A DNA stretch of 64,000 nt, taken from NCBI RefSeq assembly GCF_013367775.1, contig NZ_CP055157.1, positions 2,869,001-2,933,000 on the forward strand, given 5' to 3'. Positions 1 through 64,000 of this stretch are shown here, in pieces. Each line of letters starts with the position of its first letter. Within the stretch, counting starts at the first letter, position 1. Below the pieces are notes generated by a model, which was not told the origin of the DNA, searched no databases, and saw only the letters and a list, made by a program, of their open reading frames with translations. A program made the position numbers and the translations under genes. The DNA is from Microbulbifer sp. YPW1. Lineage in GTDB: Bacteria > Pseudomonadota > Gammaproteobacteria > Pseudomonadales > Cellvibrionaceae.

Positions 1-2628
1 CTCGCCGAGGATTCTTCGGAATACCGCGCGGTTCGTGAACTCGCTGACAAGGTACTCACTTCGGTTAACCTGGAAGTCGCGGGTTCCGAATTACTGGATC
101 TACAGCTGGCGGCGGCAGTTGAAGTATTGGAGCAGGGGTATGAAGACCTTGCACAAATGGCCACGCCCAGCGAGACCCTCATGGTCCTGATGCACGGTCA
201 CCTCGACAGTGCCTGGCGTTGGACTTTTGATCACACCGACGACAAGATCCAGCGGCTGGCGTTGAACAATCTCTATCTGATGGATCGGTTCCCCGAGTAT
301 CAGTATGTGTTCACCACGCCCTACCATTACGAGCGCATGCAGGCTCTGTATCCGGATCTGTTTGGCCGCGTGAGGGCCAAAATCGCCGATGGGCAGTGGA
401 TCGCCAATGGTTCCACTTATGTCGAAAACGACATGAACCTGCCCGGTGGTGAGAGTGTGGTCCGACAGTTCCTGTATGGACTCGATTACTACGAGAAGCA
501 ACTGGGTGTAACGGACAACACGCTGTTTCTGCCCGACACCTTTGGGCATCCACCGTTTATTCCGCAGGTGGCACGGAGCTTTGGGCTGGATCACTTGATC
601 GGAATGCGCACCAACACCCCGGAAATCGACAGTAGTATCTACCGCTGGCGAGGGCTGGACGGCTCGGAAATCCTGGTGAATTCGCTCACCACTCCAGCCT
701 GGGAATATCCGTTCAACGATCCCATCCACGATTACCGTTTTGAGGATGGCAGCCTGATTACCACCTACAACGCCCCGGATGCCGCTCCGCGGCGACTGGC
801 AGGTACCTGGAACCAGTTTAAAAACAAAGACGCCACAGATAACCAGCTGTTACTGGTGGGTTGGGGGGACGGTGGAGCCGGCGGCTCCGAGGATCAGATC
901 GAGGTGATTCAACGGGTTAAAGCGTTGCCTGGCTTCCCGGCGGTGGAGTGGACCACGTTGCACGATTATGTCCAAGGGCAGCAGGTAAACTGGGATAAAT
1001 TTCCGCTCTACAATGGCCGCATATTGCCTGAGGCCTGGATGGAGCGGACGTTCATGATGGCTAACGGAATCAAGGCGGCAAACCGCGCGGTGGAACAGCG
1101 CTTGGCTGAGGCCGAAGCCGTGTCTGCGCTGGCGTCGCTGGAAGGGCTCGACTACCCGGCAGAAGACTTGAAGAAAATCTGGAAAGCCTTGTTGGTAAAC
1201 CACTTCCACGATGTGATTACCGGGATGGCCGTACCCGAGGTACTGGAAGCGGCCAATATGCATTTGCGCAGCCTGGAGCAACAGGCCACAGAATTGCGCG
1301 ACCGTGCGATGCTTCATCTGCAGGAAAAGATGGCGCTGCAGGGCGAAGGACTTCTGTTGTTCAACGGTGCACCGGTAACCCAGCAGGGGCTGATCAGTCT
1401 CGGCGTTCGTGAAGCGAAAGCCAGCACACTGGTTACTGCAGACGGACTAACGGTGCCGGTAGTGCGCAAGGATAGTGGGGAATTATTTGCCGAACTGCCC
1501 CCATTGCCGGCAGGACAGTTTCAGGCACTTTACTGGGACGATGCATCGAGCCTCGATGTCTCTTCCATGATTGCCGAGAAACGTGTGCTGGAAAATTCGG
1601 TAGTCAAGGTCACCTTTAACAAGCACGGACAGATTACATCCTTTTGGGACAAAGAGGAGCAGCGTGAACTGGTACCGGAGGGCAAATTGTGGAACGCCAT
1701 GATGAAGGTGTCACACGAAGACCAGTCCGTAACACCGATTTCCGCAAGCGCGCGCTTCAGTGACTATTTCACCAACGCCCTGCAAGCGGGTGTCACCATT
1801 CGCTATCAGATTGGCGATTCGGATTTCACCCAGCAGGTTTGGTTGGGTAAAGGTGAAAAACAGCTCAATTTCGACAATCACATCCGCTGGGTCGATTCCG
1901 ATCGGCTTGAAGTAGATTTCCCCCTGAACGTGAACAGCCACGAGGCCCATCACGGAATTCAGTTCGGTTATATCGATATGGAGCGGGGCAATTATGGAAA
2001 GTACGATCATCTGGTGTCACCGACTGCGGCGTTCGAGTGGGCGGATGTATCGGAGAGTGGTTATGGTGTGGCGCTGTTTGACCGCACCCGGTACGGCTAT
2101 GACCTGAAGTCAGGCGGTATCCGGCTCAATCTCAGTTACGGCCAGCGCAAGCATTCCTACCCGGAGCTGGCCCAAGTGGGTTGGGGGTTGGCGGAGTCTG
2201 GTGATGCGGGTGGAGAGCGCTTTGGCTATGCCATCTATCCTCATCAGGGTGCCTTGCATCAGGCCAAGGTCATTCAGCGGGCGAAGGCGTTTAATCACCC
2301 GCTGGTGGTTACCGAAGTGTCTGCCAATGCAGAAGGCGAATTACCTGTACAAATGGGCTTGCTGCGCTCCACCTTGCCAGACAACGTCCTGATTAGTTCG
2401 GTGAAGCTGGCTGAGGATGGCAGCGGTTATATCGTGCGCCTGTACGACACAGAAAATAAGCGCAGCGTATTTGAGCTGGCTTTTGATCCACGTGTGTCGT
2501 CTGTTTGGCAGCTCAATATGAAAGAAGAGCAGGCTGGTGCCCAGGCATTAACTCTGGAGGCGGGGAGGACGGCTTTGGCACTGGCCCCCTTCGAAATCAA
2601 GACCCTGAAGCTTGCTGTTCGAAATTGA
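1..2628 (+). CDS. Alpha-mannosidase, GH38 family (5' end cut by window)
   Basis: This is the C-terminal 875 residues of a GH38 alpha-mannosidase, a zinc-dependent retaining enzyme that removes alpha-linked mannose. The reading frame is open from base 1, so the true start lies outside the window; the first in-frame TTG at 127 is not a credible start. Near the beginning, HGHLDSAW is the GH38 zinc motif (His and Asp ligands). LPDTFGHPPFIPQ carries the Asp expected to be the nucleophile, and NHFHDVITG supplies a further zinc-ligand His. The rest is the beta-rich C-terminal half typical of the family. No signal peptide can be judged because the start is missing. The gene ends in a perfect palindromic terminator and converges with galM. 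With the GH125, GH43 and AGE-family genes downstream it suggests mannose-containing side chains in the substrate. Family assignment is firm; linkage specificity is not. Confidence 0.93.
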   Translation, partial: LAEDSSEYRAVRELADKVLTSVNLEVAGSELLDLQLAAAVEVLEQGYEDLAQMATPSETLMVLMHGHLDSAWRWTFDHTDDKIQRLALNNLYLMDRFPEYQYVFTTPYHYERMQALYPDLFGRVRAKIADGQWIANGSTYVENDMNLPGGESVVRQFLYGLDYYEKQLGVTDNTLFLPDTFGHPPFIPQVARSFGLDHLIGMRTNTPEIDSSIYRWRGLDGSEILVNSLTTPAWEYPFNDPIHDYRFEDGSLITTYNAPDAAPRRLAGTWNQFKNKDATDNQLLLVGWGDGGAGGSEDQIEVIQRVKALPGFPAVEWTTLHDYVQGQQVNWDKFPLYNGRILPEAWMERTFMMANGIKAANRAVEQRLAEAEAVSALASLEGLDYPAEDLKKIWKALLVNHFHDVITGMAVPEVLEAANMHLRSLEQQATELRDRAMLHLQEKMALQGEGLLLFNGAPVTQQGLISLGVREAKASTLVTADGLTVPVVRKDSGELFAELPPLPAGQFQALYWDDASSLDVSSMIAEKRVLENSVVKVTFNKHGQITSFWDKEEQRELVPEGKLWNAMMKVSHEDQSVTPISASARFSDYFTNALQAGVTIRYQIGDSDFTQQVWLGKGEKQLNFDNHIRWVDSDRLEVDFPLNVNSHEAHHGIQFGYIDMERGNYGKYDHLVSPTAAFEWADVSESGYGVALFDRTRYGYDLKSGGIRLNLSYGQRKHSYPELAQVGWGLAESGDAGGERFGYAIYPHQGALHQAKVIQRAKAFNHPLVVTEVSANAEGELPVQMGLLRSTLPDNVLISSVKLAEDGSGYIVRLYDTENKRSVFELAFDPRVSSVWQLNMKEEQAGAQALTLEAGRTALALAPFEIKTLKLAVRN

Positions 2629-2657
2629 TTCGGACCTTTGGAGTTATTCCCTGAATC

Positions 2658-2685
2658 AAACGGCACCACTGTGGTGCCGTTTTCG
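2658..2685 (+). terminator. Intrinsic terminator between convergent genes
   Basis: A perfect inverted repeat (arms AAACGGCACCAC and GTGGTGCCGTTT around one T) is followed by T-rich sequence. A-rich and T-rich flanks on both sides mean it can serve both the GH38 gene and galM, which converge here. Confidence 0.8.
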
Positions 2686-2716
2686 TGAGCAGGGTTAGGA
2701 GAAAATTAAGTGGACG

Positions 2717-3694
2717 TTATGAGAGGCTATGGAAAACCAATCGCATACTCCGCTCGTAGGTTTCCCCGGGGTGAAGTACCGGAGAGGGAAAGCCTGGCTG
2801 GTTGATTGCGTTGGGGAAATTATGCGGCTCCAGGCAGACACCTGCATAGGGACGAAAGGTACCTCCGAGGCCAAAACCGTCATACAGCTGCACACCGGGC
2901 TGGTCGGTGAACAGCTGCATTTGTACGCCACTATTGGGAGCCCATAGGCTCGCCTGGGGCATTAAGGGTGTGCGGTGGAAGGGAAAGTAGTGATCGAAGC
3001 CTGCATGCTGTTTTAGATCGGCCTTAGTCCAGCGCTCCTCGTGCTCCGCCAGTGAGCGTCGCTGGTCGAGCGTCGTCTCCGGACGCAGCTCGACGATCTC
3101 CCCACTCGGCACATTTGCGCGGGTTTTTGGCAAAAAGTGTCGGCTGCTAATGCTCAGTTCCAGCTCGCGGGTATCCGTTTCTCCCAGCGTGAAATAACCG
3201 TGGCTAGTGAGGTCGACGGGGGTAGGCGCATCGGTTTCGGCACTGAAGTGGATATCCAGAACGCCGTCTTCGTGCAGCTGGTAATGCACTTCGGTATGTA
3301 AATTTCCCGGGAAACCCTGATCGCCGTCTTCAGAGTGGAGTTGCAACCGCACACTTTCCCCGTCGGCGGCGACCTTCCGCCAGTGCTGGTTGGCAAAATT
3401 GCGCTGGCCACCGTGCAGGCAGTGGGGGGGATCATTGACTGAGAGCTTATATTCGCGGCCATCAAGGCTGAATTGCGCGTTCTCGATGCGGTTGGCGACG
3501 CGGCCACATACGGCACCGCAAGCAAACGGATCTTTGGCGAGGTCCTCGACGCGCGGATAAGTCAGGAGCATTTCGCGGCCGCGGAAACGGATAGAGGCGA
3601 GTCGCGCGCCGTACTCAACAATGGTTACTTCGAGGTCGCTGCCCTGTCCCAGCACACTCACGGCACCGACCTCTTCGGAAAGGTTCTTTTGCAT
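2717..3694 (-). CDS. galM: Aldose 1-epimerase (mutarotase), GalM family
   Basis: This 325-residue cytoplasmic protein interconverts the alpha and beta anomers of an aldose. The family features are visible in order: an N-terminal beta-sandwich with RVANRIENAQF, the conserved CLHGG, the catalytic His region HGYFTLGE, and a C-terminal CLEPHNFPNAIN with the catalytic Glu. Length is normal for the family and there is no signal peptide. The gene is divergent from the desaturase fusion, and a 10-bp-phased operator array lies about 100 bp upstream of its ATG in the orientation seen at rhaEW. In this setting the likely substrate is L-rhamnose or another hexose released from the glycan, which is inferred from context; GalM-fold proteins vary widely in sugar preference. 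Confidence 0.9.
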   Translation of the reverse strand: MQKNLSEEVGAVSVLGQGSDLEVTIVEYGARLASIRFRGREMLLTYPRVEDLAKDPFACGAVCGRVANRIENAQFSLDGREYKLSVNDPPHCLHGGQRNFANQHWRKVAADGESVRLQLHSEDGDQGFPGNLHTEVHYQLHEDGVLDIHFSAETDAPTPVDLTSHGYFTLGETDTRELELSISSRHFLPKTRANVPSGEIVELRPETTLDQRRSLAEHEERWTKADLKQHAGFDHYFPFHRTPLMPQASLWAPNSGVQMQLFTDQPGVQLYDGFGLGGTFRPYAGVCLEPHNFPNAINQPGFPSPVLHPGETYERSMRLVFHSLS

Positions 3695-3784
3695 AGTTGG
3701 CCTAATCTCTTCTACCCCGGCTAAACGGGTGTTTTAAAGCCGCAAAACAACGGAAAAAGTGGTTGATTTGGGCTCGCTCGCTAT

Positions 3785-3832
3785 TTAATATGATCGCTAA
3801 TGACTAAAAATGATCGCTACTGATGGTTTGAT
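3785..3832 (-). promoter_or_regulatory. Putative DeoR-type operator array A (galM)
   Basis: On the plus strand TGAT, TGAC, TGAT and TGAT begin at 3791, 3801, 3811 and 3821, exactly 10 bp apart. The decamer ATGATCGCTA is present twice, 20 bp apart. Read on the minus strand toward galM this is a series of ATCA or GTCA units with CGATCA cores, the same pattern as upstream of rhaEW. The rest of the 246-bp intergenic region (3695-3940) shows no gene. Confidence 0.6.
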
Positions 3833-3940
3833 TGTCGGGCCGAGCGCCGGATAAATCAAGCACAAACGAGCCTCTGATTAAGGCTGCTCGTCACGAGATC
3901 GTTCGATAACAATAAGAATTGGCCCTGGAGGGCTTTTGCG

Positions 3941-6187
3941 GTGAGAGACTACCGGTTAACCGGCGCTGGTGCGCGCGCTGCGCAGGCCAATGGGCTTGCC
4001 GATGCGCAGTGGTATCAGAGCCCGGTTCCCAAAGCGCAGATGCGTGACTTGCTACAGCGCAAGAACGGCCCCGCTGTGCGCGATACGCTGCTCTGGTTCT
4101 CCCTGCTAGCGCTCTCCGCCTATGCCATGGTGCTGGCGTGGGGTACAGGTTGGTTCTTTCTTCCATTTATGATCTATGCGGTACTCTACGCATCTGTTTC
4201 CGATTCCCGTTGGCATGAGTCCAGTCATGGAACTGCCTTCCGTTCCGACTGGATGAACACCGCGCTCTACGAGATCGCCTCCTTTTTGGTGTTCCGCGAA
4301 TCCACCACCTGGCGCTGGAGCCACGTCCGTCACCATACGGATACGATTATCGTCGGTCGTGACCCGGAGATTGCCAGCCCGCGGCCGGTCAATCGATTTC
4401 AGACGTTGCTCGGCATTCTGAAGCTCAACATGATGTGGGCGGAAGGACGTCGCATGGTGTTGCATGCGCTGGGCAAGCGAACCGAGGATGCGAACGCGTT
4501 TGTACCCGAGCAGGAGTGGCCAAAAATCCATTGGAAGGCGCGTTTATATGTGGCGATCTATCTTGCCGTTATCGCGGCCGCTGTTGTGTTTCAGTCTTGG
4601 TTGCCACTGTTTTTTATCGGGCTGCCAACCGTATTTGGCTCTTGGCTGATCGCAATTTACGGTTACACGCAGCATGCGGGGCTTGCGGAAAACGTTCTGG
4701 ACCACCGCCTGAATAGCCGCACGGTTTATATGAACTGGGTGAACCGCTATCTCTACTGGAACATGAATTATCATGTAGAGCACCACATGTTTCCGCTGGT
4801 GCCCTACCATGCATTGCCACGCCTGCATGCATTGATCAAAGACGATTGCCCTCCCGCATATTCGGGATTGTGGGCGGCGTGGAAGGAAATTATCCCTGCC
4901 CTTTGGAGGCAATCCAGGGATCCGGATTATTTCGTCGAGCGAGAGTTACCTGCTGGCAGTGTAAGTACTTGCGAGGACGCTGTGATTCGGCCTGACGGTG
5001 ATGTCGATGCTGAAGGGTGGGTAAGGGTCGGCACCGCGGATGTGTTGAGGGTGGAAGACGTTGTTCGCGTGGATTTTTGCGGCCATACCTACGCGCTGTA
5101 CCGGACTGCCGAAGGGCGGCTCTTCGCGACCGAGGGAATCTGCACACACGGAAATACGCATCTGGCGGAAGGCTTTGTGAAGGGCACAATTGTCGAGTGT
5201 CCAAAACACAATGGACGCTTTGACATTCGTAATGGCGCCGCGGTGCGAGGGCCTGCATGCAGTGCACTTGAGACGTTCGCGGTGAGAGAGCGTGACGGCC
5301 ACTTGGAGTTGTGTACCCGCCCTAAAGTTGATGAAAAAAATCAGGATCCGACGCGCCGACGCTGGCAATTCCGAGTTGTTGGGAAGCGCAATATCGCGAG
5401 TTTCATCTGTGAGCTGGAGCTCGAACCACTGGCGATAGCACCCGCATTCCGCTATCAGCCCGGCGACTATATTCAGCTTTTAATACCGGCATACGAGCGT
5501 CGCCACCTGCAGTTTGAGCAGGTTGATACACCATTCCAGGATGTCTGGCAGAGCCTTGGAATTTTTGATATTCCGGTAGAAAACGGGCTTGCCTGTAAGC
5601 GGAACTATTCCATCGCGACGAATCCCGCGCGGGATAAAACGATTAAGTTGAATGTGCGCCTGGCTCTGGGGCAAGTGGCTGGAAAGCCTGCGCTGGGTGT
5701 TGGCTCCAGTTATGTTTTCGGATTAACACCGGGCGATGTGATTGAGGCGCAGGGACCTGCTGGGGATTTCCGTATCAATCCCTCGGATGCAGAGATGGTT
5801 TATCTCGGAGGAGGGGCTGGTATGGCCCCACTGCGATCACACATTTCCCACTTGCTGGAAACGGAAAGCAGTGAGCGCAAAATCAGCTTCTGGTATGGGG
5901 CGCGCAGCGAGCAGGAGTTGATCTACGCCGACTATTTCAAGGCACTAATGGATCGCCATGAAAACTTCAGCTTCCATGTGGCCTTATCGGAGTCGGCAGA
6001 TGACACCGGCGAGTTACCCAATGGCTTTATTCACGAGTACCTCTATGAGAACTATCTGCAGTCTCACGAGGCGCCGCAGAAAGTGGAATTCTACCTGTGT
6101 GGTCCGCCCCCGATGATGGCGGCTACTCGGCAGATGCTGGGGGAGCTAAAGGTTCCCGAGTCCCAGATCGCATTCGATGAATTTTGA
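3941..6187 (+). CDS. Fusion of fatty-acid-desaturase-like di-iron oxygenase, Rieske domain and flavin reductase
   Basis: This 748-residue protein appears to carry a whole oxygenase electron chain. Residues about 1-335 are a membrane-bound desaturase/hydroxylase with hydrophobic segments and the three histidine boxes HESSHG (H92), HVRHH (H128) and HVEHH (H278). Residues about 345-455 are a Rieske [2Fe-2S] domain with C401-x-H403 and C420-x2-H423. Residues about 465-748 are an NqrF/FNR-like module with the FAD motif RNYS (about 554), the nucleotide loop GGGAGMAPL (about 623) and the C-terminal LCGPPPM. Electrons should flow NAD(P)H to FAD to Rieske to di-iron. The start is GTG, with GGAGGG nine bases upstream. 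Usually these parts are separate proteins. The substrate is unknown: lipid desaturation or hydroxylation is the default, and O-demethylation of a methylated sugar is speculation from context. The gene is divergent from galM and followed by a strong terminator. Confidence 0.88.
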   Translation: MRDYRLTGAGARAAQANGLADAQWYQSPVPKAQMRDLLQRKNGPAVRDTLLWFSLLALSAYAMVLAWGTGWFFLPFMIYAVLYASVSDSRWHESSHGTAFRSDWMNTALYEIASFLVFRESTTWRWSHVRHHTDTIIVGRDPEIASPRPVNRFQTLLGILKLNMMWAEGRRMVLHALGKRTEDANAFVPEQEWPKIHWKARLYVAIYLAVIAAAVVFQSWLPLFFIGLPTVFGSWLIAIYGYTQHAGLAENVLDHRLNSRTVYMNWVNRYLYWNMNYHVEHHMFPLVPYHALPRLHALIKDDCPPAYSGLWAAWKEIIPALWRQSRDPDYFVERELPAGSVSTCEDAVIRPDGDVDAEGWVRVGTADVLRVEDVVRVDFCGHTYALYRTAEGRLFATEGICTHGNTHLAEGFVKGTIVECPKHNGRFDIRNGAAVRGPACSALETFAVRERDGHLELCTRPKVDEKNQDPTRRRWQFRVVGKRNIASFICELELEPLAIAPAFRYQPGDYIQLLIPAYERRHLQFEQVDTPFQDVWQSLGIFDIPVENGLACKRNYSIATNPARDKTIKLNVRLALGQVAGKPALGVGSSYVFGLTPGDVIEAQGPAGDFRINPSDAEMVYLGGGAGMAPLRSHISHLLETESSERKISFWYGARSEQELIYADYFKALMDRHENFSFHVALSESADDTGELPNGFIHEYLYENYLQSHEAPQKVEFYLCGPPPMMAATRQMLGELKVPESQIAFDEF

Positions 6188-6350
6188 TCGGGTAGTACTA
6201 GTCTGTATTTCGGTTGGTGTGTTGAAGGCCAGTTTAAGCCGGCGCTCAACACACGCTTGTCTCTTCGGGCACTACATGACTCAGTCATGGCATTGTTTGG
6301 AGCTCTTCGTCAGGAGACCTTCGCAAGAAGATCAAGTCTCCCTTCTCGTC

Positions 6351-6373
6351 GCCCCCGCAAGGGGGCTTTTTTT
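6351..6373 (+). terminator. Intrinsic terminator after the desaturase fusion
   Basis: GCCCCC-GCAA-GGGGGC is followed by seven T residues. It lies 163 bp after the desaturase stop and just before the convergent end of the esterase gene. Confidence 0.9.
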
Positions 6374-6382
6374 GCTTGAGTT

Positions 6383-7348
6383 TCAGATTTGGGGGGACTC
6401 GAGTTCATGGGAGAGTAACCACTGGTAAAGGTCCTCACCGGCGTACACCCGTCGCCATACATCGTGGCCCATATCTTCATGGACCGTAAATTGTACGGTG
6501 GGGTGGCCAAGGCGTTTGAGGTGGTTCAGGCCCGGGTAGAAGTACTCGGCTGGAATCACCGTATCCAAGCCCCCGGCGAAAGCCCAAATTGGGGTGCGGC
6601 TTTCCGCCAGCGGGGTGACTAAATCAGGGTGGCCCCAGCCGGCGATAGGGGCGATGGCGGCGAATTTTTTCGGGTGCTTACTGGCCAGGTACCAGGTGCC
6701 AAAGCCGCCATAACTGAGCCCGCTAAGATACGTTTTCCTGCGGTCGGTACGGAACTTACTTTCAACACTGGTGAGCATCGCAAGCAAATCCTGTTCGATA
6801 CGATCCCACCCTTCCGGAAGCACGCTACTTTTTTCGGCGATATCTCTTGCCGGCGGAACACCCTGCATAGATTCTGCGGGCAGGCTTGCCGGTAGTCTGG
6901 GCGGGACGCCGTCCGCAATTCGTCTTGGAATGCTTTCCGCTTTGCGTTCCTGTAAGTATGCCGGTCCATGCTCGCGAAACGAGAACATCGGAAGTTGCGG
7001 GGCAATAATAATAAAAGGCAAGTCACGCTTGTAAACCCAAGCCTCCATGAGCGGGCCGTGCATCATGACAAAATCCAGCTCTTCACGACCATCCCCCCGT
7101 TCACCATTGCCGTGCAGGAACATCAGCACTGGCCAATCGCGTTCCGTATCACTGTGGTATGCGCTGGGAAGGTAGAGAAAATAGTTCCGTTCACGGCCAT
7201 CGACTTCGCTGATGAAGGGCACCTGCAATAATTCAGGTGGCGAAATCGGTGAATCGCTGGTGCATCCTCCGAGGGTGAGGGTCAAGCTTGCGGCGAAGAC
7301 TGACTTAATGAATTTCCGGCGAGACTGCCTGGAGCTGAATTTGTACAT
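6383..7348 (-). CDS. Lipoprotein alpha/beta hydrolase (carbohydrate esterase-like)
   Basis: This is an exported esterase-type hydrolase of about 321 residues. The chosen ATG at 7348 gives a leader MYKFSSRQSRRKFIK with a twin-arginine motif, followed by a lipobox LGGC; this suggests a Tat-exported lipoprotein. A longer in-frame start at 7405 is TTG and would bury the leader. The hydrolase domain has FLHGNGERG (oxyanion region), the nucleophile elbow GLSYGGFG, an acid in GGLDTVIP and a catalytic His in EDMGHDVW. It resembles PHB depolymerase/CE1-like esterases of polysaccharide loci that remove acyl groups. It lies 72 bp downstream of the FGGY kinase on the same strand, so co-transcription with rhamnose catabolism is likely. 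The acyl group removed is unknown; a peptidase-like role is less likely. Confidence 0.82.
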   Translation of the reverse strand: MYKFSSRQSRRKFIKSVFAASLTLTLGGCTSDSPISPPELLQVPFISEVDGRERNYFLYLPSAYHSDTERDWPVLMFLHGNGERGDGREELDFVMMHGPLMEAWVYKRDLPFIIIAPQLPMFSFREHGPAYLQERKAESIPRRIADGVPPRLPASLPAESMQGVPPARDIAEKSSVLPEGWDRIEQDLLAMLTSVESKFRTDRRKTYLSGLSYGGFGTWYLASKHPKKFAAIAPIAGWGHPDLVTPLAESRTPIWAFAGGLDTVIPAEYFYPGLNHLKRLGHPTVQFTVHEDMGHDVWRRVYAGEDLYQWLLSHELESPQI

Positions 7349-7420
7349 GGTGTTTAAAGATTGAGGAGGTTTGCGGCGACGCCACGGATTTCGCTGGCGT
7401 CGCAAGCTGCAGGGGTGGAA

Positions 7421-8884
7421 TTATGCTTCCGACATGGTCGGTACCGGGGGGCGTGCTTGTTCGTGCTCTCGTATCGCAAGGCGCCATTCGTCACGATAAT
7501 CGAAAAGGCCATTAAGCGAGGTCGGAGTGCAAGTGCGCAGAGTGGAACTCGCGTCGGCTTCGGAACCCAGCGTCAGCATCGCGCAGCCGGTAACCGTGCC
7601 GGTATCATCCTCGGACAAGTAAATCTGCTGTGGCGCACGTAACTGAGCGAGTAGGCCGCAAATAATGGGGTTCTTCAGAAAGGCACCCTCAATAATGATG
7701 TGGCCGCGACTGCCGATGGCAGAGAGTTGGAAATCCAGCATTAACGCGCAATAAAGTGATGCGATAAGTGCGCCGGTGCCGGTGATTACTTCACCGCGAA
7801 TCGTTCCCTGCAGGTCGGCGAAAGGTCCCCCACCGCGGCTAAATGTCGGCAGCGCCATAACCTGTTGGTGGATATAAGCCTGTAATTGCTCCAGAGGTTC
7901 ATCCCCGGCTGCTGCTTGGTCGAGGGGCGAGTCCGTCATGCTGCACAGCGCTTCGTACTCGCGTCCACCCATAAAACGTGCGCAGGCAATTGGGTCGCCG
8001 GCGGCGTCCACGTTGGCGAGCATATCGCGGGATTCCTGCAGGCTGGATAGCTCTGCGCCGTTGGCCATGACGATCGACCATGTCCCGGTGGAGATAACCG
8101 TAAATGGCCTCCCATCACTTGTTGCCCGGTGCCGCCAGTAGCTCGCGTTGCTGTCGTGCACACCGGCATAGATAGCGCAATTTTCTGCCAGGCCCGTCGC
8201 TTTGCAGACCTCAGGAAGGGGAGACGCTATCTTTTGGGTGGCGCTGACTAAAGTGGGGAACAGTGCTCGCCAACCCAGGGTATCCACCAGTGAGGAATAA
8301 TCTTTCTGTCCGGGCGCCCACAGGTCTGTGTGGCAGCCGAGTGATGTGACCTCGTTGCACCGTTCCCCGGTGAGTCGCCACAGCCAGTACTGCGGGTACA
8401 TGACGATGGCGCCCACACGGGAAAAGGCATCGGGAAACTGCCGGGATTGCCAATGTAGCTGGCGTCCCAGGTTCAGGCCGGCGGGCAGGGCAGGTGAGTA
8501 GCTCTCACAAAATTCGGGACGTACGGACGCGTAGTGGGCCGCGGTGTCCTGGCACTCGCGGAAATCCTCATATTCGTAATCCAGCACGGGTAACGCGAGG
8601 CCGTCGCTCTCAAGGTCGGAAGCGTCGGCGTCGTCTCGCAAGCAGGCTGCAGTGGCGCCGTGAGTGGTAATGTTGAGCCGTGTAATCTCAAATTGTTCGG
8701 TAAGCGTGCGAACGTTGTTGCTAAACCACTGCCAGATATAGTCGACATCTGCCTGCGGATAGTAAATGGAAGACATCAGCACACGATTTTTGGCTTCTCG
8801 GGTGGCCACACTTTTCAGGTGCACATCGAGCACCGAAAGCTTTATATGGGTTTTGCCGATATCAAAAATAAGCGTGTATTGCAT
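7421..8884 (-). CDS. rhaB: FGGY-family carbohydrate kinase, probable L-rhamnulokinase
   Basis: This 487-residue cytoplasmic kinase has the FGGY features: an N-terminal phosphate loop FDIGKTHIKLSVLD, the motif GVHDSNASYW carrying the likely catalytic Asp, and the nucleotide-binding STGTWS. The DIGKT start and HDSNAS are typical of the kinase group found beside bifunctional rhamnulose-phosphate aldolases. It should phosphorylate L-rhamnulose to L-rhamnulose-1-phosphate, the substrate of RhaEW. It is divergent from rhaEW across a 428-bp control region holding operator array B, and the esterase follows it on the same strand. L-fuculose or another ketose is an alternative substrate, but the adjacent RhaI and RhaEW make rhamnulose the best guess. 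Confidence 0.85.
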   Translation of the reverse strand: MQYTLIFDIGKTHIKLSVLDVHLKSVATREAKNRVLMSSIYYPQADVDYIWQWFSNNVRTLTEQFEITRLNITTHGATAACLRDDADASDLESDGLALPVLDYEYEDFRECQDTAAHYASVRPEFCESYSPALPAGLNLGRQLHWQSRQFPDAFSRVGAIVMYPQYWLWRLTGERCNEVTSLGCHTDLWAPGQKDYSSLVDTLGWRALFPTLVSATQKIASPLPEVCKATGLAENCAIYAGVHDSNASYWRHRATSDGRPFTVISTGTWSIVMANGAELSSLQESRDMLANVDAAGDPIACARFMGGREYEALCSMTDSPLDQAAAGDEPLEQLQAYIHQQVMALPTFSRGGGPFADLQGTIRGEVITGTGALIASLYCALMLDFQLSAIGSRGHIIIEGAFLKNPIICGLLAQLRAPQQIYLSEDDTGTVTGCAMLTLGSEADASSTLRTCTPTSLNGLFDYRDEWRLAIREHEQARPPVPTMSEA

Positions 8885-9185
8885 GGGGTATTTCTCACCG
8901 CTTCGTGCAAGACACGAGCGAGGCAGAGCGCCTCGTTATGGGTGTCTTTTCATTGTTCTTAGCGGCCCTGGGCGCCGCAATTTCTACGGTTAAAGTAACA
9001 CCAAGTGACCCTCTTAACAATCATTTGCAATCAATACCGTGCGCCCGTGACGAATTCTTGGTTCTGAGTCGTCTAGTGGGGTGTCAGCGTGCGCTTTACG
9101 TCAAAAGATTGGCAATATTAGATGTCTTGTAGGTCGTGCCAGTCGTGCTAGGTGATGCCCGCATGACGTTAAAAAAGCCGGTTTC

Positions 9186-9240
9186 CGATCAAAAATGATC
9201 TGCTCGATCACAATAAATCATTTGCGATCATAATCCTTCA
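9186..9240 (+). promoter_or_regulatory. Putative DeoR-type operator array B in the rhaB/rhaEW control region
   Basis: ATCA-like tetramers occur at 9188, 9198 (ATCT), 9207, 9217, 9227 and 9237 (TTCA). From 9207 on the spacing is exactly 10 bp and three units read CGATCA or AAATCA. The array ends 73 bp before the rhaEW start. The rest of the 8885-9312 intergenic region contains no convincing gene and should hold both divergent promoters. Confidence 0.65.
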
Positions 9241-9312
9241 GTGCCATAATTCGCCCAATCACAAGATGTGAGCGATACAAAAACCAATAAATAAGATTTT
9301 CAGGGTCGAGCT

Positions 9313-11415
9313 ATGATGAGTAAGCCTCTCCAGAGCCTGTGGGACGATTCCCTGGCGAATTCCATGTCTGAGCCCGAGTTGCTCAAATACCGGTCCAATC
9401 TGCTGGGCTCCGACCTGCGCATTACCAATTACGGTGGCGGTAACACTTCAGCCAAAGTCCAGATGAGCGATCCGCTTACCGGCGATGATGTCACCGTGCT
9501 GTGGGTAAAGGGCTCCGGTGGTGACCTCGGGTCCATCGAGCTGGGTGGTTTCTCAACCCTGTATATGGATCGCCTGGAGCAGCTAAAGCAGAAATATCGT
9601 GGCCTGGAGTACGAAGATGAGATGGTCGCACTGCTGTCTCACTGCACTTTCAACCTGAATCCCCGCGCGGCCAGTATTGATACGCCGTTGCACGCCTACA
9701 TTCCCCACACCCATGTAGATCACATGCACCCGGATGCGGCGATTGCCATTGCCTGCACCAAAGACAGTCGTGCACTGACCGAAACGATTTTCGAAGGTGA
9801 AATGGGCTGGTTGCCCTGGCAGCGTCCTGGTTACGACCTGGGTTTGAAGCTTGAGGCCATGGCCAAGTCGGAACCGCACTTAAAAGGTATCGTGCTGGAA
9901 GGGCACGGCATCTTCACCTGGGGTGACACGTCGAAAGACTGCTACCTGAATACTCTGACCATTATTCAGCGCGCAGCGGACTGGCTGGCCAAGAACAACA
10001 CTTCCGCACCTTTCGGGGGCGAGAAGCTCGCACAAACGCTGTCTGCAGACGAGCGCCGCTCCGTGGCGGCACGATTGATGCCACTGGTGCGCGGCAAGGT
10101 CTCCAGCGGTGAGCGCAAGATCGGCCATTTTGACGATTCCGCAGAGGTACTCCAATTCGTAAACTCCGAGCAATTGGGTCCACTGGCCGCACTCGGGACC
10201 TCTTGCCCCGACCACTTCCTCAGGACCAAGATTCGCCCTCTGGTCATCGATTTCGATCCGCTGGCTGCCGATCTGGAATCTGAGCTTGCCCGCTGTGAAT
10301 CCCAGTTGGATGGGCAACTGGCGAGCTATCGTGAGGGTTACGCGGCGTATTACGAGCGCTGCAAGCGCGATACCAGCCCAGCAATGCGCGATGGCAACGC
10401 GGTGATCTACCTGATCCCCGGCGTTGGCATGCTGAGTTTTGCCAAAGATAAAGCCACGGCGCGTATCGCCAGTGAGTTTTATATCAACGCCATCAATGTG
10501 ATGCGCGAAGCGAGCGGCGTTAGCGAGTATGTAGGCCTGGACGAGCAGGAAGCATTCGACATCGAGTATTGGCTGCTCGAAGAGGCCAAACTGCAGCGCA
10601 TGCCCAAGCCGAAGAGCCTGGCTGGCAAGGTGGCGTTTATCACCGGCGGCGCCGGCGGTATCGGCTTTGCTACCGCCAGTCGTCTGCTTCAGGAGGGCGC
10701 CTGTGTGGTACTGGCGGATATCGACGAAGCGTCACTGGCTGAGCGAGGTGCGCAACTTTCCGAGCAGTTCAGTGCGGATGTGGTGCGCACCGTGCGCTGC
10801 GACGTGACGGATGAGGTGTCTGTCGGCCAAGCCCTCGCCGTGGCGGCGGTGGAGTTCGGCGGCGTCGATATCCTGGTGTCTAACGCAGGTATCGCGAGTG
10901 CTGCACCCATCGAGGAAACCAGCATCGAACTGTGGGATCGCAACCTCGACATTCTCGCCAAGGGTTACTTCCTGGTCAGCCGCGAAGGTTTCAAGGTAAT
11001 GAAGCGTCAAAGTCTAGGCGGCTCGGTGATTTTCATTGCCAGTAAAAATGGCTTGGTTGCTTCCCAGAATGCGTCGGCCTACTGTACCGCCAAAGCGGCG
11101 GAGGTCCAGCTGGCACGCTGCGTCGCTCTGGAAGGGGCGCCCATCGGTGTGCGCTGTAATGTGGTGAACCCGGATGCGGTGCTGCGTGGCTCGCGGATCT
11201 GGAGCGGCAAGTGGAAGAAAGAGCGCGCTGACGCCTACAACATGAGCGAAGAGCAGCTTGAAGAGCATTACCGCCAGCGCAGTCTGCTGAAGTTGAACGT
11301 GTTCCCGGAAGATATCGCTGAAGCAGCTTATTTCCTCGCTTCAGACGTGTCATCGAAATCAACCGGTAATATCATCAACGTTGATGCGGGCCACGCGCCT
11401 TCCTTCACTCGTTAA
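9313..11415 (+). CDS. rhaEW: Bifunctional rhamnulose-1-phosphate aldolase / lactaldehyde dehydrogenase
   Basis: This is a 700-residue two-domain enzyme. Residues 1 to about 430 are a class II aldolase; the zinc ligands are seen in HTHVDHMH and the later GHG. Residues about 435-700 are a short-chain dehydrogenase with the Rossmann loop TGGAGGIGFA, the SNAGIAS motif and the catalytic YCTAK. The fusion is known from rhamnose catabolic loci of proteobacteria and other phyla, where it splits L-rhamnulose-1-phosphate into DHAP and L-lactaldehyde and oxidises the latter to L-lactate with NAD. It is the first gene of an apparent operon with rhaI, which begins 51 bp downstream. The start is one of two consecutive ATG codons. 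Array B lies just upstream and should control it. Confidence 0.93.
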   Translation: MMSKPLQSLWDDSLANSMSEPELLKYRSNLLGSDLRITNYGGGNTSAKVQMSDPLTGDDVTVLWVKGSGGDLGSIELGGFSTLYMDRLEQLKQKYRGLEYEDEMVALLSHCTFNLNPRAASIDTPLHAYIPHTHVDHMHPDAAIAIACTKDSRALTETIFEGEMGWLPWQRPGYDLGLKLEAMAKSEPHLKGIVLEGHGIFTWGDTSKDCYLNTLTIIQRAADWLAKNNTSAPFGGEKLAQTLSADERRSVAARLMPLVRGKVSSGERKIGHFDDSAEVLQFVNSEQLGPLAALGTSCPDHFLRTKIRPLVIDFDPLAADLESELARCESQLDGQLASYREGYAAYYERCKRDTSPAMRDGNAVIYLIPGVGMLSFAKDKATARIASEFYINAINVMREASGVSEYVGLDEQEAFDIEYWLLEEAKLQRMPKPKSLAGKVAFITGGAGGIGFATASRLLQEGACVVLADIDEASLAERGAQLSEQFSADVVRTVRCDVTDEVSVGQALAVAAVEFGGVDILVSNAGIASAAPIEETSIELWDRNLDILAKGYFLVSREGFKVMKRQSLGGSVIFIASKNGLVASQNASAYCTAKAAEVQLARCVALEGAPIGVRCNVVNPDAVLRGSRIWSGKWKKERADAYNMSEEQLEEHYRQRSLLKLNVFPEDIAEAAYFLASDVSSKSTGNIINVDAGHAPSFTR

Positions 11416-11466
11416 TCCCGGGTGAAGAACAACACTGAAAACACAATAAAAACAGGATTTCAGGCG

Positions 11467-12759
11467 ATGAACGAACGAATTTCCTCCGCGCTCGTCGACA
11501 AGTGCAACGACGAGCAGCATCAGGCACTGCAACAGGATTACGACGCCCTCGGCAATCAACTGGCCCGTCGCGATATTGATATTGAAGCGGTCACCGCTCA
11601 GGCAGCGTCTTTTGAAGTGGCCGTTCCGTCCTGGGGCACCGGTACCGGCGGTACCCGTTTTGCCCGATTCCCGGGACTGGCAGAGCCGCGTAATATCTTC
11701 GAGAAGCTGGAGGATTGTGCGGTGATCAACCAGCTGACCCGGTGCACCTCGGAGGTTTCCCCACACTTTCCCTGGGACAAGGTGGATGACTTCAATGAGC
11801 TGCGCGAGTTTGCCGACCAGTACGGCCTCGGCTTTACCTGCGTCAACTCCAATACCTTCCAGGACCAGCCTGACCAGAAGCACACCTATAAATACGGCTC
11901 TTTGACCAGCACCAGCGCGGAAACTCGTGCACAGGCCGTGGCGCACAATATCGAATGTATCGAGTGGGGCAAGGCACTTGGCGCGAAAGAGCTGACCGTA
12001 TGGATTGGCGACGGTTCTAACCATCCGGGTCAGCAGCACTTCCAGCGTGGACTCGAGCGCTATCTGGACAGCATGCGCGAGATTTACGCGGCCTTACCGG
12101 ACGACTGGCAGGTCTTTATCGAACACAAGATGTTCGAGCCCGCGTTCTATTCCACTGTCATTCAGGACTGGGGTACCAACGTTCTGTGCGCAATGGAGCT
12201 GGGTGAGAAGGCTAAGTCTCTGGTAGACCTCGGCCACCATGCGCCCAACGTGAATATCGAAATGATCGTTTCGCGTCTGATCCAGTTCAAGAAGCTGGCA
12301 GGTTTCCACTTTAATGACAGTAAGTACGGTGACGACGACCTGGATAGCGGCTCTCTGCACCCTTATCAGCAGTTCCTGATTTTCAACGAGCTGGTGGACG
12401 CCGAGTACCGCAAGCAGGAAGGGTTCGCGCCCTGCTATATGCTGGACCAGTCCCACAATGTGACCGATCCCATCGAGAGCCTGATGAATTCGGCGGAAGA
12501 AGTGCAGCGCTCTTATGTAAAAGCACTGCTTGTAGATCGACCGGCACTGGAAGGCTTCCAGCAGGATAACGATGCGCTGATGGCTTCCAACACCCTGAAG
12601 CAAGCCTTCAATACCGATGTGAGCCCGATACTCGCCATGGCGCGATTCCGCCATGGTGGGGCCATCGCGCCACTGGCGACATACCGCGCTGCGCAGTATA
12701 AGCAGAACCTGGTTGCCGACCGCCCGGCCACGGGTGGTAGCGGTTCCGGGATTGTATAA
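11467..12759 (+). CDS. rhaI: L-rhamnose isomerase, RhaI type
   Basis: This cytoplasmic isomerase of about 430 residues converts L-rhamnose to L-rhamnulose. The sequence matches the RhaI group (xylose isomerase-like TIM barrel), which is distinct from E. coli RhaA. Metal-ligand regions are visible in the order VFIEHKMFEPAFYS, LGHHAPNVN and HFNDSKYGDDDLDSG. The ATG at 11467 is preceded by AGGA at a usable spacing. An upstream in-frame GTG at 11422 would add 15 low-complexity residues and is less likely. It follows rhaEW by 51 bp without a terminator, so the two genes should form one transcript. Together with the kinase and RhaEW the route from L-rhamnose to DHAP and L-lactate is complete. Confidence 0.93.
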   Translation: MNERISSALVDKCNDEQHQALQQDYDALGNQLARRDIDIEAVTAQAASFEVAVPSWGTGTGGTRFARFPGLAEPRNIFEKLEDCAVINQLTRCTSEVSPHFPWDKVDDFNELREFADQYGLGFTCVNSNTFQDQPDQKHTYKYGSLTSTSAETRAQAVAHNIECIEWGKALGAKELTVWIGDGSNHPGQQHFQRGLERYLDSMREIYAALPDDWQVFIEHKMFEPAFYSTVIQDWGTNVLCAMELGEKAKSLVDLGHHAPNVNIEMIVSRLIQFKKLAGFHFNDSKYGDDDLDSGSLHPYQQFLIFNELVDAEYRKQEGFAPCYMLDQSHNVTDPIESLMNSAEEVQRSYVKALLVDRPALEGFQQDNDALMASNTLKQAFNTDVSPILAMARFRHGGAIAPLATYRAAQYKQNLVADRPATGGSGSGIV

Positions 12760-12793
12760 CCGCTGTTCTGTTCGGCGCACGGGTATGCTGCAG

Positions 12794-12842
12794 TTTCAAT
12801 CACGCATGATTGAAAGGATTGAAAGTGCGCCTGGATTGAATG
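12794..12842. promoter_or_regulatory. Palindrome plus direct repeats upstream of the DeoR gene
   Basis: TTTCAATCA-CGCA-TGATTGAAA (12794-12815) is a perfect 9-bp-arm palindrome. GATTGAAAG is present at 12808 and again 10 bp later at 12818, and a related GATTGAATG lies at 12834. The site sits between rhaI and the regulator gene and could be an autoregulatory operator. The 10-bp spacing recalls the other arrays, but the core differs, so the link is tentative. Confidence 0.4.
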
Positions 12843-12989
12843 ATAATGAGTAATTCTGAGTGAATTGACGCGCCAGATGAGTGGGCTGCGGACAAGCGTG
12901 AAAGCCTGTACGCAGCATCCTCTGGACCGAAAGGAAGCGGCGTCACCACTTGGAGTCACACGCTCAAGATCAGACACGGAATCGCCACT

Positions 12990-13790
12990 ATGTTAGAAAA
13001 GCAGCGCCACCAACTGTTGCTGGAAATTCTTGAAGAGCAGCAGTTTGCCAGCGTCGCAGACCTGACTGCGCAGCTGAACTCCTCTGAGGCGACGATTCGT
13101 CGCGACCTGATCAAGCTCAGTAAAGAGGGCCGCCTGGAAAAAATCCGCGGCGGTGCCCAGCGAATTGGCAACCGTCCAGCCGGTGCGCCCAAGACTCATC
13201 TCGCGGGTTCGGCCTTCCTCGTCAATAAAGACAAAATGACTACGGCCAAGCAGGCGATTGCTGCGAAAGCCGTTTCCCTGTGTGAAGAGGGCGAGTTGGT
13301 GATCGTCAATGGCGGCTCCTCAACTTTCATGATGGGCGAGTACCTGACCCAACGGGATGTGAGTGTCCTAACCAACTCTTATTATCTTGCGCAGTACCTG
13401 TGTGAGAACGGCCAGAACCAGGTTACGGTCCCCAGTGGCGAAATTTACCGCAAGCAGGGCATCATTCTGAGTCCGTTTGAAAACGACTCCATCCAGAATT
13501 ACCGCTGCCGCTTGATGTTTACCGGTACCGCCGGTATCGGCGAGTTTGGGGTAATGGAAACTGACTCTCTGATTGTGCGCGCTGAGCAGAAGTTGCGCCG
13601 CCAGTCGGAAAAGCTGGTGGTGCTGGCAGATGGTTCAAAGTTGGGGCAGAAGAGTAACTTCGTCATTTACCCGCTCACTGAAGTAGATATTCTGATTACC
13701 GACGATACCGCAGACCCTCGTGTCATCGAGCAAATTGAGGCAGCCGGTGTTGAGGTGATTACTGTGGAGCTCGAAGCCCTCGCCGCTTGA
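12990..13790 (+). CDS. DeoR-family transcriptional regulator, probable rhamnose-locus repressor
   Basis: This 266-residue protein has the DeoR layout. The N-terminal winged helix-turn-helix (residues about 5-60) includes the recognition segment SSEATIRRDLIKLSKEGRL and the KIRGGAQ wing. The C-terminal sugar-phosphate sensor domain (DeoRC) contains VNGGSSTFMMGEYL and LADGSKLGQKSNF. DeoR proteins usually repress sugar catabolic genes and are released by a phosphorylated intermediate; here rhamnulose-1-phosphate is the natural candidate, which is inference. DeoR-type rhamnose regulators are known in alphaproteobacteria. It follows rhaI by 230 bp and ends in a strong terminator. The 10-bp-phased arrays upstream of six transcription units are its best candidate operators, since DeoR proteins often bind short direct repeats. 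Confidence 0.88.
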   Translation: MLEKQRHQLLLEILEEQQFASVADLTAQLNSSEATIRRDLIKLSKEGRLEKIRGGAQRIGNRPAGAPKTHLAGSAFLVNKDKMTTAKQAIAAKAVSLCEEGELVIVNGGSSTFMMGEYLTQRDVSVLTNSYYLAQYLCENGQNQVTVPSGEIYRKQGIILSPFENDSIQNYRCRLMFTGTAGIGEFGVMETDSLIVRAEQKLRRQSEKLVVLADGSKLGQKSNFVIYPLTEVDILITDDTADPRVIEQIEAAGVEVITVELEALAA

Positions 13791-13813
13791 GTGTGTACGG
13801 TTGACCAGCTGAT

Positions 13814-13844
13814 AAAAAGGAGGCTATTTCAGCCTCCTTTTTTT
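13814..13844 (+). terminator. Intrinsic terminator after the DeoR gene
   Basis: AAAAAGGAGGCT-ATTTC-AGCCTCC is followed by seven T residues, 23 bp after the stop codon. Confidence 0.92.
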
Positions 13845-13961
13845 ACGTCGATTTTTCTCATACCGTGCTTTTTGCTTCCCTTTAATGGGTGTGTGGATTC
13901 CACGATAGCGTACTTCGGGTATTCGTTTTGCCGCAATCGCGGTAACTGCAGACAGAAAAAT

Positions 13962-14864
13962 TTAGTGTTCCGTGGGCCGATACAGCAGTGGAAAAAACTG
14001 TCCATCCATCGTCTCGCCAGTCGGCACCACGGGAACTCCCTTCAACAGGGCATCGGATGTACCGGACCGTGTGCCATCGGCAAACACATTTAACACAAAC
14101 GCGCGCCGAGCTCGGTCCGAGTTATTTGCGTAAGAGCCGTGCACCATCAGTGGATGGTGAAAGCTGCCGTAGCCCCGCGGCATCTTCACCGCCACAGGGT
14201 TCTCCAATTGGCGACGCTGCTCCGGGTTAAGAAAGGCTTCTATTCCCTGCATGTCACCGGCCAGTTCGGGCTTTTCCAGCAGCCCCCAGTGGTGGCTCCC
14301 GGGAATGTAATGCAGGCAGCCATTATCGGTATTGGCATCATCCAGCCCTACCCAGCAGGTCAGGTGTTGCATGGGGACTGTGCGGGTCCAGTAGCTGTAA
14401 TCCTGGTGCCAGGCGACCACGCCCCCGTGCTGCGCGGGTTTGCAAAATAGCTGGTCGTGCCAGAAGCGCACCGCACGGTTGCCCAAGAGCTGAGAGGCTG
14501 GTACCAGAAAGCGCGGGTTCCACAGCAAATCGTGAAAGTGCGGCGCGATGCGCCAGTGCCCCAGGGAGTGAAACAGCACCTGGTTAGCGTTGCTGGATTC
14601 ATTGCTGTGAAACTCGTGGAAGAGGGCGTTCTGAGGGTGCGCGGGATCCACGATCTCATCCAGCTCTGCGCGCAATGCGCCGATGTAATCATCGTCCAGC
14701 ACGGGGATGCCGCTGACGAAACCGAATTCCTGAAAGTGCGTGAGCTGGTCTGTGTCGAGTTTGTAAGCATCCCAGTCACAGGCCTGCCAGTGCCGACGCA
14801 TGCGCTCGGTCAGTGGTTCATGTACCAGTGACAGGTCTGCCGGCTGGGTACTGCTTGTTGCCAT
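13962..14864 (-). CDS. Phytanoyl-CoA dioxygenase (PhyH) family protein
   Basis: This is a 300-residue Fe(II)/2-oxoglutarate dioxygenase of the PhyH family. The iron ligands HQD (within VAWHQDYSYW) and a distal His in MVHGS are present, with the 2-oxoglutarate-binding Arg in RARRAFVLN. There is no signal peptide, so it should act in the cytoplasm. It is divergent from an AraC-type regulator across 121 bp, a pairing that suggests the regulator controls it. Family members hydroxylate very varied small molecules (phytanoyl-CoA, ectoine, secondary metabolites), so the substrate cannot be named. Its place between the rhamnose operon and the secreted enzymes is suggestive only. No phased array was seen in its promoter. 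Confidence 0.85.
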   Translation of the reverse strand: MATSSTQPADLSLVHEPLTERMRRHWQACDWDAYKLDTDQLTHFQEFGFVSGIPVLDDDYIGALRAELDEIVDPAHPQNALFHEFHSNESSNANQVLFHSLGHWRIAPHFHDLLWNPRFLVPASQLLGNRAVRFWHDQLFCKPAQHGGVVAWHQDYSYWTRTVPMQHLTCWVGLDDANTDNGCLHYIPGSHHWGLLEKPELAGDMQGIEAFLNPEQRRQLENPVAVKMPRGYGSFHHPLMVHGSYANNSDRARRAFVLNVFADGTRSGTSDALLKGVPVVPTGETMDGQFFPLLYRPTEH

Positions 14865-14985
14865 CCTGTCGCCCTCAAATAAATAGCCGTTGGTTGCTGT
14901 ATTTCTAGCGCTGGCAGGTTTGTATGTATACTATTTTTCAGTTGCTCATCGGAAATTTATTTAAATTATAAAAAATAGGTAAATT

Positions 14986-15828
14986 TTGCGCGCACACCTG
15001 GAACGTATCACGCCGCAAGTGGGCAGTTCTGTTCATGGCCTCTGTGTCTCGGAGCCACAGTTTCCAGCGCCCTGGCATTTTCACGCGCAGTTCGAGCTGA
15101 CGTATATCCGACGCGGCTCCGGCGTCCGCCATGTGGGCAGCAGTATGGAGCCTTTTGCGCCGGGAGACCTGGTGCTGATCGGGCCGAACCTGCCACACCG
15201 CTGGGAAAGCAGTGGCGGCGAAGCGTCCGTGGTCGCCGATGCGGCACAAGCACTGGTGCTGCAGTGGCCGCAGGAATTGATACCGCCTGGGCCGGAGCTG
15301 GTTGCCATCCATGAGTTATTGCAGCAGGCCGCGCACGGGGTTGTGTTTGAAAATGGCCGTAACAGGAATTTTGCGAACGCGCTGCATTCCGTCATCGAGG
15401 GCAGCGGGCTCGACCGGTTGCTGCGGCTATTGCGGTTGCTGGAAGAGCTTTCGCAGAGTCGTTTGCGGGTGTTGTCGGCGGATGATTTTCAATACGACCG
15501 CCAGGAAAACAGCGATAGCCGCCTGAACAGCGTGCTGGATTTTGTGCGGCATAATTACCAGCGCAAAGTTACCCTGGCGGAGGCAGCGGCAACCTGTGAC
15601 TTGAGTAGCCAGGCATTCGCGCGTTTTTTTCAGCGGGTAATGAACCGCACCTTCTTCGAATATCTTACCGAGTACCGGATCCACCTGGCCTGCCAGCAGT
15701 TGCGGCAGGGCAGCGACCCGGTGGCGGTCATTGCTGACCGCTGTGGTATTCCTTCACTTCCCCTGTTCCACCGCCAGTTCAAAAAGTACCGCGGAACCAC
15801 TCCGCTGGGTTATCGCAAATCCGGCTGA
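14986..15828 (+). CDS. AraC-family transcriptional regulator with cupin sensor domain
   Basis: This 280-residue cytoplasmic regulator has an N-terminal cupin-like ligand domain (WHFHAQFELTYIRRGSG, with DLVLIGPNLPHRW at the end of the barrel). The C-terminal two helix-turn-helix AraC domain covers residues about 180-280 and includes KVTLAEAAATCDLSSQAFAR and the signature IADRCGIPSLPLFHRQFKK. The start is TTG at 14986, with AGGT about 8 bases upstream; no better start is seen. It is divergent from the PhyH-like oxygenase, its probable target. The GH74-like gene downstream has its own phased array, so it is less likely to be controlled from here. The inducer is unknown. Confidence 0.88.
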   Translation: MRAHLERITPQVGSSVHGLCVSEPQFPAPWHFHAQFELTYIRRGSGVRHVGSSMEPFAPGDLVLIGPNLPHRWESSGGEASVVADAAQALVLQWPQELIPPGPELVAIHELLQQAAHGVVFENGRNRNFANALHSVIEGSGLDRLLRLLRLLEELSQSRLRVLSADDFQYDRQENSDSRLNSVLDFVRHNYQRKVTLAEAAATCDLSSQAFARFFQRVMNRTFFEYLTEYRIHLACQQLRQGSDPVAVIADRCGIPSLPLFHRQFKKYRGTTPLGYRKSG

Positions 15829-15930
15829 GTTGAGTCTGGCGGGGCTGTCGGCCAGGTTATGCGTGCGCAGACCGGGTTCGCAGTTCCGGTTACTCGCCGC
15901 TGAAACGCTTGACTTTCTGTATTCTAATGG

Positions 15931-15980
15931 TTCATTTTCGTTCGTTATCGATCATACTCGGTCATTTGTGGTCGTAAATA
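15931..15980 (+). promoter_or_regulatory. Putative DeoR-type operator array C (first GH74-like gene)
   Basis: Five consecutive decamers begin TTCA (15931), TTCG (15941), ATCA (15951), GTCA (15961) and GTCG (15971), exactly 10 bp apart, ending 52 bp before the ATG at 16033. It is the most regular array in the window and reads in the direction of the gene. Confidence 0.62.
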
Positions 15981-16032
15981 GTGCGAATTCACGCAGTTTT
16001 GCATAAAAAATAATCAATAAGAAGCCAAAGCG

Positions 16033-19000
16033 ATGAACATACTCAAACTCAGAAAACGGGTGACGCTGATTCTGGCGTCATTTTTGACACTGCTGTTAAC
16101 GGCGTTGCCACTGGGAGCAAGTGCCCAGTGGACGTCCATAAACCCGGGTGCCGGTGGTCAGGTGCAGGATGTGGTGGCCGACCCGAATATCAATCAGCGG
16201 CTGATCCTGGCCTCTGATATGGAAGGTATTTACGAATCACTCGACAACGGTGAGTCCTGGCATGCCAAGGGCGAACTGCATCAGAACCGGGTGTACGCGG
16301 TGGCCATTCCCGAGCAGTCGGGTAACCAGAAAATGTACGTGGGTACCTTGTTCGGACTGGAAGTGTCCAACGATGGCGGTGACAGTTTCACCCTCGTAGA
16401 AAACACCAAGAAGAAATCCATCGGAGCCATTACCATCCACCCGACCAACAAAAATATCGTATTGGCCGCGGTGGGTTGGAAAGACGACTACGACGATGCC
16501 GGCGGCGGCAACCGCTTTTATAGCCTGTTTGGTATGTCAAAAGGTGGCAAGGTCATCGTCTTCAAGTCAATCGATGGCGGTGCCTCCTGGAGTCAGAAAT
16601 CCACCGCCAACAGTTTTGGTGACCGCAACGTTTTCGCGATGACGTTCAATCCGGCCAATGGCAACGAGGTTTTTCTGGCCTCGGATGCCGGGGTGTTCAG
16701 ATCGAGCAATGCTGGTGATTCCTGGAACCAGGTGAGTGCGCCTGCCGGCACCAACGGCCAGGCGAAAGGGCTGGATGTAAGCCCGGACGGCAAAGTGGTT
16801 TACGCGGTGTATCAAACCAATGCGGCGGCCAACAGCGGGCTCGACCAGGGCGAAAACCTGGAGACTGCCATTTTTGCTTCACGCACATCCAGTATCGCCT
16901 GGCAGAATGTCACCGGAAGCCTGCCGAACTACAGCTTTTGGCAGCCTGAAGTCGACCCTCGCTCTACTGGCAGCGCCCATAAAATGATTGTGTCCATGGA
17001 CCAGGAGCGCAAGGGCGTCTACGAGGCAAGTATTAACTGGAACAGCAGCTACAGCAGTGCTTCCCCCAGCAGTGTTTCCTGGAACCAGGTCTGGACCGAA
17101 AGCGATGTGCTGGACGGTTGGGACGTTGGCAAGCCCAATGCGCGTTTCGCCCATTACACACCCAACTCCGCCAGCTGGGCGCGGGCCATCTGGTCGACGC
17201 AAAACCAGACGATATACCGCGGAGACTGGAACGGTTCCAGCTACAACTGGGTCAATCGCTACAGTTACACCACCAATCAGTATTTTGCCGATTACTACGG
17301 AATCCCCATTGCAACTTACGGTAGCCGCGGCACCGAAAGTACCTACACCTGGGATATCGATGCACACGGTAACTACGTCATCCAGGGGATGGGTGATAAC
17401 GGACCTGTAGAGAGCTGGGATGGTGGCGCCACCTGGAGCAATGTCTGGATGCGCCAGAACGGTTTTCTGTCGGATGTGCAGGCGGTGGAAATTGCCGATG
17501 CCTGGGGTAAAAAAGTGGTACTTGCGCAAATGGCCGCCGGTTTCGGCGGGCATGCCGGCACGGGCAATCTGTATATCAAGCATCTCGACCAGTTTTCGCC
17601 GGCGGACGAGTGGGAATTCTACGTCGGTGGCAGTGAGTGGCGTGGTGGCGTGCCCAACGGCCTCATCAGTGATATTGCCGAGTCACCGGCTAAACCCGGG
17701 AAGGTATTTATTTTCTCCCGTGGCTATGGCCTCTACATGCAAAGTGATGTGGGTTGGGGCTACAACGAGCATGAGCAGGGCAACCAGCCGTGGTTCAGTA
17801 AAATCTCCAACGGTGTAGCCGACCAGATTGCATCGGTCAAAAAAATTGCCCCGCACCCAACCAATGAAAACATTGTCTACCTGAGCTCGGTGAGTGGTGA
17901 TACCGGCGTTTTTAAAGGTGAGTTCGTCAACGACAGCTGGTCCTGGTCGAAGATATACAACGGCGGCGGCTGGGATGCAGAAGTCTATGCATGGGAAAAC
18001 AATGGGCAGGTGATTCTGTTCTATTCGGGCAAGAGCTATCAGGACGGAGACGGTGATCACTTTGTCGGCGTCATCTCTCTGGATGAGGGCGCCACCTGGA
18101 AAACCGTGCTGAAGAGTGCGGATACCCGCGCGCTGACCAGCCACAGCTGGTACAACACCGTGACCGGCGGCAGTAACAGCTACAGCTTCAAGTTCAGCAA
18201 CAAAGGCGGGCTGACCGGCTACGACAACAAGGTGGTCATGGCGCATTACGACCATACCCTGCAGAAAACCTATGCCGTGATGGAGGGGACCATTACCGGC
18301 ACCTCCACCCAGAATGCGAGTGTTTCCTGGGCAGATATTACCGGTGACCTTCACTTTGGCGGCCTGACAACGGCACGGGTGGTTGAGAACGGCGGTGATC
18401 GTTTCCTGTATGTCTCCACCGCAGGTGCCGGTGCCTGGCGCAAGCAGCTGGGCGGGTCGTCCGAGGTGATTCCCACCGGCGTGACCATTAGCGGCTGTCC
18501 CGGTGCGGATCTCTCCGTGGATCAGACAGTCTCCCTGTCTTCAGACGTATCGCCCTCGAACGCAACCAACAAGTCGGTCACCTGGAGTTCATCCAATCCG
18601 GCGGTTGCCACCGTGAATTCCAGCGGATTGGTTTCGGCTGAGGCCGCGGGCTCCGCCACCATTACAGTGACGACGGTGAGTGGTAACCGCAGTGCTACCT
18701 GTCCGGTGTCGGTCGCGGCTGACAGCAGCGATACGCTGGTGACGGTACGCGCACGGATGGCCCTGGGCAGTAGCGATACGCTGCAGTTGCGGGTGGATGA
18801 TGTCACGGTACATTCCTGGACTATTTCCGGCAGCAGTTATGCGGATTACTCCGTGGTCAAGCCGGTCGATGGCAACGTCAAACTGTACTTCCCGGATAAC
18901 GGCACCGATATTGAGGTGGATTATCTGCGGATTGATGGCACCACCTATCAGGCGGAAGATCAGGCCATCAACACCTCCGCGTGGATGAATGGTTCCTGTG

Positions 19001-19776
19001 GTGGCGGTGGCTACGCCCAGATCATGCACTGCCCTGGATACATCGACTTCGGCAACATCAGCGCGGGTGGGGCTGGCCCTGGTGGTATCCCGGTGACCGG
19101 GGTCGCGGTGAACAACTGCTCCAACCCTGCACTCAGTGTTGGCGAAACCTTTGACTTCAATGCCACGGTTTCGCCGGCTGATGCCACGGATTCATCGGTT
19201 ACCTGGAGCTCCAGTAATACCGGTGTCGCCAGTGTGGATGGCGCAGGTGTTGTTACCGCGTTGTCGGCGGGCAGTGCCAGCATTACCATCACCACCAACG
19301 ATGGCGGCTTCGCCAGTGGCTGCTCAGTGAGCGTGACCAGCGGAGGCGGGCAGCCCACCGCGTACCGTTACCTGATGCTCTACGGCTACGGAACCGTGCA
19401 GCTGGATGTGACGATGCAGCAGATCCACTGGATGGTGGGTGGCCAGTCTTACCCGGATCCGAAACTGACCTGGAGCACCAAGTCCCAGGTAACTTCCAGC
19501 ACCAATGGCAGCAACGACTATGCCGCATTCGACAACACCAATGTGGGTTGGAATATCGGGAATAATTTCCCGGCGTGGATCAAGATCGACCTGGGTGCAG
19601 GCAACGAGATTGCGCCCGATGCCATCAAGCTGAAACCCAATGCCGATAATCGGGGTTTCTCGTCCTTTGAGGTCTTTGGCTCCAATAACAACAGTGACTG
19701 GACCTCGATCTACTATAAAAGTGGGCTGACAAGCTCGGACTATTCCGGCCTGACAACCTTCTCATTTTCCAACTGA
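16033..19776 (+). CDS. Secreted GH74-like tandem beta-propeller enzyme with Ig-like, CBM60-like and discoidin-like domains
   Basis: This 1247-residue exported protein has a signal peptide of about 32 residues ending near ASAQ. Residues about 33-815 form Asp-box repeats (SxDGGxxW type) arranged as in the paired seven-bladed propellers of GH74. Asp in ASDMEG (D62) and in GMGDNGPVESWDGG (D455) match the positions and spacing of the two catalytic Asp residues of GH74. A Big_2 Ig-like domain follows (from about 816), then a CBM36/60-like domain (VRARMALGSSDTLQLRVDD), a second Big_2 domain and a C-terminal F5/8-type (CBM32-like) domain. Two paralogues lie at 28664 and 51575. Classical GH74 enzymes cleave xyloglucan, but the DMEG variant and rhamnose/mannose context point to another polysaccharide backbone. 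It is monocistronic: array C precedes it and a terminator follows it. Confidence 0.82.
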   Translation: MNILKLRKRVTLILASFLTLLLTALPLGASAQWTSINPGAGGQVQDVVADPNINQRLILASDMEGIYESLDNGESWHAKGELHQNRVYAVAIPEQSGNQKMYVGTLFGLEVSNDGGDSFTLVENTKKKSIGAITIHPTNKNIVLAAVGWKDDYDDAGGGNRFYSLFGMSKGGKVIVFKSIDGGASWSQKSTANSFGDRNVFAMTFNPANGNEVFLASDAGVFRSSNAGDSWNQVSAPAGTNGQAKGLDVSPDGKVVYAVYQTNAAANSGLDQGENLETAIFASRTSSIAWQNVTGSLPNYSFWQPEVDPRSTGSAHKMIVSMDQERKGVYEASINWNSSYSSASPSSVSWNQVWTESDVLDGWDVGKPNARFAHYTPNSASWARAIWSTQNQTIYRGDWNGSSYNWVNRYSYTTNQYFADYYGIPIATYGSRGTESTYTWDIDAHGNYVIQGMGDNGPVESWDGGATWSNVWMRQNGFLSDVQAVEIADAWGKKVVLAQMAAGFGGHAGTGNLYIKHLDQFSPADEWEFYVGGSEWRGGVPNGLISDIAESPAKPGKVFIFSRGYGLYMQSDVGWGYNEHEQGNQPWFSKISNGVADQIASVKKIAPHPTNENIVYLSSVSGDTGVFKGEFVNDSWSWSKIYNGGGWDAEVYAWENNGQVILFYSGKSYQDGDGDHFVGVISLDEGATWKTVLKSADTRALTSHSWYNTVTGGSNSYSFKFSNKGGLTGYDNKVVMAHYDHTLQKTYAVMEGTITGTSTQNASVSWADITGDLHFGGLTTARVVENGGDRFLYVSTAGAGAWRKQLGGSSEVIPTGVTISGCPGADLSVDQTVSLSSDVSPSNATNKSVTWSSSNPAVATVNSSGLVSAEAAGSATITVTTVSGNRSATCPVSVAADSSDTLVTVRARMALGSSDTLQLRVDDVTVHSWTISGSSYADYSVVKPVDGNVKLYFPDNGTDIEVDYLRIDGTTYQAEDQAINTSAWMNGSCGGGGYAQIMHCPGYIDFGNISAGGAGPGGIPVTGVAVNNCSNPALSVGETFDFNATVSPADATDSSVTWSSSNTGVASVDGAGVVTALSAGSASITITTNDGGFASGCSVSVTSGGGQPTAYRYLMLYGYGTVQLDVTMQQIHWMVGGQSYPDPKLTWSTKSQVTSSTNGSNDYAAFDNTNVGWNIGNNFPAWIKIDLGAGNEIAPDAIKLKPNADNRGFSSFEVFGSNNNSDWTSIYYKSGLTSSDYSGLTTFSFSN

Positions 19777-19806
19777 TCGCTGGATTGTCAGCGAGTTAAA
19801 TGAAAC

Positions 19807-19836
19807 GGGGGAGCCTTTGCAGGCTCCCCTTTTTTG
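19807..19836 (+). terminator. Intrinsic terminator after the first GH74-like gene
   Basis: GGGGAGCC-TTTGCA-GGCTCCCC is followed by a run of six T residues, 30 bp after the stop. Confidence 0.92.
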
Positions 19837-19991
19837 TTCGCTAAGCTGGCTTGGCAGTAGTAGGGTCGCATGAACGAAAGGGTGAGGGAGGGAGGATGCG
19901 AAGGCGCCTGACTAGGAGTATTCTGGCGCCATGGTTGAAGGCGTTGTCGCTGCTTGAGCGCATACCAATCGTTGACACCGCGATCCCTGCG

Positions 19992-20045
19992 TGATCAAAT
20001 TCAATCGAAATAAATCATAATAAATCATTGCGATCGCTGCATCTC
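19992..20045 (+). promoter_or_regulatory. Putative DeoR-type operator array D (GH127-like gene and GPH symporter)
   Basis: ATCA, ATCG, ATCA and ATCA start at 19994, 20004, 20014 and 20024, exactly 10 bp apart, followed by ATCG at 20033 and ATCT at 20041. Two units read AAATCATAA and AAATCATTG. The array ends about 95 bp before the likely ATG. The remaining intergenic sequence (19837-20138) shows no gene. Confidence 0.6.
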
Positions 20046-20138
20046 ATCCCGTCCGTTCACAGCGGTAAATCCGAGGGATACCTGAGTTAGCGATGGCTAC
20101 GCATCTGTCGCAGTACAGAGCAGATAGTGGAGATGAGT

Positions 20139-21866
20139 ATGCGTATCGAGACCCGCCAGGTGCTGTTCAACCCGCAGAGAATTCTGGGTGACGAGCAGCT
20201 CGCCAGTAGCTTTCATTTGCGTGGAGAATGGGGGGATCGTTGCGGCCTCTCCATATTCCGTACCGTGGCGCAGCCACCGTATTCGGAGGACTACCTGCTC
20301 GGCCAGATCGTCAACGACGACGGCCGCTGGACCAATTTTCCCTGTTGCCATGGCGATGTGGCCGGACGCTGGATCTGGGCCCACGCTCTGGCGACCTCCA
20401 ATGAACCCGGCAATCCGCCGGAGTACCTGAAATCACTCGTCGACAACGCCATTGCTTTACAGCAGGCGGATGGGCATTACGGCAATGCGACCATCAAGCC
20501 GGGTGTCGAGACAATGCTGGGGGCCTACGGCAATGGCTGGATGCTTCAGGGGATTGCGAGTTATGCACGAGTGCATGGTGGCGAGGCAGTGCTTGCGGCT
20601 TTGCGCGCGCATGTTGATTGGTACATTGAGCAGTACGAGTACTGGGAAGATGTATCGCGCAAAATCTCCGAACGCGGTACAGAGTTTTACGCAGTAACCC
20701 CAAGCGGATATTTTCATGGGCTCAACGGATTGATTGAAGCCCACAAAGTTCTGCAGGATGAGCAGCTCCTTGAGCTCGCCAAAAAGATTATTGATCTGGC
20801 GCCTCCGTTGGAGGAGGCGGACCACTCCCACTCTTACCTGACCATTCGTCGCGGCTGTCTGGCGTATGCTGAGCAAGTAGGGGATGAGGCGTTACTCAAG
20901 CGAGTGATGGGGGAGCTGGAGCAGGTCTGGCAGGAATTTGTATTGGAAGCGGGCGGTATTCCCGAGCGCTTTCGACATTTCGAGGATGACGCCCACATTG
21001 ATGACGAGGGTTGCTCCCACTCCGACTGGATTCTGCTTTGCCTCAAGTTGCACAAGCTGACAGCGGAAAAGCGCTGGCTGGACCGCGCCATCCTGTGCAT
21101 CGAAAACCAGTTCTTCTACAACCAGACCATTAATGGTGGGTTTGGCGCGCGCCTGATTCTGAAAAACAGTTATCTGCAGATGGGTAAAGAAGGTTACTGG
21201 TGCTGCTCACTGTACGGGCCGGCGGCCATGTTGGAAGCGGCCAGCTACCTGACGCGCATCGAAGGGAACACTCTCAACCTTTTGTATCCACTGGAAGGTG
21301 AGCTGTCACTCGGGGACAACCGGGTGCGCCTCAAATGGAGAGACGATCTGCAAGAGTACTCGGTCGATCTGTCCGACGCACCGGATATTGATAATGTGCG
21401 GTTGTATCAGCCCCACTGGATGCGGGCCAGCCAGACTGCTGAAGCGGGATGCCACCGTTTTCAGGTTCAATGGCAATTCTGGAACGGCCTCCCCGAGCGT
21501 GCACCCGAGCCGGTATCTCCCGAAGAGGGTGGGCGTTACACACAATTTCTCGGCCCGTGGATGATGGTGTCCCGCCCCAATAAAGCCAGCGCATACCCAC
21601 AAGTTCCCATGGCACAGCTGCGCGAGACTGGCCAAGCCCCAGGGCTGGAAGTGCGCTCAATGCGCAAGCTGCCACAGTCGGACAAAAGCCTCAGCGTGGT
21701 CATGGCTTCCGATGTGGAAGTCAGCATGTATGACGTATTTTCCTGGGCCTCTGACAAGCCAGATACGCTGCGGCTATATCCCCTGAAAGATAAGGAAAGC
21801 CCGGATAGCGCACGATCCTGGTTCTCGGCAGCTCCATACGGTGACAAGTGCTGCGACAAAGAATAA
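20139..21866 (+). CDS. GH127-type (DUF1680) glycosidase, cytoplasmic
   Basis: This 575-residue protein has no signal peptide and shows the alpha/alpha-barrel pattern of the GH127/DUF1680 superfamily. The unusual zinc-cysteine active site is recognisable: E290-G-C292 (within DDEGCSHSDW) and the adjacent C355-C356 (within YWCCSLYGP) match the Glu-x-Cys and Cys-Cys ligands of GH127, where one Cys is the nucleophile. Known GH127 members are beta-L-arabinofuranosidases; relatives act on other sugars, so specificity is open. The ATG at 20139 is preferred because GTGGAG lies six bases upstream. A GTG at 20127 and an ATG at 20133 are alternatives. It leads an apparent operon with the GPH symporter 63 bp downstream, fitting an enzyme acting on imported oligosaccharides. 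Array D precedes it. Confidence 0.8.
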   Translation: MRIETRQVLFNPQRILGDEQLASSFHLRGEWGDRCGLSIFRTVAQPPYSEDYLLGQIVNDDGRWTNFPCCHGDVAGRWIWAHALATSNEPGNPPEYLKSLVDNAIALQQADGHYGNATIKPGVETMLGAYGNGWMLQGIASYARVHGGEAVLAALRAHVDWYIEQYEYWEDVSRKISERGTEFYAVTPSGYFHGLNGLIEAHKVLQDEQLLELAKKIIDLAPPLEEADHSHSYLTIRRGCLAYAEQVGDEALLKRVMGELEQVWQEFVLEAGGIPERFRHFEDDAHIDDEGCSHSDWILLCLKLHKLTAEKRWLDRAILCIENQFFYNQTINGGFGARLILKNSYLQMGKEGYWCCSLYGPAAMLEAASYLTRIEGNTLNLLYPLEGELSLGDNRVRLKWRDDLQEYSVDLSDAPDIDNVRLYQPHWMRASQTAEAGCHRFQVQWQFWNGLPERAPEPVSPEEGGRYTQFLGPWMMVSRPNKASAYPQVPMAQLRETGQAPGLEVRSMRKLPQSDKSLSVVMASDVEVSMYDVFSWASDKPDTLRLYPLKDKESPDSARSWFSAAPYGDKCCDKE

Positions 21867-21929
21867 AGCGGTGATTGATTAAAATTAATCGGTTACTAGA
21901 CTGCAGTCGGTAAAAACGGAATAACCATA

Positions 21930-23435
21930 ATGAATACTACTACCGCAACCGATACCAATACCAATACACACCCCGGAGCTGGCCAAGCGTCCGGTGGTGA
22001 CCTGGCCACGGGGCCTGCGCGCTCGCGCAAACGCGATGTCTGGTTTTATGCCCTTGGCGATGGCGGCTCGGCGATCCCGCTTCTGACCATCGGGAACTTC
22101 GCCATGATTTTTTATACCCAGGCGCTGGGGCTTCCGGCGGCACTGGCGGCGCTGGCTCTGGGTATTACCACCCTGTGGGACGCGGTGACGGATCCGGTGA
22201 TGGGGTTTGTCAGTGATAACACCCGCAGTCGCTATGGGCGGCGCCACCTCTATATGCTGGTTGGCGGATTGGCGACCAGTGTCTCTTTATATTCGTTATG
22301 GTCCGTACCCGAATTCTTTATGGCCAGCAACGCGCTGCTGTTTACCTACCTGCTCGTTGCAAACCTCATTTTGCGCACAGCGGTCACCGTATTCGTGGTG
22401 CCGTTTACTGCGCTCGGGTTCGAAATCTGCAAGACCTACGAATCCCGTGCCAGCCTGCAGTCGGTGCGCATGGTGGTGAATATGGCGATCAACTTCACCT
22501 TTGGTGCCATGGCCTGGAGTCTGTTTTTCCAGGATGGTACCAATGCCGATGGCTCCCGCCTGGATGGCACCAAGATTCTTGAAAATTACGAGACCATGGG
22601 GCTGGTCATCAGCCTGGGCACGGCCGCGCTGGTGTTGCTCTGTTGTTACCTGACAAGGAAATTTATTGTTGATTCCCGCAACATGGAAATGCACGGGAAT
22701 GGCCTGAAGGATTTCTTCGCGACCGTATGGGGCATCCTCAAAGACCCACATGCCAACAAGATTTTTATGTTCTACGCGGTCGCCCAGGTCGGCGTCGGGT
22801 TAACGGCCCAGATGCAGATCTACACCTATATCGACTACATGGGGCTGAATGCTTTCCAGAAATCGTTTGTGCACGGCTCCACCATGGTAGGTTTTACTCT
22901 CGGCTCATTGGCGATTATCCCGCTGGTCAAGCGCATCGAGAAGCGTACCCTGTGCAAGCTCGCGGTATTGATCAGCGCGGTGTCTGGCGTAGCCATGTAC
23001 TTCCTGTTCGGCCAAACCGGATCTCTCGAAGCCATCGCCAAAGGTGGTGAGTGGGCAGTGTCCATTAGCTTTGGTGTGTTCCAGGGGCTCTATTGGCTGG
23101 GCTGCGGCATCATCATTCCGCTGGCGGTATCCATGATCGCCGACGTGTCGGAAATGAACTTCCGCAAAACCGGGGTGCTGCGGGACGGTTCCTACTCCGC
23201 CATGTTCAGCTTCATCCTGAAAGCTGCGACCTCCGTTGGCCTGTTGGTGAGTGGTTTTGCACTTACCTTGATGGGGTATGTGGAAGGGGTGACCAAGCAG
23301 GAGCTGGAGGTGGCGCAGTCCATTGCGAACTTTACCTTTCTGGGAGGGCCGGCAATTATGGCGCTGTCCCTGCTGTTCCTTGCGCGCTATCGCGTTGACC
23401 GCAGTGAAGTGACAAACCTTCAGGAAGCGAATTAA
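21930..23435 (+). CDS. GPH-family sugar:cation symporter (MFS)
   Basis: This 501-residue inner-membrane protein has about 12 hydrophobic segments. After a polar, Thr/Asn-rich N-terminal tail it shows the glycoside-pentoside-hexuronide:cation symporter signature DAVTDPVMGFVSDNTRSRYGRR in the loop after helix 2. It should import a mono- or oligosaccharide with Na+ or H+. It sits 63 bp downstream of the GH127-type enzyme and is closed by a terminator, so the pair forms one unit: transport followed by intracellular hydrolysis. A short near-palindrome GATTAAAATTAATC lies in the gap between the two. The substrate is probably a rhamnose-containing oligosaccharide, inferred from the shared array D. 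Confidence 0.9.
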   Translation: MNTTTATDTNTNTHPGAGQASGGDLATGPARSRKRDVWFYALGDGGSAIPLLTIGNFAMIFYTQALGLPAALAALALGITTLWDAVTDPVMGFVSDNTRSRYGRRHLYMLVGGLATSVSLYSLWSVPEFFMASNALLFTYLLVANLILRTAVTVFVVPFTALGFEICKTYESRASLQSVRMVVNMAINFTFGAMAWSLFFQDGTNADGSRLDGTKILENYETMGLVISLGTAALVLLCCYLTRKFIVDSRNMEMHGNGLKDFFATVWGILKDPHANKIFMFYAVAQVGVGLTAQMQIYTYIDYMGLNAFQKSFVHGSTMVGFTLGSLAIIPLVKRIEKRTLCKLAVLISAVSGVAMYFLFGQTGSLEAIAKGGEWAVSISFGVFQGLYWLGCGIIIPLAVSMIADVSEMNFRKTGVLRDGSYSAMFSFILKAATSVGLLVSGFALTLMGYVEGVTKQELEVAQSIANFTFLGGPAIMALSLLFLARYRVDRSEVTNLQEAN

Positions 23436-23474
23436 AGACTCTCTCGAGATTAACTTGTAACTGACGTTCATTTG

Positions 23475-23503
23475 AAAACGCCACGCTCTGCCGTGGCGTT
23501 TTT
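23475..23503 (+). terminator. Intrinsic terminator after the GPH symporter
   Basis: AAAACGCCACG-CTCTGC-CGTGGCGTTTTT, 40 bp after the stop. Confidence 0.92.
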
Positions 23504-23576
23504 GTTACGGCGCTACTGAACGGTTTCGTACCGGATGTTCCGGCTATCAGCCGTGCGCGAGTATTGGAGGAAAATA

Positions 23577-25142
23577 ATGAAATTCTGGGGTCTTTCCCTA
23601 TCTGCGATCACTCTGAGTCTCTCCTTATCCACTCAGGCGGCGACTGTAACCGCCGAGCTGGGCGAAGGTGTTCCGGTTAATCCACGGCTGTTCGGCGTGA
23701 ACGGGGTACATGAAACCAGTGAAGACCTGGCAGGAGACCCGGCCTACCGTGCGATGCTGCGCGCACTCAATGCGCAGGGGATTCGCTATCCGTCTGGTAG
23801 TCCCGCCTCTTTCTGGGACTGGGAGCGTGGCCATTTCATTCCCGAAGAAGAAATTACCAAGATCTGGCATCCTGGTGCGTTCAACTGGATGCTGGAGCTG
23901 GTGGAAGATACCCGTGACATGCCGGACGGTGCCCTCGGACCGGAGCGTTTTTATGAATTCGGCCAATCCGTCGATACGGAAATTCAGTGGATGCTGAATC
24001 TTACTACCCGTGAGAATGATCAAATCGCGGCTTTGAAAAGGCTGAAAGCGCTTGGCGCGGATATCCAGTATGTCGAGATGGATAATGAGACTTATTTTTG
24101 GGGTAACGAGTTTGGCGATGCCGAGCGAGGCCTCAACTATGCACAAAGGGTCGCAAAGCTAAGCCCGCAGATCCGCAAGCTCTATCCCAACGCGCGTATC
24201 GGTATGGTGACCCGTGAAGACGATCTGTTCGAGTCGCATCATCAGGATGATTCTGCGGCGATGGTCAACTGGAACCAGCAGATCATGCAACCGGAGTTTC
24301 GCCCCCATTTCGATGCGCTGATCCTGCATCACTATGTAATGAAGCGACAGAAGCTCGACCCCTATACCAACGATACCGACCGAGCCAAGGCCTTTCTTGC
24401 ATACCCAACGGCGACCCTCGACCGTGCAGCACGCCTGATCAAGAAGCGCTTCGGTGACTATCCCATGTGGATTACCGAGTACAACGTGATCGCCTATTAC
24501 AAGCAATTCCATGGCACCGGAGAATCCGCAGAGTGGATGTTATCCACCCGGGATACTGGCTGGAACTCACTGTACCAGGCAAGCTTTATTCTCAATGGTA
24601 TGAACAACCCCAATGCGATCGAAATCTTGAACCACCACAGCATCGGCAATCTGGACCATGGCTGGGGGTTGGGTCATCCCATTGATGAGCAGTCGGGGAC
24701 CATCACCAAGATGGGGCAGTTGTATGCGCACCTAACGAGCCTGGCTCAGCAATATGAGGAGATGCACCCGCTTCAATTTACAAATAACCCGCTCCTGGGA
24801 GTGGAGATAGAAGGGGATGCTGGGCAGTTGGCCCTGTATGGCGCGGCACTCTCCGGCGCTAAAGGGCAATCACTGTGGATCATCAATCGGAGCGATCAGT
24901 CGATCAATTTAGAATTGGCAAAGCAGGGGGCTCCTATCGAGCAATGGGTCTACCCCGCCATCGAGCAAGCGCCCGCTACCGTGACAGCACGGTATCAAGG
25001 GGAGGTCCCATTGTGGCAACAAGGGCCGGTCGAGCTTGACGCACGAGGGTACCGAGCAGAGGGCCTAGTGGAGATTCCTCCCTATAGCCTGTCAATTTTT
25101 GAGCTTCCGGTCAGCAAAGTAGTCGCTCAGAAATCCCCCTGA
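23577..25142 (+). CDS. Secreted clan GH-A glycoside hydrolase (GH51/GH39-like)
   Basis: This protein of about 521 residues is exported by a clear signal peptide (MKFWGLSLSAITLSLSLS, cleavage near TQAA). The ATG at 23577 has GGAGG seven bases upstream; the longer frame from 23535 lacks this. The (beta/alpha)8 features of clan GH-A are visible: IRYPSGSPASFWDW near strand 1-2, an Asn-Glu pair in VEMDNETYFW (E171, likely acid/base) and WITEYNV (E301, likely nucleophile). A small beta domain follows from about residue 410. GH51 arabinofuranosidases and GH39 enzymes are the nearest familiar patterns, but the exact family is not settled by eye. It lies between the symporter terminator and the TonB receptor; a weak promoter must lie in the 70 bp upstream. 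Confidence 0.78.
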   Translation: MKFWGLSLSAITLSLSLSTQAATVTAELGEGVPVNPRLFGVNGVHETSEDLAGDPAYRAMLRALNAQGIRYPSGSPASFWDWERGHFIPEEEITKIWHPGAFNWMLELVEDTRDMPDGALGPERFYEFGQSVDTEIQWMLNLTTRENDQIAALKRLKALGADIQYVEMDNETYFWGNEFGDAERGLNYAQRVAKLSPQIRKLYPNARIGMVTREDDLFESHHQDDSAAMVNWNQQIMQPEFRPHFDALILHHYVMKRQKLDPYTNDTDRAKAFLAYPTATLDRAARLIKKRFGDYPMWITEYNVIAYYKQFHGTGESAEWMLSTRDTGWNSLYQASFILNGMNNPNAIEILNHHSIGNLDHGWGLGHPIDEQSGTITKMGQLYAHLTSLAQQYEEMHPLQFTNNPLLGVEIEGDAGQLALYGAALSGAKGQSLWIINRSDQSINLELAKQGAPIEQWVYPAIEQAPATVTARYQGEVPLWQQGPVELDARGYRAEGLVEIPPYSLSIFELPVSKVVAQKSP

Positions 25143-25385
25143 GCCTGATTATGAGGACTGTAAAAAAATCATTGATGATTGGTTTTGATTTTATTCTAAA
25201 GGGTTGAGCAGATGGGTTGGCGCTCAAAACTTCAATTTGTTAAAAAAGAGGTTTGATGTTTGGGTGCCGCTGGCAGAGGGATCGGCCCGCATTCAGTGCG
25301 CTTGCGGTGCTAAACCTGCCTGTCTAACTGGGCACAACAGACTTTACTGAGCGATAAATGCTCCATGCTCGGAAAAAAACAAAAA

Positions 25386-25420
25386 TGATTGCAAATGACT
25401 CCAAATGATTCATAATCGTC
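25386..25420 (-). promoter_or_regulatory. Putative DeoR-type operator array E (TonB-dependent receptor), inverted
   Basis: AATGATT, AATGACT and AATGATT are spaced exactly 10 bp apart (TGA cores at 25386, 25396 and 25406). Read on the minus strand they give AATCATTTGG, AGTCATTTGC and AATCATTTTT, the same half-site as the other arrays but pointing away from the downstream gene. The rest of the 370-bp gap 25143-25512 shows no gene. Confidence 0.55.
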
Positions 25421-25512
25421 TCATGTTGCTTTTTGCGTGATTGGTTTTGATGATGATGTTCTAAGTGCAAAGGCAGCTGCACACTTTCAATACAATAAAA
25501 ATGGTGAGAGAT

Positions 25513-28500
25513 ATGCTGAAGAACAACGCGTTCAATCGCACCCTCCTATCTACTGCCGTCGCGGCAGCAATGACTGGCATGACGAGCTATGCGTTCGCGC
25601 AAGAAGCTGGCGTTGGTGATGCAACCCTGGAAGAAGTAGAAGTTGTTGGTATCCGCAGCAGCTTGATGAAATCCGCCGATGTGAAGCGTGATTCCATGGG
25701 CGTGACCGATGCGATTACTGCAGAAGACATGGGTAAATTCCCTGACTCAAACCTCGCAGAATCCCTGCAGCGGATCGCGGGCGTTTCCATCGAACGTGAA
25801 AACGGCGAAGGTAAAGGTGTAACGGTTCGTGGCCTTGGGCCGCGTTTCAACCTGGTGCAGATTAATGGTCGCCAGACCGCAGCGGCAAGTGGTAGCCGTA
25901 GTTTTGACTTTTCCACCATTTCCCCCGATATGATTCGCGCAGTAGAGGTGTATAAAACCTCTGCAGCGGATCGAGAAACCGGTGGTATGGGTGCGACAAT
26001 CAACGTGGAAACCATGCGTCCCCTCAACGAGCCGGGTGAGCGCTTCATTTTTAGTGGTAAAGGTATTTACGATGAGTCCGCGCGCGACGCAGAAGTAAAG
26101 CCGGAGCTCTCGGGTATCTACTCCAACACTTTTGATGACAACAAATTCGGTGTTGCACTGGCAGTCAACTATCAGGAACGTGTGAATGGCCGGGATGAGG
26201 CGCGAGATCTCGCTATCCTGACCAACGAGTGGGGGCAGCCTTCGCGCGACTGGCAAAACAGCCAGGGTGCGGTAGATAACGAAAATCAGGTGAATAAGCC
26301 GGTAGACGGCGACCTGTTTGCTCTATCTCGCATGAATTTCTATGAGATCGTTAATCAGGAGCATGAGCGCGCGAATGCACAGGCAGTATTCCAATGGCGC
26401 CCCACAGAAAGTATCACCGCAACTGCGGACTATAACTTCTTCCGCAAAGATATTGATACCGTCACTAATAAGGCCTCCCTCTGGTATGAGTGGGATCAGG
26501 CCTCATCTACCGCAGTATGGAGTGATGATCCGATTAAGGCCCCGTTGGTGTATGCGGAGGTTACAAGAGGTGCGAATCCGGGCGAGACTACATTTGCTGT
26601 TGAAGAGCAGCATGTTCGCAACGAATTGCAATCTTATGGCATCAATGTTGAGTGGGATGTTTCCGACACACTGTCTCTCGAGTTTGATGCAAACGGCTCG
26701 TCCAATTCGGTAACCCCGAACGGTGGTCGTCTGGGCTCAAAGGCTGATGTTGAAATGGCGTCACTGACGCGACGTGCCTTGGCGGCAGACTTTACCGGTG
26801 ATATCCCCTCTCTTTTCGTTAATAACCCCAATGTCGTACCTGCAGATGTGGTGCCCCTCACGCACCGTATTACTAGTCAGTTTGATGAGGCAGAGGTTGA
26901 TCAGTTCAAGTTCTCGGGCCATTGGGATTTTACGGAAGAGCAATCCCTGGACTTCGGTGTGCAGGCTACCAATGTATTCTGGTCCACAGGTAATGTCCGT
27001 GTAGAGCGGGGTCGTGGATACTACGAGCAATACAAGGGTGATTTCGTCAATTTCGAAGGCTTTGACTCATTTAACTTTATGAGTGGCTTCGATGCCAGTT
27101 ATGGCGATTTCGAGACGATTGCCGCGCAGCTGCCAAATGGCACTTTCCTGATGCACCCTTGGACTGGTGAAAACTATACCTTTACAGCGGATAATCTGTA
27201 TCAGGAAACGCTGACCTTTGATCTTAATGAGATGATGGACTATCTCGAGCAGAACTATGGTGCCTATGATCAGAAAGATTCACCGCTGACCACTTTGGGT
27301 AACTGTGGGTCTGTATTCTGCGCCTCCAATAAATACGAATTTGCTGATTACCAAGAAGTGGGTGAGGATACCCGCGTCGCGTTCATGCAGTACAATCTGA
27401 ATTCCGAACTTGCAGGTATGCCTTTCGACGTCCATGTCGGGTATCGTTACGAGGAAACCGAAGTTACTGCGAGTTCAGCACTGAACGACTATCAGGGTGT
27501 TGTCTGGGTTAAAGATAACCAGTTTAGTTTCCGCCCTGAGGTTGATGAGAATGGCAACCAAGTGCAAACTCTGGCAAGCCGTGAAGCTTCTTACGACTAC
27601 CACTTGCCGAGCCTTAATCTCAACGTCAACGTTACCGACGATATTGTAGCTCGTGTCGCGTACGGTAAGTCACTGGCTCGTGCCAATCTGCCTGCGCTTC
27701 GCGGTGGTAGGGTTCTTCAAACGGAGACCACAAACATTGTTAATCCGCCGGTGAGAACCGGTAACCCCGCGCTGAAGCCGCTAGAGTCAGAGAATTTCGA
27801 TCTGTCCGTGGAGTGGTATTACGATGAAGGTAGCTACGTCTCTGCCGCGTGGTTTAAAAAGAATATTGATGGTTTCCCGAAAACCGTCAACACTCTGATC
27901 AATATCGACGGCCTGTATAGCCCGGCCTTCGGACAGTTCGCGCAGGAAGCTCAAGCGGCTGGCGCACAAAGCATCAAGGATGTGTTTGAGTGGATTCTTG
28001 CAAATAAAGCTGATGAGCCTGGTGTTACTTCCAATGGTTCGGGTACTGGCCAAATCGAGGGCGATGCGAGTCGCGATCCTCTGGTTGATTTCCAGATTGG
28101 ATTTACAGAGAACGGTGAAGACAAAAACGGTGTAGATGGTATCGAACTCTCCGTGCAGCATATGTTCGGTGAGAGTGGGTTTGGCGTCATGGCAAACTAC
28201 ACCAAGGTTAACTCCGACGTTGGCTACAGCCCATATACTCTCGAAGGGTCAACAGCGCTGCTAGGGGTTAGTGATTCCGCAAACGTGGTAGGCTTCTACG
28301 ATAAAAATGGTTTGCAGGCTCGTGTCGCGTATAACTGGCGTGACAAGTACCTCAAGGCTCATACGCAGGAGCTGAGCCTGATTGAACCGATTTTCGTAAA
28401 TGACTTCCAGACTGTGGATCTCAACGTGAGCTACGCCTTGACCGATAACGCAGAAATTTTTCTGCAGGGTATCAACGTTCTTGATGAGAACAACAGTGAG

Positions 28501-28581
28501 CATGGTCGCGGTGAAAACCTGATGATCAGTCACGAAGAAACTGGCGCGCGCTGGATGTTGGGCGGACGCTATACCTTCTAA
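25513..28581 (+). CDS. TonB-dependent outer-membrane receptor
   Basis: This receptor of about 1022 residues imports glycan fragments across the outer membrane using TonB energy. The ATG at 25513 is chosen because it directly follows GGTGAGAG and begins a good signal peptide (MLKNNAFNRTLLSTAVAAAM, cleavage after SYAFAQ). Next come a TonB-box-like stretch (ATLEEVEVVGIR), the plug domain (DSNLAESLQRIAGVSIERE, VTVRGLGPRFNLVQINGR) and a long beta-barrel ending in an aromatic residue (GGRYTF). The type is that of large carbohydrate TonB receptors of Xanthomonas, Caulobacter and Cellvibrionales. It is isolated by a terminator and preceded by array E, so it should be induced with the rhamnose genes. 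Specificity cannot be read from sequence. Confidence 0.94.
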   Translation: MLKNNAFNRTLLSTAVAAAMTGMTSYAFAQEAGVGDATLEEVEVVGIRSSLMKSADVKRDSMGVTDAITAEDMGKFPDSNLAESLQRIAGVSIERENGEGKGVTVRGLGPRFNLVQINGRQTAAASGSRSFDFSTISPDMIRAVEVYKTSAADRETGGMGATINVETMRPLNEPGERFIFSGKGIYDESARDAEVKPELSGIYSNTFDDNKFGVALAVNYQERVNGRDEARDLAILTNEWGQPSRDWQNSQGAVDNENQVNKPVDGDLFALSRMNFYEIVNQEHERANAQAVFQWRPTESITATADYNFFRKDIDTVTNKASLWYEWDQASSTAVWSDDPIKAPLVYAEVTRGANPGETTFAVEEQHVRNELQSYGINVEWDVSDTLSLEFDANGSSNSVTPNGGRLGSKADVEMASLTRRALAADFTGDIPSLFVNNPNVVPADVVPLTHRITSQFDEAEVDQFKFSGHWDFTEEQSLDFGVQATNVFWSTGNVRVERGRGYYEQYKGDFVNFEGFDSFNFMSGFDASYGDFETIAAQLPNGTFLMHPWTGENYTFTADNLYQETLTFDLNEMMDYLEQNYGAYDQKDSPLTTLGNCGSVFCASNKYEFADYQEVGEDTRVAFMQYNLNSELAGMPFDVHVGYRYEETEVTASSALNDYQGVVWVKDNQFSFRPEVDENGNQVQTLASREASYDYHLPSLNLNVNVTDDIVARVAYGKSLARANLPALRGGRVLQTETTNIVNPPVRTGNPALKPLESENFDLSVEWYYDEGSYVSAAWFKKNIDGFPKTVNTLINIDGLYSPAFGQFAQEAQAAGAQSIKDVFEWILANKADEPGVTSNGSGTGQIEGDASRDPLVDFQIGFTENGEDKNGVDGIELSVQHMFGESGFGVMANYTKVNSDVGYSPYTLEGSTALLGVSDSANVVGFYDKNGLQARVAYNWRDKYLKAHTQELSLIEPIFVNDFQTVDLNVSYALTDNAEIFLQGINVLDENNSEHGRGENLMISHEETGARWMLGGRYTF

Positions 28582-28607
28582 GTGATGTTGGATGTTTGAA
28601 GACCAGG

Positions 28608-28637
28608 TAACCCCCGCTTGCGGGGGTTATTTGTTTC
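28608..28637 (+). terminator. Intrinsic terminator after the TonB receptor
   Basis: TAACCCCCG-CTTG-CGGGGGTTA followed by TTTGTTT. The next gene starts only 27 bp later, so it depends on read-through or a very short promoter. Confidence 0.9.
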
Positions 28638-28663
28638 TGGCGTATGCAGAGTGAGATAGGCAA

Positions 28664-31195
28664 ATGAAGTCAATATTCTGGCTAATGTCGGCAGTAGTAT
28701 CGGTGCTTGTATTGGGCTGTGCGGAGCGTGACCAAATCAAAGCGCCCGCGCTGAAATGGGAATACTGGGCCCCGGGTGGTGGCGGCGAAATTCAGAGTAT
28801 TTATCTGGAGCCCAATGTCAAAGATCGCCTCTATGTCATGAGTGATATGGAGGGCTTGTATCGTTCAGATGATGGGGGGGAGTCCTACCGACTACTCGCA
28901 GCGGAGCTGCCACAGCTCAACGTATTTGGGCTTGCCAGCGATCCGCAGAATCCCGATAAGCTATTTCTTGGCACCCACCGTATGGCACTGGTGAGTGAGG
29001 ATGCCGGTGAGTCCTGGCAGGCGCTAGAAGATACTCTGACGTATCCGATACAGCTCATCCAGGTCAACCCGCAAGATAGCAACCATGTGGTAATGGCACT
29101 GAGTTCCCCGGACATCGTAGACCTGAACGATATGCCGAAGCGTGTACCTGAGTACGCGCATGGGGACACGCATCCCGGGCTGGTGTTCGTATCTCGCGAC
29201 GGTGGGCAAAGCTTTACCCAGTACTTTTACGACCCTGAGCATGAGAAGGCTCAAAATGCGTGGCAACTGGAGTTTGATAGCGAAAATCAACGGGTATACA
29301 TCGCCACCGAGCGTGGTCTGTTTACTTCCCGCGATGGAGGCGAAAGCTGGGCACCGGTAACTGCCCCAAGTGGTTTCGTCGCAGCTCTGGGTTTTGAAGT
29401 GTCACCAGACGGAAAAACGGCGTTTGCAATCTTTGCTAAGGACAAACAAGTGTCCTCAGTGTTTGCCGCTGATGCAAAAGCACTGGCCACAGGCGCGCCT
29501 CAGTGGAGCAGGGTCGATCATTTTTATCCCGGCCCGCAAGGTGATGTGGAGCTCGCGGAGCAACGTTTGGCGCAACCCGGCGAAACGCGTACAGAATATG
29601 ACGGTGAGACTTACACAAACCCGGGGCAACGCTATGCGCGACTGAAGATTGACCCTCGCAGCGGAAAGGTGGAGTTTGGCCTGGAAGGCAGGGTTCGCTT
29701 GCTGATGGGTAAAACCATGAAGCACCACAATAGCTCACTATTTTATTCGGAATTTGATGTGGCTGACGGTGTGCCACAGCGCGGAAACTGGCAGCGGATC
29801 TATTACGAAGGCGGCCATAAGGGTTGGGAAACTTCGCAAGGTTCCGACAACTATATTCAGGTAGATAGCTTTGATTTCGTGCCTGTCAGTTGGGGGCGCG
29901 ACAATTCCATCATTCTGGAAAACGGTCATGGGGTCAGTCTGCTGGATATGCAGGCCGAGGGCTTCCCAAAAACCGGTGGTGAAACGGTGTTGTATCAGAC
30001 GGCCGTGCGTGAAGGGAACGGTGCCCAGGGGCACGTTACCTGGCGCAATCGCGGCTTTGTGAACACCTACAATGGTGACTTCGCTACCAGCGAGAACTAC
30101 TTTGTCGCGGCGTTGAGTGATCAGGGACTGCACGAGAGTTGGGATTATGGCCGCAGCTGGATTCGCGATTTGCGGCCTTCGCCCAAGATAACCGCATCAA
30201 AGTCGGTGGAGATCCTGAAAACAGAGCCTCCGGTGGTGGTGCTAGGCACCGGTTATGGCTACGGAGCTGGTGACATTCCCATGGGTTTATGGGCGAAATC
30301 GCTTGCGCATCATTCTCCCGAGGATAAGTGGCAACACCTCGCTGGCGGGATTGCCGAGTGGACTGGACCTGATTCAGAAAATGCGAATGGGCTGCCATCG
30401 GTTCCTAATCATGCGCGCGTGCCTATGAATGAAGAAGCCTGGGATTATCGTATCTGGGCGATGGCCGCCGACAGCCAGGTTCCCGAGCGCTTGTTCGTCG
30501 GATTTAAAGGGCAGGGCATCTACGTGAGTGATGACGTTCCCGCAATGCTCGATGGAGAAGGGGATGGCTTCCGCAGACTTGATCTTGGGCCAGTTGAATT
30601 GCCAAAAACCAGCCTCGTCGCCCACCCGCAGAAAGCAAACGCAATCTACTATCCAACAGGAAGCAGCCTGTTTCTCTACAGTGACGGCGAGAAGCGAGAG
30701 GTTAAGCGATTCCCGGGGTTGGTAGAGGACGTGTATGCCTGGCTCGATGGTGAGTCGCTGCGCCTGGCGGTAGCTGCAGTCAACCCGGATGATGCCAGCC
30801 ACAATGTATATGTAAGCTCGGATGGTGGTGAGCGCTGGCATACCGTGTTGGATCGCAGGCGTTTACGGGAGGCTGGTGTTCCGAGCTTCTTCGAAACCCC
30901 GGCATACCCGCGGGAGGACCCGTTGATGCCGTTTATGGGCGGTCTTGCGGGCTTCAATGAATGGCTTATCGTCCCCGTGGGTTCCATACGGAATAACCTG
31001 GGTATCTTCGCCATCCACTTGGGGGAGGGGGCTGATCGCCCTGCGGTGTTTAATATTACCGGAGAGGGAGCCGATCGACACGGATATACGCGCGTGAACG
31101 AGGGCGAAGTCCGTTGGGTGAAAGGCGAACCCTGGCTGGTGCACAGTACTCGGGGTGCGGGCGTTGTAGCGGCCAGCCTGGTAGTGCTGCAATGA
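28664..31195 (+). CDS. GH74-like beta-propeller lipoprotein
   Basis: This 843-residue protein has a lipoprotein leader with lipobox LVLGC and should be anchored to a membrane. The rest is Asp-box beta-propeller repeats related to the secreted protein at 16033: WAPGGGGEIQSIYLEP at the start, MSDMEGLYRSDDGG (D61) and ALSDQGLHESWDYG (D486), the two positions matching the GH74 catalytic Asp residues. It lacks the Ig-like and CBM domains of its paralogues. Such a compact anchored form may act on oligosaccharides after import or at the cell surface. It follows the receptor terminator by 27 bp and overlaps the next gene by four bases (ATGA), so lipoprotein and isomerase-like protein are translationally coupled. 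The substrate is unknown. Confidence 0.8.
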   Translation: MKSIFWLMSAVVSVLVLGCAERDQIKAPALKWEYWAPGGGGEIQSIYLEPNVKDRLYVMSDMEGLYRSDDGGESYRLLAAELPQLNVFGLASDPQNPDKLFLGTHRMALVSEDAGESWQALEDTLTYPIQLIQVNPQDSNHVVMALSSPDIVDLNDMPKRVPEYAHGDTHPGLVFVSRDGGQSFTQYFYDPEHEKAQNAWQLEFDSENQRVYIATERGLFTSRDGGESWAPVTAPSGFVAALGFEVSPDGKTAFAIFAKDKQVSSVFAADAKALATGAPQWSRVDHFYPGPQGDVELAEQRLAQPGETRTEYDGETYTNPGQRYARLKIDPRSGKVEFGLEGRVRLLMGKTMKHHNSSLFYSEFDVADGVPQRGNWQRIYYEGGHKGWETSQGSDNYIQVDSFDFVPVSWGRDNSIILENGHGVSLLDMQAEGFPKTGGETVLYQTAVREGNGAQGHVTWRNRGFVNTYNGDFATSENYFVAALSDQGLHESWDYGRSWIRDLRPSPKITASKSVEILKTEPPVVVLGTGYGYGAGDIPMGLWAKSLAHHSPEDKWQHLAGGIAEWTGPDSENANGLPSVPNHARVPMNEEAWDYRIWAMAADSQVPERLFVGFKGQGIYVSDDVPAMLDGEGDGFRRLDLGPVELPKTSLVAHPQKANAIYYPTGSSLFLYSDGEKREVKRFPGLVEDVYAWLDGESLRLAVAAVNPDDASHNVYVSSDGGERWHTVLDRRRLREAGVPSFFETPAYPREDPLMPFMGGLAGFNEWLIVPVGSIRNNLGIFAIHLGEGADRPAVFNITGEGADRHGYTRVNEGEVRWVKGEPWLVHSTRGAGVVAASLVVLQ

Positions 31196-32037
31196 GGGTC
31201 GCTTACCTTTGCCCTTTATGGGGGTCGGAAGATATGCCCTTCGAGGCCTTTCTTGCAAAGGTCCGTTCGGCAGGCTTTGACGGCGTCGAGGTGGCGTTTC
31301 CGGAAGATCGGGGACGCTGCCGCGAGATGGTGTCCGCATTGGAGGAGAGTGGTTTGGTGTATGTAGCCCAACACTGGGATACCTTTACCACGGATTTTGC
31401 GGCACACCAGAAACAGTATTACAGACGCCTTGAACAGCTAGCGGACACCCGTCCGCTGTGTATTAACTCCCACAGCGGCCGAGATCATTTCTCACTGGAA
31501 GAAAACCTGATCCTTCTGGAAGGGGCGGATCGCCTCTCTGAAGAACTGGGGTTGCCCATCTATCACGAGACGCACCGCGGCCGCTTCAATTTCGCCTGCC
31601 ATATCACCGCCGCCTATATCGATGCAAAGCCAGACCTGAAGCTCACCGCGGATTTCAGTCATTGGTGCTGTGTCGCAGAGTCTCTGCTGCAGGATCAGGA
31701 GGTTGGCCTCAAAAAGGCCATTCAGCGCAGCTTTCACGTGCACTGCCGTGTCGGGCATATACAGGGCTCGCAGGTGATTGACCCATCCTTGCCGGAGTAC
31801 GCACAGACGCTTGAGCGACACCTGCAGTGGTGGGGTGATATTGCCGAGGCTGCGCGGGCACGTGGGCAGGAATTGCTGACCTTTACCGCTGAGTTTGGGC
31901 CGGCCCCCTATATGTTGCCCCACCCCGAGCGAGCGGGGCCCATCGCCAATCAGTGGGAACAGAATGTCTGGATAGTGGATCAGTTGCGCCGGAAGCTTGC
32001 GCAAACCGAAACCAATCACTCTCTCCCCACCGTATAA
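31192..32037 (+). CDS. Sugar phosphate isomerase/epimerase-like TIM barrel protein
   Basis: This 281-residue protein is of the xylose isomerase-like (AP endonuclease 2) superfamily. It begins with MRVAYLCPLWG and has VEVAFPEDRG, HSGRDHFSLEEN, YHETHRGRF (Glu/His ligand region), LTADFSHWC and a late HCRVGHIQGSQ, all typical metal-binding strand ends. There is no signal peptide, so it is cytoplasmic. The ATG at 31192 overlaps the stop of the GH74-like lipoprotein (ATGA); a longer frame from 31114 would run inside that gene. It probably isomerises, epimerises or dehydrates a sugar or sugar acid from the glycan. The exact reaction is not deducible, and the family also includes 3-dehydroshikimate dehydratases and hydroxypyruvate isomerases. 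Confidence 0.82.
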   Translation: MRVAYLCPLWGSEDMPFEAFLAKVRSAGFDGVEVAFPEDRGRCREMVSALEESGLVYVAQHWDTFTTDFAAHQKQYYRRLEQLADTRPLCINSHSGRDHFSLEENLILLEGADRLSEELGLPIYHETHRGRFNFACHITAAYIDAKPDLKLTADFSHWCCVAESLLQDQEVGLKKAIQRSFHVHCRVGHIQGSQVIDPSLPEYAQTLERHLQWWGDIAEAARARGQELLTFTAEFGPAPYMLPHPERAGPIANQWEQNVWIVDQLRRKLAQTETNHSLPTV

Positions 32038-32054
32038 CGGCACCACTCTGCTCA

Positions 32055-32098
32055 CGGCAAAACCGATGGTTTGCAGCTTGATTCCATCGGTTTTGCCG
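32055..32098 (+). terminator. Long perfect hairpin after the TIM barrel gene
   Basis: Two 15-bp arms, CGGCAAAACCGATGG and its exact complement, flank a 14-nt loop and begin 18 bp after the stop. No T-run follows, although TTTT lies in the second arm. It probably ends or protects the transcript; the mechanism is uncertain. Confidence 0.55.
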
Positions 32099-32147
32099 CT
32101 CAAGATGAGCCGCATGGCGCCAAATTCCTTTCTGGCAGACTGCGTCA

Positions 32148-32188
32148 ATCATTTCCATTCAGTTGTTGACTGCTTGTGATTGGAAATG
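32148..32188. promoter_or_regulatory. Inverted repeat upstream of the SapC operon
   Basis: CATTTCCATTCA (32150-32161) and TGATTGGAAATG (32177-32188) are inverted repeats with one mismatch, separated by 15 bp. ATCA at 32148 and TTCA at 32158 are 10 bp apart, as in the phased arrays, but the series stops there. It lies about 170 bp before the SapC start and may be an operator. The remaining gap 32038-32356 shows no gene. Confidence 0.4.
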
Positions 32189-32356
32189 CTAATTTTTGCT
32201 ACACAATAACGATGAATATAGCGATGACCCAGCCCTCGATGGCTCCTCGGATTCTTTGATTTTTGTAACCGGATTGACCGCAGTTGTTGAACATATGTGC
32301 GGGTAAATTCCTTACTGGATCGTTGTCGGGTCTCGCGCTTACAAGCGGTGAGAATA

Positions 32357-33124
32357 ATGACGAACACGGTACTCCTGAATAACGTCGACCATGCCAAGCT
32401 GAAAGTAGTTGAGCAGTACGGGGAGGCTTTTGGTCACAAAGTCGGACGCACGGTTGTATTTCCCTCCGAGCTTGAGCAGCTCCAGTGTGAGTACCCTTTG
32501 CTGATAGCGCGAGGGGGGGAACCTGGCCAGTACCAATGTGTTGCTCTGTTCGGCCTCTCCGCAGATGAAAACCTTTTTCTCGATGCAGACGCGCCAAGTG
32601 GTTGGGATGCCAGTGTGCTTCCTCTGGTGTTCGCCAAAGGGCCTTTCCTGATTGGTCGTCAGGAAGAATTCACACCATCGGGCCCCGTGCAAAAAGCGGT
32701 GGTGCACGTTGACCTGGATGACCCCCGGGTAAACACCACCGGTGGTCATCCGCTGTTTATGGACTTTGGTGGCAGCTCCCCTTATCTCGAAAAGGTGCAG
32801 AAGCGACTACAGGCGCTGGATGAGGGCATCGGTATGACCAATGCTTTTACGCAAGTACTGTCGGAACTGGAGCTACTTGAGGCGGTGGCGCTAGATATTG
32901 GTCTTTGCGATGGTAGCAACTATAAGCTCGAAGGCTATTTCACCGTAGGCCGTGAGCGCCTTATGGCGCTGCCGGATGAGACCCTGGGTCAGCTGCACCG
33001 CGGCGGTTACCTCTCAGCCATTTATGCATTGCTCGCCTCCCTCGGGAATGTGCAAAAACTGGTGCGGCGCAAAGAAGCGCAGTTGGCCGCGTCTATACGC
33101 GAAATAGAGGTCGCAAGCGCGTGA
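32357..33124 (+). CDS. SapC family protein
   Basis: This 255-residue protein is of the SapC family, named after a Campylobacter surface-layer-associated protein. Family marks include LLNNVDHAKLKV at the start, EYPLLIARG, ENLFLD, RGPF-like KGPFLIGR and EGYFTVGRERLMALPDE-like wording near the C terminus. There is no signal peptide. The ATG at 32357 is preferred because GGTGAGAAT precedes it; an upstream in-frame start at 32297 lacks support. SapC genes are repeatedly found beside TonB receptors with cupin-like and tryptophan-halogenase-like genes in carbohydrate loci; their role is unknown. The stop overlaps the next ATG (TGATG), so the cupin-like protein is translationally coupled. It is the first gene of the apparent operon running to the sulfatases. 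Confidence 0.87.
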   Translation: MTNTVLLNNVDHAKLKVVEQYGEAFGHKVGRTVVFPSELEQLQCEYPLLIARGGEPGQYQCVALFGLSADENLFLDADAPSGWDASVLPLVFAKGPFLIGRQEEFTPSGPVQKAVVHVDLDDPRVNTTGGHPLFMDFGGSSPYLEKVQKRLQALDEGIGMTNAFTQVLSELELLEAVALDIGLCDGSNYKLEGYFTVGRERLMALPDETLGQLHRGGYLSAIYALLASLGNVQKLVRRKEAQLAASIREIEVASA

Positions 33125-34164
33125 TGGGTAGTGCCGCTGCTGCGAGGCAGTGCTCCGCGCTACCGGTCGAGGAAATCGACTGTCGTGACGCCAGGGGTCA
33201 AGTCAGTGCAGCGATTACTGCTGGCAGTGAGCCCGTTGTGCTGCGTAATTTGGTGTCGCACTGGAAACTCGTAGCGTGCGGGGCCGAGGGGAAGCAAGCA
33301 TTTGCCGATTACCTCCTGTCCGCCTACAACGATCGTTCGGTGATGACCTACAGTGCTCCAGCGCAAGAGCGCGGCCGCTATTTTTATCGGGACGATTTCC
33401 AGAGTTTTAATTTCACCAAGCGGGGGGATACGCTCGCTGGCTTTTTCTCGCGCTTGCATGCTGCAACCAGCAGTCCCGAGGCGGACTCCATTTTCATTCC
33501 GTCGATGCACCTGCCGAGCTTTGTGCCGGCGGTTATGTCGGAAAATGTATTGCAGATCGACGGTGTGGAAAACCCTTTGGTGCAAGCCTGGCTGGGCAGC
33601 CCCTCACTGATTGCGTGCCATTTTGATGCGATGCACAACATCGCCTGCTGCGTTGCGGGTAAGCGTCGTTTCACGTTGTTTCCCCCCGACCAGGCTGAAA
33701 ATCTGTATATCGGTCCACTGGATAACACCCCCGCAGGACAGCCTGTCAGTGTTGTCGACATCGACAATCCCGACTTTGAGCGCTTTCCGCGCTTCGCGGT
33801 TGCGCAGGCGCACAAGCGGGTAATTGAGCTTAAGCCGGGCGATGCACTGTTTCTTCCGAGCATGTGGTGGCATCAGGTTGAGGGGCTCGCGCCGTTCAAC
33901 GGCATGGTCAACTACTGGTGGCGCAGCGCCCCGGCGTATTGCGGTGAGCCGATGGATGCACTGACTCACGCGATGCTGAGTATCCGCCAACTGCCGGAGG
34001 CAGAGCGGGCCGCGTGGAGATCGCTGTTTGAGCATTATGTTTTCACCTCGCAGGACGGTCGTTATGACCATATTCCCGAGCCGGCCTTAGGTCGGCTCGG
34101 GCCTTTTTCCGAGCGAGAAGCAAGACGCCTTCGGGCAATCCTACAAAATCAATTAAGCGCCTGA
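33124..34164 (+). CDS. Cupin-like (JmjC/FIH-type) 2-oxoglutarate oxygenase
   Basis: This cytoplasmic protein of about 346 residues is of the cupin_8/FIH-like family. The iron ligands are visible as HFD in IACHFDAMHN and the distal His in LPSMWWHQVEGL. The intervening CCVAGKRRFTLFPPDQ is the typical strand with the 2-oxoglutarate-binding Lys. Human FIH hydroxylates protein side chains, but the bacterial TonB-locus members have no proven substrate. The ATG at 33124 overlaps the SapC stop; a GTG at 33121 is a close alternative. A flavin-dependent tryptophan-halogenase-like gene usually lies nearby in such loci, but here none is seen and a haloperoxidase-type fusion follows instead. A terminator-like hairpin lies within its last codons. 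Confidence 0.87.
   Translation: MGSAAAARQCSALPVEEIDCRDARGQVSAAITAGSEPVVLRNLVSHWKLVACGAEGKQAFADYLLSAYNDRSVMTYSAPAQERGRYFYRDDFQSFNFTKRGDTLAGFFSRLHAATSSPEADSIFIPSMHLPSFVPAVMSENVLQIDGVENPLVQAWLGSPSLIACHFDAMHNIACCVAGKRRFTLFPPDQAENLYIGPLDNTPAGQPVSVVDIDNPDFERFPRFAVAQAHKRVIELKPGDALFLPSMWWHQVEGLAPFNGMVNYWWRSAPAYCGEPMDALTHAMLSIRQLPEAERAAWRSLFEHYVFTSQDGRYDHIPEPALGRLGPFSEREARRLRAILQNQLSA
34075..34108 (+). terminator. Terminator-like hairpin inside the 3' end of the cupin gene
   Basis: CCCGAGCC and GGCTCGGG flank an 11-nt loop and are followed by CCTTTTT. The structure lies in coding sequence, 56 bp before the stop. It could reduce transcription into the downstream lipoprotein genes when translation is weak. 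Confidence 0.5.
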
Positions 34165-34197
34165 CCCGCGAAGAAGTACCACTTTAGGGGCAAAAAA

Positions 34198-37100
34198 ATG
34201 AGAAGAGATCCCACAGTGAAAATTAAAAGAAAAAAAATCAACGGAAAGAACGAGCTTGGAGCATCTGTAATCGCTGTCGCACTGCTCAGTAGTGTTTTAG
34301 CCGGGTGTGGTGGAGGCTCGGGCAATGCTGGAGAGCAGGAAGCAACAGTAACTCCCCCTCCTGTAACGAGTCCCCCGGATGATGCGCCAGCTGCTTGGTC
34401 TTTCCAGAACATAAGCGCCTCTGCGGGACTGCGCCACCGTTGGGGGATCAATGGCCAGGAAGGTAGAGGCACTGAAGCGGAGTTCTTTGCTGGCGGTGTC
34501 GCAGTGGGGGATTTCGACAATGATGGACTTATTGATATTTTCGTTGATTCAGGGAATTTAGAACCGAGCAAACTTTACAGAAACCTGGGTAACAATCGTT
34601 TCGAAGATGTTGCGGGAGCTGCGGGTGTAAAGCTCGAGAACCACCGCGGGAGTGGGCCTACTTTTGCTGACGTCAATGGCGATGGTTGGTTAGATCTTTT
34701 CGTTGGCGGGATAGAGGGTGATGGAAACAAACTCTTTATCAATAATGGTGACGGGACGTTTGTAGATGCAACGCGTGAATCCGGGCTCATTATGGAAGCT
34801 CCGAACACTGTGTCTGCAAGTTTTGGCGACATCAATGGTGACGGATTCCTTGACCTGGCGGTGTCACACTGGGGAAATGATGTAAAGCCGAATACCGAGA
34901 CTATTTGGCTTGGAAACGGAGATGGTTACTTCGTTGACGCGAGTGAAACCAGTGGTATCGCAAGCCAGTTGCATTCGCCCGGTGCAGGTGGAATTGCGGG
35001 AGTCAAAGATTATTCCTTCACCCCGACGTTTGCTGACTTTGATAATGATGGCTGGCCTGATCTCGCCATGGTTGGGGATTACGGAACCAGTAAATATTTT
35101 TTGAATGATGGGTCTGGTCGATTTATCGACGCGACAGGTTCGCAACTCGGTGACGAATTCGGGATGGGGAGCGCCATCGCCGACTACGACAACGACGGAT
35201 ACCTGGATTGGTTTATTACTTCAATCTACGAAACGAATGCATTTGGCACCGTTAAGCAAGGTAATCGTTTAAATCGAAACGGTGGCGGCTACTTCGATGA
35301 TGTAACGTACTCGGCGCGTGTCGAAGATGGTGGCTGGGGTTGGGCTGCTTGCTTTGCGGACTTCAATAACGATGGCCACCTGGACCTGTTCCACACAAAT
35401 GGTTGGGATGAAGACTCTTTGTATGCGAGTGAAACAGTAGATTATAAAAACGATGTCAATAGGCTGTTCATCAATAATGGTGCTGGAGTTTTCTCAGACG
35501 AAGCGACAGAGCGTGCTGTGGATGATTCCAGGCAGGGGCGGGGTGTGTCGTGCTTTGACGCGGATAACGACGGTGATATCGATATTTTGGTGGTGGAAAA
35601 TAATATCGATGGAAATGCGCTTGTTCTGTATGAAAATGTCGGAGGTAACGAAGCCGGCAATCAGCTGAGCGTCTCCCTGCAAGCCTTGGGCGGTAATACC
35701 GCAGCCGTAGGATCCCGGGTGTTTGTTACCGCTGGGGGCGTAACGCAAATGCGTGAACTCCAAATTGGCAGTAACTTTACGAGTCAGAACCCGCAAATAC
35801 TCTATTTCGGCCTCGGCGACTCCGAAACAGTTGACATACTGCGTGTCCGCTGGCCTGACGGCACAGAAGAACAAATCGGCAACTTCCCGGCCAATCAGTG
35901 CCTGCGCATTTCGCCAGCCGGAGACGAGGTGCCGTTGGCAGGTGATCACTGCATGGTGCCTGCAGAGGAATGGCAGCCCGTGGAAGGGGAAGACCCCTCG
36001 CCTGACGATTCTCCCGCAGAGCCGCCGCTGGCAACGCCGGGTGTCGGCGTTGATGCAAAAGACGTGGCGCCATCAGTGGCCCGTCAGTGGAGCGAGGTTC
36101 TGCTGGAGGGCGTGCGCAACGACTTCGCCCGCCCCACCGTGCATGCGCGCAACCTGTTCCACATTTCTGCGGCCATGTACGATGCATGGGCAGAACTCAG
36201 TGACGCCGGCGCGCAGCACTATCTTCTCGGCCAAACCCTTAACCAGTTTAGCTGTGCGCTTGATGCCCACAATATTCCTCGCTCCTTGCCTGCGCAGCAA
36301 ACCGCTGTGTCCTATGCTGCGTACCGGATAATTGAGCATCGCTTCTTCCGTTCACCGGGTAAAGCGCACACCATGGCGCTGGCGGATGAGCTGATGGAGT
36401 CATTGGGATTGGACCCGCAGTTTGTTGCCAAAGACTACCGCACCTACGGTGCCGCGGCGCTTGGTAATCATGTGGCCGACTGTTACATACAGTACGGTCT
36501 CCAGGATGGCGCAAACGAGCAGGGCAGCTATGCCAACCTGTTTTATGATCACATCAACGGCATTATCGAGCCGGAAAAACCCGGTAACCCCAATGCCATT
36601 GCCAACAGCGACTGGAACAGTTGGCAGCCCATCTCCCTGAGTGAATCGATCGACCAGTCTGGCAACCTGGTGAGCGATACACCGCCTTTCTTGAGCCCGG
36701 AGTGGGGCAATGTATTGCCGTTCTCGCTGACGGATGGTGATGCGTCCATTCAGACCCGTGCCGGTGATACCTATAAAGTGTATTTCGATCCGGGCAAGCC
36801 GCCGCTGCTGGGCACCTCGACATCCGATTTCTACCAGTGGAACTTCGCCCTGGTTGCGGCCTGGTCAGCGCATCTGGATCCCGCCGATGATGTATTGATT
36901 GATATTTCCCCTCGCAGTATCGGTAATAACCCGGCGTTCCCGGCTGCGGCAACGGTTGCGGAATACGAGCAGTTCTATCAGTTCGAAAATGGCGGTGATG
37001 CCAGCCGGGGTTACGATGTGAACCCCGTTACCGGCGAGCCCTACGCACCTCAAATGGTGAAACGCGCGGATTACGCGCGGGTACTTGCGGAATTCTGGGC

Positions 37101-37926
37101 AGACGGTCCGGACTCCGAGACGCCGCCGGGGCACTGGTTTGTGCTGATGAATGACATCTTCGATCACCCGGAATTTGAGCGCCGTTTCCAGGGAGAGGGC
37201 GAGCTGATCGGCCCGCTGGAGTGGGATGTGAAGGCCTACTTCGCGCTGGGCGGCACAATGCACGACGCTGCCATTTCCGCGTGGAGTATTAAAGGTTACT
37301 ACGACTATCTGCGACCGGTGTCGGCGATCCGGATTATGGCGGACCTGGGGCAGAGCAGTGACGACACTCTGAGTAACTACCATCCCGATGGTATCCCGCT
37401 GCGCCCCGGTTTCTCCGAAATCGTTGAGGCGGGCGACCCGCTGGCCGGGACCAGTGGTGAGCACCTGGGCAAAATAAAACTCAAGGCCTGGCGCGGCCCG
37501 GACTATATCTCGGATCCCGCAACCGACATGGCGGGAGTGGACTGGATTCTGGCGGAGAACTGGTGGCCCTATCAGCGCCCGACCTTCGTAAGTCCCCCAT
37601 TTGCCGGTTACATCTCCGGTCATTCCACCTACTCCCGCGCGGCGGCGGAGATGCTGACCCTGTTGACCGGCAGCCCGTATTTCCCCGGCGGAATGAGCGA
37701 CTACCGCGCACCGGCGAACGAATTCCTCGTGTTCGAGGAAGGGCCGGAAAGCGACGTTGTACTGCAGTGGGCCACATACCGTGATGCCTCGGATCAGTGC
37801 AGTCTGTCCCGAATCTGGGGGGGTATCCATCCGCCGGTGGATGATATTCCCGGGCGTATCATCGGTGAGCAAATCGGTAAGCGCGCATTCGAAAAAGCCG
37901 CAGGCTATTTCGGCAATGTCCAGTAA
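34198..37926 (+). CDS. Lipoprotein fusing FG-GAP/ASPIC repeats to a vanadium haloperoxidase-type domain
   Basis: This 1242-residue protein starts with a lipoprotein signal (lipobox LAGC, C37). Residues about 60-480 hold FG-GAP/VCBS repeats with calcium loops such as DFDNDGLIDIF, DVNGDGWLDLF and DADNDGDIDIL. Residues about 500-590 form an ASPIC/UnbV domain (MRELQIGSNF to RWPDGTEEQ). Residues about 610-1242 are a vanadium-dependent haloperoxidase/PAP2-type domain. The full vanadate signature is present: K1032-x6-R-P (KGYYDYLRP), SGHS with H1142, and S-R1205-x5-H1211-x3-D1215 (SRIWGGIHPPVD). The domain could oxidise halides with peroxide or act as a phosphatase; the set of residues fits either. 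It lies 33 bp after the cupin gene and overlaps the next gene by 11 bp. The role beside SapC and the cupin protein is unknown, and it may stand in for the flavin halogenase often found there. Confidence 0.88.
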   Translation: MRRDPTVKIKRKKINGKNELGASVIAVALLSSVLAGCGGGSGNAGEQEATVTPPPVTSPPDDAPAAWSFQNISASAGLRHRWGINGQEGRGTEAEFFAGGVAVGDFDNDGLIDIFVDSGNLEPSKLYRNLGNNRFEDVAGAAGVKLENHRGSGPTFADVNGDGWLDLFVGGIEGDGNKLFINNGDGTFVDATRESGLIMEAPNTVSASFGDINGDGFLDLAVSHWGNDVKPNTETIWLGNGDGYFVDASETSGIASQLHSPGAGGIAGVKDYSFTPTFADFDNDGWPDLAMVGDYGTSKYFLNDGSGRFIDATGSQLGDEFGMGSAIADYDNDGYLDWFITSIYETNAFGTVKQGNRLNRNGGGYFDDVTYSARVEDGGWGWAACFADFNNDGHLDLFHTNGWDEDSLYASETVDYKNDVNRLFINNGAGVFSDEATERAVDDSRQGRGVSCFDADNDGDIDILVVENNIDGNALVLYENVGGNEAGNQLSVSLQALGGNTAAVGSRVFVTAGGVTQMRELQIGSNFTSQNPQILYFGLGDSETVDILRVRWPDGTEEQIGNFPANQCLRISPAGDEVPLAGDHCMVPAEEWQPVEGEDPSPDDSPAEPPLATPGVGVDAKDVAPSVARQWSEVLLEGVRNDFARPTVHARNLFHISAAMYDAWAELSDAGAQHYLLGQTLNQFSCALDAHNIPRSLPAQQTAVSYAAYRIIEHRFFRSPGKAHTMALADELMESLGLDPQFVAKDYRTYGAAALGNHVADCYIQYGLQDGANEQGSYANLFYDHINGIIEPEKPGNPNAIANSDWNSWQPISLSESIDQSGNLVSDTPPFLSPEWGNVLPFSLTDGDASIQTRAGDTYKVYFDPGKPPLLGTSTSDFYQWNFALVAAWSAHLDPADDVLIDISPRSIGNNPAFPAAATVAEYEQFYQFENGGDASRGYDVNPVTGEPYAPQMVKRADYARVLAEFWADGPDSETPPGHWFVLMNDIFDHPEFERRFQGEGELIGPLEWDVKAYFALGGTMHDAAISAWSIKGYYDYLRPVSAIRIMADLGQSSDDTLSNYHPDGIPLRPGFSEIVEAGDPLAGTSGEHLGKIKLKAWRGPDYISDPATDMAGVDWILAENWWPYQRPTFVSPPFAGYISGHSTYSRAAAEMLTLLTGSPYFPGGMSDYRAPANEFLVFEEGPESDVVLQWATYRDASDQCSLSRIWGGIHPPVDDIPGRIIGEQIGKRAFEKAAGYFGNVQ

Positions 37927-39655
37927 GCAGAGTAACAAAATGCTGCCGAGTGCCGCCGCGTTCTGCGCACTCGGCATTGCGCTACTTCTGAACACCGGGT
38001 GTGGCGGCGGCAGTTCCAATGAAGAGGCGCGGGAACCAAACGTAGCCCCAGCGCCTCCGGCCCCGCCACCGGATCCAGATCCGGAACCCGAGGACGATGA
38101 CGAAGATGGGGGCTGGAAGTTCGTGCGCCTGGGCTCGGAGACCGGGCTGGTACATCAATGGGGAATAGCCGGTGCAATCGACAATACGGGCGTGACTCAG
38201 GCGGAATTCTTCGGTGGAGGAATTGCCGTCGGTGACTTCGATGGCGACGGTTGGATTGACCTCTATATCGACTCCGGAAATCAAGAGGCCTCCAAGCTGT
38301 TTCGCAACATTGGGAACAATCGCTTTGAAGAGGTCGCCGCCGAGGCTGGTGTGCAACTGCGCGACCACCGCGGCAGTGGCCCTACGTTTGCGGATGTGAA
38401 CGGGGATGGTCGGCTGGATTTGTTTGTGGGCGGTCTCGAAGGGGACGAAAACTACCTGTTCATTAACCGTGGCGATGGCACTTTTTCAGATCAATCGGCA
38501 GTCTCCGGCCTGCGCACAAAGGCACTGAATACGGTATCCGCCGCATTCGGCGATTACAACCGCGATGGCCATCTGGATGTCGCGCTGAGTCACTGGGGCA
38601 ATCCTTTCTCCAGCCAGACAGAAACGCTGTTTCGCGGTCATGGCGACGGCACCTTCACCGATGTCAGCCGGGAAAGTGGAATTGCGGATCAAATACTCAC
38701 TGAAGGCGTCTCCGGTATAGAAGGCGAGCGGGACTATAGCTTCACGCCTACTTTTGCTGATTTAAATAATGACGGGTGGCCGGATCTTTCCATGGTTGGT
38801 GACTTTGGTACCTCAAAGTATTTCCTGAATGATGGCGAAGGCCGCTTCAGTGATGCCACCAACGGCCAATTGACCGATGAATTCGGTATGGGCAGTGCAA
38901 TCGGTGACCTGGATAACGACGGTGATCTCGATTGGTTTGTCACCAGCGTATATGAGTTTAACGATTATGCGGTCACCAATATCGGTAACCGTCTGTACCT
39001 GAATGACAACGGTAATTTCAGTGACGGCACCTTCTATGCTCGCGTGGAAAACGGCGGCTGGGGCTGGGGCGCCTGTGCTGCGGACCTGAACAATGATGGA
39101 TTTCTGGATATCTTCCACACCAGTGGCTGGTACGAAGACAGCGGACAGCAGGATCCCACGGAGGAAGTGCCGGTTGACGAGACCTCATCCGCGAATCGCG
39201 CATTTATTGCAACCGGTGATGGACGCTATTCAGAGCGCGCAGTAGAGCTCGGCTTGACGGGCGTGCAGCAAGGGCGGGCCGTGGTGTGTTTTGACGCGGA
39301 CAGGGACGGGGATACGGATTTGCTAGTGGTCAGCAATATCATGGAATCGCGCGCAATCACGCTCTACAGAAACGATGGCGCCGCCGCAGAGGGAAATTAT
39401 CTGCAGGTGGAGCTACAGGGCGGCAACGGTAATTCGCAAGCCGCCGGTGCGAGGGTGTATGTGACAGCCAGCGGAGTGACACAAATGCGTGAGCTGCACA
39501 TAGGTTCCAGCTTTACCAGCCAGAATCCATCGGTTTTGCATTTTGGCCTCGATAGCGCTACCGCAATTACCGCGCTGACCGTGCGCTGGCCGAACGGAAG
39601 CGAGCAGTCCATTGATGTCCACGAAGTCAATCAGCGGCTGGTTATTCGAGAATAA
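37916..39655 (+). CDS. FG-GAP/ASPIC (CRTAC1-like) lipoprotein
   Basis: This protein of about 579 residues is a paralogue of the N-terminal half of the preceding gene. It has a lipoprotein leader with Cys in LLLNTGCGGGSS, a Pro-rich and acidic linker (PAPPAPPPDPDPEPEDDDED), then FG-GAP/VCBS repeats (DFDGDGWIDLY, DVNGDGRLDLF, DLNNDGWPDLS, DADRDGDTDLL) and a C-terminal ASPIC/UnbV domain (MRELHIGSSF to RWPNGSEQ). The haloperoxidase domain is absent. The ATG at 37916 lies inside the end of the previous gene (11-bp overlap), which suggests translational coupling; the ATG at 37940 is also possible. Repeats of this sort form calcium-dependent propellers; in glycan loci they may bind substrate at the surface, which is inference. 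Confidence 0.87.
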   Translation: MSSKQSNKMLPSAAAFCALGIALLLNTGCGGGSSNEEAREPNVAPAPPAPPPDPDPEPEDDDEDGGWKFVRLGSETGLVHQWGIAGAIDNTGVTQAEFFGGGIAVGDFDGDGWIDLYIDSGNQEASKLFRNIGNNRFEEVAAEAGVQLRDHRGSGPTFADVNGDGRLDLFVGGLEGDENYLFINRGDGTFSDQSAVSGLRTKALNTVSAAFGDYNRDGHLDVALSHWGNPFSSQTETLFRGHGDGTFTDVSRESGIADQILTEGVSGIEGERDYSFTPTFADLNNDGWPDLSMVGDFGTSKYFLNDGEGRFSDATNGQLTDEFGMGSAIGDLDNDGDLDWFVTSVYEFNDYAVTNIGNRLYLNDNGNFSDGTFYARVENGGWGWGACAADLNNDGFLDIFHTSGWYEDSGQQDPTEEVPVDETSSANRAFIATGDGRYSERAVELGLTGVQQGRAVVCFDADRDGDTDLLVVSNIMESRAITLYRNDGAAAEGNYLQVELQGGNGNSQAAGARVYVTASGVTQMRELHIGSSFTSQNPSVLHFGLDSATAITALTVRWPNGSEQSIDVHEVNQRLVIRE

Positions 39656-39669
39656 AGAGGCTTGATATC

Positions 39670-40623
39670 GTGCATATTGTAAAGGAATTTCGGCGCAAGG
39701 CGATTCACTGTATTGCGTCCTTATTGGCAGCCTGGGTATTACTGCCAATCACCGCCAGTGCTGCACCATCGCGCGTGATTGTGGATGCGGACACCGCCAA
39801 TGAAGTAGATGATTTATTCGCCGTCACACGAGCAGCGGTGGCTGAGGAATGGGAATTGCTCGCCGTAACCGCTGCCCAGTGGCAGGCAAGCCACTGGACG
39901 ATTCCAGAGTCCATGGAGGAGAGTCATCGGTTGAATCAGATGATCCTTGCGCACTTGCAGTCTGATATTCCGACATTTCGCGGTGGAAAAAATCGGTTGT
40001 ATGACTGGGGAGATCAGGCCCAGCATTCTGCGGCGGCCTATCAGATTATCCGTCAGGCCAATGCCCTGCCCACAGGTGAGAAGCTAAAGGTGTTGGCTCT
40101 GGGGTCTTTGACTAATGTCGCCTCAGCTTTGTTGATCGAGCCCGCCGTCGCGGACCGTATTGCCGTCTACTGGCTTGGCTCGCAGTTCGATGCGACGATT
40201 GGCAAGCACCGAATTGACGATTTCAATTGCATGATGGATATCCAGGCGGTCTTCAAGGTGTTCGAGAGTCCGGTTGAGCTGCATGTGATGCCGCTGAATG
40301 TGGCGTCGGCCCTGACAATGGAATTTGCGTCTGTGGAAGCAGCAATGACAGGCCGTCATCCCTTGGCAGACTTCCTGGTTGATCGTTGGCAAACGCATAT
40401 TGATCCATTGAAGGAGCGCAGAGTTATCTGGGATCTTGCCCTGGTGACGGCGGTATTGAAACCGGATCTGGCGCGCGCGCAGAAAGTCGTGACTCCCCAA
40501 CTACTGGGTGAGCGCGAGGTGTGGTTTTACAGCGAGATTAATGCGGCAGCAATGAGGGCTGACTTCTTTGGCATGGTGGCGAAGTTGTGGCCCTTGGATG
40601 ATGCGGCGCTTACACAGAATTGA
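39670..40623 (+). CDS. Exported nucleoside hydrolase-like protein
   Basis: This 317-residue protein has a signal peptide (hydrophobic ASLLAAWVLLPITASA, cleavage near SAAP). The mature N terminus reads VIVDADTANEVDDLFAV, the DxDxxxxxDD calcium motif of inosine-uridine nucleoside hydrolases, and LGSLTNVASAL is the matching later motif. Members hydrolyse N-glycosidic bonds of ribosides using a bound calcium ion. The start is GTG with AGAGG upstream, 14 bp after the lipoprotein stop, so it is in the same operon. An exported member within a sulfatase/lipoprotein operon is unusual: it may scavenge nucleosides, or the fold may be used on another furanoside. Which of these is right cannot be told. 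Confidence 0.85.
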   Translation: MHIVKEFRRKAIHCIASLLAAWVLLPITASAAPSRVIVDADTANEVDDLFAVTRAAVAEEWELLAVTAAQWQASHWTIPESMEESHRLNQMILAHLQSDIPTFRGGKNRLYDWGDQAQHSAAAYQIIRQANALPTGEKLKVLALGSLTNVASALLIEPAVADRIAVYWLGSQFDATIGKHRIDDFNCMMDIQAVFKVFESPVELHVMPLNVASALTMEFASVEAAMTGRHPLADFLVDRWQTHIDPLKERRVIWDLALVTAVLKPDLARAQKVVTPQLLGEREVWFYSEINAAAMRADFFGMVAKLWPLDDAALTQN

Positions 40624-40698
40624 CCGAACGATTGGTGTATGAAAGCACCTAATTAGGTTCGGTAACAGATAGCGGAATTAACGGAAGGTAAAGCAAAA

Positions 40699-42108
40699 AT
40701 GAAAGCATTCGCGAAATTTGCTGTTTTAGTGGGGCTGCTGGGCGGTACAGTGGGATCGCTTGCCACCGAGGTAACGGAGTCTGGCAGTGAGGCAGCCCAG
40801 GCCGACAAGCCAAATATTATCTTTATCCTGACCGACGACCAGCGTTGGGACGCGGTGGGCTACGCCGGCAACGATATCATTCAAACCCCCAATATTGACG
40901 CGCTCGCTGAGCAGGGCACGCGTTTTAGTAATGCCTTCGTCACGACGTCTATTTGTGCTGCGAGCCGTGCATCGATTATGACCGGTCTCTACGAACGCAA
41001 GCACGGCTTCACTTTTAATGAGCCACCGCTGGCGAAGGAGTTTGTCAATAACAGCTATCCAAAATTGCTTAAAGATGCAGGCTATCGCATCGGTTTTGTG
41101 GGTAAGTTTGGCATGCAGTTTGAGGGAGACCTCGACAAATCATTGTTCGACTTCTACCAGCGCCCCGGAGAAGAGACCGAGGCCGGCCGTTACTACGAGC
41201 TCAACCTGAAAACTCATCGCCATGAACACACCACTGCCCGTATTGGGGACTTGAGTGCGCAGTTTGTTCGGGAAAGCGCGAAATCCGGCCAGCCGTTTAA
41301 CCTTTCTGTGAGTTTCCACGCGCCACATGCGGACGATCACGATCCGAATCAATTTGTCTATCCGCGAGATTTGGCCTTCCTCTACGAGGACGTCACCATT
41401 CCCGAGCCCCCGCTGGCAGACGATCGTTATTTCGATGCACAGCCCGAGTGGGTCAGAAACAGCATTAGTAAGGATCGCTGGTACTGGCGCTTTGATACAC
41501 CACAAAAATATCAGGAAATGGTGAAGGGCTACTACCGCATGATCAGCGGCCTGGATCGAGAAGTGGGCAAGATTGTGCGCGAACTGGAGAAAGCCGGTGT
41601 CGCCGACAACACCATCATTATGTTCATGGGCGACAACGGCTACTTCCTCGGTGAGCGTCAGCTGGCCGGTAAATGGTTGCTGTACGAAAACAGTATTCGC
41701 GTGCCGTTCTTTGTTTACGACCCACGCCGCGATGGTGTGGAAGTCGACAAGATGGTGCTGAATATCGATGTGGCGCCGACCATTCTCGAATTGGCCGGTA
41801 TCGATGTTCCTGAATTGATGCAGGGAGAGAGCGTGCGCCCACTGATGGACGGCAAGCTGTCCGGGTGGCGTACCGAGTTCCTAGGCGAGCACCTTATGAA
41901 CACCGACTGGATACCGAAGACCGAAGGGGTGCGCACCGAGCAATACAAGTACCTTCGCTATCCGCAACACCCGGGTTATCAAGAACTTTACGACCTAAAA
42001 GCGGATCCCCTGGAGGCCAACAACCTGGCGAACCAGGCCCAGCACCGTGAAACCCTGACCATGTTGAGTGCGCTCACGGATCAATTGATCGAGCAGGCTG
42101 CGAACTAA
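40699..42108 (+). CDS. Exported type I sulfatase (first)
   Basis: This 469-residue sulfatase of the alkaline phosphatase superfamily carries a signal peptide (about 22 residues). Key features are the metal-binding ILTDDQRWD, the formylglycine site ICAASRASIMTG with C86, GKFGMQFEG, and the later FMGDNGYFLGERQ. The CxASR form needs modification to formylglycine by a sulfatase-maturing enzyme, which is not in this window. It should remove sulfate from a carbohydrate in the periplasm or outside. It follows the nucleoside hydrolase gene by 75 bp and ends before a strong terminator. Substrate position cannot be told; its neighbours suggest a sulfated rhamnose or mannose glycan. Confidence 0.93.
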   Translation: MKAFAKFAVLVGLLGGTVGSLATEVTESGSEAAQADKPNIIFILTDDQRWDAVGYAGNDIIQTPNIDALAEQGTRFSNAFVTTSICAASRASIMTGLYERKHGFTFNEPPLAKEFVNNSYPKLLKDAGYRIGFVGKFGMQFEGDLDKSLFDFYQRPGEETEAGRYYELNLKTHRHEHTTARIGDLSAQFVRESAKSGQPFNLSVSFHAPHADDHDPNQFVYPRDLAFLYEDVTIPEPPLADDRYFDAQPEWVRNSISKDRWYWRFDTPQKYQEMVKGYYRMISGLDREVGKIVRELEKAGVADNTIIMFMGDNGYFLGERQLAGKWLLYENSIRVPFFVYDPRRDGVEVDKMVLNIDVAPTILELAGIDVPELMQGESVRPLMDGKLSGWRTEFLGEHLMNTDWIPKTEGVRTEQYKYLRYPQHPGYQELYDLKADPLEANNLANQAQHRETLTMLSALTDQLIEQAAN

Positions 42109-42150
42109 GCGCCTGTTGGTAGATAAAAATTTAATTGGCTTCTCTCGTTG

Positions 42151-42187
42151 GGCCACTCAACGCATGGTGTTGAGTCGGCCTTTTTTT
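42151..42187 (+). terminator. Intrinsic terminator between the two sulfatase genes
   Basis: GGCC-ACTCAAC and GTTGAGT-C-GGCC pair with one bulge, then seven T residues. The next ATG is only 24 bp beyond the T-run, leaving no room for an independent promoter after it. Confidence 0.85.
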
Positions 42188-42210
42188 AGGAGCGGGAAGG
42201 ATTGCTTGCA

Positions 42211-43899
42211 ATGCTTGATTTCAAAAAAATGTTGGGGACTTCGCTCAACGTAGTTGGCGTAGTGCTGTTGGGTTGGAATACGGCTATTGCCGCCGCCGTT
42301 GATGATCATGGGAGTGAAAAGCCCAATATCATTTTCATCATGTCAGACGACCACGCCTATCAGGCGGTGAGCGCGTACGGCTCTGAACTGATCGAAACAC
42401 CGCATATTGATCGCCTGGCGAAGGAGGGCGTGCGTTTCGATAATGCCAGCGTCACCAATTCCATCTGCGCACCCTCAAGAGCAACAATTCTTACGGGAAA
42501 ACATAGCCATCTCAACGGAAAAATCGACAACAGTGCGCCCTTCGATGACGCCCAGACGACTTTTCCGCAGCTATTGAAAAAGGCTGGTTACGCCACCGCC
42601 ATGTTCGGCAAATTGCATTTCGGCAATGATCCGAAGGGCGTCGATGAATTTATGATCCTGCCAGGGCAGGGCGATTACATCAATCCGGATTTTATTACCC
42701 AGAACGGGACGGTGCGCAAGCACGGGTATGTTACCGATATCATTACCGATGAAACTCTGAAGTGGCTGGATAAGCGGGATCAGGACAAGCCGTTCTTTCT
42801 CGCGTACCTGCACAAGGCGCCGCACCGACCCTGGTGGCCCCGGGCCGACAAGTTTGCGGAATTTTATCAGAAAGAATTTCCCTACCCGGAAACATTGCTG
42901 AGCGATAACAGTGGGCGTGGCACGGCAGCACAGACGGCGGAGATGTCACTGTTGCGCGATATGCGTTACTCCCACGACTCCAAGATATTTCCCGAAACCT
43001 ACGCAGCCATGGAATCGGTAGAGCCTCCGATCCCTCCATCGAGCTGGGGCTTTGAGGAGCCCTTCAATCGGCGCGTCACCCCCGAACAGCGTGCCGCCTA
43101 CATGCCAACGCTCAGAAAGATCAATGCCGACTTCCGCCAAAATTGGCCGACGATGACCGATGAGCAGAAGATTCGCTGGAAGTACCAGCGGTACATACAG
43201 GACTACCTGGGCACCATCTCCTCGTTGGATGATAATGTGGGGCGCCTGTTGGATTACCTGGATGAGTCCGGTCTCAGCGACAACACCCTGGTAATTTACA
43301 CCTCGGACAATGGCTTCTACCTTGGCGAAAACGGCTGGTTCGACAAGCGATTTGCCTACCGGGAATCCTTTCATGTGCCCCTGCTTGTACGCTGGCCCGC
43401 AAAAGTACCCTCAGGGCAAGTGTCTGATGAGCTAGTACAAAATCTGGACTTTGCACCCACCATCCTGAATGCGGCCGGTGCCGAAGTGCCCCGCGATATG
43501 CAGGGGCTGAGCCTGCTGGAGATTCTACAGAACCCCGAGTCTAAACTAGGGCGCGATGCAGTCTACTACCACTACTACGAATATCCCGCGGTACATATGG
43601 TCAAACGCCACTACGCGATGGCCACCAAAGACTACAAGCTGATTCATTTCTATCACGATGTGGATGAGTGGGAGCTTTACGACCTGCAGAAGGACCCGGC
43701 GGAACAGCAAAACGTCATTGAAAGATCGGAATATGCGGGGGTGCTGAAAAAACTACGCGACCGGCTTGAAAGTCTCAGGGAAGAAGTGGGGGACTCTACA
43801 GAGCTGGACCAACATTTTATCAACTTGACCGGCGACGCGGATGCGCCGGATTGGTTCCGCAAGGTTGATGATAGTGTCGAGTCAAAAAGGAAGCGCTGA
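42211..43899 (+). CDS. Exported type I sulfatase (second)
   Basis: This sulfatase of about 562 residues has a leader beginning MLDFKKMLG and ending near IAAAVD. Motifs are IMSDDHAYQAVSAYG (metal ligands), SICAPSRATILTG (formylglycine at C86), GKLHFGNDPKG, LAYLHKAPHRPW and TSDNGFYLGENGWFDKR. The ATG at 42211 is preferred with GAAGGA upstream; an in-frame TTG at 42202 is also possible. It differs from the first sulfatase in length and in the CAPSR form, so the two probably remove sulfate from different positions. It begins just after a terminator, so expression depends on read-through of that element. It converges with the mannose isomerase-like gene. Confidence 0.93.
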   Translation: MLDFKKMLGTSLNVVGVVLLGWNTAIAAAVDDHGSEKPNIIFIMSDDHAYQAVSAYGSELIETPHIDRLAKEGVRFDNASVTNSICAPSRATILTGKHSHLNGKIDNSAPFDDAQTTFPQLLKKAGYATAMFGKLHFGNDPKGVDEFMILPGQGDYINPDFITQNGTVRKHGYVTDIITDETLKWLDKRDQDKPFFLAYLHKAPHRPWWPRADKFAEFYQKEFPYPETLLSDNSGRGTAAQTAEMSLLRDMRYSHDSKIFPETYAAMESVEPPIPPSSWGFEEPFNRRVTPEQRAAYMPTLRKINADFRQNWPTMTDEQKIRWKYQRYIQDYLGTISSLDDNVGRLLDYLDESGLSDNTLVIYTSDNGFYLGENGWFDKRFAYRESFHVPLLVRWPAKVPSGQVSDELVQNLDFAPTILNAAGAEVPRDMQGLSLLEILQNPESKLGRDAVYYHYYEYPAVHMVKRHYAMATKDYKLIHFYHDVDEWELYDLQKDPAEQQNVIERSEYAGVLKKLRDRLESLREEVGDSTELDQHFINLTGDADAPDWFRKVDDSVESKRKR

Positions 43900-44007
43900 A
43901 TACGACGGCTTAGAGATCAGATCTGTAGTTCGAACCTATGTCGTTCAAACGTACTTCATTCAATCTCCACTCATGAGCGTAAACAGCCACCGTTCAATTT
44001 CGGTTAG

Positions 44008-45180
44008 TTAGTTGGCACTAGTCGAGACCTGAAGGTGCCGATGTAGCTCGATCGCCGCCATCACAATATGATACAGCGTGGTGGCGGGTGCCATAGGGTT
44101 ATGGATGCTATTGTCTGCATCCCTGTGCTCGATATGCGCGCCTGGGGTTGGGGCACAAAGGTAGTAGTCAAATAGATTGTCTACTGCCTGTACTGCAATG
44201 CTCTCAGCCTCCGGGTGCCCATAACGCGCCCGAATGACACTCGCCTTGATTAGCTCCGTAACCACCCAGCAGCGTTTTTTGCCATCCAGCACTGCTCCCT
44301 CCGAGGAGACGGCGTCGAACAACAGCCCATTCGCATCCCGACCTAGTGCCAACCCTTGAGCGTAGAGCGGCGCAGTCCACTGGTGCATCGTTCGGCCTGT
44401 GCGCTGCCCGTACCAGTCGAGCAGCCATACCCATTCCATCATATGTCCGGGCTCGACGATCATTCCCAAATCGTCATTGCGCGATGCCCAGTCGTGTTGA
44501 AAGTACTCAAAGAGCACGTTTTTTTCGGCGTCGTAGAAACGCGCCTGGAATAATGCTACCAGCTCGCCGGCCCGCGCCAGCCACGGTGCGCCCGCACCGG
44601 CATCGTAGAGTGCAAGGCAGGCTTCCAGCATATGCATATGTGGGTTCTGTCGGCGGTAATCGGTCTCGTAGTCCCCCTCAATCCAGCCTCCGTGCACCGA
44701 TCCGAAGCGGCGATCCAAGTATTGAGAGAGTGCTTCCGCGCGTTCCAGTGCGGCGCTATCCCGGGAGACACGGAAGTACCAGGCGTTTGCTAGCAGGATA
44801 AACGCGTGATCGTAGAGGTCCTGGGAGGCATCCACGACGCGAAAGTGGCGGTCGAACTTGCGCACATACCCACCGCCAGCGGCTTTATTCAGGCCCTCGG
44901 CTTCCAGAAACGCCAAAATACCTCTCGCGACCGCCTCTCCCTCCGGGTACCAGCCAAGCTTGGCCGCAGCGGCGAACACAAAAGCCTGGCGTGCCTGCAC
45001 CCGCACGCGAATATCGCTGGCGAGGTCGACGGTCCCGTCCGGCAGGAGGCGTTCATAGTGTGCACCGTTGCCAGGATTGATACCGCGGGAGGCCCAGAGG
45101 GGTAGGGCGCAGTCGGTGAGCCACGCGGTGAGGCGTTCAGTTTGTGAGTGCAGGGTGGTGCGGGTGGTAACGGCGTTCAC
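44008..45180 (-). CDS. AGE-family sugar isomerase/epimerase, probable mannose isomerase
   Basis: This 390-residue cytoplasmic protein has the alpha6/alpha6-barrel of the N-acylglucosamine 2-epimerase family. Conserved stretches are RVQARQAFVFAAA, DLYDHAFILLA, NPHMHMLEACLAL and EPGHMMEWVWLLDWYG, with active-site His residues in the last two. The set with a ROK kinase and FucP-type permease fits the known mannose route in which free mannose is isomerised to fructose and then phosphorylated. Cellobiose or GlcNAc 2-epimerase activity is less likely in this setting. The start is GTG with AGAAGG five bases upstream. The gene is divergent from the ROK kinase across a 175-bp region holding array F. 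Confidence 0.87.
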   Translation of the reverse strand: MNAVTTRTTLHSQTERLTAWLTDCALPLWASRGINPGNGAHYERLLPDGTVDLASDIRVRVQARQAFVFAAAAKLGWYPEGEAVARGILAFLEAEGLNKAAGGGYVRKFDRHFRVVDASQDLYDHAFILLANAWYFRVSRDSAALERAEALSQYLDRRFGSVHGGWIEGDYETDYRRQNPHMHMLEACLALYDAGAGAPWLARAGELVALFQARFYDAEKNVLFEYFQHDWASRNDDLGMIVEPGHMMEWVWLLDWYGQRTGRTMHQWTAPLYAQGLALGRDANGLLFDAVSSEGAVLDGKKRCWVVTELIKASVIRARYGHPEAESIAVQAVDNLFDYYLCAPTPGAHIEHRDADNSIHNPMAPATTLYHIVMAAIELHRHLQVSTSAN

Positions 45181-45209
45181 AGGGGCCTTCTAATGATTGA
45201 TTATAGGTG

Positions 45210-45270
45210 TTCAAAGTTGAGCGCTTACAATCATAATAGATCAAGGGTAAGCTTAAGTAATCATTTGATG
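45210..45270 (+). promoter_or_regulatory. Putative DeoR-type operator array F between mannose isomerase and ROK kinase genes
   Basis: TTCA at 45210 and ATCA at 45230, 45240 and 45260 fall on one 10-bp grid; grid positions 45220 and 45250 carry AGCG and AGCT. A further ATGATTGATT lies at 45193 near the isomerase start. The array sits between divergent genes and could control both. Confidence 0.55.
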
Positions 45271-45355
45271 TGGACTGGTGTTGCGGGCTGGCACTCGAAG
45301 CAATACACGGGCGCGAGTTGCTTACGGAGCGGTACTGGAGTGATGGGGGCGATGA

Positions 45356-46435
45356 TTGAGCACTGACAAGGCACAGGGGCGGGTGGCACAGGCGACGCAG
45401 ACCTTCTACCTCGGGGTAGATATCGGGGGGACCAAGTGTGCCCTGGTGCTGGGAGACGCCGAGCTCAATGTGCTCGACCGCATCGCTTTCCCGACCGAGG
45501 TCCGCCGCGGTCCTGGCGAAATTGTGCAAACGCTCCTGGATGCCGCAGAGGCGCTTTTGCAAAAGCACGGGCTGCGGCCAAGCCATACGGACGGGATTCA
45601 GGCCATCGGTATCAGTTGCGGTGGCCCGCTTGATAGTACTCGAGGCCTGATTCAGTCCCCACCCAATCTGCCCGGCTGGGATGAGGTGCCTATTACCCGT
45701 TATTTCGCGGAGCGCTTCGGTGTAACTACGGCTTTGCAGAATGACGCCAATGCCGGTGCCCTTGCGGAGTGGATGTTGGGCGCAGGGCAGGGGGTGCGCA
45801 ATTTGGTGTTTCTAACGTTTGGCACCGGATTGGGAGCCGGCCTGATATTGGATGGCCGCCTGTACGCGGGAACCAATGATCTCGCCGGCGAATTGGGGCA
45901 CTGGCGACTTGCCGAGGACGGTCCTGAGGCATTCGGTAAGCGCGGCTCCTTCGAAGGCTTTTGCAGCGGTGCCGGTATCGCACAGTTAGCGCGGTGGCAG
46001 GCGCGTGAGGTGTTACTAAGGGGCGGCGAAGTAAGCTTTGCCAAAGATGTGGACTCACTCGATACCCTCACCACCAAAGACGTGGCCATTGCCGCGCACA
46101 ATGGCGACCCGCTGGCCCGGGAAGTCTTCGCGGAGTCTGGCCGCAAGCTTGGGGCGGGATTGTCGCTGTTGATCGATCTGCTCAATCCGCAAAAGGTCGT
46201 GATCGGTAGCGTGTTTGCCCGTTGCCAGGATTTGCTCTATCCCCATGCGCTAAAAGTGATGGAGGCGGAGGCACTCGCGCCGGCATTGCAGCGCTGCCAG
46301 GTGGTCCCGGCTGCGCTGGGAGAGGCGATTGGCGATGTGGCGAGTTTATGCGTCGCGCACTATGCGGCAACGAATGGTGTGCGTAAGCAGAAAGCACAAG
46401 CTCCGTTGCCAGAGGACCTTGACACAGTGACTTAG
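45356..46435 (+). CDS. ROK-family sugar kinase (fructo- or mannokinase)
   Basis: This 359-residue cytoplasmic kinase has the ATP phosphate loop GVDIGGTKCALV, a second phosphate motif LTFGTGLGAGLI, and ALQNDANAGALAEW with the catalytic Asp. In ROK proteins the E-x-G-H motif is followed by a CxCGxxGC zinc cluster; here GELGHWRLAEDG is present but the following segment reads RGSFEGFCSGAG, so most zinc ligands are missing. The likely reaction is phosphorylation of fructose from the mannose isomerase, or of mannose itself. The start is TTG with GGGGGCG just upstream. The permease follows 56 bp downstream in the same direction. Array F precedes it. Confidence 0.88.
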   Translation: MSTDKAQGRVAQATQTFYLGVDIGGTKCALVLGDAELNVLDRIAFPTEVRRGPGEIVQTLLDAAEALLQKHGLRPSHTDGIQAIGISCGGPLDSTRGLIQSPPNLPGWDEVPITRYFAERFGVTTALQNDANAGALAEWMLGAGQGVRNLVFLTFGTGLGAGLILDGRLYAGTNDLAGELGHWRLAEDGPEAFGKRGSFEGFCSGAGIAQLARWQAREVLLRGGEVSFAKDVDSLDTLTTKDVAIAAHNGDPLAREVFAESGRKLGAGLSLLIDLLNPQKVVIGSVFARCQDLLYPHALKVMEAEALAPALQRCQVVPAALGEAIGDVASLCVAHYAATNGVRKQKAQAPLPEDLDTVT

Positions 46436-46491
46436 GCACGCGGTTACGCACCGTTTGATAACAATCACGATAACAATAAACAGGAAAGAAA

Positions 46492-47913
46492 ATGGCGATT
46501 TCGACTTCTCAAGATGCGGCGATGGTGTCTTCCGATAGTAGTACCAACTATCTGGTGCCACTGGCATTTCTTACCATCCTCTTTTTCATGTGGGGCTTCA
46601 TCACGGCGTTAAACGATGTACTGATTCCCCATCTGCAGAATGTCTTCAATTTAACCAACCTGCAGGCACTGCTGGTGCAGTTTGCGTTCTTCATTGCTTA
46701 CTTTATCGTCTCATTTGTCTACTTTGTCTATGCACTGAAGGCCGGAGATTTACTGGTTCGGTTTGGATACCAGAACGGTTTGAGTGTGGGGCTTGCCATT
46801 ATGTCGGTAGGCTGCGCCCTGTTCTGGCCTGCGGCGGTGTTGAAGAGCTATGGATTCTTCCTCGTCGCCCTGTTTGTGCTGGCGGGTGGTATGGCGGTAT
46901 TGCAAATTGCGGCCAATCCCTATGTCTCTATCCTTGGTAAGCCCGAGGGCGCGCCGGCCCGCCTGAATCTCTCGCAAGCGCTTAACTCACTCGGTACTAC
47001 CCTGGCACCGGTGATCGGCGCTGCGCTGATTTTCAGTCATGTATCCGCAGACGCGGATGTGAATACGGTGGTACCACCTTATCTGTTTATGGCCGCAACC
47101 CTGCTCGCAATGGCCGTGTTTTTCAAGGTCGTAAAGCTGCCGAACCTACATACGGAAGTCGCCCCTACGGAAAATCGCTATGGCGTCTTCCAGCATACAC
47201 ATTTGTTGCTTGGTGCCCTGAGTATCTTTATGTACGTTGGCGCAGAAGTGGCGTTGGGTAGCGTGCTTATCAAGTATCTCGGTTTACCAGAGATTGCCGG
47301 GCTAAACGAAATGCAGGCGAGCGTGTATCTGGCGCTCTACTGGGCGGGCCTGATGGTGGGCAGATTCCTAGGGGCTGCGGCATTCTCCGCCTGGGCGGAG
47401 CGGCGCAGTATCTATGCTTATTTTGCGGCAGTGACGGTCATTGCATTCGCCTGTGTTGGCCTACTGGTCAGCTGGCAGGCCGCGCAAATATGGTGCTTGC
47501 TGATTGTCGTCAATATCGCACTGATGGTGGTGTGCCGGTTCAAGCCCAATCGCACCCTGGCAGGCTTCGCCGTGGCCTGCGTCGCACTGTTGCTGATTGC
47601 ACTGTATCAGAAAGGGTACTGGGCGCTCTGGTGCGTCGTGGCGGTTGGCTTGTTCAATTCCATTATGTGGTCAAACATTTTCACCCTCGCCATCCGCGAC
47701 CTTGGTAGCTACACGAGCCAGGGTTCCTCATTGTTGATTATGGCGATCCTCGGCGCGGCGCTGGTACCGCCGCTGATGGGATGGGTGGCCGATGCTTACG
47801 ACCTCAATATCTCCTTGCTGGTGCCAGCGGTGTGTTATTTGTACATCGTATTTTATGGTGTGAAAGGCTATCGTGCAGAGCGGAACTCCTGGTTTACTAA
47901 GCGGGATACTTAA
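46492..47913 (+). CDS. FucP/GluP-type MFS sugar:proton symporter
   Basis: This 473-residue inner-membrane protein has about 12 hydrophobic helices. FFMWGFITALNDVLIPHLQ in helix 1 and QIAANPYVSILGKPE with LNLSQALNSLGT are hallmarks of the fucose permease/glucose-galactose porter group. It should import a free hexose with protons. Linked to an AGE-type isomerase and a ROK kinase, mannose is the best guess, though fucose or glucose cannot be ruled out. It lies 56 bp after the ROK kinase. The gap holds two copies of GATAACAAT 12 bp apart, of unknown meaning. Confidence 0.91.
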   Translation: MAISTSQDAAMVSSDSSTNYLVPLAFLTILFFMWGFITALNDVLIPHLQNVFNLTNLQALLVQFAFFIAYFIVSFVYFVYALKAGDLLVRFGYQNGLSVGLAIMSVGCALFWPAAVLKSYGFFLVALFVLAGGMAVLQIAANPYVSILGKPEGAPARLNLSQALNSLGTTLAPVIGAALIFSHVSADADVNTVVPPYLFMAATLLAMAVFFKVVKLPNLHTEVAPTENRYGVFQHTHLLLGALSIFMYVGAEVALGSVLIKYLGLPEIAGLNEMQASVYLALYWAGLMVGRFLGAAAFSAWAERRSIYAYFAAVTVIAFACVGLLVSWQAAQIWCLLIVVNIALMVVCRFKPNRTLAGFAVACVALLLIALYQKGYWALWCVVAVGLFNSIMWSNIFTLAIRDLGSYTSQGSSLLIMAILGAALVPPLMGWVADAYDLNISLLVPAVCYLYIVFYGVKGYRAERNSWFTKRDT

Positions 47914-48002
47914 AGCGCACATTGTCTGTGCTTGCTATTTCCCTGCTACCGTAATTTGACCGCTCTCGCGCTTAGCGGGGGCGGAGCCTGCGAGGACACC
48001 CT

Positions 48003-49001
48003 GTGCGCTGTCTCATAATCTCATTTATTCTGCTAAGCCTGTCGTCTCATGGCCTCAGAGCTGAAGTGCCAGAACTGGAACTGGCGACGCTGCCCACTTT
48101 CACGCTTGAAAATGGTGAAGTCTTGCGAAATGCCAAAATAGGCTACCGCGTGGCCGGATCGCTGAATGCGCAGCGTTCCAACGCAATTTTGTATCCAACT
48201 TGGTTCATGGGTACATCTGAGGATCTGTTCAATTACGGTGCGACTGATCCGATCGATACCGAGAAATACTTCGTAATTGTGATGGATGCGTTGGGTAATG
48301 GCGTTTCCTCATCGCCATCGAACTATCCAGAATTTCCGAGCATTACGATTGGCGATATGGTGACAGCGCAGCACAAGCTACTGATGGAGATATTGAAGGT
48401 TGAGCACCTTCATGCCGTCATTGGTACCTCAATGGGGGGTATGCAGACTTACGAATGGCTGACACGTTTCCCAAACTTTATGGATCGTGCCATTCCACTT
48501 GTGGGATCGCCACAGCTTGGATCTTACGATAGGTTGTTGTGGAAAACCCAGTTGGAGGCCATCGCTCTAGCGCGACAGGGTGGTAACGGGGCAGATGCAA
48601 AACCGCTGGTGGGGATGATTGATGCACTGGCACTGCATACGCCAGAGTACCACGCTCGCAGAACACCTCGCAGTCAAGCTGCTGCTTTCATTACTGCCGC
48701 CCAAGCCAGCGGAGCCAACGACATAAATAACAAAGCCGCGCAGCTGAATGCAATGCTTGCCCATGATGTCAGCCGAAATTTCGACGGCTCCATGGAGCAT
48801 GCCGCTGCCGCAGTAAAAGCACGAGTGTTAAGTATCGTTGATCTGCAAGATCATATGGTTACGCCCGATCCGGCAATTCGTTTTGCAGCCCTGATCGGTG
48901 CTGAGTCAATTGAGTTGGATACATACTGCGGTCATATGACGACCTTCTGCGAAAAGAAAATCATTGAAGAGGCTGTTGTTGAGTTTTTGGAGCAGCCATA
49001 G
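48003..49001 (+). CDS. Exported MetX-like alpha/beta hydrolase
   Basis: This 332-residue protein resembles homoserine O-acetyltransferase-type alpha/beta hydrolases. It has a signal peptide (MRCLIISFILLSLSSHGLRA). The nucleophile elbow is GTSMGGMQ, the acid is in DLQDHMVTP and the His in CGHMTT. Cytoplasmic MetX is not exported, so methionine synthesis is unlikely and an esterase or acyltransferase role on an extracellular substrate fits better. The start is GTG with GAGGA six bases upstream. It lies 90 bp after the permease on the same strand and converges with the GH43 gene. It may remove acyl groups from the glycan, which is inference. Confidence 0.8.
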   Translation: MRCLIISFILLSLSSHGLRAEVPELELATLPTFTLENGEVLRNAKIGYRVAGSLNAQRSNAILYPTWFMGTSEDLFNYGATDPIDTEKYFVIVMDALGNGVSSSPSNYPEFPSITIGDMVTAQHKLLMEILKVEHLHAVIGTSMGGMQTYEWLTRFPNFMDRAIPLVGSPQLGSYDRLLWKTQLEAIALARQGGNGADAKPLVGMIDALALHTPEYHARRTPRSQAAAFITAAQASGANDINNKAAQLNAMLAHDVSRNFDGSMEHAAAAVKARVLSIVDLQDHMVTPDPAIRFAALIGAESIELDTYCGHMTTFCEKKIIEEAVVEFLEQP

Positions 49002-49048
49002 AACCGGGGCGACGAGACCCCGATTGCGTATTTCCAATAGGGGCTAAT

Positions 49049-50032
49049 TCAGGGGCGAATTTCATACCGCTGAGTAGTGAACGAAGGTCCATTCACATAA
49101 ACTCTTTCCTTCCCGATCACGATCGGATCAATCCGCGGATACCGCGCGGTGTAGTCCGTATCCCAGCCGTGGTAGGCAATCCAGTCGTTGCCGCCTTCAT
49201 CCTTGAACAGAAAGTGGTGCCCGGGGCCTTTGACCACCTCGTTCGACTGCAGCACTATATTTTCTCCCTCTTTGTATGGACCCAGAGGCGAAGGGGCAGT
49301 GGCGTAGCGCACTTTGTAGGTGTCGTCGGTCCACGCTCCCTCACTGAAGGTCATCACGTAGGTGCCATCGATGTTCTGGACGATGGGCCCTTCCTGCCAG
49401 CCGTACTGATCAAATATTTTTACCGGATTGCCGTCGACGCTGGTGGGCGAGGTCATCTTTTCCATGTAGATGTTGCCGGCGGTAAGTCCTTTGCCGTTGT
49501 ACTGCTCGATGGTGTAGTACATATACATCTGCCCATCGCGGTCGCGGAAAGGGTGTCCGTCGATGGAGCCATGGGGGATCACGACACCTAGGTCTGTATA
49601 AGGGCCTTCGATATCGTTGGCAACGGCGACTCCCACGCGGTTGCCGCGGTTGTTGGGTGAATCTTCTGGAGATGCGGTGTAGTAGAGATAAAACTTGTCG
49701 TCGATCTCGATCACTTCCGGCGCCCAGAAGTGTTTCCAGTTCCAGTTTTTTGGTCCGCCCGGTTTTACCGCCCCGCGAACGAAGGTCCACTCCTGCAGGT
49801 CAGGGGATTTGTAGATCTGTATTCCTCGCCCATCGGGTGCTTTTCCGGTGGCCATCATGTAATAGAAGCCGTTGTGGAAGTACACGCAGGGGTCGGCGAG
49901 ATACTTGTCGATGATGGGGTTTTTCCAGGTGAGGGTGCGCGTGTCTGCGTGCAGGTCTCCCGCCCAGAAGACTAGCGCGCAGGTGGTGAGGCAGAGGGCC
50001 AGCAGCGAGTTAAACCGTGTGAGTTTCCGCAT
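49049..50032 (-). CDS. Secreted GH43-family glycosidase
   Basis: This 327-residue enzyme has a signal peptide ending near LHADT. The five-bladed propeller of GH43 is indicated by the catalytic triad: Asp in YLADPCVYF (base), Asp in SIDGHPFRD (pKa modulator) and Glu in WQEGPIVQN (acid), plus FWAPEVIEID. Known GH43 enzymes remove arabinose, xylose or galactose in inverting fashion. The gene starts 3 bp after the GH125 stop on the same strand, so it is the last gene of a GH74-like/GH125/GH43 operon. Its target is probably a side chain on a mannan-like chain. There is no accessory binding domain. Confidence 0.9.
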   Translation of the reverse strand: MRKLTRFNSLLALCLTTCALVFWAGDLHADTRTLTWKNPIIDKYLADPCVYFHNGFYYMMATGKAPDGRGIQIYKSPDLQEWTFVRGAVKPGGPKNWNWKHFWAPEVIEIDDKFYLYYTASPEDSPNNRGNRVGVAVANDIEGPYTDLGVVIPHGSIDGHPFRDRDGQMYMYYTIEQYNGKGLTAGNIYMEKMTSPTSVDGNPVKIFDQYGWQEGPIVQNIDGTYVMTFSEGAWTDDTYKVRYATAPSPLGPYKEGENIVLQSNEVVKGPGHHFLFKDEGGNDWIAYHGWDTDYTARYPRIDPIVIGKERVYVNGPSFTTQRYEIRP

Positions 50033-50035
50033 AGG

Positions 50036-51517
50036 TTAAATATTTCCCATCGCCAATATTTTGGGTTTCTCGCGGTGCAAATTCACCAGCAATTCGCCGA
50101 ACAGTGTATTCGCCCATGCAAACCAGGCGCGGTTGAAATCGCTCGGATCGTCCTTGTGGAAGGCCTCATGCATAAACCCGGTGCCTGCATGGGTGTTTTT
50201 TAGCATCCTGAGACAGTGGGCAATTTCCTTTTCATCGCGGGCGGTCATGGCGCGCAGGATTATCCCCATGGGCCAGATCTTTTCCTTGCCGGTGTGCGGG
50301 CTGCCCTGGCCCTCGGCGGCGGTACCGCGCAGGAAGTAGGGGTTGCTGTCGGAGAGCAGGAAATGACGGGTATTCTGGTAGATGGGGTCGTCGGCAAATG
50401 TGGGATCCAGGTAGGCCAGGGACATGAGTGATGGCACGTTGGCGTCGTCCATAAACAGCTTGTTGCCGAAACCGTCGACTTCATACGCATAAATTTTACC
50501 GAAGCCCTGATGCTCCGCGATACAGTGGGTCTGAATGGCTTCATCCAGTTCGTCGGCAAAGTCCAGGCAGGTCTGAGCCTCTTGTGGCTGATCGAGAATG
50601 TCTGAATAAATACTCGCTAGCTGGCGCAGAGACAGCATGGCGAAGATATTGGACGGTACCAGAAACGGGAATACGGTGGCGTCATCGGAGGGGCGGAAGG
50701 CGGAGGCGATCAGGCCTACGGGATTGACCGGGCGGCCGGTGCCTTCGAATACCGGAGCGTCGATCATGCGCCCGGATACCCGCACAAAGCGGTAGGGGCT
50801 TTCTCCCTGCTTGCGCTGTTCGGTGCGGAATACCTTTAGCACTTCGCGCATCGCTTGCTGCCAGTTCGTATCAAAGATGCTGCTGTCGCCGGTGGCTTTG
50901 TAGTAGCCATCGGACAGGCGAATCACGTAGCACAGGGAGTCGATTTCCCACTTGCGTTCGTGGACGCCATCGATGGGAGTGGGCTCATCGCTGGCCCACT
51001 GGGATTTTTTGCTGAGGTCTTTATAGAAGGCGTTGGCATGGGGATCGCGCAAAATGCACTTTACCTGGCGGTTGACTAGCCCGGCGATCAGGTTGCGGAT
51101 CTTTTCATCTTGTTTGATCAGGCTCATGTAGGGCCAGACCTGGGCGGTGCTGTCGCGCAGCCACATGGCGTCGATGTCGCCAGTGATGATGAAGGTGTCG
51201 GGCTTGCCGTCGATCCACTCGAAATCCACCGTGGTATCGAGGGTGTTGGGATAGCAGTTTTCAAATAGCCAGCGTAGCTCCGGGTCTGTGATGGCGTTGC
51301 TGACCTGTTCGATGGTGCTTTCGACCGCGCTGCTGGTAAATGTTCTTTCACCCGCGGCAGGGCGGTTTGAAATTAGCGCGGCATCTTTATCGGTGGCCGG
51401 TTTTTGCTGCATGGCATTTGCACCAACGGCACTTGCCAGGGGTGCGAGGGAGAGGCCCATCAGGCCCGCTCCGGTTTTTAACAGTGTACGTCTAGGGAAA
51501 TGGGTTGGCACTTTCAT
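50036..51517 (-). CDS. GH125 exo-alpha-1,6-mannosidase
   Basis: This 493-residue enzyme begins with a twin-arginine-like leader (FPRRTLLKTGAGLMGLS), so it is probably exported folded. The GH125 signature DTTVDFEWIDGKPDTFIITG is followed by DIDAMWLRDSTAQ, and later FLMDDANVPSLMS and TGFMHEAF with the catalytic-region residues. The family releases mannose from non-reducing ends of alpha-1,6-linked mannan without metal ions. It is the second gene of an operon between the GH74-like enzyme (57 bp upstream) and GH43 (3 bp downstream). With GH38 and the mannose isomerase it is the clearest evidence that the substrate contains alpha-mannose. Confidence 0.92.
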   Translation of the reverse strand: MKVPTHFPRRTLLKTGAGLMGLSLAPLASAVGANAMQQKPATDKDAALISNRPAAGERTFTSSAVESTIEQVSNAITDPELRWLFENCYPNTLDTTVDFEWIDGKPDTFIITGDIDAMWLRDSTAQVWPYMSLIKQDEKIRNLIAGLVNRQVKCILRDPHANAFYKDLSKKSQWASDEPTPIDGVHERKWEIDSLCYVIRLSDGYYKATGDSSIFDTNWQQAMREVLKVFRTEQRKQGESPYRFVRVSGRMIDAPVFEGTGRPVNPVGLIASAFRPSDDATVFPFLVPSNIFAMLSLRQLASIYSDILDQPQEAQTCLDFADELDEAIQTHCIAEHQGFGKIYAYEVDGFGNKLFMDDANVPSLMSLAYLDPTFADDPIYQNTRHFLLSDSNPYFLRGTAAEGQGSPHTGKEKIWPMGIILRAMTARDEKEIAHCLRMLKNTHAGTGFMHEAFHKDDPSDFNRAWFAWANTLFGELLVNLHREKPKILAMGNI

Positions 51518-51574
51518 GGTAATGCAGAATGCTCTTTGTTTTCGGTTAAGGGCGCTTTGGAAGAAGGGCCGTTA

Positions 51575-54500
51575 TTACTGGAGTACCACGCTGCCCTGGT
51601 TCCATTCGGGCTGGTCGCCATTGCCGCGTTTCCACTGGCAGGTCACCACGGGTTTCTGGCCGTAAATGCCGTCGACTTGATGGGTGGTCATGCCATGGTT
51701 GCAGCTGACGATACGCACACCGTTGTCCAGCACACTGTTGTCGAGCTTGTGGCCGGCGTATTCGGCTTTCAGCCAGGCTTTGTGGCTGCTGCCGTTGCGG
51801 TAGGAAAGCTGGTCGAGCGTCAGGCTGAGCGCAAAGTTCTCACCGGTAGGCGCGCCGGTGCTGTCCACTGGGGCAATAGCGCCGCGCAGGGTTTTGCCGT
51901 CTTCATTGATCCCCTTGAAGTAAGGGGAGGCATCGCCACCGGATGCGGTCAGGGCCAGGGTAAAGGGCACGATTTCCGCATTGTCGCCGGGTGCGGATTT
52001 CCACTGGCATTGCACACCGTTGATTGCGTCAGCGCCGTCAAAACCTTTCAGGCCCGGGCCGTCGATACCGGGACAGGTGACCTTGCCACTGGCAAGCTGC
52101 GGTGTGATCTGCAGTTTGTAGTCTTCGGGCTTGATGTAGGCCTTGTGGCCGCTACCGGCACCGTAGCTCGCCTGGTCGAGGCTCACCGAAAGATTGTGCA
52201 GTGTGCCGCCCAGGGAAATGCCTTCCACAAGGAAGGCATGTGAAGAGAAGGTGAGGGAAACAGCAGCCCTTGCGGGCTGCTCTCCTTCGTTGTTGGTGGT
52301 GGGCTGCTCGGTGACCTGGGCCTGGCCGCCATCCACCACAATGGTGGTGGAGGTGGTCCAGGAGGTCGCGGAGCCACTGGCGTTGCGGGACTTGACGCGG
52401 AAGGTGTAGGTTTCTCCAGCGGTCAGTCCGTCCAGTACCACACTGGTGCCGGTGATGTCGTACTCACCTTTGCGCCAGATGTCGCCTTGCAGTTGTTTCT
52501 GCGCGTCGTAAGTGACGGCATCCACCACCGGGTTCCAGCTGAGTCGCACGGAAGTACTGGAAAGCACTTCCACCACCAGACCGGTGGGTGGCCCGAACTC
52601 ACCACTAGCTTCCGCCTGGGTGGTTGCGGAGGCGACCGCAGACCAGTCCGACTGTACGCTGCCGTTAATGGCGCGCACCTGATACTCGTAGGTGGTTTCT
52701 GCTGAGAGACCGGAGTCGGTTGCCGCTGTACCGGCCGGGGTCGCGATGGTTGCCCAGCTGCCACCTGCGGTACGACGTTGCACCTCGTAGCTTTCCCCAT
52801 TGATCACGGCCTCCCAAACCAGCGCGATCGAACTGGAAGATTGCGCGGAGGCACTCAGGTTTTGTGGTGCTTCCAGCGTGATGGCGTCACTCAGGGTGTA
52901 CTGTCCGGAGGTGGTCCAGGTGGTTGCCTGGCCCGCTGCGTTGCGGGATTTCACGCGGAAGCTGTAAGTACCGCCTTCTTCCAGACCGCTCAATACAACA
53001 GAGGTATCGGCAACATCGTACTCGGCTTTGCGCCATACGGTATCGCCAGCGATCTGCTGCTGTACATCATACGTCACGGCGTCGGTAACGGCGCTCCAAC
53101 TGATGCGTGCAGAGGTCGCGGAGAGCACGTCGACGGTAACGGTTGCGGGCGGGCCCCAGCTACCGCTGCCACCACCACTACTGCTGGAGGTACTGCCGCC
53201 GCTGCTGCTCGAGCTGCTGGATGAGCCACCGCCACTGCTGCTTGAACTACTGGAGCTGCTGCTCGAACTACTGCTGGAACTGGAACTGGAACTGGAGCTG
53301 CTGCTGGAACTGCCGCCGCTGCTGCTGCCGCTTCCGGGTTCATCGCAGTACTGTTGCAGGCTGACCTCGTCGACCCATACATCCGCGTTGTCACCACCGA
53401 GGAATATACCCAAGTTGAGGTTGCCGAAGTCCACATCCGGCTCGTAGAACAGGGTAAAGGTTTGCGGACTGGTGGTGAGCTGCAAAACGTCTGCATTTTT
53501 GATGTTCCACCAGGGGCTGCTGGCCTGGTGGATTTTCACCTCAATGCTGCGCGCAGCGGCCGATTTGGCGGTGAACATCAGCGCGTACTTCTTGCCCGGC
53601 TCCAGTTTTCCGAAGCCGCGTTGCAGCTGCACATCGTTGGTGTTGCTGGCCTGACTGATCGTCACGTGCAGTGAATCGCCTTCGCCAAACCCGGATTCCA
53701 CGCCCGTTGCGCCAGAGGCTACCGCACCGGCACCGGTGTTGACGTACAGGTTCCAGCCGCCCATGCCGCCGCTAAAGTGGCCGTCCGGAGTCAGGTTCAC
53801 CGGCTCACAGGGTACCGGCGGAATAACCGGTTCACCGGAGGTGGTGGTGCTGCTGTTGGAATAGCCGGACTCGCCCGCATCGTTGAATGCATACACCCGG
53901 TAGGTGTAATCCGTATAACCGGCGAGGTCGAAGTCGGTATAGGAGGTAGTGTTGGGGCCTACCTGGCCAACGGTCACAAAGCTGCCACCGCTGGTACTGC
54001 GCTCGATACGGAAGCCCTGTTCGTTGTTGGCGGAGTCGCTCCAGCTCAGGTTAATGGTGTTGGTTGGTGCATCGAGACTACCTCCCAGTGCGGACGGTGC
54101 GGAAGGAGCACTGAACGGCTTCGCCGGCAGCGGTAGCGTGGGCATGTCGGTGCGCCACAGACCGGCACCGGGCGTCGCGGAATAGATCCGCATCATGCCG
54201 TCGGTTTCGGTAAAGCGCGAACCGGTCATGCCGGAGAAGTGCATATCGCCGGTGATGTCTTCCCAGGTTACCGAGCCATTGCTCTGTATGGTGCCGAGGA
54301 ACACCCCGTAACCGACCTGGAGCGAGTGGTCGTAGTAACTCACCAGCATCTTGTCGGCATAGGCCGCGGAGCCGCCTTTACCACCGAAGCCGAAGCGATC
54401 ACCGACCGCGTCCCACCACACCAGATTAGAGGTGGGGCGAATGTTCATGGCATCGGCCGGGGTAAATGCTTTGCTCCAGGATTCACCCTCGTCGGTGGAC

Positions 54501-56503
54501 AGCAGCACTTGCCAGTTGTTGCCATCGGTCAGGCCGGGGCCACCACCTTTGGCAAAGTTCATCAGGTAAACGGTACCGTTGTGCTCCCAGGCGTGTACTT
54601 CGTGATCCCAGCCGGAAGTCTCAACTTTTTGTTCAAACGCCCAGGTTCCATCGACCTGTTTTTCACCGCGCCACACGCCTTGGGTACCACCGGTGGAGCT
54701 GAAGAACACGACGTCTTCATTGGTGGGGTGGGGGGCAATGGTGCGGGCGCTGCGCGCGTCGGCGTTGCTCAGGCCTTCATAAATCAGTGTGACCGGGAGC
54801 TCTTCACCGCGGGCGTGATAGTCCAGCGCGCGGCCAATGTCGTCCACCATATACAGGCCGTAGTTGGAGGAGAACATAAACACCTTGGCCGGGTTCACCG
54901 GGGAAACCGCAACATCCCGCAATACACCCTTGGGCAGACCGGCTTTTTCAGATGGGCCACCGGCAAGTTCCACCCACTGATCCGTGGGGTCGTGATTGAC
55001 GAGCTTTTTCGCCCACAAGCGACCGTTCTGCGCGCCGCCGCCGTAACCGGAGGTGGCTTGGGCAACCACCGTGGGGGTGCCCCACGCATCGGCAATATCG
55101 ACCGCCTGCACATCGGATAGGTTCAGTCCTCCGGGGCGACGGTGCTGCATATTGCTCCAGGAGATACCGCCATCCCAGCTCTCTACCAGCCCGTTGTCTG
55201 CCTGACCCTGAATCACGTAGTGATCGTGCACGGCCACGTCGTAGGTATAAGTACTTTCGGTACCCTTGCCGGCATAGGTCGGCCAGGCGGTGTCGTACCA
55301 CCACACCTGAATATTGTTATTCGGGGTGGAGTACTTGTTGAACCAGGTGTAGCTGTTGTCACCCGCATTATGACTGGCATAGAACATGGTCTGGTTGGTG
55401 GTGGACCAGACGCCCCGTTCCCAGCCGCCGGTGGCCGGCGTGTAGTGGGCAAAGCGGGCATTGGGCGGGTTGGCGTAGTCCCAGCCCATGTCGTAGCTGC
55501 CGTCGTAGTTATTCCAGATTTTTTCCCAGTAGAAGCTGTCCAGGTTGCCGGACGCGCCCCAGTTGAAGGTACCTTCGTACAGGCCAAAGCGGTCTTTTAC
55601 CGCGCCGAGCAGTACCTTGTGGCTGTTGCCCGTAGAGCGCGGGTCCACTTCCGGGTACCAGTAACGGCGGTTGCCTTCGAGCCCACCGGTAACCTGTTGC
55701 CAACTGACGCTATCAGTGCGTGTGGCATATAGCAGCCAGTTGCTGTTGTAGCGCAGGTCCGCCACATCGGTGGAGTAGCTCGCGTACAGCACCTTGCCGT
55801 CGGGGCTCACCGCAACACCGCGGTTGCGCGGGCGGTCGCTGGCCGGGTCCGGCAGGCGGGTCCAGTTGAAGCCCGCATCGATACTCTTGAACACGCCCTT
55901 GTTGGAACCGAGGTAAACGATCTGCGGGTTGCTGTGATCGAAACTGACGGTGTAGATATTGCGGTCACGGGCCGTGTCACTGCTGAAAGTGATCTCCTGC
56001 CAGCTGGCCCCGCCGTTTTGCGACAGGAAGATGGTGCCGGGGCCGGTATTGGATTCACCGAACTTGCCGATGAACTCGTCATCGTCGCGCCAGCCAGGTG
56101 CGGCGATGACGTGGTTGGGGTTGTCCGGCTTGAACGATACGGCGCCGATGGAGTGGTTTTCGGTTTCCGGCACCAGTCGGTAGCTGCTGCCAGCGTCGCT
56201 GGAGGTGTGCAGACCATACAGGGTGCCCACGAAGACCTCGTTGGAATTACCCGGTTTTACGGTTACCGAAAACACCCGGTTGTTCACCAGGTGGCCGGTG
56301 ATGTGCCAGTGGTCGCCGTTGTCGGTGCTTTTGTATACACCTTCCATGTCCGAGGCCATGTACACCACATTGGCCTGGTTCGGGTCGGCTACAACGTCCT
56401 GGACTTGACCGCCCGCACCGGGATTCAACGGCTCCCAGTGCTGTTGGGCGAAACTCGGCTGCAGGCATAGCATGGCTATGCTGCCCAATAGAAGTTTTCT
56501 CAT
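51575..56503 (-). CDS. Secreted GH74-like enzyme with Fn3, CBM4/9-like and poly-Ser linker domains
   Basis: This 1642-residue protein has a signal peptide (MRKLLLGSIAMLCLQPSFAQ). Residues about 20-800 are Asp-box tandem propellers like those at 16033 and 28664, with ASDMEG (D52) and GQADNGLVESWDGG (D436) at the GH74 catalytic positions. Then follow an Fn3 domain, a CBM4/9-like domain (LTPDGHFSGGMGGWNL onward), a long serine/glycine linker (coded about 53155-53330), three Fn3 modules, and a C-terminal region with two similar GHKAYIK/SSHKAWLK units that I do not recognise. It starts the operon with GH125 and GH43. The poly-Ser linker is typical of Cellvibrionales secreted enzymes. The enzymatic substrate is unknown; position before GH125 suggests an endo-acting role on the mannose-containing chain. 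Confidence 0.83.
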   Translation of the reverse strand: MRKLLLGSIAMLCLQPSFAQQHWEPLNPGAGGQVQDVVADPNQANVVYMASDMEGVYKSTDNGDHWHITGHLVNNRVFSVTVKPGNSNEVFVGTLYGLHTSSDAGSSYRLVPETENHSIGAVSFKPDNPNHVIAAPGWRDDDEFIGKFGESNTGPGTIFLSQNGGASWQEITFSSDTARDRNIYTVSFDHSNPQIVYLGSNKGVFKSIDAGFNWTRLPDPASDRPRNRGVAVSPDGKVLYASYSTDVADLRYNSNWLLYATRTDSVSWQQVTGGLEGNRRYWYPEVDPRSTGNSHKVLLGAVKDRFGLYEGTFNWGASGNLDSFYWEKIWNNYDGSYDMGWDYANPPNARFAHYTPATGGWERGVWSTTNQTMFYASHNAGDNSYTWFNKYSTPNNNIQVWWYDTAWPTYAGKGTESTYTYDVAVHDHYVIQGQADNGLVESWDGGISWSNMQHRRPGGLNLSDVQAVDIADAWGTPTVVAQATSGYGGGAQNGRLWAKKLVNHDPTDQWVELAGGPSEKAGLPKGVLRDVAVSPVNPAKVFMFSSNYGLYMVDDIGRALDYHARGEELPVTLIYEGLSNADARSARTIAPHPTNEDVVFFSSTGGTQGVWRGEKQVDGTWAFEQKVETSGWDHEVHAWEHNGTVYLMNFAKGGGPGLTDGNNWQVLLSTDEGESWSKAFTPADAMNIRPTSNLVWWDAVGDRFGFGGKGGSAAYADKMLVSYYDHSLQVGYGVFLGTIQSNGSVTWEDITGDMHFSGMTGSRFTETDGMMRIYSATPGAGLWRTDMPTLPLPAKPFSAPSAPSALGGSLDAPTNTINLSWSDSANNEQGFRIERSTSGGSFVTVGQVGPNTTSYTDFDLAGYTDYTYRVYAFNDAGESGYSNSSTTTSGEPVIPPVPCEPVNLTPDGHFSGGMGGWNLYVNTGAGAVASGATGVESGFGEGDSLHVTISQASNTNDVQLQRGFGKLEPGKKYALMFTAKSAAARSIEVKIHQASSPWWNIKNADVLQLTTSPQTFTLFYEPDVDFGNLNLGIFLGGDNADVWVDEVSLQQYCDEPGSGSSSGGSSSSSSSSSSSSSSSSSSSSSSSSSSGGGSSSSSSSSGGSTSSSSGGGSGSWGPPATVTVDVLSATSARISWSAVTDAVTYDVQQQIAGDTVWRKAEYDVADTSVVLSGLEEGGTYSFRVKSRNAAGQATTWTTSGQYTLSDAITLEAPQNLSASAQSSSSIALVWEAVINGESYEVQRRTAGGSWATIATPAGTAATDSGLSAETTYEYQVRAINGSVQSDWSAVASATTQAEASGEFGPPTGLVVEVLSSTSVRLSWNPVVDAVTYDAQKQLQGDIWRKGEYDITGTSVVLDGLTAGETYTFRVKSRNASGSATSWTTSTTIVVDGGQAQVTEQPTTNNEGEQPARAAVSLTFSSHAFLVEGISLGGTLHNLSVSLDQASYGAGSGHKAYIKPEDYKLQITPQLASGKVTCPGIDGPGLKGFDGADAINGVQCQWKSAPGDNAEIVPFTLALTASGGDASPYFKGINEDGKTLRGAIAPVDSTGAPTGENFALSLTLDQLSYRNGSSHKAWLKAEYAGHKLDNSVLDNGVRIVSCNHGMTTHQVDGIYGQKPVVTCQWKRGNGDQPEWNQGSVVLQ

Positions 56504-56650
56504 GATCGCCTACTTATTATTTTTGTGAGTGTGCGGGCCGGCGTTCGGCCCCCGAGTGGTCATCCACTTCTGGCACGAGCTACCGAAACGGCAGGCAGCT
56601 GGCGGTGGCGGAGTGACCGATACCGCGGCAATCAGTATATTTCAAAAGCA

Positions 56651-56676
56651 ATCACAATCAACTCATATTGAGTCAA
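56651..56676. promoter_or_regulatory. Weak phased-repeat candidate upstream of the GH74-like/GH125/GH43 operon
   Basis: ATCA at 56651, CTCA at 56662 and GTCA at 56672 are spaced 11 and 10 bp, resembling the other arrays but less regular. It is about 150 bp upstream of the start at 56503. The rest of the 299-bp gap 56504-56802 shows no gene. Confidence 0.3.
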
Positions 56677-56802
56677 TAGCGCGCATTGAGAGTGTCAATG
56701 TGCGCCATTTGGCAATTCGGGTGGCCGGTGAGCCGAAAGAGAGGATTGGCAGAGGCGGGGGCACTGTGTTCAGTAGCAACGGCTTACGGCCCCTTTCCGT
56801 TG

Positions 56803-58074
56803 TCAGCCTTTTGACGGGGTGTGCTGCAGCTTGTAGGCGCGGGGTGTGCAACCAGTGAATTTCTTGAAATTGGTATAGAACACCGACTCCGACTTGAAAC
56901 CGGAGTCCAGGGAAATCGCGAACATGGTGCGGTTGGCGGTGTCTTTTGAGGTAAGCAGCCGCTGCGCCTCGGCCACCCGGCGTTCGTTAATGTACTCGTT
57001 GAAGCGCTTGCCCAGGTGCTGGTTAAGGACTTTCGACAGATAGTAAGAGGGTACCCCAAGCGCTTCTGCGAGATCTTTCTCCGACAGTTCCGCATTCAGG
57101 AACATGCGCTTTTCATCCAGCAGCCGGTTGAGCTTATCGATACAGGCTTGTGCCTGTGCATCGGGAATTTGGGTGCGGGGTGCGGTGGCTGCTTCCGCCG
57201 TTGGTGCTGACTGGGGGAGGTATTGCGGGGTGGCGTCAGAGCCAGTCTGTTTCTTTTCTGCTTGCGCGGTCCCTGGTGCCGGCTGCGATTCCGCGGCATC
57301 GCCGTCAGGCTTGTCGCTCGGCTCCGCCGTTGATTCGCTGTGCTCAAACCAGTCCCGGTTGAGTACCTCTGGATAGCGCACAAAGAAAATTTGCGCTCCA
57401 GTGATAATCACCAGGTTAGTGCCGATAAATACCGTGTCCTTGGCGGTGCGGACCATATCCATGATCTCGGTGCCCAAAATGGAGTGAAATCCGAATACAA
57501 AGACGTTGAATACGCTCTTCAGCAGCAGTGCGCCAATCAGGAAATCCAGCAGTGTAATCAGGCGAAACTCATGGTTGCCCCTTCCGCTCTTGCGCCGGCG
57601 AATCGAGAACAGGCACAGCGACAGGTAGATCAGATTCGAGAGCATGATGGTGCAGAGTACGGCCACATGTTGCGGCTGATCGATGTAGTTCTCGTACTGG
57701 AAGGGACCGGCGACCCCTAACTCGTATAGGAAAAAGTAGGCCAGGAATAGGGCTGCTGGAACAAAATGCAGCAAGTCACGTGAGCAGAAATCTTCGCGCA
57801 GTAAATAGCGATAGTAGAGGTAAAGCACCGGGCCGTAACAAAGACCAATTACATCCGAGACGAACACATATTCCGGATGTGTCAGCCGAAAGTCAGTAAA
57901 AACCAGCAGAAATTGAAACGCCGCGTTGATGCCGGTGAGTAGGAAAAACATCGCCAGGAAGACATTCGCCGCACAGCGATTCACCACCAGAATCAGCTGG
58001 CTCATGATCACGGACTGGACGCTGGCCCAAAGGTAGAGTGGGGTGAACAGTAAAAACAAGGTCGGATCAATCAT
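56803..58074 (-). CDS. Membrane-anchored AraC-family regulator
   Basis: This 423-residue protein has about seven hydrophobic segments in residues 1-235 (for example LFLLFTPLYLWASVQSVI and FLAMFFLLTGINAAFQFLL), a low-complexity linker (about 245-310), and a C-terminal AraC domain. The domain includes LSEKDLAEALGVPSYYLSKV and FAISLDSGFKSESVFYTNFKK. This layout, with an N-terminal 7TM sensor and DNA-binding tail, is known from regulators next to polysaccharide-degrading genes. It should sense a signal at the inner membrane and act on nearby promoters. It is 299 bp upstream of the GH74-like operon on the same strand, which is its likely target. The inducer is unknown. Confidence 0.88.
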   Translation of the reverse strand: MIDPTLFLLFTPLYLWASVQSVIMSQLILVVNRCAANVFLAMFFLLTGINAAFQFLLVFTDFRLTHPEYVFVSDVIGLCYGPVLYLYYRYLLREDFCSRDLLHFVPAALFLAYFFLYELGVAGPFQYENYIDQPQHVAVLCTIMLSNLIYLSLCLFSIRRRKSGRGNHEFRLITLLDFLIGALLLKSVFNVFVFGFHSILGTEIMDMVRTAKDTVFIGTNLVIITGAQIFFVRYPEVLNRDWFEHSESTAEPSDKPDGDAAESQPAPGTAQAEKKQTGSDATPQYLPQSAPTAEAATAPRTQIPDAQAQACIDKLNRLLDEKRMFLNAELSEKDLAEALGVPSYYLSKVLNQHLGKRFNEYINERRVAEAQRLLTSKDTANRTMFAISLDSGFKSESVFYTNFKKFTGCTPRAYKLQHTPSKG

Positions 58075-58479
58075 GCCTGTTTTGGATAATTTTTATGCTG
58101 AGTGTCGGTGCCCTAGTAGAGGTTCCAGAGGCTAACAAGCGTGGAAAATGCAAAGGGCAGTACGTTGTGGGCTTATTGCGGCCTAAGTTCCGCCACAATG
58201 TTAGTGGATTTATACGTTAAGGGCGATGCTATAGTGATCGGCGGAAAAAGGGGGATCCAACCCCATGTGCGTGTTGTGTTGCGTGTTGTGTATAGGGGTA
58301 GCAACTTGCATCCCATAGCCGTAGCAGCTCTAAGATTCCGTAACGTACAGTAGAACTGCCGTAGGAAACGTAGAATTTTCGTAGATTTTCAAGAGTTATG
58401 TAGGGGAAAGGAGAGTTCCAAAAACACGCCAAGAACACACTTTCCCGCAAAAAAGCGTTGAGAAATAGGGGGGGGATTG
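58075..58479. other. Intergenic stretch without a supported gene
   Basis: This stretch contains the promoter side of the AraC gene. A 12-bp tandem duplication GCGTGTTGTGTT/A lies at 58269-58292. CGTAG or CGTAA occurs several times between 58315 and 58385, irregularly spaced. A 70-residue open frame at 58141 has no recognisable motif and is not called. Confidence 0.5.
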
Positions 58480-58889
58480 CGGTATGCAGGGTTCGATACC
58501 GGCGATGTCGCCACGATTGACCCTCTGGGCCACCTCGAAATCACCGACCGTACCTAGGATGTTATCAAGTCCGGTGAAGAGTGGATTTCTTCCATCGAGC
58601 TTGAAAATATCGCGGTGGCGATGGAGGGCCTACAGGAGGCTGCGGTGATTGGCGTCGCCCATGAAAAGTGGGATGAGCGGCCCTTGCTTGTGGTTGTCGC
58701 CACGTCCGGCGGCAACCCCAACCGCAACAGCTGCTGGACGGTTTTCAAGGGAAAGTGGCCAGCTGGTGGATTCCGGATGATTGCTTGCTGGTGGACGAAA
58801 TCCCGCACACCGCGACTGGAAAAATCAGCAAGAAAGACTTGCGTGTAAAACTCAGGGACTACCAGTGGCCACAGCTGGATCCGGTGTAG
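58480..58889 (+). pseudogene. Remnant of an acyl-CoA synthetase (AMP-binding enzyme) C terminus
   Basis: Translation of 58492 onward gives FDTGDVATIDPLGHLEITDRT, then a TAG at 58555 where the family has Lys, then [24 protein letters not shown] and [20 protein letters not shown]. At about 58745 the frame shifts by one and continues [29 protein letters not shown] to a stop at 58887. Together these are the C-terminal domain of a fatty-acyl/medium-chain acyl-CoA synthetase, including the catalytic Lys of TGKISKKDL. With a stop, a frameshift and no N-terminal 400 residues, it cannot be functional. It is probably a relic of an insertion, deletion or rearrangement beside the chitinase genes. Confidence 0.85.
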
Positions 58890-59451
58890 TATCCCGGCGG
58901 GGCAACATATTGTCTTGGCGAGGGGTTCCATTTTCTGCCCATTTTCTGCGGCACTCGGGGTTCTCACGGTCGGCGGCTTGAGATGCGCGGTATCCCTGCC
59001 GCAAAAAATGAGAAAAAAGTTTGGGGTAGGGCAGCGCGATCCTAAACTGGTAACAGTCCCGGGAAGACTCCCCCATCGCGAGACGAGGTGGAGTGCCAAC
59101 AACAAGCGGTCCGTAACCGAGACTGGACATGACCGTAAATAGGCCCACAGCGGGTGACCACTGATCTGGAATTGATTGATTTCAGCGAGTGAAAGAGCGG
59201 GAAGTTTCAGTCAGCTTGATTGGGTAAAGTGGGGCGGAGCGGTCGATGAATGTCGGCCGCTTTTCATTTTGTGGGCCGGGAAATGTGTTCTTCCGCATCT
59301 TTCCGCATCTCTCCGGTGTTTCCAGCGGGTCCTCTCCACCTCATGGAGCGGGATTTCGGCGCCAGAATCTTAATCTTCATGTGACTCACCTCTCAAGACT
59401 GTCTCAAAGGGGCTGGCCAAATCATGAGAGAGCAGGGTATTGTGAAAAAGT
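58890..59451. other. Intergenic stretch without a supported gene
   Basis: No open frame with recognisable features and no strong hairpin with a T-run was found between the pseudogene and the chitinase control region. Confidence 0.5.
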
Positions 59452-59498
59452 AATGACACCGCTGTCATAAATTAATTAAAAATGACAGCGGTGTCATT
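59452..59498 (+). promoter_or_regulatory. Two NagR-type palindromic operators upstream of chitinase
   Basis: AATGACACCGCTGTCATA (59452-59469) and AATGACAGCGGTGTCATT (59481-59498) fit the palindrome AATGACAnCGnTGTCATT known for LacI-family NagR regulators of chitin/GlcNAc genes in gammaproteobacteria. The start-to-start distance is 29 bp, about three helical turns, allowing two dimers on one face. The chitinase start is 190 bp downstream. Confidence 0.75.
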
Positions 59499-59500
59499 GT

Positions 59501-59517
59501 CCCAGCCTCGGCTGGGG
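59501..59517 (+). other. Short hairpin in the chitinase upstream region
   Basis: CCCAGCC-TCG-GCTGGG forms a compact stem with no T-run after it, two bases past the second NagR-type site. A further palindrome GGGCAGCGCTGCCC lies at 59593-59606. Both may structure the 5' untranslated RNA. Confidence 0.35.
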
Positions 59518-59682
59518 AGATTTGAGGTACCTGTTCGCAGTAACAGATTAGATGTACCGGCATAGAGATGTTTTTGAATGCCGTTCAATCGGGGGCAGCG
59601 CTGCCCGTCGAGGTTTGACGGATACATCACACCGCTGCCCTCATTGATAGATCCTGATCAATAAAAGATAACGACAAGGTGA

Positions 59683-62553
<2,871 letters not shown>

Positions 62554-62568
62554 GCAGTAAGCAGTACA

Positions 62569-62598
62569 CAGGGGGCGCTACGGCGCCCTCTGTTCTTT
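62569..62598 (+). terminator. Intrinsic terminator after the first chitinase
   Basis: CAGGGGGCGC-TACG-GCGCCCTCTG followed by TTCTTTT, 15 bp after the stop codon. Confidence 0.85.
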
Positions 62599-62643
62599 TC
62601 GAAATTCTTTTCTACAAACTTCCAAATAAATCGGGAAATAAAT

Positions 62644-64000
62644 ATGAAAAGGCAATTACTTGGTCTGCTTGCGCTCGGGCTAATCTCGTTCGAGGCCGCC
62701 GCGGTGGACTGCTCCGCGCGACCGGACTGGGAAGCCAGCGCCATCTATGTGGGTGGTAACTCGGTCAAGCACCTGGGCAATGCGTATACCGCAAATTACT
62801 GGACGCAGAACAATGATCCGGTAACCCACTCCGGTACCTGGGCGCACTGGAAATACGAGGGTGCCTGTGACGGTGGTTCATCGTCAGGTTCGTCTTCTAG
62901 TTCTTCCAGTTCCTCAAGTTCTTCCAGCTCGTCTTCAAGTTCTTCCTCCAGTTCCTCGTCTTCCTCGAGCTCAAGCGGTGGCTCCGGCGGCGGCTCCTGT
63001 ACTTCTGTGCAGTATGTCGCGGGTACCAGCTACACGGCGGGCCAGCTGGTGCAGAATGTGGGGCTGGAGTTCCAGTGCAATATCGCCGGCTGGTGTTCTT
63101 CCGAGGCTGCCTGGGCTTATGAACCTGGTGTCGGTGCACACTGGGGAGATGCCTGGAGCCAGGTCGGGGACTGTGGCAGTTCCTCTTCCAGCAGCTCATC
63201 CAGTGGCGGTTCCAGTTCGTCCTCCGGTAGCTCGGGCTCGTCGAGCTCTTCATCGGGCGGCTCTTCATCGGGCGGCAATAGCGGCCTTTTGCCGAAGCAT
63301 GCGCTGGTGGGTTACTGGCACAACTTCGACAACGGTTCCGGTCTGTACCGTATCAGTGAAGTATCCGATGTATGGGACGTGATTGTGGTGGCCTTCGTGG
63401 ATGATGCGGGCAATGGCAACATCGCGTTCAATCTGGATCCGGGCCTCGACAAGCAGCAGTTCATTGATGACATTGCAGCCAAGCGCGCTGCGGGCAAAAT
63501 CGTGATCGCGTCCTACGGCGGCGAAAAGGGTACCGTGACCCTGAACACTCAGGAGAACGTTACCAACTTCGTCAACAGTACCGCGGCGATGATCGACGAG
63601 TACGGATTTGACGGTATCGACATCGACCTCGAGTCTGGCGCGGGCGTGATGCACGGTGCACCGGTCATCCAGAATATGGTGGATGCCGTAAAACAACTGA
63701 AGCAGCGGTATCCCGGTATGTACCTGTCCATGGCCCCGGAGCATCCCTATGTACAGGGTGGCTATGTGTCCTATACCGGTATCTGGGGCGCCTATCTGCC
63801 GATGATCGATCAGCTGCGGGACGAGCTCGACCTGTTGCATGTACAGCTGTACAACAACGGCGGCCTTGCCACTCCCTATCGCGGACCAGCTTACCCGGCA
63901 GGTTCTGTGGATATGATGGTGTCTTCGGCGCTGATGCTGATTGAAGGCTTCCCCCTCGGCTATGGTGATGCGGGCTTCTTTGAGGGACTGCGCCCGGATC
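62644..64000 (+). CDS. Secreted GH18 chitinase with CBM5/12-like domains and poly-Ser linkers (3' end cut by window)
   Basis: The frame is open from the ATG at 62644 to the window edge (452 residues), so the stop lies outside. A signal peptide (MKRQLLGLLALGLISFEAAA) precedes a CBM5/12-like domain (WEASAIYVGGNSVKHLGNAYTA). A serine linker follows, then a second small chitin-binding-like domain (YVAGTSYTAGQLVQNVGLEF with Cys pairs), a second serine/glycine linker, and a GH18 barrel starting KHALVGYWHNF. The catalytic motif is FDGIDIDLESG with Glu at residue 330, and SYGGEKG is the SxGG strand. It resembles ChiD/chitinase C-type enzymes of Cellvibrionales. It lies 90 bp after the first chitinase beyond a terminator, so co-expression would need read-through or its own promoter. 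Confidence 0.93.
   Translation, partial: MKRQLLGLLALGLISFEAAAVDCSARPDWEASAIYVGGNSVKHLGNAYTANYWTQNNDPVTHSGTWAHWKYEGACDGGSSSGSSSSSSSSSSSSSSSSSSSSSSSSSSSSSGGSGGGSCTSVQYVAGTSYTAGQLVQNVGLEFQCNIAGWCSSEAAWAYEPGVGAHWGDAWSQVGDCGSSSSSSSSSGGSSSSSGSSGSSSSSSGGSSSGGNSGLLPKHALVGYWHNFDNGSGLYRISEVSDVWDVIVVAFVDDAGNGNIAFNLDPGLDKQQFIDDIAAKRAAGKIVIASYGGEKGTVTLNTQENVTNFVNSTAAMIDEYGFDGIDIDLESGAGVMHGAPVIQNMVDAVKQLKQRYPGMYLSMAPEHPYVQGGYVSYTGIWGAYLPMIDQLRDELDLLHVQLYNNGGLATPYRGPAYPAGSVDMMVSSALMLIEGFPLGYGDAGFFEGLRPD

Follow-up and report, generated by a model that had tools for sequence, protein, structure and literature searches.

The question raised by this locus is which protein reads the rows of short, regularly spaced repeats that lie in front of its rhamnose genes and of the polysaccharide operons around them. 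The locus is contained in a stretch of 64,000 nucleotides from Microbulbifer sp. YPW1, which is called the window here and whose numbering is used throughout. Several things can be observed directly in the DNA, namely the arrays themselves, how rare they are elsewhere, that they are conserved, that they go with a regulator gene and that they overlap predicted promoters. It is highly probable, as judged from sequence, that the arrays are operators of a DeoR-family rhamnose repressor, RhaR, encoded at 12990-13790.

Regulator and rhamnose genes

The gene of the proposed repressor is found together with genes of rhamnose catabolism:

7421..8884, minus strand: FGGY-family kinase, probable rhamnulokinase rhaB by context; the NCBIfam rhamnulokinase model scores far below cut-off
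9313..11415, plus strand: rhaEW, bifunctional rhamnulose-1-phosphate aldolase/lactaldehyde dehydrogenase; TIGR02632 and NF006189 above cut-off
11422..12759, plus strand: rhaI, L-rhamnose catabolism isomerase; TIGR02629 above cut-off
12990..13790, plus strand: DeoR-family regulator of 266 aa, proposed RhaR; HTH_DeoR (PF08220) and DeoRC (PF00455), both above the Pfam cut-off

No NCBIfam equivalog model reached its cut-off with the regulator, and an identity as UlaR (NF010034) was rejected at 215.8 bits, under the curated cut-off of 244. A single further DeoRC protein was found in the window's genome. The residues around the recognition helix (SEATIRRD) are nearly invariant across the set of regulators, alphaproteobacterial members included. 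The solved structures matched by sequence are 7l6l (a deoxyribose operon repressor) in the sensor region only and 4r1h, weakly, in the helix-turn-helix region (E 0.008); neither is listed as a complex with operator. The features of a DeoR-family RhaR are present, namely the domains, the linkage and co-occurrence with rha genes, and a candidate direct-repeat operator of 10-11-bp period upstream of rha genes.

Candidate operator arrays in the window

Direct reading of the DNA confirmed rows of (A/G)ATCA-type words upstream of all six units named by the first-pass annotation (galM, rhaEW, ORF 16033, the GH127-like gene, the TonB receptor and the AGE/ROK pair) and added five further candidate rows that it had missed. 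The sites are as follows, G028 being a congener and G127 and G129 members of a second genus:

3791..3825, minus strand: four-unit array between the divergent galM (minus) and desaturase-Rieske-reductase (plus) genes
9019..9033, plus strand: two-unit array in the rhaB-rhaEW interval, facing rhaB and about 135 bp upstream of it; unit 2 is degenerate in G028
9187..9201, plus strand: upstream pair GATCA/GATCT on the rhaEW side, words at 9187 and 9197, 1 bp off the phase of the main array
9206..9240, plus strand: array of rhaEW-rhaI and candidate RhaR operator; its four units keep a 10-bp grid, it runs into the predicted promoter at 9222-9250, and it is kept in G028
12792..12876, strand not assigned: conserved block before the regulator gene, degenerate units at 9- and 10-bp steps; matrix match at 12861 on the minus strand
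15930..15974, plus strand: five degenerate units upstream of ORF 16033-19776
19993..20027, plus strand: four-unit array of the GH127-like gene
25176..25190, minus strand: second, weaker array of the TonB-dependent receptor, two units; matrix match at 25190
25386..25410, minus strand: three-unit array of the TonB-dependent receptor, overlapping the predicted promoter at 25389-25416
32167..32191, minus strand: weak array upstream of SapC; G028 and the second-genus members G127 and G129 have matching sites
45229..45263, plus strand: array between the divergent AGE-family epimerase (minus) and ROK kinase (plus) genes, kept in G028
56630..56654, plus strand: weak array upstream of the 1642-aa ORF at 51575-56503 (minus), kept in G028

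The clearest rows are those of rhaEW, galM/desaturase, the GH127-like gene and the TonB receptor (25386..25410). The rhaEW array reads GATCA at 9206, AATCA at 9216, GATCA at 9226 and CTTCA at 9236. The exact 10-bp grid claimed at first holds for most of the rows but not everywhere, as the pair at 9187/9197 is shifted by 1 bp against the phase of 9206-9240 and the AGE/ROK array, with words at 45229, 45239 and 45259, has its third slot empty. The second word of the 9187..9201 pair is not kept in G028. The block at 12792..12876 is probably an autoregulatory site of the regulator gene. Two gene labels were affected as well: Pfam gives Big_2 and F5/F8-C domains for ORF 16033 in place of the GH74-like assignment, and the GH127 match of the GH127-like gene is present but below cut-off.

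The gene that shares its array region with galM codes for a fusion of 748 aa (3941-6187) with fatty-acid-desaturase, Rieske and FAD/NAD reductase domains, which perhaps serves the oxidative removal of a sugar modification. Elsewhere inside the cluster, at 34198-39655, two adjoining FG-GAP/ASPIC-UnbV proteins are encoded, the first with a weak vanadium-peroxidase-type match at its C-terminus.

Excess of the arrays over chance

Runs of at least two (A/G)ATCA words at 10 bp occur six times in the window on both strands, against 0-2 at spacings of 6-9 and 11-14 bp and five at 15 bp. Across all 4.58 Mb of the genome, exact pairs with the 10-bp spacing number 44 (reversed-pattern control, 3), and seven of these pairs fall inside the 64-kb window, one of them in coding DNA at 24868. 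With three units and at most one mismatch the whole genome holds only seven matches (control, 0), and five of them lie in the window, where they represent four distinct arrays, those of rhaEW, galM/desaturase, the GH127-like gene and the TonB receptor. When four TCA units with up to one mismatch are sought, the genome gives 10 matches (control, 6), four of them in the window, including the sole two exact ones. Hence, pattern alone is enough to single out four of the six arrays; that of ORF 16033 emerges in the looser search and that of AGE/ROK as a pair. For runs of two loose tetramers ([AGT]TCA, ATC[AG]) the 10-bp spacing is not enriched in the window, where 25 pairs of [AGT]TCA lie at this distance vs up to 34 at other spacings. 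The signal emerges with (A/G)ATCA and with rows of at least three units, so that the loosest wording of the first-pass annotation, which had counted [AGT]TCA words, overstates the case while its claim of arrays does not.

A 10-column matrix was further built from 74 units in 28 of 46 regions upstream of rhaEW or deoR in other genomes (23 family relatives and five alphaproteobacteria), excluding the window's genome and its near twin G028. Since it was seeded on (A/G)ATCA pairs, it tests the place and the spacing of the repeats and not the word itself. Three-unit scores of at least 9 were obtained 11 times in the 64-kb window vs once in a 400-kb sample of whole DNA of its genome, and none is listed at this score for the 20 kb flanking the window on either side. 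All 11 matches are wholly intergenic, where intergenic DNA makes up 10% of the window by the ORFs used. When overlapping strands are merged, 10 matches remain at 10 bp, with 0-2 at the other spacings from 6 to 25 bp except for four at 20 bp; 30 Markov-1 windows gave an average of 0.17 matches and a maximum of one. The expectation that such arrays are rare elsewhere in the genome was therefore upheld, for patterns over the whole genome and for 400 kb of whole DNA rather than for annotated intergenic DNA alone. Beyond the six named units, the matrix matched at 12861 (regulator promoter), 25190 (TonB), 45222 on the minus strand (AGE side), 32191 (SapC) and 56630 (1642-aa ORF).

Conservation in a congener and in a second genus

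In G028 the same cluster is present in the same gene order, with cluster proteins 71-98% identical and the regulator 98% identical. Arrays are kept there at rhaEW, galM/desaturase, ORF 16033, the GH127-like gene, TonB, AGE/ROK, SapC and the 1642-aa ORF, as is the block before the regulator, and much of the surrounding intergenic DNA has diverged. A 26-bp stretch of the GH127-like array (19998-20023) is identical although the DNA around it has diverged, and at galM a unit AGTCA of the window is GATCA in G028 while the spacers differ. These changes of unit and spacer at galM indicate that the word and the phase are conserved and not just the stretch. The G028 stretch aligned with 25176..25190 has two TGATT words 10 bp apart but no matrix match. 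As a separate observation, G028 has two adjoining homologs of the 1642-aa ORF (L159:1492-9696), 95% and 74% identical, and within the aligned stretches an upstream array is found only at the copy at 1492.

In the second genus, where the gene order is different, matches occur upstream of rhaEW, rhaB, galM/desaturase, ROK, ORF 16033, the regulator and SapC. Where the fetched stretch contained them, the rhaEW and deoR regions of this genus had been part of the matrix training set.

These comparisons bear on the reading in which only the rha arrays belong to RhaR, and some of those at polysaccharide operons (TonB receptor, ORF 16033, AGE/ROK, 56630) serve another regulator with a similar word, for instance the AraC-family protein at 56803-58074 or one encoded outside the window. 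The units at ORF 16033 are indeed rich in GTCA/TTCG and score low with the matrix (13.7), and AraC proteins, one of which is encoded in the window, use direct repeats too; those of AraC-type rhamnose regulators have a period of 21 bp in the account of PMC3870299. However, the period here is 10 bp and not 21, a matrix derived from the rhaEW/deoR regions of other genomes alone detects all of these arrays, and the second-genus counterparts (galM/desaturase, ROK, SapC, ORF 16033) also carry matches. A division of the arrays among several regulators is for these reasons improbable, and RhaR is preferred as the reader of all of them.

Position relative to predicted promoters

A consensus promoter and an array are present together in 27 of the family regions, and the two overlap, for the best promoter, in 21 of these, where random placement would give 4.5; the other 23 of the 50 regions were dropped for want of an array or a consensus promoter. 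In eight genomes (G024, G035, G092, G094, G096, G107, G108 and G109) the array itself supplies TACAAT or TATAAT 17 bp from TTGACC. For the 12 gene sides of the window, at least one overlapping promoter among the best three was found at eight, namely rhaEW, desaturase, galM, TonB, ROK (by its second-best promoter), the regulator, SapC and the 1642-aa ORF. At rhaB none of the predicted promoters considered overlaps the array, the best standing about 80 bp off it, and no promoter was scored for ORF 16033, the GH127-like gene and AGE. The placement of the arrays thus appears to be mostly that of repressor sites.

The distance at rhaB and the better of the two predicted ROK promoters, which is free of the array, would suit an RhaR that activates, or acts in both directions, at some arrays instead of being a simple repressor. 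We regard this as quite unlikely, because most arrays lie on a predicted promoter, because the rhizobial RhaR is described as a DeoR-type negative regulator in PMC9025865, and because DeoR-family sites with mapped starts in Caldicellulosiruptor, one of them with a tandem-repeat structure, occupy repressor positions according to PMC8579813. Simple repression by RhaR is retained here as the probable mode.

Co-occurrence and spacing in relatives

The DeoR-family protein at 12990-13790, already proposed at first pass as the natural candidate, appears well supported as the regulator by its distribution: the regulator (E 1e-40) and RhaEW (E 1e-100) are present in the same 25 of 144 family genomes (hypergeometric p 1.6e-28, for genomes that are mutually related). 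The regulators of G085 and G098, two of these 25, reach no more than 34-40% identity and are perhaps not genuine orthologs. In 20 of 24 loci of relatives (L056-L079) rhaEW and the regulator lie on one fetched stretch of 11-20 kb. When the 360 bp in front of rhaEW or deoR are searched, two exact (A/G)ATCA words 10 bp apart turn up in 29 of the 50 regions, belonging to 23 of the 25 genomes (21 of 23 without the window's genome and G028), in agreement with the expectation that relatives keeping deoR also keep the arrays. Pairs at other spacings from 6 to 25 bp occur in 0-7 of the 25 genomes, except for 17 at 20 bp, i.e. two turns. The strict pair is absent in G123 and G134, and in G123 AATCA and AGTCA can be seen by eye 10 bp apart.

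Exact three-unit arrays, wherever in the genome, occur in 19 of the 25 regulator genomes and in 14 of the 119 that lack the regulator (Fisher p 3e-10, the genomes again being mutually related), which leaves six regulator genomes without one. Pentanucleotide microsatellites are included in three of the 14 regulator-less genomes (G031, G055 and G088), and in several of the 19 (e.g. G098, G114 and G123) the exact arrays are on contigs other than that of the regulator and not beside rha genes. The idea that no specific regulator is involved and that the arrays bend the DNA or reflect its composition, for which the AT-richness of the units and their phasing at one helical turn could be quoted, is hardly credible, as the presence of arrays tracks the regulator gene, the word is kept while spacers change (e.g. 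at galM) and Markov-1 windows average 0.17 matches against 10.

The spacing is not strict in front of the regulator gene itself, since upstream of deoR in 15 named loci (L109-L123) pairs occur 0 times at 10 bp, six times at 9 bp and twice at 11 bp, and the autoregulatory site may follow a looser spacing rule. The deoR-rhaEW intergenic region of Catenovulum showed no clear 10-bp row by eye, and at the plasmid locus of Pseudoalteromonas sp. KG3 no rhaEW is listed within 10 kb.

Likeness to known rhamnose regulators

The rhizobial RhaR (R. leguminosarum, S. meliloti; rhaDI/rhaRSTPQUK operator) is 41-43% identical to the regulator and is encoded beside rhaEW and rhaI as here. In loci of Rhizobium, Sinorhizobium, Paracoccus, Martelella and Phyllobacterium (from a plasmid collection, five of the 30 listed matches of 2932 records) the 41-43% identical protein adjoins rhaI and the genes of the aldolase-dehydrogenase and of rhamnose transport. 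All five alphaproteobacterial RhaR intergenic regions contain, on at least one strand, two (A/G)ATCA words spaced by 10 bp; the word is taken from our own reading of rhizobial DNA and not from the logo of PMC3870299. The shared protein and the intergenic pairs tie word, phase and protein together across two classes. When the R. laguerreae protein is compared with the window's genome, the regulator is its best match (E 1.7e-67) and the only other DeoR-family match is at 8e-22. This best match, the shared gene context and the shared operator word favour orthology, and the regulator may well be an ortholog of the rhizobial RhaR, the reverse comparison covering the plasmid collection only. The rhizobial regulon consists of two divergent operons with an ABC transporter, whereas here about 11 sites are spread over 53 kb of genes for TonB receptors, sulfatases and glycosidases, and the Pfam scan of 35 window proteins showed no ABC transporter.

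The first-pass annotation knew of no described operator of this form for rhamnose genes, which is contradicted by the sections of PMC3870299 (2013) on DeoR-family RhaR. The motifs of four lineages differ there in sequence and have in common imperfect direct repeats of 10-11-bp period, and at least four non-orthologous DeoR-type RhaR groups are counted. Moreover, the RhaR of Chloroflexus aurantiacus bound in EMSA to a 38-bp row of four sites, binding being abolished by L-rhamnulose; its four repeats, likewise direct and in a row, precede a rha gene, but the unit word is TCGAAA. Direct and not inverted repeats are also used by the AraC-type rhamnose regulators, which differ in protein family and in their 21-bp period, and by BldC, again of a different protein family. 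The type of operator is already known from this precedent. What is probably new is the lineage and the reach to TonB-receptor, sulfatase-cluster and glycosidase genes and to the ulvan plasmid pAlt76, the control of the wider polysaccharide operons being a prediction. RhaR is not named as a regulator of marine or ulvan clusters in the regulation passages of PMC6431674, PMC13050008 and PMC7953866, in a literature set that covers few subscription journals.

Proposed mode of regulation

In the absence of inducer, RhaR subunits would sit side by side on consecutive 10-bp repeats, with one winged helix-turn-helix per repeat unit and all of them on the same face of the DNA. A row of subunits on one face had been suggested at first pass, and one subunit per repeat fits the evidence. 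Such a row would span the -35/-10 region and block RNA polymerase. Once rhamnose has been taken up and isomerised (and phosphorylated), the intermediate would bind to the DeoRC sensor domain and RhaR would be released, so that RhaR alone could open the rhamnose catabolic genes together with the surrounding polysaccharide-uptake and -degradation operons. Binding, stoichiometry, repression and inducer are here deduced from the arrangement of sites and genes. For the RhaR of B. subtilis, in work ascribed to Hirooka in 2015, the effector is said to be rhamnulose-1-phosphate.

Wider meaning and the ulvan plasmid pAlt76

We lean slightly towards a broader view for marine Alteromonadales and Cellvibrionaceae-like bacteria, in which RhaR would be the master switch of whole rhamnose-polysaccharide systems and not a local repressor. 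One cytoplasmic catabolic intermediate, one repressor and many helical arrays of 3-5 units would jointly open TonB receptors, sulfatases, rhamnosidases and other glycosidases, and pAlt76 would have its own switch with about 16 sites. The arrays define a testable regulon for the use of rhamnose polysaccharides in marine gammaproteobacteria. Further, they offer a natural operator set (3 to 5 units, conserved phase, variable spacers) in which the reading of direct repeats by the DeoR family can be studied.

The regulation of pAlt76 (Alteromonas sp. 76-1, NZ_LR136959.1) had been called undetermined. This plasmid codes for a 56% identical regulator together with an FGGY kinase, rhaEW and rhaI. The matrix, which was not trained on it, finds 16 three-unit arrays (score at least 14) at 10 bp, with 0-2 at the other spacings from 6 to 25 bp and six at 20 bp. 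Fifteen of the 16 are wholly intergenic, where intergenic DNA is 12.6% by the deposited genes (a table that is possibly incomplete). The arrays adjoin three TonB receptors, an alpha-L-rhamnosidase, sulfatases, GH88 and GH43 genes, a sugar kinase-TRAP operon, the FGGY kinase and rhaEW.
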